This document shows, in pieces, positions 1 through 64,000 of a stretch of 64,000 nt of DNA. The position numbers and the translations under genes were made by a program. Within the stretch, counting starts at the first letter, position 1. Every line of letters begins with the position of its first letter. The notes under the pieces are model-generated. The model had not been told where the DNA came from. It saw only the letters and a program-made list of their open reading frames with translations, and searched no databases. This DNA comes from Candidatus Altimarinota bacterium (GTDB lineage Bacteria; Patescibacteriota; Gracilibacteria; BD1-5; UBA6164): contig JAHDCR010000001.1 in the NCBI GenBank assembly GCA_020629795.1, forward strand, positions 24,443 through 88,442, read 5' to 3'.

Positions 1-506
1 TCTGTAAAATGACTTTTTACTGTCTCTTTGAGCCTATGAAGTTTTACGGTTAGGACATTTACATCCATATCGTATCTTTGGGCAATTTCTTTTGGAGAGA
101 GTTCTTCTACATAGCGAAGTAAAAATATATCTTTACTCTCATCGTCTAGTCCTGCAAGTATATGGTAGACTTTTTCTACTTCGAGTTTTGCGTGGGTTAT
201 ATCCTCCACCTTACTTCCCTGAGAAAATATGTCCCCAAAAGTTTCTATTTGCTCTTCGAGTGAAACAGGAGTGTTTTTTCGATAATAGTCTATAATCTTA
301 TTTGATACCATCCTATACAAATAAGATTTAGGATTTTCAATACTCTTTCCTTTTGTGAGTTCAACTCATAGCTTATAAAATGCATCTTGAATGATATCAA
401 GTGCCTCATGCTCATTTGACTGCATTTTAAAATATGAAAACCTATAGAGAGCGTCTATATTTTCATCGTAAATTTCTTTTACTACTTTACTGACTTCTCC
501 ATTCAT
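1..506 (-). CDS. ECF-type RNA polymerase sigma factor (C-terminus cut by window edge)
   Basis: Small sigma-70 family protein with about 168 residues visible. Region 2 at the N-terminus (Y-R-F-S-Y-F, then EALDIIQDAFYKL) is followed by SYLYRMVSNKIIDYYRK. Region 4 has the helix-turn-helix LSPKEIAQRYDMDVNVLTVKL. One in-frame TGA (Gly) follows FYKL. The ATG at 504-506 gives MNGEVSKVV and lies 54 bp downstream of the protease stop, so the two may be co-transcribed. No anti-sigma gene is visible on this side; it may lie beyond the window edge. The ECF assignment comes from the region 2 to region 4 layout without region 3. Confidence 0.85.
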
Positions 507-560
507 TATGACGTATAAAACAATAAATTCTTACATAAAAGTATATAGATTTTCAAAATA

Positions 561-2189
561 CTAATATTTTTTCTCGATATATCAGATAATTATTTCAATA
601 ATTTCCCAGTGTTTTTTGTATTTTTCATTATATCTAATTCCCTGTGAGGCTGGTAAGAGCACTTGGAGTATTCCAGGTTTATCTCGCTCAAGAGCATCTA
701 ACTTATCATAGAGAGCTGCATTTTTATTTTCTTGTATTAGCTCTATTTCTTCCTGCTGCATATGTATAGTCTTGTTTGCTGTTGCTATTTCAGCTTCGAG
801 ATTTTTTAAATAGAGTGACGCATCAACACCGTGCCAGGTATTTTTAGATTTTTGTAATGCTTGAAATACGACTTGTGAATCTTGTTTTCAAAACTTATTA
901 AATCAAAGTGCAATAACTCACGTAACTATAGGAGCAGAGTACGAGGTTCCATCTAATATATCATAGTTTCCATCTTTTGAAAGAGTCGTGATACGCTCAC
1001 CATAAGCGTCTATATCACTACATACTCCATAGTTAGTCCAAACAGTTTTTGATCCATTATCTGTCAGATCTGAAAAGAGTGAAAGCGCAGAAACTCAGAT
1101 TATATCTGAAGTATTTATTTCGTTACATACGGGAGATATTTTAAACTCACTCGTATTTATTCCTCGCGAAGTGAGTCATCAGTCTCCGTTACCTGCTGAA
1201 ACTACTACAATTATATTATTTTCTTTCGCTTTTTGAATGGCATCTGTTACGAGAGCGTTATACGAAAACCACTTACCCGCAATACTCATGTTGATGATAT
1301 CTGCTCCGTTATCTATCGCATAATTAATCGCGTCAACGATACCATCTTGCCCACATCCAGTACTATCACAGGCAATCAGAGACATCAGCTTTGCGTTATT
1401 GCTGACTCATGCTATTCAAATATTATTATTAGTGTTTGCTGCAATAATTCCTCACACATTTGTACCATGACTTCCATTTGGGAGCATATCGTTTGAGTCG
1501 TCTAAAAAATTCCAAGCTAAATAATCATCAACATAGCCATTGTTATCATCATCAATACCATTTCCTCTTATTTCCTGCGTGTTTACCCAGGTGTTTCCAA
1601 TGAGATCTTCGTGCTGCAAGCTAATTCCATCATCAATTATGGCAACTACAGGTATATACTTGGCTTCAACTGATTTTTTAGCCTGCATGATATTACTATC
1701 TTTTAGATAGTACTGAAAATCTGAGTATGGGTCATTTGAAATACTCTGATTATTTTTAATCTCTATCCTATAGCCTTGCGTACATGCTCCTTTTCATGTT
1801 TTTACTGACATAGGACAAAACTTAAAACTCAGTGAATTTTCCTGAGATTCTAAGAGTGCATCTCTGATATTGTTAGATTGAAAATATAGAGTAGTCTTTG
1901 AGTTTCTTGTATCATACGTAGTAGATTCATATTCTGTTTCCCCTATTTCTACTATAAGTGATCCCTTATACTGAAATCATTCAAATCATTCCCCCTGTAT
2001 TTTAAAGAGAGTTTCATCTCACAGTAAATATTTGAGTAAAACCTCTCTATTATTTGAAATTACTTCATAGGTAAATCACTCAGTATTACTCTGAACAATA
2101 CTAATATTGTCTATGCGAGTATCAGCAGCGTGTCACTGTCATAGTAAAATACATAAAAATATAATTGGAAAAAAGAGTCGTAAAAACAT
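561..2189 (-). CDS. Secreted subtilisin-like serine protease (S8)
   Basis: 542 residues. An N-terminal signal peptide (MFLRLFFPIIFLCILLGQ) is followed by a roughly 150-residue beta-rich region and then the S8 catalytic domain. The triad is visible: Asp near residue 186 in VAIIDDGI, His near 241 in GSHGTNV, Ser near 415 in GTSYSAP. The oxyanion-region motif VVVSAGNGDGG ends in two TGA-coded glycines. About 80 C-terminal residues form a probable coiled coil (NLEAEIATANKTIHMQQEEIE). It is probably exported and acts on or outside the membrane. Substrate unknown. Several in-frame TGA codons break this gene under the standard code. Confidence 0.9.
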
Positions 2190-2281
2190 GTGAAATAAGT
2201 AATAATTAATTAATATAATTATATGAGAACTCTTGAGCTTCACAAGGTCAGATACTAAACTTCACCTATTACACACATATC

Positions 2282-2311
2282 AAAACAGCTTCTCTGTCGA
2301 GAAGCTGTTTT
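2282..2311. terminator. Bidirectional intrinsic terminator
   Basis: A perfect 13-bp inverted repeat (AAAACAGCTTCTC / GAGAAGCTGTTTT, loop TGTC) with A and T runs at its two ends. It lies between the upstream end of the protease gene and the stop of the zinc-ribbon gene, so it can end minus-strand transcription from 2368-3729. Confidence 0.8.
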
Positions 2312-2367
2312 GAATATTTTTGTATTTTGAAATTTTTAGTTACATAGTTATAACACAATATATGAGT

Positions 2368-3729
2368 CTAGTCACATTCTTCCCAATTAATAGTTTCTAT
2401 ATTTACTCATAAAAGAAAACTTGCTTTTGCACTACATTCTGACGTTACGCTGAGTGTTTCCCAAATATTTTGAGGAAGCTCTAATTCATCCGTCTTTTCT
2501 CAATTTTTGTAAGTTACAGTAATAGTATATGTCTCTCTTCTTCAAGATTCTCGTTCACTTCATAAGTCATAATTATTTCAAACAGGTTCAAATTTATGCC
2601 AATACGGTGGAGGATTGTCTTGATTATTTCAAGAAGTCGATAGGTTTCTATCGTGAGCCCAGTTATTTATATCAAAGTCTATATATTCGCAATATTCTTG
2701 ATCGTAATATCTTGTTTTTGTTTCAGGAATACTGACACAACTTGTGCTGGTAGATGGTACTTGCGAACAACTTACTCATCATCAAGAGGTCGCAGTACAA
2801 CTTTGAGAATATGTGGTTTGAGTAGTGCATTCTTGTCTATAGTCAGTATAAATCTCTGATTCAGGAGTTGTGTAACAATAGTCTGGGTTATGGTTATACT
2901 CTCGTGACGTTTCTCTGTAATATCTATTACGTTCCAAAAAATCATAAAAAGCATCTGTTTGATAAACACCCGCATCAATATCCTCAACCCAGTCAGAGTC
3001 TGAGATTCTTTGCACTGAATCAATTGCTATATTTCTACTCCACTCAAATCCATCTACATGAATTACTACATTTTTCTCTTCTAATCCTTTATATGCTAAA
3101 AATCAAGCTAAAAGTGTAGCTCAAGCACCAGCTCACCAATACCATTTTGGATATTTCTCTTCCAAGACTCAAAGCAGTTGACTTCTATGTTTTTTTCAAA
3201 CCGAAGCTAAAACTGGTGATATACTTGGAGAAGATTTTTTTAATGTTTTGGTAGTTCTTTCTCAATTTAAAGCTCTTCAGACTTTTCTGGCTTGTATTTG
3301 AGTCATAATTCTCATATTTCTATCTATCATAGCTCGAACTGCTCAAGCTGGAGTAGATGCAGATGGTCAATCTTTCAATATATAATCATTATCTTCTCTT
3401 ACATTAAGCTCATTACCACATGAATCACAGTTACAATTGATATTTCAAGAATTAAAATCATCTCGAGTTAAGTTTCGATTATAGGAACTACAACTTGAAC
3501 AAAACCATCACATCATTTCAAGAACTTTATACTTTATTTCATCATCATACACTTGTTGAAAATCTGAATCAGAAATTTTATTTACTTCTTGATCATCAAA
3601 TGGATTCGCACAATTTAAACATCTTCCATCAGCAAAACTTGCATCAGTTCCGCAATGACCACAATCCCATTTTAATACATACACTTTTTGAGATACCCCT
3701 CATCAGCTCGTTGTGTTGAATTGATTCAT
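2368..3729 (-). CDS. Zinc-ribbon membrane protein of unknown function
   Basis: 453 residues, family not recognised. The N-terminal 120 residues hold two zinc-ribbon-like modules: WDCGHCG with a later CLNC, and WFCSSCSS with CNCDSCGNE. A basic linker follows, then one predicted membrane helix (WYWGAGAGATLLAGFLAY, near residue 215). The C-terminal half is rich in Cys, Tyr and Thr and lacks an obvious domain. There are many TGA codons, including GGG runs. The start ATG gives MNQFNTTSGG. The double zinc ribbon, helix and extracytoplasmic tail suggest a membrane-anchored scaffold or sensor, but that is inference. Confidence 0.7.
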
Positions 3730-3841
3730 ATACACATAATTCAATAAATATTATTATTGACTTTATATTTATTTATTGTAAAAAATCAAATCTAAATAAA
3801 GTCAAAGTTATCATTTTACAATGATGTCACTTTTTACCATC

Positions 3842-3870
3842 AAAAAAAACCACTAATTAAAGCAGTTTTT
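3842..3870 (-). terminator. Probable terminator of the tRNA gene
   Basis: Read on the minus strand, AAAACTGCT and AGTGGTTTT pair (9 bp including G-U pairs) and a T run follows, about 20 bp downstream of the tRNA CCA end. Confidence 0.5.
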
Positions 3871-3888
3871 ATTTCAAAAATGTATTGG

Positions 3889-3964
3889 AGCGGGGGACCA
3901 GGTTTGAACTGGCACACCCAAGGGTTGAAGCCTTAGTACACTCACTCTTTTATGTTACCCCCGC
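3889..3964 (-). tRNA. tRNA-Gly(UCA), the UGA-decoding tRNA
   Basis: Cloverleaf read on the minus strand. The acceptor stem is GCGGGGG with CCCCCGC, and the discriminator is U73, followed by an encoded CCA (3886-3888). The anticodon arm is UAAGG, loop CUUCAAC, CCUUG, which puts UCA at positions 34-36 after U33. The variable loop is 5 nt (GGUGU). The T arm is GCCAG, UUCAAAC, CUGGU. The D stem is ACAU with GUGU and the D loop lacks the usual GG. U73 with G1-C72 and C2-G71 are bacterial glycine identity elements. A tRNA-Sec would have a long variable arm and a tRNA-Trp would have G73. With the in-frame TGA codons nearby, this is the tRNA that inserts glycine at UGA. Confidence 0.92.
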
Positions 3965-3980
3965 AAAACAATGCTCCGAG

Positions 3981-4009
3981 AGTATATGAATTTGAGACAA
4001 AAGAGTCAA
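3981..4009 (-). promoter_or_regulatory. Promoter of tRNA-Gly(UCA)
   Basis: On the minus strand there is a -35 TTGACT, a 17-bp spacer and a -10 TATACT. The -10 ends 17 bp upstream of the tRNA 5' end. This is the best sigma-70 consensus match I noticed in the window, which fits the need for abundant UGA-reading tRNA. It also argues against starting the neighbouring plus-strand gene at 3971. Confidence 0.75.
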
Positions 4010-4075
4010 ATTTATTTTTTGCTTTTCATCAGTAATATCCTATATTTTATATATAATATTTACAAGAAATTAGTT

Positions 4076-4819
4076 ATGGATTTTACTTTTGTTTACGAAG
4101 TCTTTCAAAGACTCTCAAATGAAATCACTTCAGCTCTTGAGTTATACGGAGTAAAGTGATTGAAAGCACTCATGATACTGTTCATCGGGGCTATAATATC
4201 CTATGGTATTTACCGAGTGACTCTCTATATATTTTGGAAATTTTGAATAGTCGATGTCATAAATAAACTTTGGGATTGATTCGAAGAAAACACTACCAAA
4301 ATAGTAGATAAAACTCCAAATGATAATGAAGCAGCTCAGGAAATAGAAAAAGAAAAGAGGCTTGAAAACCCGAAAAAAGTGAGATATGATAAAATTACTG
4401 CAAAAGCATTCTCCTACTATGTATTTCTATTGTTTTTCAGATGGGCCATCACCGTTATTGGGATCACAGAAGTAGAAAAATTTATGCAGGATCTCCTCGC
4501 GTATCTCCCTAATCTCTTTGTGGGTATCGTAATTGGATTCTTTGGTGTACGTTTTGCTAACTCTGTTCACGATATCATCTATCAAGCTCTCGAACTAACA
4601 AAAGATAAAACATCCAAAATTATCGCAATGGGAGCAAAAGTTATCATAATGTTTTTCACACTTATGATTATGCTCAACTACATACAAATAGTAGATGAAT
4701 TTATTATTAATGCTCTATTTTTAGGATTTATTACAACCCTCACGATAGCACTCTGACTTGCTTTTGGTATATGAGGAAAAGATATAGCGCAAGAAATACT
4801 CGAAAGCTTTAGAAAATAA
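4076..4819 (+). CDS. Mechanosensitive-channel-like membrane protein
   Basis: 247 residues. An N-terminal helix (GLKALMILFIGAIISYGIYRV) precedes a charged cytoplasmic stretch (residues about 70-100). Three or four helices follow, ending in LGLAFGIGGKDIAQEILESF. That glycine-rich tail resembles the pore helix of small-conductance mechanosensitive channels and the conserved-TM-helix family. The usual MscS beta domain is absent. I chose ATG 4076 (MDFTFVYEVF) over 3971 because the latter overlaps the tRNA promoter. The gene is followed 14 bp later by the rRNA methyltransferase. Ion specificity is unknown. Confidence 0.7.
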
Positions 4820-4833
4820 TTAACGACTTTTAG

Positions 4834-6201
4834 ATGAAACAAGATTTCCTCGATTACATACAAGACACTTTCAACTTTACACCTGAGGAAATGCAAGATT
4901 TTGAATCAGCGCTGAGTAAACCACTCAAAAAAACTCTCAGAGTTAATACCAATAAAATTTCTGTAGAAGACTTTAAAGAGCTTGCTATAAAAAATAACTG
5001 GTTACTCACAGAAACTCCACTTTGAAACAATATGTTCTATATCGATAGAGAGGATACTTCCCTTGCTTTAGGACATACATTAGAGCACATATCATGACTT
5101 ATATATATGCAAGAGCTTGCTGCGAGCTCTTCCCCATTTTACATGTCTGAAGATATTGTAGATGACTCTGAATATACTATACTAGATATGTCAGCCAGTC
5201 CAGGATGAAAAACAACTCAGCTCGCAGAGTACTATCCAAATTCTCTCATTATCGCAAATGAGATTGATAAATCTCGAATGAGACAACTCCATGAAAATAC
5301 AGACAGACTATGAGCACGTAACGTATATGTTACAAATTTTGATGGTCGACATTTTAAAAACTATCCGGAAGTTTTTGATAAAATACTCCTTGATGCTCCC
5401 TGCTCTGGAGAGTGAACGGCCTACAAGACAGATGACGCGCTGAAGTACTGGAATCTCAAAAATATTAAAAGAATTGCGAAACTCCAGTTTCAGCTTTTAG
5501 AATCAGCGTTTATAGCTCTCAAAGTTTGAGGTGAACTTGTATATTCTACTTGTACGCTCAATAGGCTCGAAAATGAGGATATTATAAATAAACTGACTGA
5601 TAAATACTGAGATTATTTCCGAATTATTTCTCTCAGTGAAGATACCTCAAAACCACTCATTAGAGCTTGGCCACACAAAAATAATACTGGCTGATTTTTT
5701 GTTATAAAACTCATTAAAAAACAGCCTGTAGAAGATATAAAGATTAAAACAGGATTTCAAAAAAATACGCAATGATTTGAAAAACTCTCAAATACAGCAG
5801 AAAAAACAGTACACAACTTTCTTGAAACTACTTTCTGACTCACACTTCCCGGGAAATTCTACACCTATAGAAATGAAGTGTATTACGGAGAGAAAAATAT
5901 AGATTATTTTTGGGAGAACTTTTTCTTTTACAAAATGGGTATAAAAATTGGAAAACTTGAAGATGGTGTTTTTGAACCTAATTTTTATCTCGGAACTCAT
6001 TTCGATATCTTTGAAGCAAATACAATACCAGTAAATCAGGAAGCAATACAAACACTCTACTCTGGATGAGAGATAGAAATGGATTCTCAGTGGAGTGATG
6101 GATACTACCAAGTGTATTACGATGATATCCCTGCTGGCTGCGTTAAGATAAAATCTTGAGTCATGAAAAGTCTTATAGAATCAAGATTTATGAGAAAATA
6201 G
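4834..6201 (+). CDS. rRNA cytosine-C5 methyltransferase (RsmB/RsmF, NOL1/NOP2/Sun family)
   Basis: 455 residues. The SAM-binding motif I is [15 protein letters not shown] (near 117-130). Motif IV, DAPCSGEG, contains Cys190 and motif [14 protein letters not shown], contains Cys240; these are the two cysteines the family uses for catalysis and release. The C-terminal 120 residues ([11 protein letters not shown], then [14 protein letters not shown] and [12 protein letters not shown]) match the PUA-like tail seen in RsmF-type enzymes. The enzyme should make m5C in rRNA using SAM. Which cytosine is methylated cannot be told from the sequence. One glycine of PGGK is TGA-coded. Confidence 0.88.
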
Positions 6202-6259
6202 TAAACTTGAAATTTGAGGAAAAACCATACAATACCCTCGATTAAAACTGACTGAAATT

Positions 6260-7615
6260 ATGCAATACAAAGTCTTTGGCTGTAAAGTCAACAAATACTA
6301 TACAGATAGATGGCTCTGATCCGAATACCTCTCTGATAAAACAGGGACCTTTGTTGCGAGCTGCGTTGTGACTGACAGCGCAAAAAGAAAATGGGTTCGC
6401 TTCGTAAAGAAAGAAGTCGAAAACATATCAGGAAACGGGAAAATCTATATCTCATGATGTGGAGCTTTTAAAGATGGGAAAGCCCAAGATGATTTTTTCA
6501 ATATTTATCCTGACCTCGCTCCATATAAGGACAAAGTAGAGGTTCTCGATGAAGCACCTGCAGAAGATGCTGAGAAACAATCTCTCAGAGAAGATGAAAA
6601 AAAACAGTTACATGATGATTTTGTAAAAAGTTCAAATACAACAAAACCTAAAATCGACCTCTCGAAATTCAAGGCAGCTCAAAAAACTCAAATTTACACA
6701 CGAAAATACCTCCTTATACAAGGCTGATGTGATAGTTTTTGTACTTTTTGTCTTACAGTTCAAAAACGTGGAAGGCACTATTACAGAGCTGCTGAAGATA
6801 TAATTGAAGAAATTCGTGAGTATGAAGCAACTGGATGAAAAGAAGTCGTTTTAACTGGAGTTAATCTTTCGGCTTGGGGACTCGATAATACGCATGACAT
6901 TAAAAATTTTTCTAAGGATTTAGTTAAAAATTGAGTATCAGGATGAGGTTCAAAATTTGCCTCTCTCCTCAGAGAAATACTCGATAACACCTCAATACCA
7001 AGACTCAGAATTTCCTCTCTCTGACCTGAATTTATTGATGATGATGTTATAAAAATACTCTGAGAAGAGCGAATATATCCTCATTTTCACTTTTCTATCC
7101 AATCAGGATCTACTAACACCCTCAAGTCTATGGCTCGACACTATGACTGAGATTTCATGAAAAAACTGCTAGATAAAACTCGAAATATTACCAGAGAGGA
7201 TGGAGTCGAGGTCTCAATTGGAGCAGATTTAATTGTAGGCTTTCCTGGAGAGAGCGAAGAAGATTTTATGGACACCTATAATCTCGTTAAAGATTGTAGA
7301 ATCACAAAAGTACATGCTTTTCCTTTTTCAGCTCATACCATGGGTGAATCAGTACCTGCTGGAAAATTTAAAAACCAAATTTCAGATACTATTAAAAAAG
7401 ACCGAATGAATCGACTTATGGCTCTATGAGACGCTGTGAGAGAAGAGTTTAAAAATGCTCAAAAGTGAAAAACTCTCAAAGTTCTTGTTGAGAAATCATC
7501 GTGAAATACCTGGTCAGGTTGGAGTGAAAACTATATAGAGTGCGATGAATCTAACTTTGAAATCATTGCCTGAAAAATAGAGAGAAACAGTATTTTAGTC
7601 TGAAAATATAAATAA
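6260..7615 (+). CDS. mtaB: tRNA methylthiotransferase, MtaB-like
   Basis: 451 residues. The N-terminal UPF0004 domain has its three iron-sulfur cysteines: C8 (FGCKVN), C35 (SCVVTDSAKRK) and C67 (SGCGAF). The radical-SAM cluster C157-x3-C161-x2-C164 lies in QGGCDSFCTFC. Further motifs are TGVNLSAWG, SSLGPEFIDDD and VGFPGESEEDF, followed by a C-terminal TRAM-like part. The pattern SCVVTDSA fits MtaB, which converts t6A37 to ms2t6A37 in tRNA, better than MiaB or RimO. An acidic insertion sits near residues 95-125. It is immediately followed by lspA (1-nt gap). Confidence 0.88.
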
Positions 7616-7616
7616 A

Positions 7617-8051
7617 ATGCTTCGTTATATATTACTCATAATCTGACTCATTTCTCTAGACACCATTACTAAATACTGGACTGAAAATATTTTAAGTAGT
7701 ACTATTACTCTGATTCCTGGATTTCTATCACTTGAGTATGCGAAGAATATATGAATCGCTTTTTCAGTGCCTCTCACATGATGAGCATTAAAAATCGTGA
7801 CTGTGATTTTGATTTTTGGGATATTTACCTATTATTGGAAGCAGGAAAAAAGTAAAAACTCTACTCTTTTAGATGTTTCATATAGTCTCATATTTGCTGG
7901 GGCTATCTGAAATGCTTGGGAGAGAATATTTAAAGGATATGTAACCGATATGATATCTGTGGAGTACTTTGCTATTTTTAATCTTGCAGATAGTTATATA
8001 AGCCTCTGAGCTTTGGGGATAATATATTACTATTATAGATATAATTCTTAA
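7617..8051 (+). CDS. lspA: Lipoprotein signal peptidase II
   Basis: 144 residues with four predicted membrane helices. Family motifs are present: D15 in LDTITKYW, N-x-GIAFS near 44-50, and the two catalytic aspartates, D111 in GYVTDMI and D125 in FNLADSYI. GAIGNAWERIFKG is also typical. It cleaves prolipoproteins after lipidation. The Asn-Ile-Gly motif glycine is coded by TGA. Confidence 0.92.
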
Positions 8052-8060
8052 ATAACGACT

Positions 8061-8810
8061 ATGTCATTTGGACCAAAAAAAATCTCTCTTAGCGATATAG
8101 GTATAAATGCTCTTTGATGAATGATTGCTGGTTTTATTGGGAGTATTATTATACTCATCATAGTGTTCGCAACATCAAGTATTATAAGTATTCCTGGACA
8201 ATTTGAACAGTCACAGCTCTCAGGAGCTACAAATGGTATATTCCCTTTTGTTCTTTCTTTTATAACATTTATAGCCACCCTTATTACATTGATTTTAACT
8301 AGTGTCATACTCCATATGACTTCACCTGAAAGATACAAAAAAAATACTGCAACCTATGCGCAACTTGGTTTTTTCGGGATACTTACCTATCTTCTTATGA
8401 CTCCTGTTTATATTTATACTGGACTTATAAGTTATGACAATATTATGATAATATTTATGATTCATTGTAGTGTCCTCGCATTTTGAAGCTCTCTTATTCT
8501 CGAGCTATTAAATAACTATAGATATATTCTTACTGGTTTTTATGGAAGTTTTATTGGATTATTTTTTACTACAATCTTAACTATTATGTTATTTGGAGCT
8601 TTTGACAGTTGATATGCAAAACTGCTCTCTATGCTGATAATGTTACCCCTGATTAATACGAGTCTTATATTTTTCAAAGGTTTATTTGAATTCTTATATT
8701 TCCATTATAATAGAATCACAAACTTAGATGGACTCTGAGATATTTTTTACCAAATAGAGCAAGAAGATAAAGAATTGCTCCGCGAAGAAGAAGCAAAGAA
8801 TAACTTATAA
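8061..8810 (+). CDS. Polytopic membrane protein of unknown function
   Basis: 249 residues with about six hydrophobic segments (for example MIAGFIGSIIILIIVFA, FVLSFITFIATLITLIL, FIGLFFTTILTIMLFG) and an acidic, charged C-terminus (QIEQEDKELLREEEAKNNL). The family is not recognised. It lies 9 bp after lspA and 9 bp before the AMMECR1 gene, so it belongs to the same transcript. Confidence 0.7.
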
Positions 8811-8819
8811 AATATACAT

Positions 8820-9350
8820 ATGAAAGAAATAGTATCACAAATCTTGACCCAGTATTTTTCAAAAATGCGAGAACCTAAAATAGAAGAACTAAACTTAGAT
8901 GAAAAATATTTAAATATCACTGGATGTTGTTTTGTTACACTGTATGTTAATTGAGAAGTAAGAGGTTCTGCTGGAAATATCAAAGAGATTCAGCAGAATA
9001 TAGCTCTCGAGCTTATTTCAAATACCATGCAAGCACTTACATGAGATAAGAGATTTACCCCCCTCACCTTGACAGAATCAGAAAAAATACAGTTTAGAAT
9101 AGACCTCATATCACATAGAGACATGATATCACTCAAAGATATTTCAGCATGTGACCCTACAAAAAATGGTCTTATAGCAATACATCGAGATTATGAAAAA
9201 CTGGCTGTAATACTTCCAAATATTTCACCAAAACTTATGACTTGAGATGATCTTATTCCTGTGATATCTCAAAAATTAAAGGATAAAAAAATAGAAGATA
9301 AAAATTATATCTTTTATAAAATAGAAACTACTGTTGAAACAAATTTTTAA
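8820..9350 (+). CDS. AMMECR1 / AmmeMemoRadiSam protein A family
   Basis: 176 residues. The core G-C-C-F-V-T-L-Y-V-N-G-E-V-R-G-S-A-G matches the family signature (gxFVTL...G.LRGC.G), but the usual Cys of RGC is Ser here. GLIAIHRDYEKLAVILP and a C-terminal helix complete the domain. The biochemical function of the family is not settled. It is the last gene of the plus-strand run and is closed by a strong terminator. Confidence 0.75.
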
Positions 9351-9352
9351 AT

Positions 9353-9378
9353 AAAAAACTCCTCATGAGGAGTTTTTT
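9353..9378. terminator. Bidirectional intrinsic terminator
   Basis: Perfect palindrome AAAAAACTCCTCATGAGGAGTTTTTT, which serves the AMMECR1 gene on the plus strand and the pseudopilin stop (9385) on the minus strand. Confidence 0.85.
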
Positions 9379-9384
9379 ATTTAA

Positions 9385-10926
9385 CTAATGCCTATAGAGT
9401 TCTAAGTCTATTCAGGTAATATATATATCTTTTATATCCTGACTATCTAATCATATAAACCATGAAAAGGATTGAGGTTCTTTTCGTACTTTATGGAAAT
9501 TTTCTAGATAAGTCCAATTCCTCCCTCATTCTTCTTTTGATTCAAGGAGCTTAGACGTACCATTAGAAGAAAAAGTCCCATCTATGTAATATATTCTATT
9601 ATGAAACATATATCAAGCATTTGGATTGATATTTAGACTATTACTCCAAGCTCATGTATTTCAACTCACCCAAAGCCCCATCTTAATTTCATCTCAAACT
9701 TTAACATTAGAAAAATCATTAAAATGTACTTCATAGTTTGAAGTGTTTCATCATGTTTGATGTAATACATTTCAAGATTCTCCTGGGTTTACCATAGGGA
9801 CAATAGTATTTTCTGGAGCACTTGGATATAAAGTATAATAATTAGTAGAAACATGATTTGATGAGATAAAATCTCAACCATTTATTCACAAATAATTGTC
9901 TCATATTCTAGTCCATGCTGATGTATCATTTCTTATATCACAATACACTGTTTCTTTTCAAAGTGGTCAAGAACCATCACTATCAATTTCATAAGTCCCA
10001 TCTTCAAGAGCAATTCACTGGTCAAATAAGTCCTGACAGTTGAATGCATATGAAAAAGATACTTTAAAATTCTTTTCTAGAAAGGTTTTTATTTTTGATA
10101 TTCCGTCTTTTTCTATGAACGAGATATAACGATCAAATGACTCTGTAGGAGTAACAGAATATATATATTGAAGCTTTTCAAGAAAATTATTCATTCCATC
10201 TTGAGTCCTTAAATCATTTAAGCTTCAAGAAAATATTATTGGATCACTCACATTAAAATTAAAACCATTGTCTGTATCTAAATATCCACTATACGATGCA
10301 GGGAGATTAAAAAATTCATCATACACTAATTTTTGTCCAGTAATAATATCTGTAACTCAAGTGGAAGATAAATTAGATGCAATAATAGATGGTGCTGCAA
10401 TAAAAGTATAATCTCAAGATTCCTCTTTTACTCTCAGCATTACCTCATTGTAATTTCACTGTACAAATGCAGTCTCAATTGCAGCATTCGTATTTGAAAT
10501 AAGAGAGAGAGATCATACATCACTATCTTCTTCTAAGCCCTCCAAGAGTGCTGCAATTTGGTATTCGCTTTCATTATTTGTAACAGAATACGAATAATAG
10601 TTCTGAAACAACGGATCCTGAGGAATATCCTGTCCAAAATTTCTTATTTTTTTACCTACCTCTAGACCAAAAACTCATTGAGACCAAGCAACTCATCAAT
10701 TATAAACTATATCAAGTGAATCATCTGGCATTGGATAGTGAGATTCTTCTGAATAGTATAACTCCAAATTTGTCCCCATAATCTCAAAACTTGATTTACG
10801 AGCTGAATCTCTGGAATTTCAAAAACTATCAAATAAGTAGAGTGCTCATATAGTCGTTAATATAGAAACGATAGTTATAACTACTAATAGTTCCACAAGT
10901 GTGAATGCTGATTTAATTGAGTTCAT
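9385..10926 (-). CDS. Large pseudopilin with fibrinogen-like segment
   Basis: 513 residues. The N-terminal type III signal, MNSIKSAFTLVELLVVITIV, is a prepilin cleavage site followed by the hydrophobic assembly helix. A roughly 140-residue pilin body follows. A fibrinogen-like segment is seen near 325-360 (GTYEIDSDGSG, VYCDIRND, AWTRIGDNY), and a C-terminal beta-rich domain carries Trp-rich strands. It is probably incorporated in, or at the tip of, a type IV pilus. It forms a pair with the larger pseudopilin upstream (5-bp gap). Many TGA codons. Confidence 0.85.
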
Positions 10927-10931
10927 AAATA

Positions 10932-13697
10932 TTAGTTATAATAAAGTTCTAATGAGAGTCATGTAACATGATATGGCACAGTTGTTGCATCTATTCATCT
11001 TCCTATTTGCCATGAAAAACTATCTAACACATCTGTAATTGGGATTCGTATAGTTTCATATCTCCACTTGTTTGGATCATTTACACTTGAGTTAGTTTCT
11101 GACCACATAGTTACCGGAGAAGATCACTCATAATTCAGTACGTAAGAAAATGGTGTCCTATCTGATCCCTTTACCCATGCTCATAATCGTATCTCTGATG
11201 TAAACTCAACATTAGGAATATCATCAAAATCTAAGCTGTAATATGAACTTGATCCTCATGTATGTTCTAGGACGTTTGCACTAGGAATACTTACTGGAGG
11301 AGTTATATCTGTTTTAATGTTATTTTCAGAAACATTATTTATATTTCAGCTTGATATATATCCAGTAAAGTTATCAGGATGAGTACTATTATCAAAGTTT
11401 TGGTAATTTATAAAATTTTCTCACACCTTTGTCCATCCTCCACCATCAGTTGTCATATCACAATATACTTGATATGATTGTTGTCCTCAGACACCATCAC
11501 TATCAACTGTGTAATATCAATTTCGAATATTCCCTCACACATAAACCTCTATTTCTCTAATATGTAGTGGATTAGTTCCAACCGTCTCTAAACGTAATGT
11601 TCTTACATTATTATATACTTCTCAAAGAGCAACAAAATCAAAATCAATTAAATAGTCATTTGTAACATCCCAAATAAGATGCTGATACAGCACTGTACCA
11701 GTCTCATCATACAAAGTTAATAATCATCCAGTAAGTTTATCGCTATCTTGATTTACTCTATTAAAAATTCGGATAAATCAGATAGTTTTATCTTCATCCC
11801 AATCTAGCTCTATATATCAAGCTCCTCCATGTGAGTGATACTCATAATCAAACTCTCAGGTTGTATCAATAATTCAGTTTGTAAGAGCAGGAAGTCAATA
11901 TCATAATGTTGAGGAACTATCTCCACTCAGACCTGCTTCCGTAGCAATATTGAAAACGAATTTAGATTCTAGAATTTCACTACAAAAATATGGTTGAATA
12001 GGATTAATTCATATATAATTTCATAAAATATTCTCAAGATATCATAATGTATGATTCGTAAGATATTTTTCTACATCTGAATAAATTTCACTACTTCTAT
12101 ATTTAAAACGAATTTGTTCATTCACACTTTTTAGTCCATTATACGATCATAGTTCTTCTTTTGTCCCTTGAAATAATAAGGGATATTCACTATAATAAGG
12201 AAATCATTGTTCTTGAGTCTCTACGCTTCAACTATAGCTACTTGGTATGTTATAATATCCAGAATATACAAACTTTCTATTTGATATAATAGACTGTAAA
12301 TCTGTATCTCATATATCAGTTGTAATTAAAGAGGGTGCAGCAAGAACATAGTGTTGACTTCAGCTCGAAGTATGTGCTATAACTCCATTATAGTCCCCAG
12401 TAACAAATACTCAAGAATCAGCCTTAGTTTCTATAATTTCTCCTTCATCTGATTGTCATTCAGGTGGTGCAGTTTTATAGGGATGGTCACTTGGAAGTTT
12501 AGATTCTAATCACCATTTCCACGCTAAATATCCTTCTATTTGAAGTCTATCATCTTCTGTAAGCGCATAAACATCTGCATCAAATATTAATACTTCTCCG
12601 ACAGCTATATCAGCCGAACTTGATCCAGCACTTGAACAATTGTCTCACTTTTTCTTACTTTTAGATTCTACATCATGTCATGCAGTATTAAATGCCCAAG
12701 TTACTCAGGCTATAGAGTTTGTTGGTCACGAAAATCATAAATTATTTCCATTGGTTCTAAATGTATAGTTTTCGTCATCCGTATAAAATGAGTAAAAATA
12801 GGGGTCTTTTTTTCATCCACTTAAATTCGTATAAAATTCTGGACTACTATTTATATTAATAGAGTCAACACAATTATGCCACGGTCCTATATGATAGCCT
12901 GACTGAACTGATCGCATTCCTGATCCAACTGGCTTATTTGTCTTATGTAATACATAATATATCTCTCCTTTTGTAATCTCAGAATTATTTAATAACACTC
13001 CAGCATTTGCTTCTACAACAACAGAATTTGAACCATTAAGAGCGGAGGATTCAAAAATTACATTTCAAGTAAGCGTCGGATTTCAGCTAGCTCATAATGT
13101 ACCTTTATTAACCCAGTTGGTAATAACAGTTCATGTAGCTGGATTATTAGTAAGATTACTATCTCAGTCTATATCTTCACTTGAAAGCCAAATTTTTGGA
13201 CTATAGATAGATGGATCAAAAGTAGAAGCTGCATATGTCTCTTCAAATAAAGGATTGGCAATAGGAGTAATTGAAGTGAGTTGTTGTATATCTTTATATC
13301 ACTCAAACATGACCGCTAACTGATATTCTCCTTTATTTTGAGTCACTGAATAAGTATATTCATTCCCATATTTAGGATCTTTCATATCACCAAATATTTT
13401 TCCTATCTCAGCCATAGTAGTTTCACCAAAGGTTCACTGCGTCCAAACAGTCGATCAAGAATATGTTATATCAACACCATCTGTAGCTTCTGGATATTTT
13501 CTAGCTTTCTGTTTATAGAGACTCATAACCTTTGTTATATCTGACACATGAGTCTTTCGCACCATTTCTCTGGCATCTTGAGTATATCCTGTAAAGGAAA
13601 TAAATCATATAGTCCCAAGTATGGCAAGTATCGTCATACTCACCAATAACTCAGGTATAGTGAGTCAAGATACTCTAGAATATAATTTTTGTCTCAT
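10932..13697 (-). CDS. Very large pseudopilin / surface adhesin
   Basis: 921 residues, far above the usual 150-200 of a pilin. It begins MRQKLYSRVSGLTIPELLVSM, a prepilin signal with Glu at +5. An N-terminal pilin body is followed by long extracellular beta-rich segments. One is fibrinogen-like: SYQVYCDMTTDGGGWTKV. Another contains LYVRF-type jellyroll strands. The first gene of a two-gene minus-strand unit with 9385-10926. A role as a pilus-borne adhesin is inferred from the architecture. Confidence 0.82.
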
Positions 13698-13807
13698 AAA
13701 TAATACTTAAGGTGTTATACATATTACCTTTAAATATACCACTTTATAACCACTAAAACAAAATCCCACTCTAATAAGAGCTTGAAATACTATAAAAATA
13801 GGTCCTA

Positions 13808-14158
13808 CTATATTTCTATATTTTTATAATGAGATATTTGATGAGATTGTGTTTTTTTTAAAATTGCTATGACATCAAACTGTATATTTTCTGGGTTAAT
13901 ATTATTTTTTTTACTATAAAATTGCATAGTTTTGAGGCATTTATGTAGTTTTTGTGGAACTATAGCCTCTTCTGGAAATCAATATCTTAGATGAGATCTA
14001 TATTTTACCTCTATAAAATAATGACGTCGTCACTTGCTTGCAATAATATCTATTTCTCAAAATCTCCCGAATTTAAAATTAGTATCACAAATATGATAGT
14101 TATGTTTTTGTAGATACTCAATAGCAACTATTTCTCAGATGTCTCAAGTTTTTTTCAT
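13808..14158 (-). CDS. YraN / UPF0102 endonuclease-fold protein
   Basis: 116 residues, the usual family length. The signature GRFGEIDIIASK followed by YFIEVKYRS matches the nuclease-like E...D...ExK core of UPF0102. The conserved early lysine and glycines (GDIGEIVAIEYL) are also present, three of them TGA-coded. The family resembles Holliday-junction resolvases but its role is not established. Oriented away from dnaG. Confidence 0.8.
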
Positions 14159-14261
14159 ATATACAAAATATATACTTAATCACAAATAAGTAAAATAAAG
14201 AGAGTTTACATATCTATAATTATTCGTAGAATATGTATAAAATAATCATAATTTTCAAATC

Positions 14262-15926
14262 TTGAGTTTTGTAGACGACCTAGAGGCTAGTATAGACATC
14301 ATCGAGTTAGTATGAAGATACACCAAACTCAAAAAGGCAGGAACAAACTATAAGGCTCTCTGCCCTTTTCCTGGTCATAGCGAAAAAACTCCGAGTTTTG
14401 TAGCATCTCCTGCAAAACAAATTGGCTACTGTTTTGGATGTCATAAGTGATGATGACCGATCAAATTTATTATGGATATGGACAACTGCGAGTTTCGTGA
14501 AGCACTTCAAATACTCTGAAATATAACAGGAACTGAAATACCATGATATACTGAAAACAAAGAAACAATTGAAATAAAAAAGAATCTCTACTCTCTCTAC
14601 AAAGATGCTACAAATTATTACAAAACAGCTCTTAGCAAGAATCCAGAAGTAAAAAAGTATCTTATGAATAGAGGTTTGAGTTGAGAGGATATTGAAAAGT
14701 TTCATTTTTGATATGCAGACAGTTGAATCTCACTTTATAACTATCTTAAAGACAAATGATATGAGGACGAGCAAATTGGGCAATCTAATATATTTCTTGA
14801 TGTAAAATCTCGAAAAGATAAATTCATTGGGAGAGTTATATTTCCAATACAAAATTTGCGTTGAGATTTTGTAGCCTTTGCCGGTCGAATTATAGGAAAA
14901 TGAGAACCAAAATACCTCAATTCTCCTGCTTCAGATATTTATGATAAATCATCAATACTCTATGGGCTTTATGACGCAAGAAACGCTATCACTAAGAATG
15001 ATTATATCATTATTACTGAGTGATATATGGATACTATTGCTCTTCATAGAGCATGATTTTTTCAGTCTGTAGCTGTATCGGGAACTGCACTCACTGAAAA
15101 ACATATTACTATAATCAAGAGACTAACTCATAAAATATATCTCTGTTTTGATAGTGATAAAGCATGAGAACAAGCAACTAAAAACTCCATAGAAATACTT
15201 AAAAACAAAGGTTTAGAAGTAAAAATAATATCTCTTTGAGCAGGAAAGGATCCAGATGAATTTTTGCAGTGAGGATGAGATTTTAATGAGCTTATTGATT
15301 GAGCACTCTCACCTATAGCCTTTCTCATAAAAACTAATAAATACAATCTCTCGAGCATTGATGAAAAGAAAAAATTTATAGCTGAAATCCTTGATATAAT
15401 TAGAAATTATAGTGATGCTGTTGAGCAAGATACTTACTTAAAAGAGCTCGCTAAAGTCAGTGATACACCTATTTCTATCATCTATGAACTATTTAAGTGA
15501 ACACGAAAAGCTAAAACTGAAGTAGTAGAAAATATTGAGAAAAAAACTCTCACTCCAGAAGATACGCTCATAGCTCTCCTCATCGATGAACCTAGTCTCA
15601 AAGATGAAATAAAACAAGGAATTATTTTTCCAGAATGAATCTCAGAAAAATTTGAATCTGCTTTAAACGATATTGATTCGTTTAGTAAAAAACTTGATCT
15701 CACTGGAAAAGAAAAATACAAAGCTCTCGCAATGAGCTATATGAGCAAATGAAATACCATAGAAGAACAAAAAACCGAAAGAATGACAGTACTTTTTAGT
15801 CTCAATAGAATGTATTACAAAGTACTTACTGAAAAATATAAAAGTCTCATGAACTCATGAGACAATGATGCTCTGATAAAATACTCTCGACTACTCCAAA
15901 TTGCAAAACAGCATAACATAAAATAA
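14262..15926 (+). CDS. dnaG: DNA primase
   Basis: 554 residues. The N-terminal CHC2 zinc finger has C34, H39, C57 and C60 ([13 protein letters not shown], then YCFGCHKGGG). The TOPRIM domain follows, with the acidic motif EGYMD and FDSDKAG, preceded by [17 protein letters not shown]. It synthesises RNA primers at the replication fork. A TTG start ([10 protein letters not shown]) is chosen because an in-frame TAA lies just upstream and no ATG is available. The glycine of EGYMD is TGA, direct evidence of recoding at a catalytic motif. The C-terminal helicase-binding part is short. Confidence 0.93.
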
Positions 15927-15929
15927 ATC

Positions 15930-15957
15930 TTGCATTTCAAGCCATAGTCTCTATAAT
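15930..15957 (+). promoter_or_regulatory. Likely rpoD promoter
   Basis: -35 TTGCAT, 16-bp spacer, -10 TATAAT, starting just inside the 3' side of the dnaG stop region. It would give a leader of about 115 nt before the rpoD ATG. Confidence 0.5.
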
Positions 15958-16035
15958 TTCACCGAAATAGAGAGCTTACTCTATACAAACAAAAGTCTCA
16001 TATACGAAATAATAAGTATATTCCACAACAATTTC

Positions 16036-16064
16036 CTTCTAGGCAATGTAACTAGAAGTTTTTT
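16036..16064 (+). terminator. Terminator-like hairpin in the rpoD leader
   Basis: CTTCTAG and CTAGAAG form a 7-bp stem with a 9-nt loop, directly followed by six T. It lies 16 bp upstream of the rpoD ATG and downstream of the putative promoter. It could end dnaG transcripts or act as an attenuator. A TATAAT at 16066-16071, just after it, could drive a near-leaderless rpoD mRNA. Confidence 0.5.
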
Positions 16065-16079
16065 CTATAATTATAAAAC

Positions 16080-17471
16080 ATGGTAAAATCGCAAAACGAT
16101 AAAGATAAAGAGTTAAAATCAAAAATACAAGAGATAGATCTTGATACACTTGGTGCTGCTATGAAAAATCTTCAGCAGCAAGATGAAAAACTCCAAGAAC
16201 AAGAAGCCGAAGAACTTGCTAAAAAGATCGAATCTGGGAATGCTGAGGATGATGTCGTAGTTGATGCTTTAGAAGAAATAGGAGCGTTAAAACCAGAAAA
16301 AGGCCTCAAGAGAATGCCTATCGAAAGAGATCAAGATAAACGTAGAGTTGGGAAAGGAATGCAAAAATTCATAGACACTGAGGTACCTGCTGAGTTCTTA
16401 GAATGAATGTCTCAGCCGGTTCAGGACCTCATGAAAAAATGAAAAGTTGATGGACGAATCACGCAAGATGAGCTCATGAACGCAGTCCCAAATGCTGAGG
16501 ATGACGTAGACCTCCTTGATGAGATATATTCAAGATTCATGGCTATTGATGTAGATGTTGTAGATAGTCTTGATCAAGTAAATCTCTTTGAATCAAATAA
16601 AAAATCTACTGGAAAAAAAGAAGCAACAGGTGCTGTTTCACTTTCGGAAATTTCCGATGATTCTATCAGAATGTATCTCAATGAAATAGGTCGAGTTGAA
16701 CTGCTTACAGGAGAACAAGAAGTTTCACTTTGAGCTCGAATTAAAGCCGGTGATCAAGAAGCAAGAAAAGCGTTGGCAGCAGCTAACCTCAGACTTGTGG
16801 TATCTATCGCAAAAAAATATATGTGACGTGGTCTAGGACTTCTCGACCTTATCCAAGAGTGAAATGTTGGGCTGTTTAGAGCAGTAGATAAATTTGATGC
16901 AACAAAATGATTCAAGTTTTCTACCTATGCTACTTGGTGGATACGTCAATGAGTAACAAGAGCTATAGCCGATCAAGCAAGAACTATCAGAGTTCCAGTC
17001 CATATGATAGAAACGATTAATAAGTTTACTCATACCTATCGTAGACTTACACAAGAACTCACTCGTGAACCACTCATGGAAGAGCTCGCTACTGAGCTTG
17101 ATATGGATATCAAAAAAGTTCGTCAAATCATGAGAATATCTCAAGATATCCTCTCTCTGGATGCTCCAGTAGGGAGTGAAGAAGACACTTCTCTATGAGA
17201 TTTTATTGAGGATGATAAAACTCTCGCACCAGATGAGCAAACAAATATGAATCTTCTCAAAGATAATCTAGGAGAGATGCTTGATTTCCTCACACCTCGA
17301 GAAAGAAAAATTATTCAAATGAGATTTGGTCTTGAGGGTTGAGATGTACATACCCTTGAAGAAGTCGGAAAAGAATTCTGAGTAACCAGAGAGCGTATAA
17401 GACAGATTGAAGCAAAGACACTTGAAAAACTCAAAGAACATCCAAATGCGGATAAGATTAAATTCTTTTAA
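16080..17471 (+). CDS. rpoD: Primary RNA polymerase sigma factor (sigma-70)
   Basis: 463 residues. An acidic, lysine-rich N-terminus (region 1.1-like) is followed by region 1.2 ([20 protein letters not shown]). Region 2 is intact: [47 protein letters not shown]. Region 3 reads [13 protein letters not shown]. Region 4 ends with the helix-turn-helix [20 protein letters not shown]. It directs transcription of housekeeping genes. Conserved glycines in MGRG, QEGN and EFGVT include TGA codons. The gene ends at a strong terminator. Confidence 0.95.
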
Positions 17472-17484
17472 ATATATAAATAAT

Positions 17485-17509
17485 AAAACTCCTGCTTAGC
17501 AGGAGTTTT
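17485..17509. terminator. Bidirectional intrinsic terminator
   Basis: AAAACTCCTGC, loop TTA, GCAGGAGTTTT, between the convergent ends of rpoD and the surface protein gene. Confidence 0.88.
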
Positions 17510-17513
17510 ATTA

Positions 17514-20500
17514 TTATTCAAAAAATGGAGGAGGGGTAGTTTGTATCACAGGATTGTATTCAATCACAACTGGATATCGTTCATATCATCATGCAACGGC
17601 TGATAGTGATTGGGCTCATGAGCTTTTATCTGGTGGATCATTCCTATCTGCTGTTTCACTGTAGTACATAAAATACCTTCTCAAGTAATTTAGATCATAA
17701 GCTTGAGCTTTTGACTCTGTGTCACAATTTGTTGTTACGTAATATGGACATTCAGGAGTTGCTTTCCTAGAACCACCTATAGTATTCTCACTAAAAATTG
17801 ATCATTTTATATAGAGTTGATTTGCTAGCTCGGCTGCTGTATCACTTCAGTCTAAAACATCAGTACCATTTGTTGTACTAAGTACAGATTTATCCGTATA
17901 TAAAATAGCATGTATATCTGTAAGCGTATTTTTTATAAGTATATTTCCGTTTAAAACGATTATTCATAAAACTCAATTTCAAGTTATATTTCAACTAATA
18001 TATACGTCACCATTTTCTACTAAAAGTGTTTTGTTTCACTGTATAGTATCACCACTTATTTCAACGTCCTGTCCTCTAAAATATAAAACTCTATTTCAAT
18101 ATATTCTTTTTCCATCATTATTTAGGCTCGACCAAGCACTTATTCATCATAATTCATTTACATCTCAACTCCCATTTAACAATTCACTATCTTTTATATT
18201 CTTAATTACCTCGTAAACATTTTTTGCTACATCCCTTCGTAGGGTAGATTTAGTTATTTGTCATATAATCTTGATATCACTAGAAAATTGATTTTCAGTT
18301 AATTCTTGAGAATGTGATGAACTTGTATTACCAAGTATTTTTGCCCCTTCTTGATATGAATTATTTTCTCCTGAAGGTCCTATATAGGTATCTTTTCAGT
18401 AAACGTCACTTGGGTATACAACTGTTTTTCTTGCTGTTCATGTACGAACATCGTATTTCACGATACTAGCTAGATAAGAAAACGTTTCATTCGTTACACT
18501 ACCATCTTGAACCATAAATGTATTTGCATTAAGATAGTTTGGTATAATACCAGAAGATAGATTATATAATTCCGTCGGATTTTGGGGTAATTCACTTATT
18601 GTAGCTCCACTAATTGTAAAACTATATCTAGCATTTTCTATATTTGTTGGATTTGATGGATCTGATTCATCTACATCTCAAAACTCTGCTCTGAGTGAAT
18701 TATTATACGTCGTAATCCCACTATTTGAAACATATATATCTAAATCCTGAATCGCTCATTCCAAAAATCATTGCTGTGTTAATCACCCTAACATGGTAGT
18801 GGCATAGAGAGGAGTAGCTCTAATTGGAGTATATATAAAATCACTTACTCACTGATTTTGTGGTCTATCACCAGTTTCAATTTGCGTACTTGCATCAATA
18901 TCATATGTTACTCATACTATTGCTCCAGATCATAAGACTCTTTCATCAGTATTTGTTGTCGGAGCATATACAAAAAATGGGAGAGTATAAGTTCCATCTG
19001 TTGAAATAATATCATCAAAATTTGAAGGAACTGTATCGCTAGGAGAAGAGGATATACTAATAGGATTTGTTTCAGTTCATACAAATAAAGCCGAATCAGT
19101 TCATGAATTATTATATTGATCAAGACGAATCTCATTAATAGTAGAAATATTTATATCAATATTTCTTCCAATACCTGGAGCATCAATAATAAAGTTCCCG
19201 TACTCATCTGTAAGCGTAACTTCGATTTCTCTACGTGTTCCGTCCGCATAAATTGGTCCAGATAAGTCATTTTTAGAAATACTAGATGCTATATTTGTTG
19301 TATTAGAATAAACAGCATGATTATAAACATTTCAATTTGTAAAATTAGAACAATTCCCTGCTTCATCACAAATCTGAGTTATTATAAAACTATATTCTCT
19401 TGATCAATTTGGTATTCTATCAATATCTACATTCTCTATATTCCAATCAAATCTATACGAATAGGTATTGGCTGGACTAGGTAAGTATGTAACTGACTCA
19501 TTAAAATATTCGGTACTACTTGTATTTGAATGATTTTCTATAGAGTAACTAATATCTTTTACAGGAGATCAACCGTTTTCACTAATTGTAATTCAATAAT
19601 TGTAACTATCATTTGCTAATAAATTTATTGGAACTTCATTTTCAACATCTCCTCTCACATCTGTGCCAACGACTGGATTAAGTGTAGGTGAAACCTTATC
19701 AATTTTTATTATCTGAAGTCCACTATAAGTATATCAATTATTTGCATTATCTCTTACTCTGTAGCATATGTATTCAATTTTATTTGTATTATTTGGAGTA
19801 CTATGAGTATAGCTCGATCCATTGGTCCAACCTCATGATGAACTACAAGAAAAAGAACTACTCGAAACTTTACGTTGAATGTTAGAACATCATGATCATC
19901 AAGTATCAGAGCAAACTACGCTTGAACTTATATTCTCATTAGACCAGGTATCATTAGATATTACACCTACTGTCGGTCAAGATAATGTTGTTGTTAAGGT
20001 TGGAGCAGTTTTATCAATCATAACGTTCGCAGATCTAATAACACTTGCATTCCCATTTCTATCCCAAGTTCTATATCTTAAAACTCTATTTTGCTGAGAA
20101 TTTACTACAACTGAATTTGCCGCTGTACCATCAGAAGGATTGGCAAGAGTGCAGGTACTTCACCAGCAATATCGAGTCGCATTATTTGCAACTCCACTCT
20201 CAACAGTACCATTTGATGAGCTAACAGGTACATCATCAGCTCAAAATGTCACAGTTCCATCTAGATTTGTCCATGTATTATGACGTGAATAAGCCAGTGA
20301 AGAGGTATTTACCGTAGGACGTCAGTCATCCCATCTCCTACAAATAATTCGACTTGTTGCACCATCCCTTCCAACAACCATATCCTCTCAATCACATAAA
20401 GTTATACCATTCGCAATTGTATTCCTAGTGTATTCTCATGCTGATGCAGCATAATAATTATGCGTTCGACAATCAAAACTTCAGGTCACAGCATCTCATG

Positions 20501-20687
20501 CTGCTGTATCAGTCTGAGAGTCTTGTGGTACTGCATTTGAATTACATTGAGTACCTCTGTTAGGACCTCATCCCCTAATTGTGGTAGGAGTAAATGAACC
20601 AGGATTTGTGTATGATACTGCAAATACATCAAGCTGTAATACAGAGAATCAAAGCAAAAGCAAGAAGATATATGTAATTTTTTTCAT
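17514..20687 (-). CDS. Large secreted surface protein with Ig-like repeats
   Basis: 1057 residues. A signal peptide (MKKITYIFLLLLGFSVLQLD, then VFA) is followed by repeats of bacterial Ig-like type, recognisable by linkers such as MIDKTAPTLTT and IKIDKVSPTLNP and by paired Cys. The last 250 residues form a repetitive beta-solenoid-like region (VLYFRGQDVEISGD, LLVENGDVYISGNITGN, LYIKGSIFSENTIGGS). They end in CPYY...CDTESKAQAYDLNYLRRYF, a tail of the kind often found in CPR pilus-linked surface proteins. Likely exported and cell-surface attached. Function unknown. Confidence 0.75.
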
Positions 20688-20752
20688 AATGTATGGAGAA
20701 ATTAGTTTCCTATACATTAATTACATCATATTTCATCTAAAAATACAAGAAA

Positions 20753-21838
20753 CTAGTACTGGACAGTTGGATAATTATGTTTTACCTCTAAAAAATGCTT
20801 TTTTGCCCTCCCTTGTATCTCAGAAACGTCCAATTCTTGTAATAATTTATATTTTTGAATGATAGAATCGCACTGCTTCATCACCTCTAACATATCGTTT
20901 AAAATTAAGTTTCAAGTTTCAGTTGGGAGTAAAAACTTTTTAATGACATTATATCAAAGTTTGTTTTTAATATGATATAAAACTACTTTCTGTTTCCATC
21001 TATAATCACTTATCATTCACTTTTTGATTCATTGAAGTAATACAAACACAGCTGGGACCAAAGCATGTACTCATATTAAAACACCATGAAGTGGCCTAGC
21101 ATCAGGCCTATAAGGAGAATAGTAATTTTGATCACTATTATTGTTGTAAAGAGTTTCTGATTGAGCTATAAGGTTGAATTTATTATGACTTGATTCATGA
21201 ATAAGAGCTTCTATAATATTTAATTCTGGAAAATCAGTATCAATTGTATATCATAAATAAAGAGTACCTATACATTGTCTATAAGTACAAGAGTTATGGA
21301 CACCATGGGAAGTATTCATAGGAATTATTTTTTGTATCATTCATTGTAGCTCCATAAAAAAACTATAATTTATTTCTTTCAGCATCTCAAAAGCTTTTGA
21401 AAAAACTGCGTTCCATTCTTCTGGAGTTTTTTCTCCCCATCACAACATCCCTTCTCATGTATGATCTGGATGATTTATAACGTTATTATCAGGATTATTG
21501 TCATGAAGCGTTAAACGGATTTTAGTTCATTTTATATATTCTCACTGATTATGACATAATGATTTGAAATTTCAGTCAAGAAAGTATTTAAGCTCTTGAT
21601 TAAGTAAGTTTAATTGTGAAACTGTATTTTCATCAGTCAAACGAAGAATAAGAGAAGAAACATCAGACTGTAATAAAAAATCTCTTTGCTTTGAACTCTC
21701 TAGATCTCAAAATCTAGCCCTTAGTCATTCTTCTACATTTATATGAGAAAATAGTGAACTCAGTTTATGATAAAATTTTTCTTTATACTGAACAACCATC
21801 GTATTGTTTTCATATCATAGAACACTTTCTTGAGTCAT
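20753..21838 (-). CDS. HExxH-type putative peptide-modification protein
   Basis: 361 residues. The metal-binding motif HESSH spans residues 214-218 in ALIHESSHNKFNLI, with GEGMLGWGEKTPEEWN at 128-143. This pattern matches the 'HEXXH motif-containing putative peptide modification protein' family, which occurs in RiPP clusters. Some members have been shown to be 2-oxoglutarate-dependent peptide hydroxylases rather than proteases. Here it sits at the edge of an Hxs-type locus with two other oxygenases, so hydroxylation of the precursor is the natural inference. Divergent from the prepilin-peptidase gene (63 bp apart). Confidence 0.75.
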
Positions 21839-21901
21839 ACAACTTTGTTTATAAAGTAAAAATAAATACTATAAGTAAAATTATATAACTTGTTTTTAGA
21901 A

Positions 21902-23152
21902 ATGGAAATATTTATTTGAGCTATGATAGTAAGTATCTTTTGATATTTCAATTTACAAATACTCTTAAGCGATTTCACAGAAAAAAAAATACCTAACAAA
22001 CATATAACAGGACTAATACTATTATTACCACTTTGGTATGTATATAACATATTTTATATAGAGTATGTTGACGTTTGATTATGAATATTAATATGAAAAA
22101 TCCTGGTATCGATGTTTATTAGTTTTTGACTTTATTACTACAGAGTATGGGGAGCTTGAGATTCAAAATATTTCTTTGTATTAACTCTATTTCTCGCTAA
22201 AATTGATCATCTGATATTCCTGTGAAACATAGCTATTGTAACTTTCTGAGTAATGATTTTATACCTACTCTATTTTGTATTTATAAAACTTACATTCTAT
22301 AAAAAATTCAGAGATGACGTATTTTGAATAATAAAAGATGATTATTCTAAATTTCAAGCATCAATAATAAAAAAATCTGAATCTATCATACAGATATTTC
22401 ATCTTATTTTAGGACTCACTATTATATATATCGCTTTGCGTTTTTTTAAAATCATAGTGATTAATTTTACATATCTCCCGAATATTCAAGACATATGGAT
22501 AAAATATACCGAGCATATAATAATATTTATTCTCATATTTTTTATTTTCCTAATTTATATTATTAAATACACCAGTACATATATATTTAGAAAATTAGAT
22601 AATAAATGATTTAATACTCATATAATAAAGTCTTTTTGTCTCTATTTTTTTTCACTATTACTTTTTATCATAATTGTATTTCAGCTTAAAAACAATACGC
22701 AAGAAACGAAAAATATACTCTTTTTACTTTTTACTAGTTATTTAGTACTCTATGCATGAGTGATATGCTGAAAATATTTTTTTACACTTACTTTTCACTC
22801 GAGTGAAAAAGCGAGCATAAAAATTGATAATCTTAAAACAGGTATGATTATTGATCAACATCATATTGAGCATTTATTTAGATGAAGAGAGGTATTAGCA
22901 GATGATATGGAATATAACTTTAAAACAAAAGTACTAGACCTACAAAGTATACAAGCATTGAAAAAAACTATAAAATATATCAATCTAAGCATTGAAAAAA
23001 ATAGAAAAGATGAAAAACCTATTACAGATATAGTAGTCATAAAAACTATTTCTTACTGAATCTTTATTTACACAGGATTTATAGGTACAATGATTTTCTG
23101 AAACACCATCATCAAAAAAATACTAGATTTATTACAATTATTATTTATATAA
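21902..23152 (+). CDS. Prepilin-peptidase (A24)-like membrane protein with long C-terminal extension
   Basis: 416 residues. The first 180 form an A24 peptidase-like domain. The first aspartate is D24 in LLSDFTEKKIPN and the second is D87 in the G-x-G-D motif RVWGAGDSKYF; these are the two catalytic positions of type IV prepilin and preflagellin peptidases. About seven membrane helices lie in two groups. The second half (after about 190) has no counterpart in CpaA/TadV enzymes and has a soluble segment before the last helix. The gene is interrupted by TGA many times, so standard-code calling loses it. It could process the window's many prepilins or the RiPP leader. Confidence 0.75.
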
Positions 23153-23848
23153 TAATTGATCATGATAGGTCTTTCTTTCTCATGAGGAAACTCATTGAAC
23201 TCTATGCCAAGAAATATCTCTTTCACATTTAAAAAATACAAAAGTATTCATAACTGGAGCTATTGATTTATAAGTTATAGCGTTGATATCTCTTAAATTG
23301 TTTTTATATCACAGTTCTAAAGCTCATCACTGTGACTCATTCCAGTCTTCATTTAAAAAAAATACATAACTTCCTGCAACTGTATTTACAGGACCATCAG
23401 TATGCCAAGCTAAATAATCACCTGAATTGTAAATTTGTATGAGACTTCATCTACTCCCTAGTAACGAACGCATAATATTTTCAAGCCTAAATCACAACGA
23501 TATAGGTGTAGAAACAGCCGTATTGTAAAAGTATTCCATATACCGATAAAACGAAGCACTATGAAAAAATCTATATAAGTCAGCAAGGTATTTACCTGAT
23601 ATATAACTTCAAGTTCATTTCTTATATCATTCTTGGTTGGTATAAAACTCTTCATGGTCTCTCTTTCCTACTCTAATATCATTCTTAATTCATTCTATAA
23701 AATCATCTTTGAAAAAATCTGGTAAAGCTAAATGCTTTACATATTTTTGAGAGTAAAAATTCTCCTTTAACCTATGTAAATTATCTTCATCAAGATATCT
23801 ATCTGCTATATATTTTTTTAGAAATATTAGGTCTTTTTTATTGAGCAT
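23141..23848 (-). CDS. 2OG-Fe(II) oxygenase (prolyl-hydroxylase-like), first copy
   Basis: 235 residues. The facial triad is visible: H149 and D151 in LAWHTDGP, and H215 in SWHRVQGV. R225 in GERKTYH is the 2-oxoglutarate-binding arginine. The core strand YVFFLNEDWNESQGGALEL is typical of the prolyl 4-hydroxylase subgroup. It should hydroxylate a peptide or amino acid using O2 and 2-oxoglutarate. Its ATG overlaps the stop of the tandem radical-SAM gene by 11 nt, which indicates translational coupling. Its 3' end overlaps the convergent prepilin-peptidase gene by 12 nt. Confidence 0.85.
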
Positions 23849-25538
23849 TCTTTCAAATTTTATTCAGTAAACTATCAAAATATTTTTTACTCACAGTATC
23901 AATCTCATGTCAGTAAAACTCTAACGAATTATCATTACACCTTCACTTTGTATCTATATCAATGAAGATATTCTTATTTTTTCTCATATTTTCTATATAT
24001 GAAAATGATTTCCCAGAAGCAGCAATAATGTTTTTTACTGCTTGCATAATATCAAATTTAGACCAAGTAATTCATTTTCAAAATATAAGTTCAAAATTAA
24101 TCCTATTCAATCATAATGAGTGTATAAATTCTATATTTTTCGAAATCATAGTAATTTCTTTGGGTGAAAATGCGAGTAACACTATGGTATTATCATGTTG
24201 TAAATATTTTTTATATTTTTGAATTTTTTGCAACACAAGTCCGGAACTATTATCCCTCATATAATCGTTTGTTTCTATTGTACCATTCAACGATATATGT
24301 ATTTCAAAATCATTTTTAGATAAAAAATCAATTATATCATCATCAACAAGCATAAAATTTGTTGCGATCTTTAAATATATATTTTTATGATGATTTTCAT
24401 TTTTTTGATGTATATATCCTACTATTTTTATAAGTAATTTTTTTTCCAAAAGTGGTTCTCATCAAAAAAATGAAAAAGTAATATTGTCTCCTGCTCGTTC
24501 TAAATAAAAATCTACAATATTTTTTGCCTCTGTAAATGAAAGGGTTTCATTTTTAAAATCTACATAACAATAACCACAACGTATATTACATTGTCTAGTT
24601 AGATTGAATCGAACTTCATTAATATCTGGGTTTAGAAAATTAATTTGATTCTTATTAATATATTTATGAAATTTTAAAAATGTTGAATTTAGTTTTTTAT
24701 ATGAAAGAGTTTTTTCTTCTAAATTATCCTTATTATCTAAATACCATCCCACAGGACACACATAAAACCATCTATTTGGATCTTGTTTATAACCTATAGC
24801 ATCTTGAAAATAATCATAGACTCGTTTATAATTAAAATTTTCATACTCTTCTAATGAGCGAAACCTATTACACAGTTTACGGTCTCAAGTCTTGTTATAA
24901 ATATGTTTTTCACATCCATAATCCATTACTTTCAGATAATTTTTTGCGATTCCTCAAATTGAAATATTGTGTCGCAAAATAAAATCTGAAAAATATTTTA
25001 AAATTTTCTCTAAAGCAATTAGGTCTGCTTGATTCCAAGTTGCATATATCTCTGGAGCAAAACAAAAATTTGTAAAACCATACCTTGAAAATTCTAAAAA
25101 TTTTGCTATAGACTGTTTAAAATCTTTCGGGTCAAAAATTATATACAAGGAAATATTATTCTTTAACTCAAGCAATATATCAATTTTTCTTCTGATTTGA
25201 ATAAGAGATCACTCATGCAAAGATATAAGTACTTCTATGTTTGAATAAGAGTTTATAAATGTTATTTTTTCATCATTTAGTAAAATACCATTAGTTATAA
25301 TGGTAAAATTTATATCCGTTTTCTTCAAGCTAACACTTTTGATGATGTCTTTTATATCATTCCATTTCACAAGTGGTTCACCTCATAAAAATTTAATCGC
25401 ATCATAGGATAATAAATCTATTCGCTGAGAAAATTCTGTAGCATTAAAATGTGCGTCCTCTTTTTTTACAACATCAACATAACAATATTCACAATTTAAA
25501 TTGCAAATATCTGTTATATATAAATCTAAGATTTTCAT
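23838..25538 (-). CDS. Tandem double radical-SAM protein
   Basis: 566 residues with two radical-SAM domains in one chain. Domain 1 has C12-x3-C16-x2-C19 (DICNLNCEYCYVDV) and LGGEPLVKW. Domain 2 has C317-x3-C321-x2-C324 (RQCNIRCGYCYVDF) and FFGGEPLLEKK. Between them are extra cysteines (CEKHIYNK, LCNRF, VCPVGW) that resemble a SPASM-like auxiliary cluster site. GGEP in both copies uses TGA for a glycine. The likely role is radical modification of the cluster's precursor. The start ATG overlaps the stop of the upstream oxygenase (TAATG). Confidence 0.85.
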
Positions 25539-26212
25539 TAGTTTTTCTTCATTATTGTTGATTGTATAGATAGACGAAGAGCATTCGTAGTTAACTTACT
25601 CACTCTGTGATATGCATCAGGAGAAGCTAAAATAAGTACTAGAGTATTTTTTTTGTATGGGATAGTCTTATAGCTTGAAATATGACCTGTTTGTCACTTG
25701 TTTCACAAGTCTAAATTTCATCCTTGAGTCTCATCCCAATCTCAACTATATCATCCTAAATAGTACGTAAACGCTCATAGAGATCATTCTGAAATCGGAC
25801 CATCTACATGCCAATCAAAAAAATCTCATTTTTCATATATTTGAGCAATTGCTCAGCAAAAATCATCTTTTCATAAAATTGAATTAATTTCTCACCTATC
25901 TACATAGAATTCTTGTCTCACACTTTTTCACGTAAAAATAGATAAGTATTTTTCAAAAACGGGGCTTTCAAAAAAATTAAATATTTTTCCGAGAGCTTTT
26001 CATTCTAATACTACAGTTTTATTATTTCTATGATGAGAGGAGTGAATATCTACTTTTGTATAGTTTTGATTTTGAATTTCCTTTTCTACCTGTAGATATA
26101 AATCTGAATCAATAAAATTTTCCCAGATAAAATATTGAATTCAATTATTATTATTAGAATCTTGAATCTTTTTTAAAATATGAGATGAATCTAAGTGAGA
26201 TTTTGAAATCAT
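25538..26212 (-). CDS. 2OG-Fe(II) oxygenase (prolyl-hydroxylase-like), second copy
   Basis: 224 residues. The triad is H135 and D137 in FDWHVDGPI and H202 in AYHRVSKL, with R213 in ALRLSIQ. TYYLGGYSGDWDETQGGNLDLG matches the same fold as the other copy in this cluster, but overall similarity is low, so the two probably have different substrates or sites. It is the gene immediately before the tandem radical-SAM gene, with TAATG coupling. TGA codons are dense (more than 15). Confidence 0.83.
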
Positions 26213-26267
26213 AACTAGGCATAAAATTTAAATACATCTATTATACTCAAATAAAAGAGCATACAAG

Positions 26268-26957
26268 TTATATAAAATATATTTCCTGCTTATCTCACTC
26301 ACAACAATAATATGTGATTTTATTTTGAAATACATACTCTGATTTATAACTGTGTTGCTCTATTTCAATAGATCTAAGTATTTCAGGATAGAGAGTACTG
26401 ATATTTATTGGAGTATTGAAGCGAAAAAATATTTTATTTCTCTCTCATGACTTAAGTACTCCGACTTCTTTAATATTTCATTTTTCAATCTTATCAGGAA
26501 GGTTTTTAAAATATACTTTATTCAAATGCACTAGTTCATAGACTTTTAAAGTTATAGATTCATTGTAGATATCGAATCAGATACAATCAAATTTTAAAAA
26601 ATCTTGATTTAAATAATATTTTTGAATATTTAGTATTTTTTTAACTTGAGTTAAGATTTTTAAAGATTGTTTAAAAGAGAGATCATAGAGAGAAATATAA
26701 AATTTCACTCTTCAAGTCTCTATATCCTCTCAAAAATGAAAAGTTGTAACATCTAGTTCAGATATTGAAAAAATTTTTTGTATATTTTTAGTTATAGATT
26801 CATGAAAATTATAACTCATTAATTGTTCATAAATTTTATTTTTATATAACACTTTATCTCAAAAAGATCGATATAGTATCTTAGTAGTACATCATATACC
26901 AAGAACATAAGTCGATTCCAAATTGGTACTTCAGGCTAATTTTTTACAAAGTTTCAT
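26268..26957 (-). CDS. Unrecognised protein of the Hxs-like locus
   Basis: 229 residues, no confident family. The sequence shows four similar segments of the form hydrophobic-G-x-D/x...K-x-Y/F: YVLGIGCTTKILY, HFGEDIETGRVKFYIS, CIGFDIYNESITLKVYE and EVGVLKSGERNKIFFRF. Such periodicity resembles the repeated alpha-beta-beta-alpha units of ABBA-type prenyltransferases, some of which act on RiPPs, but I see no diagnostic residues. It overlaps the TPR gene by 14 nt and so is translated from the same operon. Function left open. Confidence 0.6.
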
Positions 26958-28029
26958 GAGAATCTTTTTTATTTGAAATATATTTAATTTTCTTTAAATA
27001 TCGCTTGACCATATAATTTTCCTTATTTAGATTTTTACTTTTTTCCAAAAAGTCTTTTGCTAATGATATGTTTCATAAGAAATAATAACACATTCATATT
27101 TTGTATATCAGGTATGCATTCTCATTTTCAGTAGTATATCACTTGTAATAATACAACAAAGCAGACTGATAATCTTTTCGTTTGTAATAAATGTTTCATA
27201 TACCATTATTTGCATAACTATCATCTTTTCTTAATTGGAGCGATTGAAGAAAATATTTAAATGATTCATCGTATCTTCAGCTTTTAAATAAAACATTTGC
27301 TATACCGTTATAAGTACAGTAATCATTTGGTATATTTTTTATACTTTTTAAATAAAAATTAAGTGAAATAGTATACTCTTCAAGTTCATAAAATATATTT
27401 CACAGGCAAGTAAAGTCATTGCTCCACTCATTTTTCGATATAAAATGTTGCCTAAAGAAACGTATATTTATACAACTATTAGAATCTCGCTTAATACATT
27501 TTACTATTCAATAATATGCATAAACAAAATCATACTCTAATGCTTGTATAAAGTATGAATAAGCATCTGATATATCTCACTTTTTATAATAAATCATTCA
27601 TATATAGTAGTGGAGTATTCCACTATTTGGATAATTTTTCAAGCTCTCTATATAAATTTTTAAGGCTTTCGTATAGTTTCCAAATATATCCACATGCACC
27701 TGACATTCGAGATTACACAAGTATTCAGAATTATATTTATAATTTATTCTTAATTTTTCAATATCTTCTAAAAGAGTATAAGTATTCCCTTGTGAGAAAT
27801 CTATAAGTAGCTGTATCTCTTTTAATCGGGGACTCTCAATATTTAGAGCTTTTACCTTTGTGATAACTTTCAATGAATCTGAGAATCTCCCCCTTTGAAA
27901 CAAAGAAAAAGATAGCATATATGCTATATCCTCATTAATTTCTGGATTTCATATATAGTCATGAATTAGCTTTATGAGTTGCTCATACTCTCACTTTTCA
28001 AATAAATTATGTACATCTTTATCAATCAT
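26944..28029 (-). CDS. TPR-repeat protein
   Basis: 361 residues made almost wholly of tetratricopeptide-like helix pairs, for example AYMLSFSLFQRGRFSDSLKV, YTKALKIYIESLKNYPNSG and GISYSLFQ-like units later (YDESFKYFLQSLQLRKDDS, DYQSALLYYYKGYTTE). TPR proteins serve as protein- or peptide-binding scaffolds, so here it may hold the precursor or assemble the modifying enzymes. It lies between the asparagine-synthetase-like gene (3-bp gap) and the unrecognised gene (14-nt overlap). Confidence 0.8.
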
Positions 28030-28032
28030 GAG

Positions 28033-29463
28033 TTATATCATATGTTTTTTAAATTCACTCAAAAGTATATTCTTATTATTTGCTAATTTTGAGTCATACA
28101 AGTTTTCAAATTTTATACCTAGATCATATCAGTATTCTCAAGAAACTATTTTAATTCATTTTTCAAATAAAAATTCTTCTGCTTGCTTCCTATAATTTTT
28201 ATCTTTAAAAAATCTGAGTAATTCATAATCGGTAAATGGCAATCTCCTTTCAATACCGCTACGAAGAGATAGTTTATCGATAATTTGCAAGTTATAGTCA
28301 AACATTTCTTTATTTAAAAATTCTTGGCTGATATTGATTACTTCGACTAAATTTTTTTCATAAAAATACTTATAACGTGCAAGGATTGATTTATATGGAT
28401 AGTGATTATTTCAAAGAATGAGTTCTTCTTTTCCATCTCATCAAAACTCTACCTTTATATCTGAGTATTCAGGAAAACTCTTTTTTAAAATTTTATTTAG
28501 ATCAGGTATGTTAACTATACCTTCGTGCGTATACAAATCTTGAGCAGATTGTGTAAACACATAGTCATTCATGTTAATTACTAGGTGTTTTATATTATGC
28601 TTTCTGGCATTTTCACTGGCTATGTTAATATCTTGTGTATTTTTGTCAGTTAAAAAACTGTATGCAATTATCTCTCAACTAAAGTGCTTTTTTAAAAAAT
28701 AAAGAATAAGATTAGAGTCTGGTCACCCGGATAGCCCTAAGAAAATTCGTTTTTGAAAATGAGGAATTCTTCGTATTACACTTTTTTCAAGTGTCTCTAT
28801 AAAATTAGACTGTATATCCCTATATTTATAAGGAGAAAAGTCAGCTATTGAGACCTTATTGTCTTTAAATTCTAAATATGTTCACGGCCTTAATATAAAT
28901 ATATCTTGCAGTATAGTTTGCGGGCTTATTCAAAACTGGAATATCATATGATGAATCATTGATGTTTTTGAGCATACAGGAGCATTTAAAATAAGCGACT
29001 TAATTTCTGAAGCATAAAACAATTCTCATTTATAAATTCTATAATAAACATTATTAACTCCCCATCTATCACGAAATAGTAGTAATTTCTTTTCCTGAAT
29101 GTCATAAATACTTATTGCAAACTCTCAGTTCAAAATATTTACAAAGTCAGCTCACATTTTTTTATATGCTAAAGCTATTATTTGCAGTTCTGTATATATC
29201 TGCTCATGAGAGTCTATAGATAATTGTTGAAGTATATCACTTTTATTATATATTTCTCAAACCAATCAAACTATGATTGTATCTCAAATAAAAGGTTGAG
29301 AAGTATTTTTATCAAGGTCAGATATTTTTAGATGAGCGTGATAAAAAGAATAATTATCAGCAACATAATAATTCTCATCATCAATAGCTCTTTTCTTTAA
29401 AGTAGAAGCTATTTTTTCGATAAGTTTTCTGTTTCAATATGTAAAACCAGCAAATCAACACAT
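28033..29463 (-). CDS. Asparagine synthetase (glutamine-hydrolysing)-like enzyme
   Basis: 476 residues, shorter than housekeeping AsnB (over 500). The N-terminal glutaminase domain starts with the catalytic cysteine (MCGFAGFTYG, C2) and includes RDRWGVN and RPGTYLEF. The synthetase domain has the ATP PP-loop SGGPDS (245-250), followed by EFGGDGKEELILG and IERRLPFTDYELL. In RiPP clusters this family activates carboxylates for macrolactam formation or amidation. Because it sits inside the radical-SAM and oxygenase operon, a role on the peptide is plausible. A plain asparagine supply role cannot be excluded. Confidence 0.85.
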
Positions 29464-29465
29464 TA

Positions 29466-30314
29466 TTATATACTCTTAAAATTATAGCTATTCACATTAC
29501 AAGCATTACAAATTTGTTGCTGTCTTTTTCATTTTTGTGATTCAATAAATTTATCCATATATATATGAAATTTTTCGAAATCTTTATATATTTCTGAGTT
29601 TTTTTGAAAGATATTACTTATAATTATATTTCAAAAACCACATGGAGGCTCATGGAGACGAATATCTCATTTTCATGTAGTTACTTCAAAATAAGAAGGA
29701 AAAAATATAGAGTTATCTATGCTTATCTTATCTTGTGTAAGTCTATATCATTTATGAATAATGCAACCTAATCGATTTAATCTTCATCATCATAAATGCT
29801 TTAATATACGTACTTTTACCGTTCATAGAACATAGTCAATTGGGGAAATTTTCTGAAAACCCAATGCAATAAGCTTAGATATCATATATTCTAAGAGATT
29901 ATGATTTTTATCATCCTTAACCCAGAACATATATTCAATATTATATCACATAAACTGCGGTAAACTCCTAAACATAGTAATCATGCTGCGTTTATCAAGA
30001 TTCATTTGATATAAGAGCTCTACTCGTTTATTATTTTTTAAGAAACGAATATTTTCGTTAACGTTTTTTAAAGAACTATGAAATACTAATTTTAATTCAT
30101 GTACTTGGGTTATTGATATAATTTTTCTTATAAATCTCTCATCTAATAAAAAAAAGTCATAGTTAGAAAGAAAAAACTTTTTTCATAAAAATCATATTTC
30201 ACAGCATCTTAAAATGTTTTTGAAAATTTCTGATTCATTATGAGAAATATTCTCTTTCTTAAAAATATTACAACCAGAACAATTTGAAACACATCAAGAA
30301 GATAGTGGTATCAT
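29466..30314 (-). CDS. Divergent radical-SAM-type protein
   Basis: 282 residues. C8-x3-C12-x2-C15 (GCVSNCSGCNIF) has exact radical-SAM spacing, but at the extreme N-terminus with no preceding strand. The C-terminus has CNACN, a possible auxiliary cluster ligand. The rest (LYQMNLDKRSMITMF, GFQKISPIDYVLG, LHEPPCGFGN) is poorly conserved and lacks a clear GGE motif. It may be a degenerate or specialised maturase. First gene of the minus-strand block that runs to 23141, with its stop overlapping the spacer before the asparagine-synthetase-like gene (2 bp). Confidence 0.6.
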
Positions 30315-30487
30315 AACGGAATATAACCCTTTAATCATTTAGTAGTTTGATTAAATAATTCTGTAATTAATTGTAATTAAAAAAGCCAATAACTCAAATA
30401 TTGTTCTTATTGCTAATCAACAAAAAGAATTAGAGTTTTAGGACATATTATATAAAATACTATTATGTATTTATTGAATATAAATTG

Positions 30488-31624
30488 ATGTCTATAACTA
30501 TAAATCCTTTCAAATGATTCGATAAACAAATATATTTTGTGAAAATTATCATGTGAGAGGCTTGTCCTCTGAGGTGTGATTATTGTTTTGTAGATAAAGA
30601 AAATTGAAGAGTGATTTCAGAAGAACACCTCATGAAACTAATAGACTTATTATTGTACTCACCTGGTCACAATAAGCTTTTACATCTATTATGATGAGAG
30701 CCATTACTTTGTTTTGATCTCATAATAAAGGCTGTTATATATGCTAGAAAGCTAGAAAAGAAATTATGAAAACAGCTCGATATTTCTTTTTGTACGAGTT
30801 GAATTCTGTTTAATCAAACAAAATTAGATATTATTCGAGACCATGATATATATCTCGCTTGGAGTATAGATGGTTCAAAAGAAATTCATGATAGAAATAG
30901 AAAACTTGCAAATTGAAAATGAAGTTATGATCTTATACTCAAAAATAAAGAAATAGTACAAAAAACTATTAAAAATACTCATCTATGAATAGCCATCACT
31001 GTAGACACAAACACTATCAAAGATTTATATAACTCCTATATACATCTTGTTGAAAATGAAGGTTTTGAATGTACTATAAACGTTGCTCCTGTTGATGGTA
31101 AAATATGGCCGATAGAATTACAGAAACTTTTTATAACCGAGCTAGAAAAAATTCATAGCTATATTTTTAATAAAATTTCAGAATGAAAATTCTACTATCT
31201 CAACTCTATGAATAAGGAATTTAGATTTAACATGCTATCAGCGTTTAGAAAAAAAACCGGTAGATGTTTATGGTTTTATACAGAAGCATTTACAAACGGT
31301 GATATACTCTTCAACCCATTTGTAAATCGAGAAGAAGACTATAACAAATATGTTGTTGCTAATATTGGTGATACAGATTTTATTGAAAAAGTTGATCAAT
31401 ATATTGGATGTACTTATTGAGAAGATCAACAAAAATGTCACGATTGTAAAAATGACTATTTTTCTAATATGAAAAATACTCTTCAAGATGTGCAACTAAA
31501 TAATCTTTTAAAATATAGAGACCGAGTATCCATATTATACGCTAATAAAATAAGATTTGAAGCAAAAAATAACGAGCTGTATAAAAACTATATGCAGCTC
31601 GCAAAGGATCATATGTATGTATAA
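30488..31624 (+). CDS. Radical-SAM maturase with SPASM-like C-terminus
   Basis: 378 residues. The 4Fe-4S motif is C26-x3-C30-x2-C33 (EACPLRCDYCFVD). LLGGEPLLCFD follows, with one TGA-coded glycine, and WSIDGSKEIHD is the SAM-contact strand. C-terminal cysteines (RCLWF, IGCTYGEDQQKCHDC) resemble the SPASM auxiliary-cluster pattern. This is the only plus-strand enzyme within the locus and it ends 2 bp before the convergent stop of the membrane-anchored protein. It may occupy the place of HxsC, the second radical-SAM maturase of known Hxs systems, but I cannot assign it firmly. Confidence 0.82.
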
Positions 31625-31626
31625 TA

Positions 31627-32403
31627 TTATTGTGAGGTTGAAGCAAGATATGAATTACACATAGCCCTATCATATTCTCAAAAGAGTACACTACAATAAT
31701 TATTATTTTTTGTAGCTCTATAATGAATAACATAATTATAACATTCTTGACGAGTAAGCTCATCAACTCATGAAATCTCCCCCTCATCACAATGTTTTTT
31801 TGCTTCTTCTAGACTATCAGCAGTTAGAGCTATATGAATTGGCCCATGTCCTAAATTAAGGCTAAATGGGTTTGTTCAGCTAGAAATAATTTCATACTGA
31901 GACGCTATAGTCTCCATGAACGGTTCGCGTAGTTCTTCTCATTCTAAGTTGTCTCCTCAAATATCTTTTAAATCTTGGATATATTTTGGATTATTCTCTT
32001 CAAGGACTTTATTAAAAATAAAGTTATAAAATTTTAGATAATTTTCTCTATCTTTATTTTTTGCAGCATAAATAACAAATAATAATGCTGGGTACTTTTG
32101 AGTGAATTTTTTATAATCTTCATAACTTTCAAGAGCATCAAATTCATTATAAAAATTTTCGTAAACTTTTTCGTTTTGATTCTTATCTACAAGATGATAT
32201 GAATCATAGATATGAGCATCCAGTTCTAATGCGTCTTCTAAAGTTAAGTTTTTTTCCTCTATAAAAGTAACTTCAGATCCTGAAGCAGAATCTATAATAT
32301 TTTCCGGACTAACTCAAGGTGATATCACTTCCCTATAATATAGAACACCAGCTAATATTAAGTTTGTTATCAGTAAAAACAGAATAATATGTATTTTATT
32401 CAT
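31627..32403 (-). CDS. Membrane-anchored extracytoplasmic protein of the Hxs locus
   Basis: 258 residues. One N-terminal hydrophobic helix (MNKIHIILFLLITNLILAG) acts as a signal anchor. A mostly helical acidic domain follows, with HGPIHIALTADSLEEAKKHC and several Cys towards the C-terminus. No family recognised. It lies 21 bp after the precursor gene and is probably on the hxsD-hxsB-precursor transcript. It could be an immunity, export or binding factor for the matured peptide; that is inference only. Confidence 0.65.
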
Positions 32404-32424
32404 AGAATTTGATTAAAAAGAAAA

Positions 32425-32817
32425 TTAACACCAACCTCAACTTCCATGATTTCAATGGCTATTATGACTTGAATGACTTGTTCCGGTAAATTCTGCTTGA
32501 TTGAGGTGTGACATCCCCGTTCTTCAACTATAATTTCAACCGTTAGGTGTTCCACTATAATGACCATTTATAATACCACTTGCATGTGAAGTCCTCGTAC
32601 CACTTATTGCGCTTCAACCTTGATAGCCATTTGCATGAGCTTGTGAGTATGGAGTATTAGTACTGGAATGACCAGCAATTACATCCTCAATACCAGCAAA
32701 AAGTGCAACTCAAGCACTGAGTCAAATTGCATCTTTTTTTGTAATATTCCCACTTTCATCCGTGAGGAAATTTTTCAAAGATTTTTTAAGCTTTGGGAAT
32801 TTCTTATTAATTGTCAT
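32425..32817 (-). CDS. hxsA: Candidate His-Xaa-Ser RiPP precursor (HxsA-like)
   Basis: 130 residues. The N-terminal 45 or so are leader-like: basic (MTINKKFPKLKKSLKNFL), then DESGNITKKDA and a hydrophobic stretch (GLSAGVALFAG). The C-terminal 80 residues are rich in Gly, Ser, Asn and His. All nine histidines (50, 61, 78, 86, 104, 115, 118, 121, 124) are followed by x-Ser or x-Asn: HSS, HAN, HAS, HYS, HLN, HSS, HNS, HGN, HGS. The chain ends GGWC. It directly follows hxsB. At least seven glycines are TGA-coded, so the core can only be made by a UGA-to-Gly cell. Known HxsA proteins have His-Xaa-Ser repeats; this one is shorter and uses Asn as well. Confidence 0.82.
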
Positions 32818-32898
32818 AGTAGTAATTATGAGTATGTATACAAGTATAAAAAGATTTGAGAAAAAGCAAAAAAGCCATATTTACAAGAAGCTATATTG

Positions 32899-34344
32899 TT
32901 ATCTCCCTATCCAAGACATTAAAATTTTAGCATCATCAGGGTTTTGGAGTTTTTCAAAAATAGTATCGAGTATAGCAATTTGAAGTTTCATTTTATCATC
33001 CTTTACGAGAGGAACATACAGACTCCCACTCATTTTATAGTTATGAATTATATCAACTCATAAATACGGTTTATAAACATGGTCATTATAGCCTGGTAAA
33101 CCATCCAAGGTACTTGCCTGAACTGCTATTTTTAAAATTTCACTATTCATCATATTTTTATAGGTTTCAGATCAAGATTGTGTTACTTCTGCCATAAAAA
33201 AAGTATCATCTCACATTCTACCAAGCATCCTAGATTCATCACTTGCATAAATTTTTCCATCAAAATTATATGCTACTCATCAAATAGCTATACCACTAGG
33301 ACTCCTAATATCCATAAAAGAAGGGTCCATAGCATTGAATATTTTTTGCAGATATATCGAAGTTATATTTTCTTTAAATGGTGTTCATTTTTTATTTAGT
33401 TCTAAAATATAATCCAAAGATTCCTTATAAAAATTTTCCCAGTCATCAGGATCATAAGCCAAAGTTTCCATATCACTCGCAGCAAAACCGTATGGATTCA
33501 ACCATCTTAAAAATATCCCATCAAGTCACAGATTGATGTAACTATCTATTATTTCTTTGTATCTTGGTAATGTCTGCTTAGTAACCGTTAATAAAGCTCA
33601 TATTTTTCATAATCATCTTTTTTGTTTTTCTTCATCAACTCTCTTTAACCAATAGGTCACTGTATCAAAACTATCACCTTGGAAACCAGTTCTGTTAGCA
33701 TTATGCGATATTTTATCTCCATCTAAACTACTACAAATATCTACATTATTATCAAACAGCCACTTCAATTTTTCTTCCGTCATTAAAGTGAGATTTGAAA
33801 CTAGTGAAAATCTTAAATCTTTTTGTAAATGCATAGCTCTACTTGAAGCATATTCAACAATATACTGGACTACTTCATAATTTACTAAAGCCTCTCCTCA
33901 CTGAAACTCAATTGTAAGACTTGGAGAATTTGTATACATGATAGCATCCACTACTTTTTTTGCTGTTTCCTTTGTCATATCAAATTCCTTCGCTGTCATT
34001 GGTGCCACTGCAGCGTGGCAATATCTGCATTTGTGATTACAACGGAGTGTTACTACAATCATATGAAGAGTAGGGCCTACTCAAACAAAGTGATTTTTCT
34101 GAGCTACACTTCATGTCATTTTTTCAAGATAGTTTGATTTTTTAATAAATCCCTTTGAAATGAGTTCATTATAAGAATCTAGCTCAGTATGATTTCCGGA
34201 AATAAAATTATGAAAATCACTCATACTTAAAAAATGAAATTTTCAAGCATCATTTGTGATTAGGTATTTTTCTGCATTAAATTTCTTAAAACGAAAATAT
34301 CATAAATCAGAATGTGGTGTAATTTTAGTAGTATCTATATGCAT
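32899..34344 (-). CDS. hxsB: His-Xaa-Ser system radical-SAM maturase HxsB
   Basis: 481 residues. The N-terminal region FRFKKFNAEKYLITNDAGKF is typical of HxsB. It is followed by GPTLHMIVVTLRCNHKCRYC with the cluster cysteines C102, C106 and C109. EFQGGEALVNYE (one Gly is TGA) and CSSLDGDKISHNANR are the SAM and substrate strands. The C-terminus ends with a long helical part rather than the rich SPASM cysteine set. HxsB installs modifications in His-Xaa-Ser repeat peptides; the chemistry is not known to me for this exact member. It lies 3 bp after the small gene and about 80 bp before the precursor. Confidence 0.88.
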
Positions 34345-34347
34345 AAA

Positions 34348-34533
34348 TTAAAGTGAAAGAACGTAATTCATAAACTCCCCGAACACTTCTTGAATCTCCT
34401 CCTCAGATCCTCATGAGATGGATAATAATTCAGAATTATATGTAATATCTGAAACATCAGAAAAGTCAGCTATTGCTTGCTGTATTTTGGCTAGTTGATA
34501 TATCTGTGATGATACTTTAAATTCTAGTGTCAT
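34348..34533 (-). CDS. Small protein between hxsD and hxsB
   Basis: 61 residues, family not recognised. It reads as helix, then strands (DITYNSELLSISGGS), then helix (EEIQEVFGEFMNYVLSL). The ending EFMNYVL recalls the GEFSDELLDVYLR stretch of the adjacent HxsD, so it may be a short HxsD-like paralogue or a leader-binding partner. The 4-bp and 3-bp gaps to its neighbours show that it belongs to the operon. Confidence 0.6.
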
Positions 34534-34537
34534 AGTT

Positions 34538-35098
34538 TTATTTCTTTTTAAACATATTTTTCAAACTCGATACAGAATCTCTACTCACTGTAATACTTGG
34601 TTTTTCAACTTCAGAACTTACCTCATCATCGATTTCCTTGAGTATTTTCTCTATTTCATCTTCATCTATATTTACTTCAGGATCGCTTTCAATTTCTTTT
34701 AAAATTTCATCAATATCTTTATCAAAATCAATCTCATTTTGAAGTGAAACATCTGTATCCAGAGAAACAAAGTTTTTCATATCTATCGGCCCATTTATAG
34801 CCTTAGTTACAATTGTTTCACGTATTACTTTATTATCTTTTTCTAAAGCATCTCTCAGATAAACATCTAAAAGCTCATCTGAAAATTCTCAAATGACAAT
34901 TTTAGGATCAGTATCTATATCTTGCTTTTTAGTGAATTCTAAAATAACATTTTGATTTTCATCAAATCTAAAAAAGAAATATCATTTATCTAAAAAATTA
35001 TATGCTGCTTTGAGGACTATATCCTTTGGGAAAATTTTAGTATCAATTAACAGTTCGAACTTATTTCAAGTGACTATCTCATGTAGAAACTTACTCAT
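34538..35098 (-). CDS. hxsD: His-Xaa-Ser system protein HxsD
   Basis: 186 residues. The N-terminal 105 match HxsD: FPKDIVLKAAYNFLDKGYFFF, then EFSDELLDVYLRDALEKDN and VIRETIVTKAI. A C-terminal extension of about 80 residues is very acidic (DKDIDEILKEIESDPEVNI and a second DEDEIEKILKEIDDE copy) and ends basic (SLKNMFKKK); I do not know this extension from other HxsD proteins. HxsD is small and accompanies the radical-SAM enzymes; a precursor-recognition role is inferred. First gene of the operon. Confidence 0.83.
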
Positions 35099-35132
35099 AA
35101 ATGTATTGAATAATATAGTATTTTTCAAACCA

Positions 35133-35159
35133 AGTATACTTTTTTTTCGTTTTAAACAA
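35133..35159 (-). promoter_or_regulatory. Possible promoter of the hxsD operon
   Basis: Minus strand: -35 TTGTTT, 15-bp spacer, -10 TATACT, about 35 bp upstream of the hxsD ATG. The spacing is short, so this is tentative. Confidence 0.35.
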
Positions 35160-35181
35160 GTATTTTTACTATCTTAATATC

Positions 35182-35208
35182 TTGAAAATAACTACTTTCT
35201 TATATAAT
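35182..35208 (+). promoter_or_regulatory. Possible promoter of ppaC
   Basis: -35 TTGAAA, 15-bp spacer, -10 TATAAT, with the -10 ending 31 bp before the ppaC ATG. Confidence 0.45.
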
Positions 35209-35239
35209 AAAAAGGCTAAATTATACTTTACCTAACAAA

Positions 35240-36172
35240 ATGAACAAAATACAAGTTATAGGTCATAAAAATCCTGACACAGATTGTACTCTTTCAGCAA
35301 TTATTATGGCTGACTTTCTCACAAAAAAATGATACACAGCTACTGCATATATCCAATGAGAACTCAATAAAGAAACACAGTATCTTTTAGAAACTTACAA
35401 CATTTCAAAACCAGAGATTAAAACAGAGCTTGATACAGGTAATGAAGTTTGTTTGGTTGATCATAACGAGCCATCTCAAGCTCCAGATAACCTTACAGAT
35501 TTAAATATTACATGGCTTATTGATCATCATAAAATCCAATTTGAGAGTGCTAAGCCTCTAAAAATACGTATAGAACCTCTTTGTTCTACTGCTTCAATAC
35601 TTTATAAAATGTATATAGCAGAATGATACGAAATATCTTCAGAAATTGCTACTATGATGCTTGCTTGTATTATGTCGGATTCACTGCTATGGAAATCACC
35701 AACTACAACACAAGAAGACAAAGCTATAGCTAGTGAATTACAAAAAATAGCTAATATCTCAGACTTAGAATCATTTGCAATGCCTATGTTTGAAGCAAAA
35801 TCTGATTTGTGAGATATGCCTGTAAAGGATCTCATACAATATGATTATAAAAACTTTGAGTTTGGAGAGAAAAAAATTTGAGTAGGGACTCTTGAAACTA
35901 CAAATCCGTGATACGGTCTAGGTAGAAAAGATGAGATTTTGATTTGAATGCAGGATCTTAAACAGGAACAAAATCTTGATTTTATAATGCTCTCAATAGT
36001 TGATATACTTTGAGAAATTAATACTAGCATCACTCTTGATGGAAATGACAGCGAAATAATATCTAAGGTGTTTCAATCTCCTGTAGAAAATAATCTCTCA
36101 AATCTCTGAGCAAGACTTTCTAGAAAGAAGCAAATTATCCCTGATCTTACTGAGTATTTTAACTCACTCTAA
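35240..36172 (+). CDS. ppaC: Manganese-dependent inorganic pyrophosphatase (DHH family)
   Basis: 310 residues, the usual length of family II pyrophosphatases. Metal-binding motifs are visible: GHKNPDTD (8-15), VDHNEPSQ and IDHHKI, and the C-terminal DHHA2-like domain has ARLSRKKQIIP, whose SRKKQ is the typical phosphate-binding signature. It hydrolyses PPi to phosphate. The stop codon overlaps the start of the next gene by one base (TAATG). Confidence 0.93.
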
Positions 36173-36669
36173 TGAATACCATTTGATGTATCATCTGACG
36201 CTTTCAACCACTTCATAAGGGCCATGAACTCCTAATTCAAGCGTCTGAAAATGAGAATGACTCCACTATTATTTTTATAGGTTCATCCGAGTCAGAGAAT
36301 GTATCTAACCCGTATAATTTTCAAACAAGAAAAAAAATAATAAGGGCTAATTTTATTAACACAAACATTAGTATTATTGCTCTTCCCGATTTTAAGACAG
36401 ATCAAGCTTGGTTAGAACATATACTAAAAAAAATACCTGAAGATATTTCAAGACTTAACATTTATTGTGGTGATAAAGATAATGATTCTGCGATTATTAG
36501 CATTCAAAGCCTAGAGCATACTATCCCCTTTTCAATAAGTATTACGGAAATACCAAGAAGCATTATACCCGTTTCAGCGACACAAATTCGAACAGCTATA
36601 AAAGACAATAATACAAAATTTTTAAATTTATATCTCACAGAAGAAACTATTAAGATAGTAAAAAAATAG
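36172..36669 (+). CDS. Nicotinamide-nucleotide adenylyltransferase (NadM-like)
   Basis: 165 residues. The nucleotidyltransferase motif GRFQPLHKGHELLI (9-22) contains HxGH, and the C-terminal PVSATQIRTAI corresponds to the ISxTxIR motif. The short length and GRFQP start fit archaeal-type NMN adenylyltransferase (NMN + ATP to NAD + PPi). PPi release makes sense next to ppaC, to which it is translationally coupled. Related cytidylyltransferases are an alternative. Confidence 0.8.
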
Positions 36670-36737
36670 GCTAAAATTTGCTATTTTAAAGCCTTAAAAT
36701 ATAATAACAATATAATTACTCATTTAAAATAAAATAT

Positions 36738-37283
36738 ATGATAGAGCAAGCACAAACTCAATTAAATAAAGCCTTACACCATCTAGAAAGCGAATTTGGA
36801 AAACTACAAATGGGCCGAGCAAATCCAGCGCTTGTAGAGGACATTATGATAGAACAGTACGGGAGTATGCAGCCAATTAAAAACTCTGCTTCCATTTGAG
36901 TGATGGACCCTCAAACACTTTCTATTTCTCCATGGGACAAAGAACTAGTTGGAGTGATTACAAAAGCTATCATTGCTGCAAATATCGGACTCAACCCTCA
37001 ATCAGGAGCTGAAAGTATCCTTATCAAAGTACCACAAATGACTGAGGAACGAAGAAAAGATATGGCAAAAATCGTAAAAAAATATGGTGAAGATGCGAAA
37101 GTTTCAATTAGGAATATAAGATGAGATGTTCATAAACAAATAGCAAAACAAAAAACTGAAAAAGAAATTTCAGAAGACGAGGCTAAAGACCTAGAAACGC
37201 AGCTACAAAAATTTGTAGATGCCGCAAACAAAAAGATTGATGAAGCAACAAAACAAAAAGAAGCTGATGTTATGAAGGTGTAG
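36738..37283 (+). CDS. frr: Ribosome recycling factor
   Basis: 181 residues. It begins [20 protein letters not shown], with the family's R-A-N-P motif ([11 protein letters not shown]). [20 protein letters not shown] and [21 protein letters not shown] are diagnostic. It splits post-termination ribosomes together with EF-G. The invariant glycine before VMDPQTL is TGA. Confidence 0.95.
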
Positions 37284-37308
37284 TACATTATCTCAAGGAG
37301 AAAAACTT

Positions 37309-37336
37309 TTGTTTTTTAGGAAAAACTTTATATAAT
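37309..37336 (+). promoter_or_regulatory. rpmG promoter
   Basis: -35 TTGTTT, 16-bp spacer, -10 TATAAT, with the -10 ending 38 bp upstream of the rpmG ATG. Confidence 0.6.
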
Positions 37337-37374
37337 CCTCGCGATTAAAAACTATTATTATTTATACAACTGTT

Positions 37375-37557
37375 ATGGCTAAAGGAAAAAGAACATATGT
37401 AGCATACTACTCTACAGAAACTGGAAACATGGTTCACACAACTAATATCCAAAAAAAGAACTTTGAAGCTGGTAAAAAAGGACCAGAACTTAGAAAATAC
37501 AACAAAGTTACAAGAAAACACGAAACTCTTAGAATGAAAGAAATCAAAAAAGGATAA
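37375..37557 (+). CDS. rpmG: Ribosomal protein bL33
   Basis: 60 residues, MAKGKRTYVAYYSTETGN..., with KKKNF-type QKKNFEAGKK and LRKYNKVTRKHETLRMKEIKKG. Length and basic composition fit bL33. It lacks the CxxC zinc pairs, so it is the zinc-free type. Transcribed alone from its own promoter to the following terminator. No TGA codons. Confidence 0.9.
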   Translation: MAKGKRTYVAYYSTETGNMVHTTNIQKKNFEAGKKGPELRKYNKVTRKHETLRMKEIKKG

Positions 37558-37573
37558 TTTTTCGTTAATAATA

Positions 37574-37605
37574 AAAAAACTCTCAGAATATTCTGAGAGT
37601 TTTTT
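37574..37605. terminator. Bidirectional intrinsic terminator
   Basis: Perfect palindrome of 16-bp arms: A-run, CTCTCAGAAT / ATTCTGAGAG, T-run. It serves rpmG and the convergent pseudopilin array. Confidence 0.9.
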
Positions 37606-37606
37606 A

Positions 37607-38902
37607 TTATCGAACATATATCCAAGAATCATAATGCCAATTCACATCATATCAGCTATCTCCTGATTCAATTCACCAAGCTCTTGAATCGTATCTAGTT
37701 CATGAAGAATTTCAATCAACTTGTCTAAATGCAATAATATAGATTCCATCATGAGGTGTCGGTCTCAAGCCCCAAAATCCTTCATTACATTGAGAGTTCG
37801 TACTGTAAATATATTCAGAACTTATTGAAGTTTTATAATAAAACTCTCCAGAACTACCTAATAATTGATTTCATGAACAACCAGGCATAAGTGGTCACAT
37901 AAAAAATCCATCTGCATCCCTACTATACTTAAATTGTAAATATCTATTTTGATTATTTGCGGTGATAATATCTGGAGTATCATATGTCACAATCATTTCT
38001 GTATGATTAAAATCTTTCATATTTAAACTATATAATTTATCTGTATCTATTCTTGATGAATTATATATTCAAGTTACCGAATTAAAGTAAATATCTTTTC
38101 ATTCAGTATCGTTATCAATGTGAGCCACAAAAGTCCAACCTCAACCATCTGTAGTCATATCACAATAAACTTCTAACTGTTTATCACCGTTTAAATTAAT
38201 TTTATAAATACCATCATCTGCTGATCCTAATGAGTTTAAAATATTTTTACAAGTTAAATTAGGAACCATTCAAATAAGCTCACTACCTGAGCCTGTAGTT
38301 ATACTTGCATTTGAAGCAAATGATACCAGTAAATCATTAGTAGATAAAATATCATAAGTGCCTTCTTTTATTTCCTGTAGTGGTATTCGAGTATCTTCTT
38401 CAATTAGCACTCATAGTTCAGCTCCTACCACATAAGGATTTAAACTTGAGTAATCGATTGTTTCATCAGCATTTACTTTTGGGTTCAGTGTAATTAAATC
38501 CCTCGAATTATTTTCTTCAAAAAATCAAAGTAGTTGAGCATATTTTCTATCTTCTGACATAAAATATGTATATGGTTGATTATTCTTTGGATCCATTCCC
38601 CCATCAGAGAATTTTATAGTATTAAGGACACCTTCATCAGCATATCACTGGCCTCATACTGGATTTACACCCGATACAATACTAATAGCTTTTTCAGGAA
38701 ATGGGAGCCTAGATCGAGTTGAGTAAAGAGAGAGAGCTTTATGAATTCACGACATCTGTTGTATTCTACTACTATCTCTAACTCCTTTCAAATAATCTGT
38801 GTATGCTACAAATCATAATGTTGAGAGTATCGCTAATATTGATAATACAACTATTAGTTCAACAAGAGTAAAAGCTTTTCATTTATTATTTTTCATATTC
38901 AT
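37607..38902 (-). CDS. Tandem pseudopilin 6 (last of array)
   Basis: 431 residues from MNMKNN. Prepilin signal GKAFTLVELIVVLSILAILS. The pilin body contains a conserved block seen through the array (KQGYADEGVLNTIKFSDGG-like; LEEDTRIPLQEI). The fibrinogen-like part is GIYKINLNGDKQLEVYCDMT with TDGGGWTFV, and the chain ends WIYVR. Closest in layout to the copy at 40195-41472 (SRIQQMSGIHKALSLY). Probably a minor pilin or pilus-tip protein. A second ATG 6 bp further in is possible. Confidence 0.85.
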
Positions 38903-38904
38903 TA

Positions 38905-40188
38905 TTATCTAACGTAAAACCAAACACTATGACCAAATCATTGGGATCCTAATCCAGTTGGATCCCAAGCTTGTGGTCTCCATTCAGTTCCAAAAGTTGA
39001 TCAACCAGAATCTCTCGTCCTAAGCAAATATGTTCATCCTGGATTATAAACCTTTGGTCGTAACCACCATCAGTTTGAGTCACAACTTCAAACATTACTC
39101 CATATAGGTTCTGATCATAAATACATTTGATGAAAAAAACCATCTGACTTTCAAAAATTATCACTACAATTCATTAAATCATCTGTGTGAAACATTTCTG
39201 CATCTAATCAATACCTCAGGAGTAAAAAACGATCATTTTCATTTGCAATAACAGGATCACTTGTATCTATTAGTGCCATCATCTCCTCATGTCATAATCA
39301 GTCCATAGCAATAAAATATTCTTCTCATGAGTCTGTTCTATTTGAGTCATATACTCATGTTCAGGTTTTAAATCGTATCTCCGACGTTCTAGTGCTACCA
39401 TCAATAAATCAAGCAAAAGTCCATCATCACCCCTCTGTTTCCATGTCACAGTATACTTGAGTTTTTGTAGATCCAGCTAACGATATTACATATTTTCAGT
39501 TTCATTTAGAGTTTCCTAATTCAAGAATTCTTTCACAAGAAATATCTGGTATAATCAATGATATATTGTCTCATTGATTAGTAGAGAGTCTATTATCATC
39601 ACTCAGATAGGATATAATTGACTCTGATCCACTTACTACATCATAAACTCCAGAAATCTTATAAGCTTCTATCGATTGTATTGGAGCATTACTCCCTTCA
39701 TCAACAAGTACTCCTAATGGTGATCCTAAAACTTTTGGAAACATAGAACTATAATCTTGAGCAGCATATCATTGAGATGTAACAAAATTACCTAATAAAT
39801 CTCTATCATCTGTATAAGTCATAAGCTGAAAATCTCTACCGTTATTACTTAACATATATGTTAAATACGTGTCATATTCTATATCCTTTCATCCCCCATC
39901 ATATCATACTATTTTAATAGTATTTTCCCCCGCATATCATTGATATGCAAAAGTATTTCCACTAGCTTGAATTTCTATCATTTCTTCTGGATATGGGAGT
40001 TTAGAACTAATAGAATATGTGTACATACCCTCATACATTTCACTCATTTGAAGCAATCTATTTGTATCTCTCGAATCTCATAAATACGACTGATACGCTC
40101 ATAATCATATAACACTTAAAATCACTAATATAGTTATAACAACTATGAGTTCTACAAAGGTAAATGCTTTTATATTTTTTATATTCAT
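38905..40188 (-). CDS. Tandem pseudopilin 5
   Basis: 427 residues. Starts MNIKNIKAFTFVELIVVITI with the prepilin Glu. The body contains DTNRLLQMSEMYEGMYTYSI and the block VLVDEGSNAPIQSIEAYKIS. The fibrinogen-like motif reads VYCDMETEGGGW. The chain ends VWFYVR. Its stop is 2 bp from the next gene's start. Similar to the copies at 41482 and 44018. Confidence 0.84.
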
Positions 40189-40194
40189 ATTATA

Positions 40195-41472
40195 TTATCT
40201 AACAAATATCATTCATTGTTCTCATCTAAAATTATCAAGTCCTGTTCACTCATTATCCAATGAATTATTGTTTGTTTGCATTTCGTTAGCAAATATAAAT
40301 CACTCTTCTGAAGTATTTTGTCTATTGAAAACATATCCAGATTCATTTCAAAATGCTCCCCAATACCTTAAAGACTTACTATTAGTATTTCATCATCTAA
40401 AACAATTCTCACTATATCAAGCAGCGTTATATAGTGTAGAACAATTTGATGTTTCCGATACTTGATCATCTAATTGCGGTTCTGGAAATTGGATTTCTTG
40501 CTGAAAAAACACATCATCTATATCCATAGTAATTGCTGCTGTAATATTTTTTCCAGTATCATAGGTAGCAATCATGATTTCTTTAAATCGTAATTTAACT
40601 ACAGCCGATCATAAAGAATATGCATTAGAATCTACGAAAATACTTCATTGAGATTGTAGCCATCAAAAATTTCCAGATCACAATGGATGAGTTCGGGCTA
40701 ATAAGGTCCATCACTTTCAATATCACTTTGCAGCATCATCCATATCGCAATAAACATCTACAGATTCATATCAGCTTGGGTTGATTTTATACTCTCAGCT
40801 ACTAAGTCACGGAATATCTGATATAAGTTTACTACAGCTTGTATTAGGCACCATTCCGTATAAAACTTCTCCTGATCAAGTTACAAAATCATTATTATTA
40901 AAATATGAAACATAGCTTTGCGTATTTGTTAATAAATCAATATTTTCATCAATTACATCTTGTATAGGGATATTTGTATCATCTTGTATGAGCACTCATA
41001 ACTTCGCACCATGTACTAAGGGAAACAGGGTTGAATACTCTACTCAATCATTTGCAAAAGTAGCTGAACCCAGTGCTAGCATTTCTGAAGTATTATTTTC
41101 TTCAAAAAATCATAATAGTTGAGCTTTTTTTCTATCATGAGACATAAAATACGTAAAATATTTATTAGTTTTAGGATCTACTCAACCGTCAGTATATTTT
41201 ATGGTATTTAGTACAGATTGATTTACATATCACTGTATTCATACATTATTAGCTCATGCTACTATGCTCAAAGCATCTTCTGGAAGTGGAAGTCTTGCTC
41301 GAGAGCTATAGATTGTGAGAGCTTTATGGATTTCTGTCATTTGCTGAATTCTACTACTATCTCGAACTCCCTTTAAATAATCAGTATAAGCAACAAATCA
41401 AATTGTAGATAAAATAGATAAAATCACTATCACAATTATAAGCTCTACTAATGTAAATCATCCCTTTTTCAT
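40195..41472 (-). CDS. Tandem pseudopilin 4
   Basis: 425 residues. Starts MKKGGFTLVELIIVIVIL. The segment DSSRIQQMTEIHKALTIYSS and the tail block IQDDTNIPIQDVIDEN are near copies of those in the 37607-38902 gene. The fibrinogen-like region is degenerate: VYCDMDDAAKGYGKGWT has an altered spacing before GWT. Ends MIFVR. TGA is used for Gly in the signal (KKGGF). Confidence 0.84.
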
Positions 41473-41481
41473 TTTAATATT

Positions 41482-42693
41482 TTATCTAATAAATATCATT
41501 CATTGCATATTTCTCAAGGAATTTAAGAAATTTGGAGAATGGCTATATCAGTTATTAGTTAATCCATGAAATCATGAATTGGTTGTATTTTTAAAAGTAT
41601 ATCCATTAGTAACATCTATCTCTCACCAATAAGTAAAACATGTAGGGATCTCACCTGCCGATGTTTCAGTAATTGTTGTACAATTTCAAGGAAATCTTTC
41701 TGTACTTGAAAGTGCACTTCACACAACAGAACTATCTACTCACTCTAATATCCAACTAGCATCTATATTTCAAGCGTCAGTAAAACTTGACATCAAAATT
41801 TGATCAAATTGAATATTTTGAACATTAGTTCACATAGAGTACAACTCACTCATATTTTCTGGATTTCAATGAGATTCTAACCATCAAAAATTTTCTCAAG
41901 AAGCATTTTCTGAGCTCCTTGCAATTAGAGTCCAGCCTCAACCGTTAATTTCCATATTACAGTATACTCTTAACTTCACGTTACCCTGTGGGGAAATAGT
42001 ATATATACCATTTCACTGCGATTTTCAAAGTTGTTGTATTCGTTCACAGTTATGATTAGGCAATAGTTGCATAAGGCTTGAATTGATAGAATCAATATAA
42101 ACTCTATCTGAATAATAAGCTTTAATATTTTGGCCTCATGTTACTACATCATAAGTTCAAATATTTTTTACTAGTTCTATAAGATGTAATGGTTCTTGAG
42201 TTTCTAGCTCTACCATGATTCATAGAGAATCTCATATTACTTTAGGGTATAAAGATTGATAGTCGATATTTGCATGTGTTTCTCACACTATATTATGAGA
42301 TAATAATCAAGATTCCCCTATATAAGACATAAGTTGAAAATCTTTTTGATTCGTAGATAACATATATGTGAGATAAGTTCCATACTCTAAATCCACTCAT
42401 CAGCCATCGTATCATATGGTTTTTATCACAGATTCACCAGCTATTCATTGATACGCAAATGTATTACCATTTGCTGTAATATCTATCATTTCTTCAGGGA
42501 AAGGAAGTCTAGAATTTATACTATATCTATCTAATCAATCATGAATATCATTGAGCTGAACGACTCTATTTGCATCTCTTCCTCCTGAAAGATAGGATTG
42601 ATATACTCAAAATCATATCGCAGATAAAATAGCCATAATAGTAATAACGACTATAAGTTCTACAAATGTAAACGCTCTATAATTTTTATACAT
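41482..42693 (-). CDS. Tandem pseudopilin 3
   Basis: 403 residues. Starts MYKNYRAFTFVELIVVITIM. The body block RDANRVVQLNDIHDGLDRYS is shared with the 38905 copy. The fibrinogen-like motif reads RVYCNMEINGGGWTL. Ends MIFIR. The gap to the next gene is 12 bp. Confidence 0.84.
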
Positions 42694-42696
42694 ACT

Positions 42697-44001
42697 TTAT
42701 CTTACAAATATCATTCCTTGTTCTCCAAATAACTCTCATAGACCCGTTGCAGGACTTGCTCTTTTCCAACCATCAGTATTTAATCCATAACGGTTATAAT
42801 TATTATCTGTAGTAGAACTCTTATGAAAAAAATAGTGCGTATAAACTGGTGTATCAGTTGTTCCAGCAGCATCATTTACTGCATTAGAGGGATAATGAAG
42901 CATTCACCATCTTTGTAGAGAATTATCAACACCTTGATCGCAAGGACTATCCCAATCAGTTATTGCAGGATATACTTCTTCACATCACGGTGAATATGTA
43001 GCTGTAGCATATGCCTCCGTATCTTTAATATAATTTCTATCTACACCTATCTTTACTGCCCTTTCTATTGTCTTTCAGCTTGTATAAGAAGTGGCTAAAA
43101 TTTCACTGAAGTTTAATTCTGTACTTTGAATTCAAAGAGAATAGGCTTGATTATCATCACGAATACTCCCTCTAGAAAATAGCCATCAAAAACTATCAGT
43201 TGTACCTGAAGTATGACTTCTCGCTACTAGAGCCCATCATCCCCCATCCATATCCGGATCCAAATTACAATAAACTTCAAACGGATTAAGTCATGTAGGA
43301 TTTATATTATAAATTTGACTCACACGTAAGCCACTATCAAATATTTTTTTACAAGTTGTATATGGTATGATTCAAATAAGCTCATCTTCTTTTCAAGAAA
43401 TTACTTGTAAATCAGTAATATATGCATCAAATTCATTAGTAGTAGAATCTTGTAGATCCATATATCAACTAGATATATATTCAGACATTTCTTGCAGTGG
43501 AGTATTTGTATTTTGCTCTAATACAATACCAAGTTTTTTCCCCATAACTTGTGGGAATCTTTGAGAATAGTCGACTGCATGCCCCACAGGTATAAGTCCA
43601 GAGATTACATTAGGATTATATTCCTCTAAAAAACCTAAAACTTGAAAATCTTTTCTATTGCGTGAAAGCAAATATGTATAATACGTATCATCGAAAGGAT
43701 CTTTTGTAGCTTCACTATAAGCTATTGTTTCTAAAACATTTTCTCAAGCATATCATTGATATAAAAATGGAGTTGTATTGTTTCTAATTTCAACACTATC
43801 ATCAGGAAGTGGAAGTTGCCCCTTTGTAATTCAGAGTCTTAATCCATCACGCAGACCAGTAAGTTGAGCTAGTCTCTTACTGTCTCTTGTATCAGTAAGA
43901 TATTCTTCATAAGAAATAAAACCAACAGTAGCAAGTATTGATAGAATTACTGCGACTATTACGAGTTCAACAAGTGTAAATCATTTATTTCAATGTTTCA
44001 T
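42697..44001 (-). CDS. Tandem pseudopilin 2
   Basis: 434 residues. Starts MKHGNKGFTLVELVIVAVI with TGA-coded glycines. The conserved block is VLEQNTNTPLQEMSEYISS and the fibrinogen-like motif is VYCNLDPDMDGGGWA, with an insertion before GGGW. Ends MIFVR. Same layout as its neighbours. Confidence 0.84.
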
Positions 44002-44017
44002 ATTTGTGTATTAAGTT

Positions 44018-45340
44018 TTAACGTATCATTATATAAGAGCTACTCCCCCTGTAAGTTTTGTTTCACCAATCATCATTACATCCATCTCAATCCTGATAAT
44101 CATCTAATCAATATGCATTTATAGTTGCCCCACTATTTCTATCATCAATAAATGAAAATTCTCTCTCCGTTCAAGACAAAACATCTTGAATTGCTGTATG
44201 AGGTTCAAATGTTCACGCTCAATTATGAAGTGTAATATATCTAGGATCTCAGTTTCAACACCTTAGGTCATTCATTCATTTCTTTGAACTAATCTCATTA
44301 TCCCAAGAACTTGCTATATCAGATTCAAAAGTATCAGTATTTGGTATAATTTGAACATTATCCCACTTCATGTACTGATACGTATTCATATTTGTAAATT
44401 TTCATGAATATCCTGAAAAAACAAGCTCATTGAATTCTATTCCTGCAGCATTAATCACAAAATCAGTAGACTCAGATATGCTCCCACATGCGTGGTCTGC
44501 AAATCAAGATAGTCTTGGCTTGCAGTCACTTGAATTTAAAGATTCATCATCCTTATTATCATTATTTACCACTACATTCCATCACCCTCACTCTGTTTCC
44601 ATATCACAGTATACTCGTACTTTGTTTAAGCCAGTTGGATTAATAGTATATACACCACTTCCTTTTGAACCTCACAGTTCTAAAATTCTCTTACAATTCT
44701 TATCTGGTATAATTCTACTTATATTATCTTCGTAATATTCGTCTTGAGATAAATAAACTCTTAAATTCTCTCCTCCATTAACAACATCGTAACTTCATGA
44801 ACCGGAAATTGATTCTATCGTTTGAATAGGCTGTTGGGTTTCACTTTCTATAAGGATTCAAAGAGCTTTTCAAAGTACTTTTGGGTATAGTACTTGATAA
44901 TCTGTAAAAGCATGAGTTCTATCTACTAGTGAGATTTGAGATGATTGTTGATCTTCTAAAAAATGTAAGATTTGCGTATCTTTTCTATTTGTCAGGAGCA
45001 TATACGTAGGATATATATCGAGGACTTCATCATAAGGATTTCACTTAAAACTTATAGTATTTGCTATAGCTTCTGTAAAATCTCATTGGTATGCAAAAAT
45101 ACTACCACTGGCAGTTATATTAACCTTATTTTCTGGAAGAGGGATTTGTGATTTTAATCAATACGTACCAAATGAAGTGCTTATATCTCTCATAAGAGAG
45201 ATTTTCGCAGTATCTCTCCCTACTGATAAATAGGATTCATAACTTACAAAACCAATCGTTGCAAGTATAGCTATAATTACAAGCACAATTATAAGTTCCA
45301 CAAACGTAAAAGCAGGTGTCTTTTTTTGCATAAATAGCAT
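44018..45340 (-). CDS. Tandem pseudopilin 1 (first of array)
   Basis: 440 residues from MLFMQ (437 from the inner ATG). Starts MQKKTPAFTFVELIIVLVII. The body is GRDTAKISLMRDISTSFGTY. The fibrinogen-like motif is RVYCDMETEGGGWNVVV and the chain ends YIMIR. As the 5'-most copy it probably carries the array's promoter in the 45341-45410 gap. Confidence 0.84.
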
Positions 45341-45410
45341 TTAAATTTATTGTATTTAGAGCATTGTATAGAGAAAACTCATACGGTAAAGCAAACTAAG
45401 TTGACATACT

Positions 45411-45440
45411 AAAAAATCCCTACTTGAGTAGGGATTTTTT
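45411..45440. terminator. Bidirectional intrinsic terminator
   Basis: AAAAAATCCCTAC, loop TTGA, GTAGGGATTTTTT, just downstream of the rpsU stop on the minus strand. Confidence 0.88.
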
Positions 45441-45449
45441 AGGAAACGC

Positions 45450-45650
45450 TTAGAAGTATACTTTTGAGTTTAATTCTCTATAATGATTTGTAATTATAGC
45501 TTTTTCTCTTTGTTTTCTCTTTTTTAGATCTTTAATTGCGTATCTCTCTTTTTTGAGTTTTGTTACAATTCTAGATTGAAAAAACATTTTCTTATATCTA
45601 AGAATGAGTTTTTCATTTGATTCACCTTCTTTTCTTACTGCGTATATCAT
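45450..45650 (-). CDS. rpsU: Ribosomal protein bS21
   Basis: 66 residues, MIYAVRKEGESNEKLILRYK then KMFFQSRIVTKLKKERY and a basic tail (KKRKQREKAI). The start MIYAVRKEGES is preferred over an upstream ATG because a GGAGAT Shine-Dalgarno stands 6-8 bp before it. The pattern E-x-n-e-k-L-i-x-R-y-K-k is the bS21 signature. Confidence 0.85.
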   Translation of the reverse strand: MIYAVRKEGESNEKLILRYKKMFFQSRIVTKLKKERYAIKDLKKRKQREKAIITNHYRELNSKVYF

Positions 45651-45691
45651 ATTTCTATCTCCTTTGGAAAATATAGTTTTAAAGTGCAAGG

Positions 45692-45718
45692 ATTATATCT
45701 TTTTTTTTTGTTTGTCAA
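45692..45718 (-). promoter_or_regulatory. rpsU promoter
   Basis: Minus strand: -35 TTGACA, 15-bp A-rich spacer, -10 TATAAT; both hexamers are perfect consensus. Confidence 0.65.
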
Positions 45719-45771
45719 ACAAAAAAACGCGTGTAGAATTCTCACAATATTTAACCCGAATTTTTCCAACC

Positions 45772-46110
45772 ATGAAACAAGACAGACTTATAAAAGCTCA
45801 ATCAATTACAAAAAAAATCATATCAGAATATTTTATTACCAATGCGCGAGAGCTCACAACTACATATGGAATTATTACGATAACTCAAATTGATATCAGT
45901 AGTGATCTATCATATATGGATATACATGCAAGCTGCATGATGAACAAAGACACACTCACTAAAGAGCTTTCTACACATGCTCATATGCTTCAAAAAATTC
46001 TTTGAAAAGAAATGGCATTTGTTAAAGTACCAAAAATTCGTTTTAAATATGACCAAAGTGGAGAAGACTCTTCACATATCTATACAACTATTAAGAACCT
46101 CAACAATTAA
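45772..46110 (+). CDS. rbfA: Ribosome-binding factor A
   Basis: 112 residues. The KH-like fold pattern is seen as ITKKIISEYFITNARELTTT, then ITITQIDISSDLSYMDIHAS and FVKVPKIRFKYDQSGEDSSH, the last matching the RbfA motif ...P.l.F..D.s.e. It helps 30S maturation near 16S helix 1. The ATG is followed by MKQDRLIKAQS. Only one TGA codon (LQKILGKEM). Confidence 0.82.
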
Positions 46111-46115
46111 GAGCT

Positions 46116-47096
46116 ATGATTAAAAAATACTTTTATATTTTTTTCCCTGTAAAGAAAAAAAAGTGAAAAAATATATCGGCTTATGGTTTTTCACAGGATT
46201 ATTGAAAAAAGAAAGTCACAAGGAAATACAAAAAAAGGAAAAAAAATATTTTCCAGAAACTTTGAAAAAAATTATCATTTTTTTCAAAGTTACCAACATG
46301 AATAAGTAGTTGAATTTTGTGATTCATGATTGTACTATGTTGAGTTTTTGTACTCTTTTATAGTCAGTATACATCAATTGATAAAATTAATATATACAGA
46401 GAATGAGCATTAATAGATATAAATAGAGCCTATAGTTTGCTCGACTATCTTAGAGGAAAAAACCTTTTAGCAGCTGATAGCAAGAATATTACAGGGAGGC
46501 TCCAAAAATCACAATCATCAATCTCAACAATTCGCATCAATAAAGACTTTCCAAACACTATTAACATATATTTGGACTCTTATGGAGTACTTTTTCAAAC
46601 TGAGAGTCATTACATATTAGAAAACGGAAGCATCGTTTTAAAAGAAAGCAATGACTTTCCCGATACTCAAATTATCTATTTATCTCAAGATATTTCTGAA
46701 TATATTGATTTTGAAAAAAAATTAGATGTAAATCAATTGCAACTCATAAATGAACTCATAAGTGAAAGTTCTAGAAATATACTTGGCTTTATTCCAGCTC
46801 AGGTTTATTTTTTCATTAAAGAGCGTGAAGTTATTATTAAGGATAATCTGGGAACTCTCTATATATTTGATCTCGAACAAGACATCAACAAACAAATACG
46901 ACAATTAGCTATCTATGATACTGAATCAAGCGATATAAAAAGAGACTCTTATACCTATATTGATGTCAGAGTCTCTGATAAATTATTTTTATGTAGCTGA
47001 GAAATGGAAGATACTTGTAATAACAATATTCAGCAAATCTATTGAGATACTATTTTTCAGAATCCTCTTCCAGAAGTTTCTGAATCCCTACAGTAA
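46116..47096 (+). CDS. ftsQ: FtsQ-type cell division protein
   Basis: 326 residues. A very basic cytoplasmic N-terminus (KKKKGKNISAYG...KKKVTRKYKKRKKN) is followed by one membrane helix (GILGFMIVLCGVFVLFYSQY). A POTRA-like segment follows (IDKINIYREGALIDINRAYSL) and then beta-rich FtsQ domain (TIRINKDFPNTINIYLDSYG, i.e. the v.k.~P~.l.I.v.E pattern). It would link early and late division proteins. Its last 47 bp overlap the 3' end of the convergent ATPase gene. Confidence 0.75.
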
Positions 47097-47592
47097 GTCC
47101 TCATTTTTCAGTATCTTTAAAATATAGAGTATCAACAAGTTGTGATATAATTAGGAATAATCATCTCCCTCTTATAGAATTATGACTAGAGAAGTCTTTA
47201 TTTTTATGAGATTCACGGAGCTCTTCCATCTCTTTAGATTTCTTTGAATGCTTACCATTTCAAGTATCACTTACATAAGATTCCACATAAAATTTATTTT
47301 GATGCTGTTTTTTTATTGTGAGGGCAAATAGATTTAGTTCTCACTCTAAACTTCAATATTCTATTGCATTATTATTGAGTTCATCAATAATCAAAACAAG
47401 TCTCGTCCTCCATTTTGGATTGATTCAAGATCACTTACATATTTTATCAACTACTTCTCTTAAAATTTTTGCGCTTCTAAAATCAGAAAGATATGAAATT
47501 TGTATTTCAATTGTATCCTCCTGACATAACTGAGAGACTATAGTCTCAGCTTTGTCTTGTAGCGAAAAATCTTCTAAAGTATAATCCTGCAT
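47050..47592 (-). CDS. RsbW-like serine kinase / anti-sigma ATPase (HATPase_c)
   Basis: 180 residues. The GHKL ATP-binding motifs are present: N-box LVLIIDELNNNAIEYG, G1-box VSDTGNGKHS and G2-box RGRGLFLIISQL. A domain of this size without a histidine phosphotransfer part fits anti-sigma factor serine kinases such as RsbW or SpoIIAB. No anti-anti-sigma (STAS) gene is beside it. An insertion of charged residues (KKSKEMEELRESHKNKDF) separates G1 and G2. Several glycines of the ATP boxes are TGA. Confidence 0.78.
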
Positions 47593-47647
47593 GCATGTAA
47601 TTATAGCAGTAATATATACAGTATATCACTAAAATAATGAAAAATCA

Positions 47648-47680
47648 AAAAAGTACCTTACAAGTGTAAGATACTTTTTT
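47648..47680 (-). terminator. Terminator of the HU gene
   Basis: Imperfect hairpin (AAAAGTa-CTTACA / TGTAAG-aTACTTTT) with a T run on the minus strand, 22 bp downstream of the HU stop. Confidence 0.65.
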
Positions 47681-47701
47681 AATTTCAGCAGTATAATAAT
47701 A

Positions 47702-47974
47702 TTATCTCACTGATTCTTTAAATGTTTTACCAGCTCTGAAAACAGGAGATTTCATAGCAGGAATTTTAATTGCTTCTCTAGTTCTTGGGTTAACACCGTT
47801 TCTAGCAGCTCTTTGAGCAACTTTAAATGCACCAAAACCAGTAATATTTACTTCACCTCCTTTAGAAAGTTCAGCAGTAATAGTATCGATCATACCTCCA
47901 AGTACTTTTGCAACAGCATCTTGTGAAAGACCAGCAGAAGTTGCAACAGCTTTAATAAAATCTTGTTTTTTCAT
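47702..47974 (-). CDS. hup: HU-family DNA-binding protein
   Basis: 90 residues, the usual length. MKKQDFIKAVATSAGLSQDA gives the helical dimer part, GEVNITGFGAFKV leads into the DNA-binding arm RAARNGVNPRTREAIKIPA, and SPVFRAGKTFKESV closes it. It bends and compacts DNA. No TGA codons, unlike most neighbours, which is common among highly expressed genes here (also rpmG and the YegP-like gene). Confidence 0.95.
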   Translation of the reverse strand: MKKQDFIKAVATSAGLSQDAVAKVLGGMIDTITAELSKGGEVNITGFGAFKVAQRAARNGVNPRTREAIKIPAMKSPVFRAGKTFKESVR

Positions 47975-48009
47975 AATACAAAAAATAATTATATAAAATA
48001 AACATCTAA

Positions 48010-48037
48010 ATTTTAGCTCTTATAAAGCGTTTTACAA
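48010..48037 (-). promoter_or_regulatory. Possible HU promoter
   Basis: Minus strand: -35 TTGTAA, 16-bp spacer, -10 TAAAAT, ending 36 bp before the HU ATG. Confidence 0.4.
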
Positions 48038-48108
48038 GTTTTTTTTTATTTTTTTGCTATTTATAGCCAAATATTTTAGTAATAAACATTAAAAATGGCT
48101 TAAATTAG

Positions 48109-48876
48109 CTAATTTCAAGAATACACTGAATATCTCAAAATTCATAAAAATTCTGTATTATCAATGGTTGTTTTCAAGTTTTGCTTGTACTTTCACACCC
48201 GAGCACTTGAAAAAACCTCAGCTCTAGGAAGAGTAAACCCACCACCTTCACCAGTAAGCTCATAGGTACTTATACCACTTGAATCGAGCTTTTGCAGTAC
48301 TAAATAATCTTCTCAGCTCAAGATGTCTTGTATTTTTCTGCTACTATTAAACACAAAATCACTTCAACCATCTAGTGTTTTTTCACCGACAACTGTTGTC
48401 ATATTAAAATCTCAAATTCATGAAGTTCCTCCAGATTTGGTAATAAGATTCCACACAATACTCGCATCAGGATTTGAAAAATTAATATTATCTATACTAT
48501 TAATTCCTGTATCCTCGATTGAAAACAATGGAATTATATCGATACCTAGTGCATCAATACTCCCAGAATATGATTCTACTTTACTATTAAATTCATAACT
48601 AATTTTTGGGTATTTTGCTCATTCTCATAAAGTCTGCATATCTGTAAAACTATCATTATCATAGCCATATCCTTCGTATTTTATATCTAAAAGTGCTAAT
48701 TCTAAAGCTCATTCAGCTCCTGCATAGGCTGATAAGTATCACTGTCTCCCTCTCCCATCTTGCATCTCTTGTAATACCAGATTCAATGTGCTAGTTGTAA
48801 GAATAAGCAAAAATCATACCATAAGTACTGCTGCTATAATAGAATACCCAGGGGATGTAGAACTATATTTTTTCAT
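48109..48876 (-). CDS. PilX-like minor pilus protein
   Basis: 255 residues. The N-terminus MKKYSSTSPGYSIIAAVLMV with GFLLILTTSTLNLVL resembles PilX/GspK-type proteins, which have a hydrophobic helix but a degenerate prepilin site. EMQDGRGRQGYLSAYAGAEGALELAL matches the q.....A.s.aEaGie.Al pattern typical of PilX. The body is beta-rich. Last gene of the pilus operon (after 48878-49492, 1-bp gap). Confidence 0.75.
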
Positions 48877-48877
48877 A

Positions 48878-49492
48878 CTATTTTGTGGTAATTAGTCTCT
48901 CAGATAGTGTCGTTTGGATATGTGTAATACCATTTTCAATTATCTCTACTGCAAGTCACTTCTTGGCAGAAGGTCTTACGGTCATATGTATCGTAACTTT
49001 AGGTATCTCCTGATTTGTAATTTCAAAACTAATATTCTCAAAATGAGTAAAACTATTACTCAAAGGATAATAGTCATCACTCGGACCATCTCTCTTTATA
49101 ATATGACAGTTAGGATTCGCGATATCACGGCATTCTGAAATAGAGTTTCGTTTGTTCCAATCATTTCCAGATTGATATCATATAGTATATTCAACTCATG
49201 ATTCTAAACAGAGCTTTGTTCAAGTTCCTGATGAAGGTGTAGATTCACATGAATTAGCCGAATTATCAGCTACTACATCGCTCAGGCTTGAAAGTCTCAG
49301 GTTTTCTGATATATCTTCTGTTACATTCTTAATGTTTTCTTGCATGATCCTATTCATCTCTACCCTGGTAGACATTTGAGATGAAAATAAAAATATACTT
49401 AAAACAGAAACCATAATTATACCAAAAATAGTCATAGCGATGATTATCTCTATGAGCGTAAAAGCAGGTGTATGTTTTTGTATAGTTTTCAT
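48878..49492 (-). CDS. PilW/GspJ-like minor pseudopilin
   Basis: 204 residues. The prepilin signal HTPAFTLIEIIIAMTIFGII is followed by a helix ending FSSQMSTRVEMNRIMQENIK, the usual minor-pilin stem. The remainder has Cys-containing loops (ANSCESTPSS, ECRDIANPNCHI). Overlap and gap with its neighbours are 0-1 bp, so it is co-translated with them. Confidence 0.8.
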
Positions 49493-50131
49493 TTATATCC
49501 TTCTCCAATCAGTAATTATAGTCTTTATTTCAAGTTCATGATACCCTCTTTTATACCATATTATTTTAGAGCTAATGATATAAGCATCTTCTATATCAGC
49601 ATCTCACTCATCTTTAGCTTGCTCTACTTTCACATATTTAAAAAATTTAGTATCTTTTGCATTACTCGCAGTGCATTTTATATACCTATTTAGAGTATCA
49701 AAACACAGACCAAACTGATTTCTCATTGTTGAGAGATGAGAAGCACCTTCATCGATAGATGTTCATAGGAGATCCACTGAGATATCTCATGATAAATAAT
49801 CGTTTTCTACAAAGTAATAATGCCCTGGTAAGAATACTTTATCAGCCTGTATTGTTTCGTCTATCAAGTTATTTTTTGTTAGTACATCGCTTGGATTGTG
49901 TTGATTCCAAACCTTGAGTTTTTTATAGTTCGTATCTCGAATATTTCGAACAAGCTCAATTTGTTCTCTCGCTAATTGCCCTGCGATTATAGAGTTTTTA
50001 TTTAACTCATTTACATTAAGTGAAGAGCTTAATAAAGCAAATATAGCTACAAGTCATAAAGAAAAAACAAAAATACCTATCATAACTTCGATGATAGAAA
50101 ACCCTGATAATAATATATTTTTATTTTTCAT
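49493..50131 (-). CDS. PilV/GspI-like minor pseudopilin
   Basis: 212 residues. The signal MKNKNILLSGFSIIEVMIGI with FVFSLGLVAIFALLSSS has the typical pilV features (E at +5, G-L-V-A). A stem helix with AREQIELVRNIRDTNYKK is a strong match to PilV-like proteins (A.e..e.iRN.RD). The C-terminus is beta-rich and ends IITDWRRI. Confidence 0.83.
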
Positions 50132-50132
50132 A

Positions 50133-50654
50133 TTAATAATCTGAAATAAAAGATTTTCTATAATACATGAGTTCTTTTTGCAAAATCTTACTCGTAGTTC
50201 ACTTATATCATACTATAAGAGACATTGTATCTCAAGATGTTCATAGTATCTCTCATGAGCCTGTAATGGGTGAAAAACTCATATAAACCGGTGTAGTATC
50301 ATCTCAATTTATACTAACAATTTCGACTCCGGTTGGTAATTGTTTTGTCTTATATATATTTTCTGCAATAAATAAATTTAACCCTCAAGTCGAAGTATAA
50401 TAATCAATTTTCTTAGCTCAAGGAATTAAATCAATTCATACATATACATTTCAAGATCCTGTATCAAGACCATGTATTGCTAGATTTCTTGATTCACTGA
50501 GTGTTTGACTCACTTCTTTTACTGCTTGCTTTACAAGAGTTTTTTTCTGATGATGTGCGTATGGCATATATGTAGCCAAAGATATAATACCTATAATAGT
50601 GATTACTACCATAAGCTCTATAAGTGTGAATCCAAGATTTTGCTTGTGTTTCAT
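50133..50654 (-). CDS. FimT/GspH-like pseudopilin
   Basis: 173 residues. The prepilin signal is MKHKQNLGFTLIELMVVITI. VKQAVKEVSQTLSESRNLAI is the stem helix of the GspH/FimT group (l...ar..Ai..). The body holds beta strands of a pilin head. Its ATG overlaps the stop region of pilC (1 bp spacing). Confidence 0.82.
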
Positions 50655-51731
50655 TTATCCAACGGTTTGTGTCACTTTTAAAATAGCACCAAAAATCGCA
50701 AAGGCAAACCATAAAACAAATATACCAGCTACGAGTATCGCAATTGGCTCAATCCATTTAGTAAGATTTCAAAGCGAATAGTCCACTTCCCTTGTATATT
50801 GAGCTGTAAGCTTTTTAGTTACGGTATCTAGTGAAGCTGTTTTTTCTCAAACTGATAGCATTTGCAGGAAATCTAAAGGGAAAAATTTATGTTCAGGGTC
50901 AACTTCTGCAAAAGAATCTGTGATTTTTTGTCATAAAGATACTTTTTCCATTACCGTCATTATATGAGCTTCATACACTAAGTTATCAAGAGATTTCGCA
51001 GTAAGACTAAGCGATTTTACTACTGGAACTCAAGATGCTATAAGCGTCCCGAGACTGGTTGAAAGAGATGCAAGTAGATAATTTTTATAGACCTTTCCAA
51101 TCAGTGGAAGTCCTAATATAAAGTAATCTAAATTTGCTTTTCATTTTTCTGAACTCTTATAACCATAAAATAACACTATTGCAGTAGCAATAAATAGAAT
51201 CAGAATAGGCCAGTTATAAATCATGAAATTAGATGTCGCTATAAGAGCGACTGTAGCAGCTGGTAGAGCAACCTCAGAAGTCTCAAATAGCTGACTTACT
51301 GCAGGAATGACATAAGTTAATACTATAACTATAGCCAGTGCTAAAAATGCAAAAATGATAGTTGGGTATGTAAGTGCTGCTTTAATCTTAGACCGTAAGT
51401 CGTGGCTTTTTCTCAAGTTGTCTGAAAGATTTCAAAGTGAAACAGATAATTTTCAAGTAGTTTCCCCTGATTCAACTATAGCAATTTCTCAATTTGAAAA
51501 AATCTGAGGGACTTTTTTCATTGATTTACTAAATGAGTCTCAAGATGAAACATAGGTTTGTAGCTCTTTGATCTTTTCTTTAAAAAACTGATTTTTGATT
51601 TTTGATTGTACACTATCTAAAGTCTCTGATATAGTCACTCATCCATCAAGCATCACTGACAAATACTCATAAAAATTAAATTTATCTTTAAGAGAAGCTT
51701 TCTGAAAAATTGGGAGATTAATATTTTGCAT
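50655..51731 (-). CDS. pilC: Type IV pilus inner-membrane platform protein (PilC/GspF family)
   Basis: 358 residues. Two GspF domains are seen: YEYLSVMLDGGVTISETLDS with IFSNGEIAIVESGETTGKLS, and later YLLASLSTSLGTLIASGVPV with QMLSVGEKTASLD. Three membrane helices include TYPTIIFAFLALAIVIVLTY, ILILFIATAIVLFYG and IEPIAILVAGIFVLWFAFAI. It anchors the assembly ATPase at the base of the pilus. Signature glycines (ESGETTGKL) include TGA codons. The ATPases PilB and PilT are not in the window. Confidence 0.9.
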
Positions 51732-51732
51732 A

Positions 51733-52281
51733 TTATTTATAATAGAAAGTTAGTGGAATATTTACTGTGATATTTCCATTTGTAGCTCATAGATCATAAT
51801 CAAAATTTGTTATATAAAATCTAAATTCAGAATCCTCGTCTGTTAAATAATTTATAAAACTAAATAATGTTTCTTCTCCAGAAGTAATAATGTCTAAACT
51901 AATATCAGCTTTTGAAAATCAAATATCACTTTTTTCTCCTCAAGAAAGAGATATATCTCTGATAATGATTCTCTCATCTCAAAGGTTTACTTTCTGAGCG
52001 TAACTATAGATATGATTTACAATATTTTCATCAGAAAACTCTCATGAAAATCATTTAATTTCTTTATCTGCCTCAGAATCCTCAGCTAGTAAATCTTGTT
52101 GTAGTTTTTTAAGTCTTGTGAGCTCTGCTTTTTGAGATGTCAGTTCTACATTTTGAATCTCTAATTCATCTGTTTGTTCTTGGATTTGACTATATATATC
52201 TCGAGTAAAAAAGATAAGTATAAATAATGCCCCTAATATAATTAGGTATGATAAGAAATTGTTTTGTGTATGTTTTTTCAT
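51733..52281 (-). CDS. PilO-like pilus assembly protein
   Basis: 182 residues. A short cytoplasmic tail precedes one membrane helix (FLSYLIILGALFILIFFTRD). A coiled coil follows (QIQEQTDELEIQNVELTSQK, AELTRLKKLQQDLLAED), then a small ferredoxin-like domain. Size, order and position beside pilC fit PilO. Confidence 0.7.
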
Positions 52282-52283
52282 TT

Positions 52284-52814
52284 TTACTGAGTTTTAAGAG
52301 TAAGATCTGCTGAGAAATTCATTCTATCATATCAGCTAAAACTTGAAATTTGATCTATTGTAAATAATGCTTCCTCATTTGCTCTATAATTTTTCAAAAA
52401 TTTTGTTACTTTTTCATACGCGTACCCACTATCATTTGTTTCAAGTGATAATTCCATTTGTACTTTTCAGTCATTATAAGAAAATCATTTATAATTTACT
52501 CATTGGATAGTAAAAACTCTTTTTAGGTGATTTACCATCGATGGGATTTTTGAAGCATCTGCCAGAGTCTTAAATAGAGGTCTATTTTTTGCATACACAC
52601 TATATATTTGAATCTTTTCGTCCTGTTGAATTTCAGAAATTGATGTATTCACCTGCTCTAGAGTAATTTGATTTTCTTGAATTGTATTTGTCTGAGTATA
52701 TGAATAATAATACAACCCTACAGTAATTGCTATCACTAAGAACAGCAAAGCTACAGCAATATAAAAAGTTTGTGATTTCTTTTTTTCATAAAATTTAATA
52801 TCTACGGCTGACAT
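52284..52814 (-). CDS. PilN-like pilus assembly protein
   Basis: 176 residues. The cytoplasmic tail MSAVDIKFYEKKKSQ precedes one helix (TFYIAVALLFLVIAITVGLY), a coiled coil (NTIQENQITLEQVNTSISEI) and a beta-alpha domain with LADASKIPSMVNHLKRV. The layout matches PilN, which pairs with PilO in the inner-membrane alignment complex. No PilM is visible nearby. Confidence 0.65.
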
Positions 52815-52834
52815 ATAAAATGTATAATTATTAA

Positions 52835-53263
52835 TTAAGAAACATTAAGAATATTCAAGATAAAGAGCGTTATTGGCCATGCTAAGAATATTACTACAAG
52901 TCATAGTAACACATAAATGATAGTTTGACGAGATTTTTTAAGTTTTTCTTCATCTCCATTTCAAATCATAATATTAAACCCAGCATAGATGATATAAATA
53001 ACAGCTATGAGAGCTAAAAATGTAAGTAGATATGCAACAATATCTTGAATATACTGTGATGCACTTCGCTCAGTTTCTATATCTCATAAGCTATTTTTAA
53101 TAAGCTCTGTTCCCTGCTGCAAACCACACTCATCTCAATTACAATACCTCACTGATGGGGCTCATGCTCCACCTCCAAAATCATCCTCCCAGCCTGCATC
53201 GACTCAAAATACTCCCGATACCAGTATGAATAAACTCAGGATAAACGTCTTTAAATACTTCAT
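52835..53263 (-). CDS. Small secreted two-helix protein (VirB2/TrbC-like)
   Basis: 142 residues. A signal peptide (MKYLKTFILSLFILVSGVFG) precedes a short Gly-rich stretch with two Cys. Two membrane helices follow (YIQDIVAYLLTFLALIAVIY and QTIIYVLLGLVVIFLAW) linked by the polar loop GNGDEEKLKKS. This pattern (IYAGFNIMIGNGDEEKLKKSR) is common in CPR genomes and resembles VirB2/TrbC-type pilins. Probably the first gene of the pilus operon. Confidence 0.65.
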
Positions 53264-53348
53264 AAGATATATTGGGATTAAAATTTACTTTTAAAAAAGT
53301 ATATATAAAATCACACTAATCTGCAAATATATTTTTAAAGCCCTTATA

Positions 53349-54377
53349 ATGCCAAATACTCGTTTTCTCTTTTGATATATTTTTATGACTCTCATTTTAT
53401 GAATATATATCTATTTTAGTGGAATATATGGAGCAATTTGATTTGTATTTGCAATTTGATTTTACAGTATTTTAAGCTACTTTTTACACCGGGTATGGAA
53501 ATACATTAGACGAAAAGATGCCTTATCATTTTCGCTCTTTTTCAAATATTTTGTATATAAAGTATCTCTCTACGCATCTATAGTCATAGTTTTACTTTGA
53601 GGGTTTATGTATTATCAGAACTCTATTTCCCCTGCTATGATGCCTCAATACACACTTTCAAATGCTAATCAAACAATAGTATTTCAAGCAATGAGTCATA
53701 TTGCTTCTGATGATTTTTATAAAAGTGTAAGTAGAGATATAAGGTGATACAAACAAGATTGATATGTATTGTATTACGAAGGAGTGAAACCATGAAGTGA
53801 AGAAAATTCTCAAGATTTTAATAAAGCTCTTGGAGTAAATTTTGATGCAGAGCTTTATGATAATTTTTCAAAACTTTATTGAGTAGTAGCTCAAGACAAT
53901 GAAGACTTTCTCTGACTTGAAAATAATCTGGATTATAACATCGATATAAACATCGATCAAATCATGGAAATATACAGAAAAAAAACAGCTACAAACTCTC
54001 AAGATAGTGCTAGTTCATTTTTACAAAGTGAGGCAACAATGGACATGAATTCTCTTGTTATTAACCAATTAAGTCAACTCAATGAGAGACAACTTTGAGC
54101 ACTCAGATACATAAACCAATCTCTGCTCAACTTTATGATAAAACAAGAAAATCTGAGAAATCTCATTGTAGAAAAAGTAGCAAACAGAGATTTATTTAGC
54201 GTTATTTTAGATTCAAGAAATGAGCATATAGTATCGGAAATTATGGCTCGCTGAGATGAAAAGATTGTAATAATCTATGGACTTATGCACTTTGAATGAG
54301 TGTTTGAACTTTTGCAGCAACAGGATCCAAATTGGGAAATAATTAATACGAATTACTCTCAACTCATCACTCGTTAG
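53349..54377 (+). CDS. Membrane protein, possibly TraB/TIKI-related
   Basis: 342 residues. The start MPNTRFLFGYIFMTLILGIY leads into two close helices. A third helix (YASIVIVLLGGFMYYQN) follows. The long C-terminal extracytoplasmic domain contains HIASDDFYKSVSRDIR and ends with IVIIYGLMHFEGVFELLQQQ, which resembles the final G-x-x-H-x-x-G strand-helix of TraB/PrgY/TIKI proteins. Evidence for that family is partial. The 3' end overlaps the convergent prsW gene by 35 bp. Confidence 0.55.
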
Positions 54378-55302
54378 TTATATATACCACGGTTATATAT
54401 AGTGTAAAAATATAAAGAAAAATAACTCATATGTATTCATAACTCAAGGCTATATCAAAAAATGCGTGAGATAATATAGCTCCTCATCCAAGTCATAAAA
54501 GTGAAACATACATTCTTTTCTTATCTCATGATGACTGACTGAAAATATATAATCCTGCAGCAAGCAGTATTGCGCAGAGAATATGAAGGCTTACCGTAAA
54601 AACAGATCGAAAGAAAACTAATTGAAACAATCCTTGAAAGGACTGACTCTGACTATAATAACTATAGGTATAAAGTATATTTTCAAAAAACGAAAACCCT
54701 AATCATGCTGCACATGCATATCAAATAAGAGTATAAAAGTTTCACCTCCTCCCCAGTAAAGCCTGGGTATTTCAAAAGTATTTCAATCATTCTTCTAATA
54801 GAGAAACTATGACATAATATCAAAAAATCAGAGCAAAGCCTTGGAATACATAGTCTCAGCTATTCACGGTCTCTCAATTACTTGGAACTCAAAAAATGCT
54901 GTATATTAGATACATCATCAAGCTGCTCATAGCAATAAGTAAGCTAAATCACGTGCAAGAAAACACAAATCTTTTAGAAATTTTACGTTTAGTTAGATAT
55001 ATAAATGTAGCTGCTAATAAAAAAATAACACTAAAAAATAGCAATATTCTTATAAATATACCGAGTCATAAGAAACTCTCAGAAATATATGAAAATTTAA
55101 AAAAAATATTTTCAACAAGTGATCATATCACCCAAAAATCACTATAAACAAGTGGTAGAGTCGTAAGAGCTCCAGCTCAAATACCAATAAAAAACTGTTT
55201 TCTTCAAATACCAAGATTAGGAAAGCTTTGCAATATATACATCCAAAAAAATACTGGACTTAGTAGTACAAAAGCAACACAGATAATTATAAATATTTGC
55301 AT
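54343..55302 (-). CDS. prsW: PrsW-type glutamic intramembrane protease
   Basis: 319 residues with about eight membrane helices. All four PrsW motifs are visible: E170-E171-x-x-K174 (SLLEEGLKYF), F-x-x-x-E (FSFFENILY, 203-209), F-R...H (FFRSVFTVSLH, 230-240) and H-x-x-x-D (SHAFFD, 277-282). In Bacillus the enzyme cleaves an anti-sigma factor to release an ECF sigma factor. An ECF sigma and anti-sigma-like pair lies 2.5 kb upstream in the same orientation. Confidence 0.85.
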
Positions 55303-55356
55303 ACGGAAAAAGGAAAATATGTATAATTATAGAGTAAACAGATTTAGAGGAAACAC

Positions 55357-55388
55357 AAAAAAATCTCTGCAAAAGCAGAGATTTTTTT
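55357..55388. terminator. Bidirectional intrinsic terminator
   Basis: A-run, ATCTCTGC, loop AAAA, GCAGAGAT, T-run, just downstream of the beta-propeller stop (minus strand). Confidence 0.88.
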
Positions 55389-55389
55389 A

Positions 55390-57657
55390 TTACTTAAATT
55401 TTATAGTTTGCGTATTTCATAGTGACCAATCATGAGAAGAAATCTGAGCATCTGAAACAGCATACACACTGTCTCATATATAGAGAGCTCGCTGTATATT
55501 TTCAGTATTATATTCCCAAGATTTATCTCCTATATATGACCAGACACTTGCATCTTTGAAACAATAATTTGGTATGTTTTCATTTATTGTTTTTGACTCT
55601 TCACAGTACAACTCACCGTTACGAAGTTCTCTACATGTTGGTTCTCAAGAGCTAGAGTATTTACTACATTCAAGCTCTATTTTTTCCTCTATACCTGACA
55701 CATCAATATGAGTAGTTTTATTTTTTACTTGTATGCCTGTATTTTTATCTATTTCAATAGCAAATAATCCATTATAATAATCAAGTGTTCTCCAAGAATC
55801 ATCTTTTTCATAGAGCGTAGCTGGAAGCAAGAGAGTATTTCTGTTTTTATTCCAAACAAACATTCTTGGATTATTCAGAGCTTCGCTATAACTTCATTTT
55901 CAACCTAAAGTCTCTGTATAGAGTTGTTCTACAATAATTCATTTATAATCCCCTGATTTACATTTCTCATTCTGCATATCTGTCAATCCAGAGTCTCAAC
56001 ATTTTTTATCATAGTTAATTTTATAGAGATCCACTTTAACTCCTGCTGTTTGTGTCCCTCCCCACTGATTTAGCTGCGTATCATACCCAAGACCAATCAG
56101 GTGGTTATCATCGTAAGGATGAAGATATGTTGAAAATCATGGAATTTTTAATTCACCAAGCACTACTGGTTTTGTGACATCTGAGAGATCAATGGCAAAA
56201 AGTGGATCTATTTGTTCAAAGGTTACGAGAAAGAGCTTATCTCCTATAAACCTACTTGATTGAAACGTCTCTCCTGGAGCTAGATTTGTAAGACTTGAAA
56301 TGGTTTTTAAATTGTTATCTAAAACGTAGAGTCCTGTTGATCTTTCAGGTGACCACTGAGAAGTTATAATTCTAAAATTACCGTTATACTCATCCATTGA
56401 GTACTGATTGAGTGGAGCTCATGGAACTAAAGCTGAATCATGGTATGATATATTTTGATTATCGATATTGAGTTTATGAACGAGTGTATTCTGTGAACCT
56501 CCCCAGAAAAATGGCATAGCACACATAGCGTTTGGTGGACAATCAAAATTACTTGCTGACCAGATACCTTCAGTCATATAGAGATTATCTAAGCTCATAT
56601 ATATCTCACTATTACTCCCTGCTATAACCTTAGTTGTAACATCCAGAGAAGTATCTCTCATATTTATAACCGAAATGATATTATACCCAGGATTAAATCA
56701 TCCATTTTTTATAGTTTCTTCACTTGGAAAGCTATATGATATGCTATTACAATCTGCTATATTTCATGTGCGGGCTTTGTATGGAAGTTTCTTATCTTTT
56801 ATAGTGAGGTTTTGATCAGAAACAGTATCAGTTTTTGATATATCTAATTTTTGAGGAAGAAATTTTCTAGCATCTATTTCTATATCATCGACTGATGATA
56901 TATTATAATATGGATAATTGAAATAGTTCGTTGAAACTACATAGAGATTGTCTCCTATTTTTCTCGAAGATTTATAACTTCAATCGCTACTATAGAGTTT
57001 TAAAAGTTCTGGATTATTCTTGTCCTGCGTATCAAATACAATAGAATATGTCTTTGTATTTCTATCTATAAAATATCATTTTGCAGAATAATCTGTTTGA
57101 GAATAAGAGCTGGCTAATACTGTTAATCTATTTGTATCGATATAGAGTTCCACACCATAAAAACTACTTGGAAGCTTTATTTTTTTTATAAGATCTAAAT
57201 CAGACCCATCCACTTTAACTATGAACACAGCTTTTTCTGTTTGATTATAGTAATAGTGGTAGTTTCCATCTGTTTTTACTATATCTGCTTCATCTACTCC
57301 AATAACTTGAGTGTTAGTTTGAGATATTTCATCAGATCATCAGCTTACTTTCGCTTCTGGAGAAGCTACAGAATCCTCCATTATCATAGATTCTGATTCC
57401 ATCATCACTGGACCTCAAAAGTTTAAATATCTTACATTCCTGTAACTATTTTCCCAATATGTTTTCATATATCCCTCTATGACATCTTCAAAAGCATCAC
57501 AACTCTCAAAACTACTTAGAGAATAACTCGTCTCAATTTTCTCAGGAGTATTTTTCTCTAATTCATCAATAATCGAAGTATCCTCTATGTTAGATGCAAA
57601 AATACTCATAGGAAAAATAATGCATCATAACAGTAGTACTCATAATCTCATATTCAT
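55390..57657 (-). CDS. Secreted beta-propeller domain protein
   Basis: 755 residues. A signal peptide (MNMRLGVLLLGCIIFPMSIF then ASN) has a Cys that could be lipidated, though the lipobox fit is poor. The family's hallmark NTQVIGVDEADIVKTDGNY opens the propeller. Repeated strands such as IVFDTQDKNNPELLKLY, RKIGDNLYVVSTNYF and FAIDLSDVTKPVVLGELKIP follow. This is the extracellular beta-propeller family (PF09826-like). A binding role is likely; the ligand is unknown. A start at an inner ATG (57609) is less likely because it lacks the signal peptide. Confidence 0.83.
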
Positions 57658-57723
57658 AATGGAATTTTAATATATAAAAATCTATCTCATTATTTATAAC
57701 GAATACAGAAAATATTCGTGACA

Positions 57724-57762
57724 AAAAAGTCTCAAACAGTATATACGTGTTTGAGACTTTTT
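57724..57762. terminator. Intrinsic terminator of the sigma / anti-sigma operon
   Basis: AAAAAGTCTCAAACA pairs with TGTTTGAGACTTTTT (15-bp perfect stem, 9-nt loop), 31 bp downstream of the stop at 57794. Confidence 0.88.
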
Positions 57763-57793
57763 CTAGATTAATATCTTGACTGTGATTTGTATC

Positions 57794-58645
57794 CTATCGT
57801 GAAAGAGTATTATCTCTGCTATAACACTGAAAAATTGCATCCTCATCATACTCACTACACTCAGTTCCATACTGGAGAGTACATACTTGTGTTTCAAAGT
57901 TATAGTTTCACATATATGTCTCACATAAATCAGAAAAAATATTTGGAGTAGTATCAATCGTATCTACAGAAAATGAATCAGCACTATATATAGAAGACTC
58001 AAACATATCAGATTCCGAATCATTTTCTGGGAAAATATTTTCATCAAAATTATCATCATTGCTATCTTGAGAGAACCTCATGCTACGCATCATTGCTGGC
58101 TCTAACTCTGTATCATCGCTGCTTGATGTATCATCAGTTTGCATAATACTAGCTGCTTGTTCAAGCTCTTGGTTTGGAGTAGTTTCTTGTTCTTGAATTA
58201 TAATATTTTCTGTAGCATCACTATTATTTTCTGGAATAAATTCTTGATCCTGCATGTTGGTATCTTGCATATTTTGCTCATCCACAGGAAGCATTTTCAT
58301 CTCAAGTGAGTTACTTGGAATAGAGAGAGTTTCGTGTTCTGGTGATATCTCTAGGTCCTGTATTTCATGTATTTGATAAAAACTAAATATTCCTCCAGCA
58401 ATAAATATAAAGCTGGCAAATGCTCAAAATAATTGCATCAAGCTAAATCTTGGTGTGATATCATCTACAGTTTGAACGGCATAAATATTTGAAAGTCTAT
58501 CTCATAAATGTTGCTTGAACTCTATACTTGGAAAGGCTTTTTTTTGCGCAGATTTTATTTTTTTTGCAATACTTTGAGCATTCTCTGAAGTATTTGTATC
58601 TCCAAGAGTATCTCTTATATCATGTATATATGCATTTTTCTTCAT
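57794..58645 (-). CDS. Anti-sigma-like single-pass membrane protein
   Basis: 283 residues. The cytoplasmic N-terminal 70 residues (AQSIAKKIKSAQKKAFPSIE, FKQHLGDRLSNIY) precede one helix (LFGAFASFIFIAGGIFSFY). A highly acidic, low-complexity extracytoplasmic region (QEQETTPNQELEQAASIMQT, DDNFDENIFPENDSESDMFE) leads to a Cys-containing C-terminus. It follows the ECF sigma gene by 3 bp. This arrangement is usual for transmembrane anti-sigma factors, though no ZAS motif is seen. Confidence 0.65.
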
Positions 58646-58648
58646 GAT

Positions 58649-59200
58649 TTACATAAAAAATAAAATAAATATGGCGAGTTTAATATTTGCCTGTATCTTT
58701 TTAATTGCTCTGGAAAATGTCTTTTTACAAGCATCTTCTTTTTTATCTAGTACCTTAGCAATATGTTTGTAACTTAAATCATCCCAAATTCTCATAGTAA
58801 CGATTTCTCGCTCTAAAGACTTTAAACTATCCATATACGTAATAACTTCTTGTAGTTTAGCCTTTTGATCAATATGCTGCGCAAAATCATTACTGATTCC
58901 AGGCTCAGCTATACTCTCAATATCAATTTTTTCTTTTTTCGTTCTATAATAGTCTATAACTGTATTTTGAGCTATGCAGTATATCCAAGCCTTAAAATTA
59001 GCATTTTCCTTGTCTCCAAAAAACTCTAGTGATTTAAGTGCTTTTATCCATACTTGGCTACATATGTCTTCAGCTACTTGAGTATCCGAAGTCTTACGAA
59101 GTATAAACGCAAAGATAACATCAATGTATTTTTCATACAAGCTTTCAAACCCTGAGTAATCTCAAGCTTGAAACGCGTTAATGTATTTTCTATCTTGCAC
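58649..59200 (-). CDS. ECF-type RNA polymerase sigma factor
   Basis: 183 residues. Region 2 (VIFAFILRKTSDTQVAEDIC, QVWIKALKSL, FKAWIYCIAQNTVIDYYRTK) and region 4 (LEREIVTMRIWDDLSYKHIA, LDKKEDACKKTFSRAIKKIQ) are clear. The GTG start (VQDRKYINAFQAGDYSGFES) is chosen because it restores the full region 2.1; one Gly in it is TGA. It overlaps no other gene and is coupled to the anti-sigma-like gene downstream. Confidence 0.87.
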
Positions 59201-59330
59201 TCTCTGTAACGAATAAAAATTAAAAACGTGACAATTTCTTTCTATACTAATGATTTAACTTAAATGGAAAGTATATTTATTTGACAATATTAATATTTAA
59301 TTAACATAGTAAAAATTAATTAATTCATAT

Positions 59331-59591
59331 ATGGGAGATTTACATGAAATGTTTTGAGTGGAAGAGCCTATTTCTCCTAAAATTCGTGAAGTTTTGGGAC
59401 TTTGCTGAAATATACTAGATATAATCCCAAACCCAAAACTTAGGCTCGACTCAAAAAGGATGCTTATACAGCGATTTGCAGAAATGTGAGATACAAATAT
59501 AGATGAGTTACTTGGTTTGAATAGAACATTATCCATGAGAGATATATCACTAATGTTTAAAGATGAATTATTAGAGGCTCTAGCTAAGTAA
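59331..59591 (+). CDS. Small protein of unknown function
   Basis: 86 residues, family not recognised. Reads MGDLHEMFGVEEPISPKIRE then VLGLCGNILDIIPNPKLRLD and SMRDISLMFKDELLEALAK, probably all helical. Three TGA codons (Gly). The 3' end overlaps the convergent peptidase gene by 12 bp. Real coding is supported by an uninterrupted table-25 frame and a GGGAGAT-like A/G stretch at its start, but evidence is modest. Confidence 0.5.
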
Positions 59592-61616
59592 TCACTTCTC
59601 ACTCAAAAACGCATCAATCTCAACATCTCGTCAGAAAAAGTCTCGGAAAAGCTCTGAGGCTTTTTTAGTGGTTCAAGCTGAGAGAATTGTATCATGAAAC
59701 TTTTTAGCAACTTCTGGTGAGAAAATATCTCATGAATCCTTAAATGCTCTCCAGACTTCTTTTTCTATAATTTCTGCCCACATATAACTGTAGTATCCTG
59801 CGGCATATCATCCATCAAATATATGCGTAAAACTGGTATGTGGAGAATAAACTTCTCAGCGAGAAAGTAAGGCATTTGCATCATAATTTGCATTTACAAA
59901 TTCATCCAGCTCTTGCTCAGTTTTTGGAATATTTCAGCTATGAAGCATCATATCCATCATCGCGTAGGTATTTTGTCATAAGACTAACTGTCCATTTCAA
60001 AACGTTTCAAGCTGATCTAGCTTATCGAGCATATGATCTGGAACCATCTCCCCTGTATCTTTATGCTTCGCAAAGAGCTTCATTCATACTCTATCTCTAC
60101 ACCAGTTTTCAAGCAGCTGACTTGGAAGCTCTACAAAATCCCACTCAACATGAAATCATGAGAGGTCAGAATACTCACTCTTTGAAAGAATTTCATGGGT
60201 TGCATGTCCAAACTCATGAAACATTGTTTCTACATCTCAGAGTGTAAGTAGTGTCACTCCATCTGCTCATTTTTGAAAATTACACACATTAAGCACGATT
60301 TTTTTATAGTTCTTTTTAGGAGTTTTTCAAATACCCAAGACCTTGCTAGCAAGAGATTTTTCTCGCATTATATTTGCCCATGCTCCTGGTCTTTTCAATT
60401 CATTATAAAAATAGTCAGTAAAAAAATATGAGAGAAATATTCCATCTTTATATACTTCATAAACTGTAACATCTTCATTATATGTATCTATATTTATCTC
60501 TTTAAATTCTAGATTATAAAGTTTATATATTGTTTCAAACATTCCAGAGAGTACATTTTCAAATACAAAATACTCCTTGAGTTTTTTAGAATCAAAATCA
60601 TATTTTTCCTCCCTGAGCTTGTTCGCGTAGTATGTGACATCCCAGTTTTGAAGCTCTTGGATATTAAAATACTCTGTAATTTCATCGAGTTCTGCCTGAG
60701 CTTTCGGCTTTGCTTTCTCAGAAATATTGGAAAATAAATCTATAATCTGATCAGGTGATTCTGCCATTTTAAATTTCAGAGACAGCTCTGCATAACTTCT
60801 AAATCCTAATATTTCTGCTTTTCGCTCCCTCAGGGCAAGTATCTCTAATATTATAGATTTATTATTATATTTTCCATTACTTGCTACATTTTGCCTAGCC
60901 TCATAAAAATCTCTGCGGACACTGCTATCACTACAGTATTTCATAATAGACATATATGAACCCTGTGAGGAATCAAATAGATATCACTGTTTATGAGCTG
61001 ATTCAGCTCTTTTCTTTGCAACTAATATATCATCCTTTGGCATATCAGCTATTATAGTCTCATTTGTAATGAGGTACTCAAACTCTTTTTTACTATCTAA
61101 AACATTATTAGAAAATTTTTGCTGAATTTCTGAAAGTTTTTTACTAATAGATTTTAATTCCTCTTGTTTTTCATTTTCCAGAGCGATACCCCTCACCTCA
61201 AAGTGTTCAACTCCATCTTGAATAATCCTTCTTTGTTCAGCATCTAATTCACATTTTTCAAGACAATATTTTAACATTTCGTAGTATCTTTGTGAGTACG
61301 CAGCCTGATTTCCAAAATCTATATATTTTGGCTCAAAATCTTCTATTATTTTTCTGATAACTTCGTCTCAATGCACTGATTGATAATGCTCAAGTAGACC
61401 AAAATAATAATCCAATACTGATACATCTTCAAAAGTTTCAAAAGATATTTCACTATCTGGTATAAGAAGTTTATTTTCAAATTTTATCTTCTCTTCGTCT
61501 AAAAGTTCCTCTAATATTTCTGGAGCTAGCTCAAGAGATTCTGGAGAATATAGTAGCTTCAGATTTGGAAAATCGGTGCACTCGAGTGCTTCAATAATTT
61601 TATTTTTCAGAGTCAT
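59580..61616 (-). CDS. M3-family oligopeptidase
   Basis: 678 residues, the usual size of Dcp/PrlC-type oligopeptidases. The zinc motif HEFGH occupies residues 467-471 (ETMFHEFGHATHEILSKSEY), with the third ligand region LPSQLLENWC 25 residues later. [20 protein letters not shown] matches the M3 C-terminal signature. It degrades short peptides in the cytoplasm. The stop is TAG at 59580 because the TGA before it is read as Gly (a 4-residue extension). Confidence 0.92.
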
Positions 61617-61693
61617 ATATTGTGTTTTATTTCATATATTAGTAGAATCTATCCAAGTTTAGTGAAATATTTATTTTTTCAAGCAATTATAGC

Positions 61694-62122
61694 ATGGTAT
61701 ACAAATTGAAAACTCAAATCAATAATGCAAATGTAACTGATTTTTTAAATTCACTCGAAGATCAACAAAAAAGAGAGGATAGCTTTAAACTCCTTGATAT
61801 ATTTCGTCGCATCTCTCAATGCGAAGCAAAGATGTGGTGAAGTACTATCATAGGATTTGGGACATATACCTACAAATATGCATCTGGTCAAACATGAGAT
61901 TGGATGAGAATATGATTTTCTCCTCGAAAAACTGGCCTAAGCATTTACATTATGCCAGGATATAATTTTAGCGAAATAGAAATACTCCTATCAAAACTCT
62001 GAAAATATAAATCTGGAAAATCATGCCTCAACATCAAAAAACTTTCAGATATAGACTTGAAAGTTTTAGAAGAAATTATCCATTTTTGATTAAAAGAAAT
62101 GGAAAGAATGTATCCGGGATAA
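61694..62122 (+). CDS. DUF1801 (YdhG-like) domain protein
   Basis: 142 residues. VTDFLNSLEDQQKREDSFKL, IIGFGTYTYKYASGQTGDWM, IGFSPRKTGLSIYIMPGY and SCLNIKKLSDIDLKVLEEII together match the DUF1801 pattern (iG.G...Y.yasG...~..~vgFs.rk..lslY). The function of this fold is not established. The stop is one base from the stop of the convergent rlmH gene. Confidence 0.83.
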
Positions 62123-62123
62123 A

Positions 62124-62576
62124 TTATTTATGATACGAACTCCCTCTCTCGATTTCACTACATCTATAAATTTGCTCTAACAAAAGAGTAAAAGCTAAAC
62201 TATGTGGAAGTATCATATGCCCGAGTGAAAGCTCAAAATCTATAGAATTTTTCAGGAGTCAATAATCAAGTCCATTAGCTCAACCAATAGCGAGGATAAT
62301 ATTATTTCACGAGTTTTTTTGCGTTTCTATAATATCTCTAAATTTCTCCGTAGAAATATTTTTTCCGGTTGGAGACAAGATAATTTTATATCACTGCTGA
62401 GCATCTAATTTTTCTCTTAAAATTTTAGTTTCAGCTGAGATAATTTGCTCTGGAATTCATTTCTTAACAGGTTTTAATTCTATTATTTCAACCTGTTTTC
62501 AGAGTCGTTTTTTATACTCATCTACCGCACTTGAAAAATGCTTATGAGAATCAGCGAATATGTATATTTTTATCAT
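62124..62576 (-). CDS. rlmH: 23S rRNA (pseudouridine-1915-N3)-methyltransferase
   Basis: 150 residues, typical for the SPOUT enzyme RlmH. The C-terminal trefoil-knot motifs are IILAIGGANGLDYGLL, then FELSLGHMILPHSLAFTLLL and EQIYRCSEIERGSSYHK, matching the family's ...ILxEQiYRa...i..g.pYHk. It methylates a pseudouridine in helix 69 of 23S rRNA. The N-terminus is IKIYIFADSHKHFSSAVDEY. Confidence 0.92.
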
Positions 62577-62649
62577 AGCGTTTTTAGAAATCTTGATATT
62601 ACTCTAAAACTAACTAAAATAAATATGTTTACAATATAATTTTAGAACA

Positions 62650-62976
62650 ATGGCTAAATTTGAACTATATACGGACAAAGCTGGAGAATATAGATTTAGA
62701 CTCAAAGCTGGAAATGGACAAGTCATTCTCGCTAGTGAAGGATACTCATCAAAAGATGGAGCACTAAACGGAATAGAATCTGTAAAAGAAAACTCTCAAA
62801 ATGATGATAGATTTGAGAGAAAAGAAACAGCTACGGGATGTAAGTTTACCCTCAAAGCTGGAAACGGTCAAGCAATCGGAGAATCAGAAGTATACACAAG
62901 CGATGCTGCTTGTGAAAACGGTGTAGCCTCTGTTGCAAAAAATGCTCCGGAAGCTGAAATAGTAGAAGTAGACTAA
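62650..62976 (+). CDS. YegP-family (DUF1508) protein
   Basis: 108 residues made of two DUF1508 repeats: MAKFELYTDKAGEYRFRLKA, GNGQVILASEGYSSKDGALN, then CKFTLKAGNGQAIGESEVYT, SDAACENGVASVAKNAPEAE. Each repeat has the family's F/L-x-L-K-A-x-N-G-x-x-I/A pattern. Its precise function is not known. No TGA codons. Followed by a strong terminator. Confidence 0.88.
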   Translation: MAKFELYTDKAGEYRFRLKAGNGQVILASEGYSSKDGALNGIESVKENSQNDDRFERKETATGCKFTLKAGNGQAIGESEVYTSDAACENGVASVAKNAPEAEIVEVD

Positions 62977-63000
62977 TACTCTCTATTATCATTCTGATTA

Positions 63001-63028
63001 AAAAAAAATCCCCAAGGGGATTTTTTTT
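63001..63028. terminator. Bidirectional intrinsic terminator
   Basis: A-run, ATCCCC / GGGGAT, T-run (14-bp perfect palindrome arms). Serves the YegP-like gene and the convergent pheA. Confidence 0.9.
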
Positions 63029-63848
63029 AATATTCTCAAAGAACTCTAATATCACTAGTGAAATGTTTTAATTCTTCTAAAGCCGATATAATATTTTCAT
63101 CTGCCAAATTTCCCTCAATATCAGCCCAAAACTGAACAGAAAATGGTTTTCAAAAAGCTGGTAGATTTTCTATTTTAGTAAGGTTTACATTATTTGTTGC
63201 AAAGGCTCATAGACACTTATATAGGCTTGATGGGATATTTCTTGCTTCAAATAGAAGAGAGATTTTATCTTTCTTTTGCTCATATACATATTTTTTCACA
63301 TCTTTACGTAAACATACTACCAGAAAACGAGTAGTATTTCCTGCTTGATCTTGGATTCATTCTTCTAATATATTTAAGTCATATATCTTTGCTGCAAGAC
63401 TTGAAGAAATAGCAGCATATCATTGAAGTTTATTCTCTGAAATATGTTTTGCTGCTCCAGCAGTATCGTAAAAATTCTCTCGTAGGATATCATTATTTTT
63501 CATATAATGATAGGTCTGATCAAGAGCCTGTGGGTGCGAAATAGCTGTTTTTACATCATCTATACTATCCTCAAGAGATAATAAACAGTGGTTAATCTCA
63601 AGATTATATGTCCCTATAATAGCTGCGTCTACGCGTGAAAATGCAAATAAATTTGCATGAATCGGACCAGCATATGAGTTTTCTATAGGCAGGACTCCAA
63701 TATGCCCTTGAGAGATTTTAGACCATACTGATTCAAATGTTTCAAGCCCTGTTATTTCAGCGATTTCAGAAACTCAGAGATTTTTTGCTACTTCTAAACA
63801 GGCAATATTACTATAGGCTCCAGGCTCTCCTTGATAATAAATTTTCAT
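63027..63848 (-). CDS. pheA: Prephenate dehydratase
   Basis: 273 residues. The catalytic domain begins IYYQGEPGAYSNIACLE and contains GHIGVLPIENSYAGPIH, HPQALDQTYHYM and YDTAGAAKHISENKLQGYAA, followed by AGNTTRFLVVC, which contains the T-R-F motif. A C-terminal ACT-like domain (KISLLFEARNIPSSLYKCLG) would bind phenylalanine. It converts prephenate to phenylpyruvate. Aromatic amino-acid synthesis genes are unusual in such reduced genomes. Two bp downstream of the partial gene. Confidence 0.9.
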
Positions 63849-63850
63849 TT

Positions 63851-64000
63851 TTAGTTTTTTAATTCTATTACTTCGTATCAATCTATATTATAGATATTTC
63901 CTCATGAGAGAAATATTTCTCATCACTGATATTTTTCCAATACTCCTGTAACTATCTCTGAAGTGTAGATATTTTTGAGCTGAATACTCTTTCAAATATT
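63851..64000 (-). CDS. C-terminal end of an unidentified protein (window edge)
   Basis: 49 codons are visible, ending EIFLSGGNIYNIDGYEVIEL then KN. TGA is read as Gly in IGKS, QGGE, SGGN and DGYE. Too short to name. It lies 2 bp upstream of pheA, so it may be another step of amino-acid metabolism, but that is only position-based. Confidence 0.5.

Follow-up and report, generated by a model that had tools for sequence, protein, structure and literature searches.

An Hxs-type locus with a large and variable set of peptide-tailoring genes in a UGA-recoded Gracilibacterium

Hxs systems, comprising HxsA, HxsB, HxsC and HxsD, are attributed in PMC9062424 to Haft and Basu and are represented in NCBIfam by TIGR03976 to TIGR03978 and HxsA2 to HxsA4. 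The locus described here lies in a window of 64,000 nucleotides (the whole stretch of DNA analysed, to which all positions refer) and resembles these systems in that its HxsB and HxsD score above the model cut-offs and its precursor carries His-Xaa-Ser motifs behind a related leader. In contrast to them, it has an extra hxsD-like gene, a large variable tailoring middle, a precursor that scores below cut-off, no HxsC by model, and an HxsB that lacks ligands for the auxiliary clusters. Enlarged hxsB loci of Elusimicrobia, Omnitrophota and two CPR genomes (G348 and G273) share with it several radical SAM genes beside hxsB and the same leader type, and some of them a peptidase-like gene as well; G348 and G273 differ from the window in using the standard genetic code and in an HxsB that retains all seven SPASM cysteines.

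The first-pass annotation held that known Hxs systems have only HxsA-D. This proved too narrow, as 71 loci fetched from records without Gracilibacteria in the title include 18 with at least three other radical-SAM genes nearby (by rough gene calling; HxsB itself was picked in 54 of the 71, and 15 of these 54 have at least three), and NCBIfam holds models for HxsA3, HxsA4 and an HxsD-like family. Its other statement, that it knew of no account of the combination of genes at the locus, agrees with our finding none in the literature; among the matches listed, only PMC9062424 and PMC8446631 concern Hxs genes by title.

An Hxs core in a recoded genome

The window fills with long open reading frames when TGA is read as glycine, whereas under table 11 the longest reaches 208 aa, in keeping with the UGA recoding claimed earlier. 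The hxsD, hxsB, His-Xaa-Ser precursor and tailoring genes named at first pass are all present, HxsB and HxsD pass curated models, and position 35098, given as the end of the locus, is the ATG of hxsD. Three genes are to be added: the hxsD-like gene (34348-34533), a membrane-anchored protein (31627-32403) and a distal surface protein (17514-20717). The data support a locus of Hxs type that goes far beyond HxsA-D in its tailoring genes, in a CPR bacterium (Ca. Gracilibacteria) with recoded UGA. Its core consists of:

34538..35098, minus strand: hxsD, 186 aa (TIGR03976, 58.8 bits, cut-off 50; ATG start)
34348..34533, minus strand: second small hxsD-like gene, 61 aa (NF038315 HxsD_rel, 38.5 bits, below the cut-off of 41)
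32899..34344, minus strand: hxsB radical SAM (TIGR03978, 479.5 bits, cut-off 370, E 1e-143)
32425..32817, minus strand: hxsA-type precursor, 130 aa (NF038309 HxsA3, 35.4 bits, below the cut-off of 65)

Given the E-value of HxsB and the recurrence of hxsD, hxsD-like, hxsB and hxsA in dozens of relatives, the locus is beyond chance. HxsB itself was found in 48 of 77 genomes of the UGA-recoded Gracilibacteria order, and the position of the hxsD-like gene is kept in relatives and also in G348 and G273. The HxsD proteins of Gracilibacteria have an extra acidic C-terminal region in the alignment; the AF2 model of HxsD is confident for the N-terminal domain only, and a fold search with it gave no clear match. 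Distant relatives of HxsC are frequent (59 of 76 genomes of the order at E 1e-3), the best match in G000 has E 1.4e-9, and since none of the 76 genomes has a TIGR03977 match above cut-off, we do not regard the window locus as a four-gene Hxs system.

The precursor, the only one recognised in the window locus, begins with a leader containing FLTDESG and a hydrophobic helix, with VIA immediately ahead of the core. It further has the mid-motif SHASGIINGHYS, six HxS triplets in all, and the C-terminus GSGGWC, which holds the sole Trp and the sole Cys of the protein. Leaders of the same type occur in many of the 71 loci not titled Gracilibacteria, and a peptidase-like relative was detected in 9 of the 71; the leader pattern search missed G444, whose leader carries the motif with one change. 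The idea of a Flp/Tad-pilin leader (FL-DESG plus helix) was considered and rejected, as Pfam searches with 10 precursors matched no pilin family, even at E 10. It now serves only to name the peptidase-like gene a candidate leader protease.

Loss of auxiliary-cluster cysteines in HxsB

The window HxsB keeps its CxxxCxxC motif but none of the seven SPASM cysteines, which are replaced by S350, S368, Y419, H422, L428, D431 and M452. All seven are present in 46 of 56 outgroup HxsB sequences, and within the Gracilibacterial clade the alignment suggests that they disappeared in two clean steps, giving a series with all clusters, with AuxI only and with none (G435, which is without its C-terminal part, is scored as 'none'). 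Three outgroup proteins retain one of the three AuxI cysteines, so clean loss is no rule outside this clade.

Because all auxiliary-cluster cysteines are gone, we propose that the window HxsB would use its SAM cluster alone. It might instead have ceased to be a catalyst upon losing both auxiliary clusters and now be a scaffold that presents HxsA to other radical SAMs. Besides the seven changed positions, this would fit the replacement of the GGEP motif by GGEA or GGES in 35 of the 49 HxsB entries listed, the abundance of other radical SAMs in the tails, and mutant data given in PMC5491770, where single auxiliary-cysteine replacements left very little activity in two of three cases, the exception being C437A, which matched wild type. 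However, CxxxCxxC is intact in all 47 aligned Gracilibacterial HxsB sequences and the window protein is 78% identical to that of G382, neither of which a dead scaffold need retain, and we judge this alternative unlikely. The role of AuxII is itself still termed unclear in a review (PMC9012708).

Tailoring genes and the precursor C-terminus

Between the precursor and the distal end lie the following genes:

31627..32403, minus strand: membrane-anchored protein in the slot after hxsA, 258 aa (N-terminal hydrophobic segment)
30485..31624, plus strand: PapB-like radical SAM, 379 aa (PF04055 above and NF047865 below cut-off; CPLRCDYC; 62% identity in G424)
29466..30338, minus strand: putative cryptic radical SAM, 290 aa (CVSNCSGC near start; weak relatives in G399 and G402)
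28033..29463, minus strand: asparagine-synthetase-like (AS-like) enzyme, 476 aa (PF13537 and PF00733 above gathering score; 54% identity in G424)
26944..28029, minus strand: TPR protein, 361 aa (Pfam TPR families)
26268..26957, minus strand: predicted ABBA-fold prenyltransferase, 229 aa (AF2 pLDDT 90.3, pTM 0.88; Foldseek and VIA matches)
25538..26212, minus strand: 2OG-Fe(II) oxygenase, 224 aa (PF13640, 38.8 bits, cut-off 27; HxD...H)
23838..25538, minus strand: tandem radical SAM, 566 aa (PF04055 in two stretches; two CxxxCxxC motifs)
23141..23908, minus strand: 2OG-Fe(II) oxygenase, 255 aa (PF13661, 53.1 bits, cut-off 27; HxD...H)

The 290-aa protein matched no family model and is read as a cryptic radical SAM from the CVSNCSGC near its start; the AS-like protein begins Met-Cys. 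AS-like and alpha-ketoglutarate HExxH enzymes also stand together in the RiPP cluster pes of nitrilobacillin (PMC13060819), which has features of its own, namely an MNIO enzyme and a precursor with a C-terminal R(V/T)DN motif, and no hxsB among the genes listed there.

The 229-aa protein, called unrecognised at first pass, has no Pfam match, and the model predicts it to be an ABBA prenyltransferase with a PT-barrel fold. ABBA prenyltransferases have phosphate-binding Lys, Arg and Tyr residues. In an alignment of 17 sequences, the candidate residues K138 and Y140 are found in 16 (the 17th has a gap there) and R83 and K85 in 12. It differs from the RiPP prenyltransferases PatF, LimF, KgpF and PagF and the Trp prenyltransferases CymD and PriB in its length of only 229 aa, in the approximately 10% identity, in lacking a Pfam match and in standing beside an Hxs locus.

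Precursors ending in Gly-Gly-Trp-Cys occur in exactly those four of 38 loci that have the tandem radical-SAM gene (G418, G408 and G410 were left out of this count as their C-termini are unreadable; no precursor was obtained from G401, G435, G416, G394, G407b, G440, G451 or the fragments G400x, G400y and G412b). The tandem gene of G424 was dropped from the tail lists by automatic gene picking and was found among all open reading frames. GGWC cannot be a universal mark of the cassette: five Elusimicrobia loci (L134, L138, L150, L154, L160) have GGWC precursors, yet neither a prenyltransferase nor any close relative of the two radical SAMs was detected there. G400, which has cassette pieces on two short contigs and in which the only precursor found is of the HGSRW type, may be a further exception. 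The AS-like gene is in the window, G380, G424 and one G400 fragment, but a search of the G413 locus as fetched did not reveal it despite the GGWC precursor there; the predicted prenyltransferase is in four of 77 genomes (the window, G413, G424 and G400) and was not found in G380, again despite a GGWC precursor.

Membrane proteins and the distal end

In 25 of the 32 loci of relatives, a membrane-anchored protein such as that at 31627..32403 lies no more than three genes beyond hxsA, compared with 10 among 322 other tail genes at least 150 aa long; the window is outside these 32, since automatic picking dropped its hxsA from the tail lists (it was found among all open reading frames). The window protein is weakly homologous to that of G413, and proteins of this slot diverge fast. 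The product might be a bacteriocin-like or host-directed peptide with the slot protein as its immunity or receptor protein, a reading with which its place beside hxsA, its divergence and an arms race reflected in the swapping of the middle would agree. Yet neither a toxin nor a transporter gene could be recognised among the proteins scanned from the window locus, and a part in maturation or anchoring is just as possible for the slot protein; we hold this reading to be rather improbable.

The distal end consists of:

21890..23152, plus strand: prepilin-peptidase-like membrane protein, 420 aa (D28 and AGD91xK; PF01478, 20.5 bits, below the gathering score of 26.5)
20753..21838, minus strand: alpha-ketoglutarate HExxH peptide beta-hydroxylase, 361 aa (TIGR04267, 55.1 bits, cut-off 40; HESSH)
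17514..20717, minus strand: large surface protein, 1067 aa, taken to mark where the locus ends distally (relatives carry homologs at the far end of their loci)

A24 prepilin peptidases have two catalytic Asp residues, and D28 and D91 are both present in all 26 aligned relatives of the peptidase-like protein. Of 15 loci extending as far as the surface-protein marker, nine carry the HExxH gene together with the peptidase-like one, three carry a single one of the two, and three (G380, G424 and G451) carry neither.

The surface protein, often found with the peptidase-like gene, and the HGS repeats, which number up to 27 in one relative's precursor, would suit a metal-binding or structural surface peptide, with metal bound at the His-Xaa-Ser repeats and the product displayed or anchored by the surface protein. 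This would leave the strong variation of the tailoring genes unexplained, however, and the window precursor has few repeats; we give such a role little weight.

Differing middles among relatives

Of the 25 pairs of loci closest to each other in HxsB (78-89%), 21 have no middle gene in common. On the other hand, G389, G407 and G452 largely share a middle, and other pairs share slightly, so swapping is not universal. Contig ends cut many tails, and a tail that lacks the end marker may run into genes outside the locus or fall short of genes belonging to it. As regards the idea that the set of genes co-occurs beside hxsB, the core and, partly, the distal end are conserved in relatives' loci, but the particular middle, and with it the exact set, is not.

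Differing middles, together with the G400 cassette parts on separate short contigs, could also mean that the tailoring genes are an unrelated radical-SAM island adjoining a small Hxs core by chance. Against this, the HExxH and peptidase-like genes follow the distribution of HxsB in the order, the precursor C-terminus tracks the cassette, and only one precursor is recognised in the window locus, making such an accident very unlikely. We consider it probable that the window contains an Hxs-type locus with a recurrent core, a tailoring middle that differs in most relatives and a distal end conserved in part; its predicted product is a heavily modified peptide that is exported. Counting against this reading are the precursor's score below cut-off, the want of an HxsC above cut-off and the failure to recognise a transporter gene among the proteins scanned from the locus.

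Proposed pathway and implications

For the chemistry, export and role of this product we infer the following scheme. HxsD, the HxsD-like protein and HxsB would bind the conserved HxsA leader (FLTDESG region), and HxsB would modify the His-Xaa-Ser repeats. The local cassette would next act on the HxsA core: the C-terminal Gly-Gly-Trp-Cys is the likely target of the AS-like enzyme, the ABBA prenyltransferase and two of the radical SAMs (tandem and PapB-like); the 2OG and HExxH enzymes may hydroxylate the core. The leader could then be removed at the membrane by the prepilin-peptidase-like protease, by signal peptidase I (VIA ahead of the core), or by both. Swapping of the cassette would give each species a separate product, and any role of it towards host or competitors is speculation.

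More tentatively, and with less than even confidence, we suggest that Gracilibacteria possess a cassette-swapping peptide factory, in which a constant Hxs core and leader are combined with exchangeable sets of tailoring enzymes, radical SAMs and others, numbering up to 15, to yield a species-specific peptide displayed or released towards host or rivals. HxsB would have begun as a SPASM enzyme with three clusters and passed through a form with two before coming to work with the SAM cluster alone. The locus would rank among the densest radical-SAM peptide-tailoring repertoires known to us, in bacteria with genomes near 1 Mb, and the HxsB series (all clusters, AuxI only, none) offers a natural test of the function of the SPASM auxiliary clusters. 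It may also offer a handle on the chemical interaction of Gracilibacteria with their hosts or rivals.

Genomic context of the Hxs locus

The genome is 1.11 Mb in 22 contigs, of which C13 carries the window. Comparison of ORFs across genetic codes showed that ORFs fill the window only when TGA is read as Gly; a tRNA within it, called as SeC, is likely a UGA-reading glycine tRNA in such a code. Features referred to here are:

3886-3964, minus strand: tRNA called SeC, anticodon TCA, from a tRNA search of the window
9385-13697, minus strand: two further large proteins in the style of the 37607-45340 genes, a pilin methylation motif being present in one (513 aa) and a fibrinogen-C match in the other (921 aa)
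17514-20717: surface protein of 1067 aa, recognized by homologues at the distal end of the corresponding loci in relatives
37607-45340, minus strand: six genes in tandem; each has a fibrinogen-C domain match and one to the N-terminal methylation motif of type IV pilins, with two of the 12 matches slightly under cut-off

Profile searches placed HxsB (479.5 bits, curated cut-off 370) and HxsD (58.8, cut-off 50) above threshold, as the first-pass annotation had assigned them. Two others scored below theirs: the precursor (HxsA3, 35.4 bits against 65) and a second, small HxsD-like gene (38.5 against 41). The tailoring genes named in that annotation were recovered by profile searches and motifs, all inside its proposed interval (20753..35098), but the distal limit was too short, as the surface protein lies beyond it. 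With no HxsC passing its model and a precursor under the cut-off, this is not a canonical HxsABCD system, although it likely functions like one. Nor is the earlier view that known Hxs systems have only HxsA-D supported: with rough gene calling, at least three other radical SAMs were found nearby in 18 of 71 hxsB loci not titled Gracilibacteria. Published RiPP clusters can have 3 to 5 radical SAMs (PMC9062424).

HxsB exceeded its cut-off in three of 379 genomes sampled evenly across the phylum: that of the window and two standard-code genomes, G348 and G273. Within the window's order, 48 of 77 genomes had it (E 1e-71 or better), and G386 gave an additional weak match. Even within the genus it was patchy (6/8, own genome counted), and was not found in G383 (97% complete) or G384 (77%). 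Those relatives that have names are Candidatus Gracilibacteria; the closed chromosome of 28_42_T64 (CP042461.1) is among them. PMC6851277 describes a 1.343 Mb Gracilibacterium (sample BD02T64), and a word search of its main text found neither 'radical' nor 'SPASM'.

A recurrent core and a partly conserved distal end

We fetched 65 stretches from UGA-recoded relatives, which came to 50 loci or fragments once neighbouring stretches were merged; among these the order hxsD, hxsD-like, hxsB, hxsA was recurrent, in several cases directly after ATP synthase genes. Fifteen of the 46 loci with usable HxsB (window counted) extend to the surface-protein marker, with 0 to 15 radical-SAM genes per tail. 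Ahead of the marker, the HExxH gene and the peptidase-like gene occur together in nine of these; two have only the latter (G392, G403), one only the former (G420) and three neither (G380, G424, G451). By genome in the order, the HExxH gene was present in 26 of 48 with HxsB versus 2 of 29 without; the corresponding counts for the peptidase-like gene were 30 of 48 and 2 of 29. Both Asp residues of the peptidase-like protein were kept in all 26 aligned relatives (Gracilibacteria, G348 and other phyla). The pilin-like tandem genes lie near the window's Hxs locus, and their products could be this protein's true clients.

In 25 of 32 loci, one of the first three genes after hxsA encodes a protein whose N-terminus bears a membrane or lipoprotein segment; just 10 of 322 genes elsewhere in the tails encode such an N-terminus, so that chance would place one within that distance in about one locus in ten.

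Among 41 precursors, 39 carry a DESG-type leader motif, 36 an NGH mid-motif, and 36 a small-x-Ala site 18-33 residues past the DESG-type motif, a pattern we take to be signal-peptidase-I-like. In two loci (L037:1503-3068, L155:11562-13016), His-Xaa-Ser precursors run into an extra domain of ~300 aa, alike in both.

Variable tailoring genes

Beyond this core the loci diverge. Across 610 locus pairs with HxsB 40-90% identical, counting a gene as shared if it had a partner at 40% identity, the median shared fraction of the middles was zero in every HxsB identity bin (means 0 to 8%). Of the 25 pairs whose HxsBs were closest to each other (78-89%), 21 had no middle gene in common; the complete pairs G381-G385 and G390-G404 (HxsB 79% identical) had none in common, nor did the window and G382 (79%, with G382 cut at 6.5 kb). 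On the other hand, G389, G407 and G452 have middles largely in common, and G425 and G403 share four middle genes.

Among the 118 tail proteins scanned, of 180 listed non-radical-SAM ones, were matches to carbamoyltransferases, YcaO, asparagine-synthetase-like (AS-like) enzymes, sugar aminotransferases, PIG-L deacetylases, B12 radical-SAM C-methyltransferase and MiaB/RimO families, NifH (two) and nitrogenase component 1 (three). G390, G432 and G444 each have a protein with a NifH-like P-loop in the Hxs tail (L061:92-907, L182:13120-13938, L173:15268-16086). In RiPP pathways, PMC13060819 ascribes C-terminal amidation or nitrilation, or lactam formation, to AS-like enzymes, and His, Asp, Phe, Gln or Pro hydroxylation to HExxH enzymes; backbone cleavage is reported for one HEXXH enzyme (PMC12636437).

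Precursor C-termini also vary: the 38 intact ends include 12 GSRW, 6 HGQW and 4 GGWC. The loci with GGWC precursors (window, G380, G413, G424) are exactly those in which the tandem radical SAM is present (p 1.4e-5, kinship uncorrected), and fall in four places of the HxsB tree. G348 combines related radical SAMs with a prenyltransferase relative; of its two precursors, one ends in GGWC. Two observations count against linking GGWC to the window's cassette: five Elusimicrobia loci have GGWC with no cassette relative detected, and in G400 only an HGSRW precursor was found, yet cassette pieces occur on separate short contigs. These RiPP-like fragments off the HxsB contig (L177 and L195, contigs C430 and C493) carry AS-like, two 2OG-like, prenyltransferase-like and tandem radical-SAM genes; MiaB-like, TPR-like and YcaO-like proteins were also recognized there by eye.

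Loss of auxiliary cluster ligands in HxsB

Published SPASM peptide cyclase ligands comprise three AuxI and four AuxII cysteines (PMC5491770), to which seven cysteines of G348 HxsB correspond in order and with closely similar spacing. All 47 Gracilibacterial HxsBs keep CxxxCxxC. Exactly the three AuxI positions and no AuxII are kept in 28, none of either in 17 (one, G435, truncated) and all seven in two (G407b, G451); no intermediate states were found among the 47. In the HxsB tree AuxII is missing across a 45-member clade (support 0.99), within which is nested one 17-member clade lacking AuxI (support 1.00). Of 56 outgroup HxsBs, 46 have all seven cysteines, five lack the AuxI set only, three retain a single AuxI cysteine and two are short of one AuxII cysteine, with the entire AuxI set also gone in one of the two; these partial states indicate that ligand loss is not always clean outside the Gracilibacterial clade. 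Four myxococcal/deltaproteobacterial HxsBs (L123, L136, L137, L149) lost the AuxI set alone and kept AuxII, reversing the Gracilibacterial order of loss.

Full-text searches, with most subscription-journal papers outside their scope, found no description of middle swapping in Gracilibacteria, stepwise SPASM-ligand loss in HxsB or an ABBA-type enzyme within an Hxs locus, which is weak evidence of absence. What the locus does chemically and biologically, and how its product would lose the leader and be exported, are inferences. The best-supported reading is an Hxs-type locus in which a constant recognition core is combined with exchangeable tailoring cassettes.
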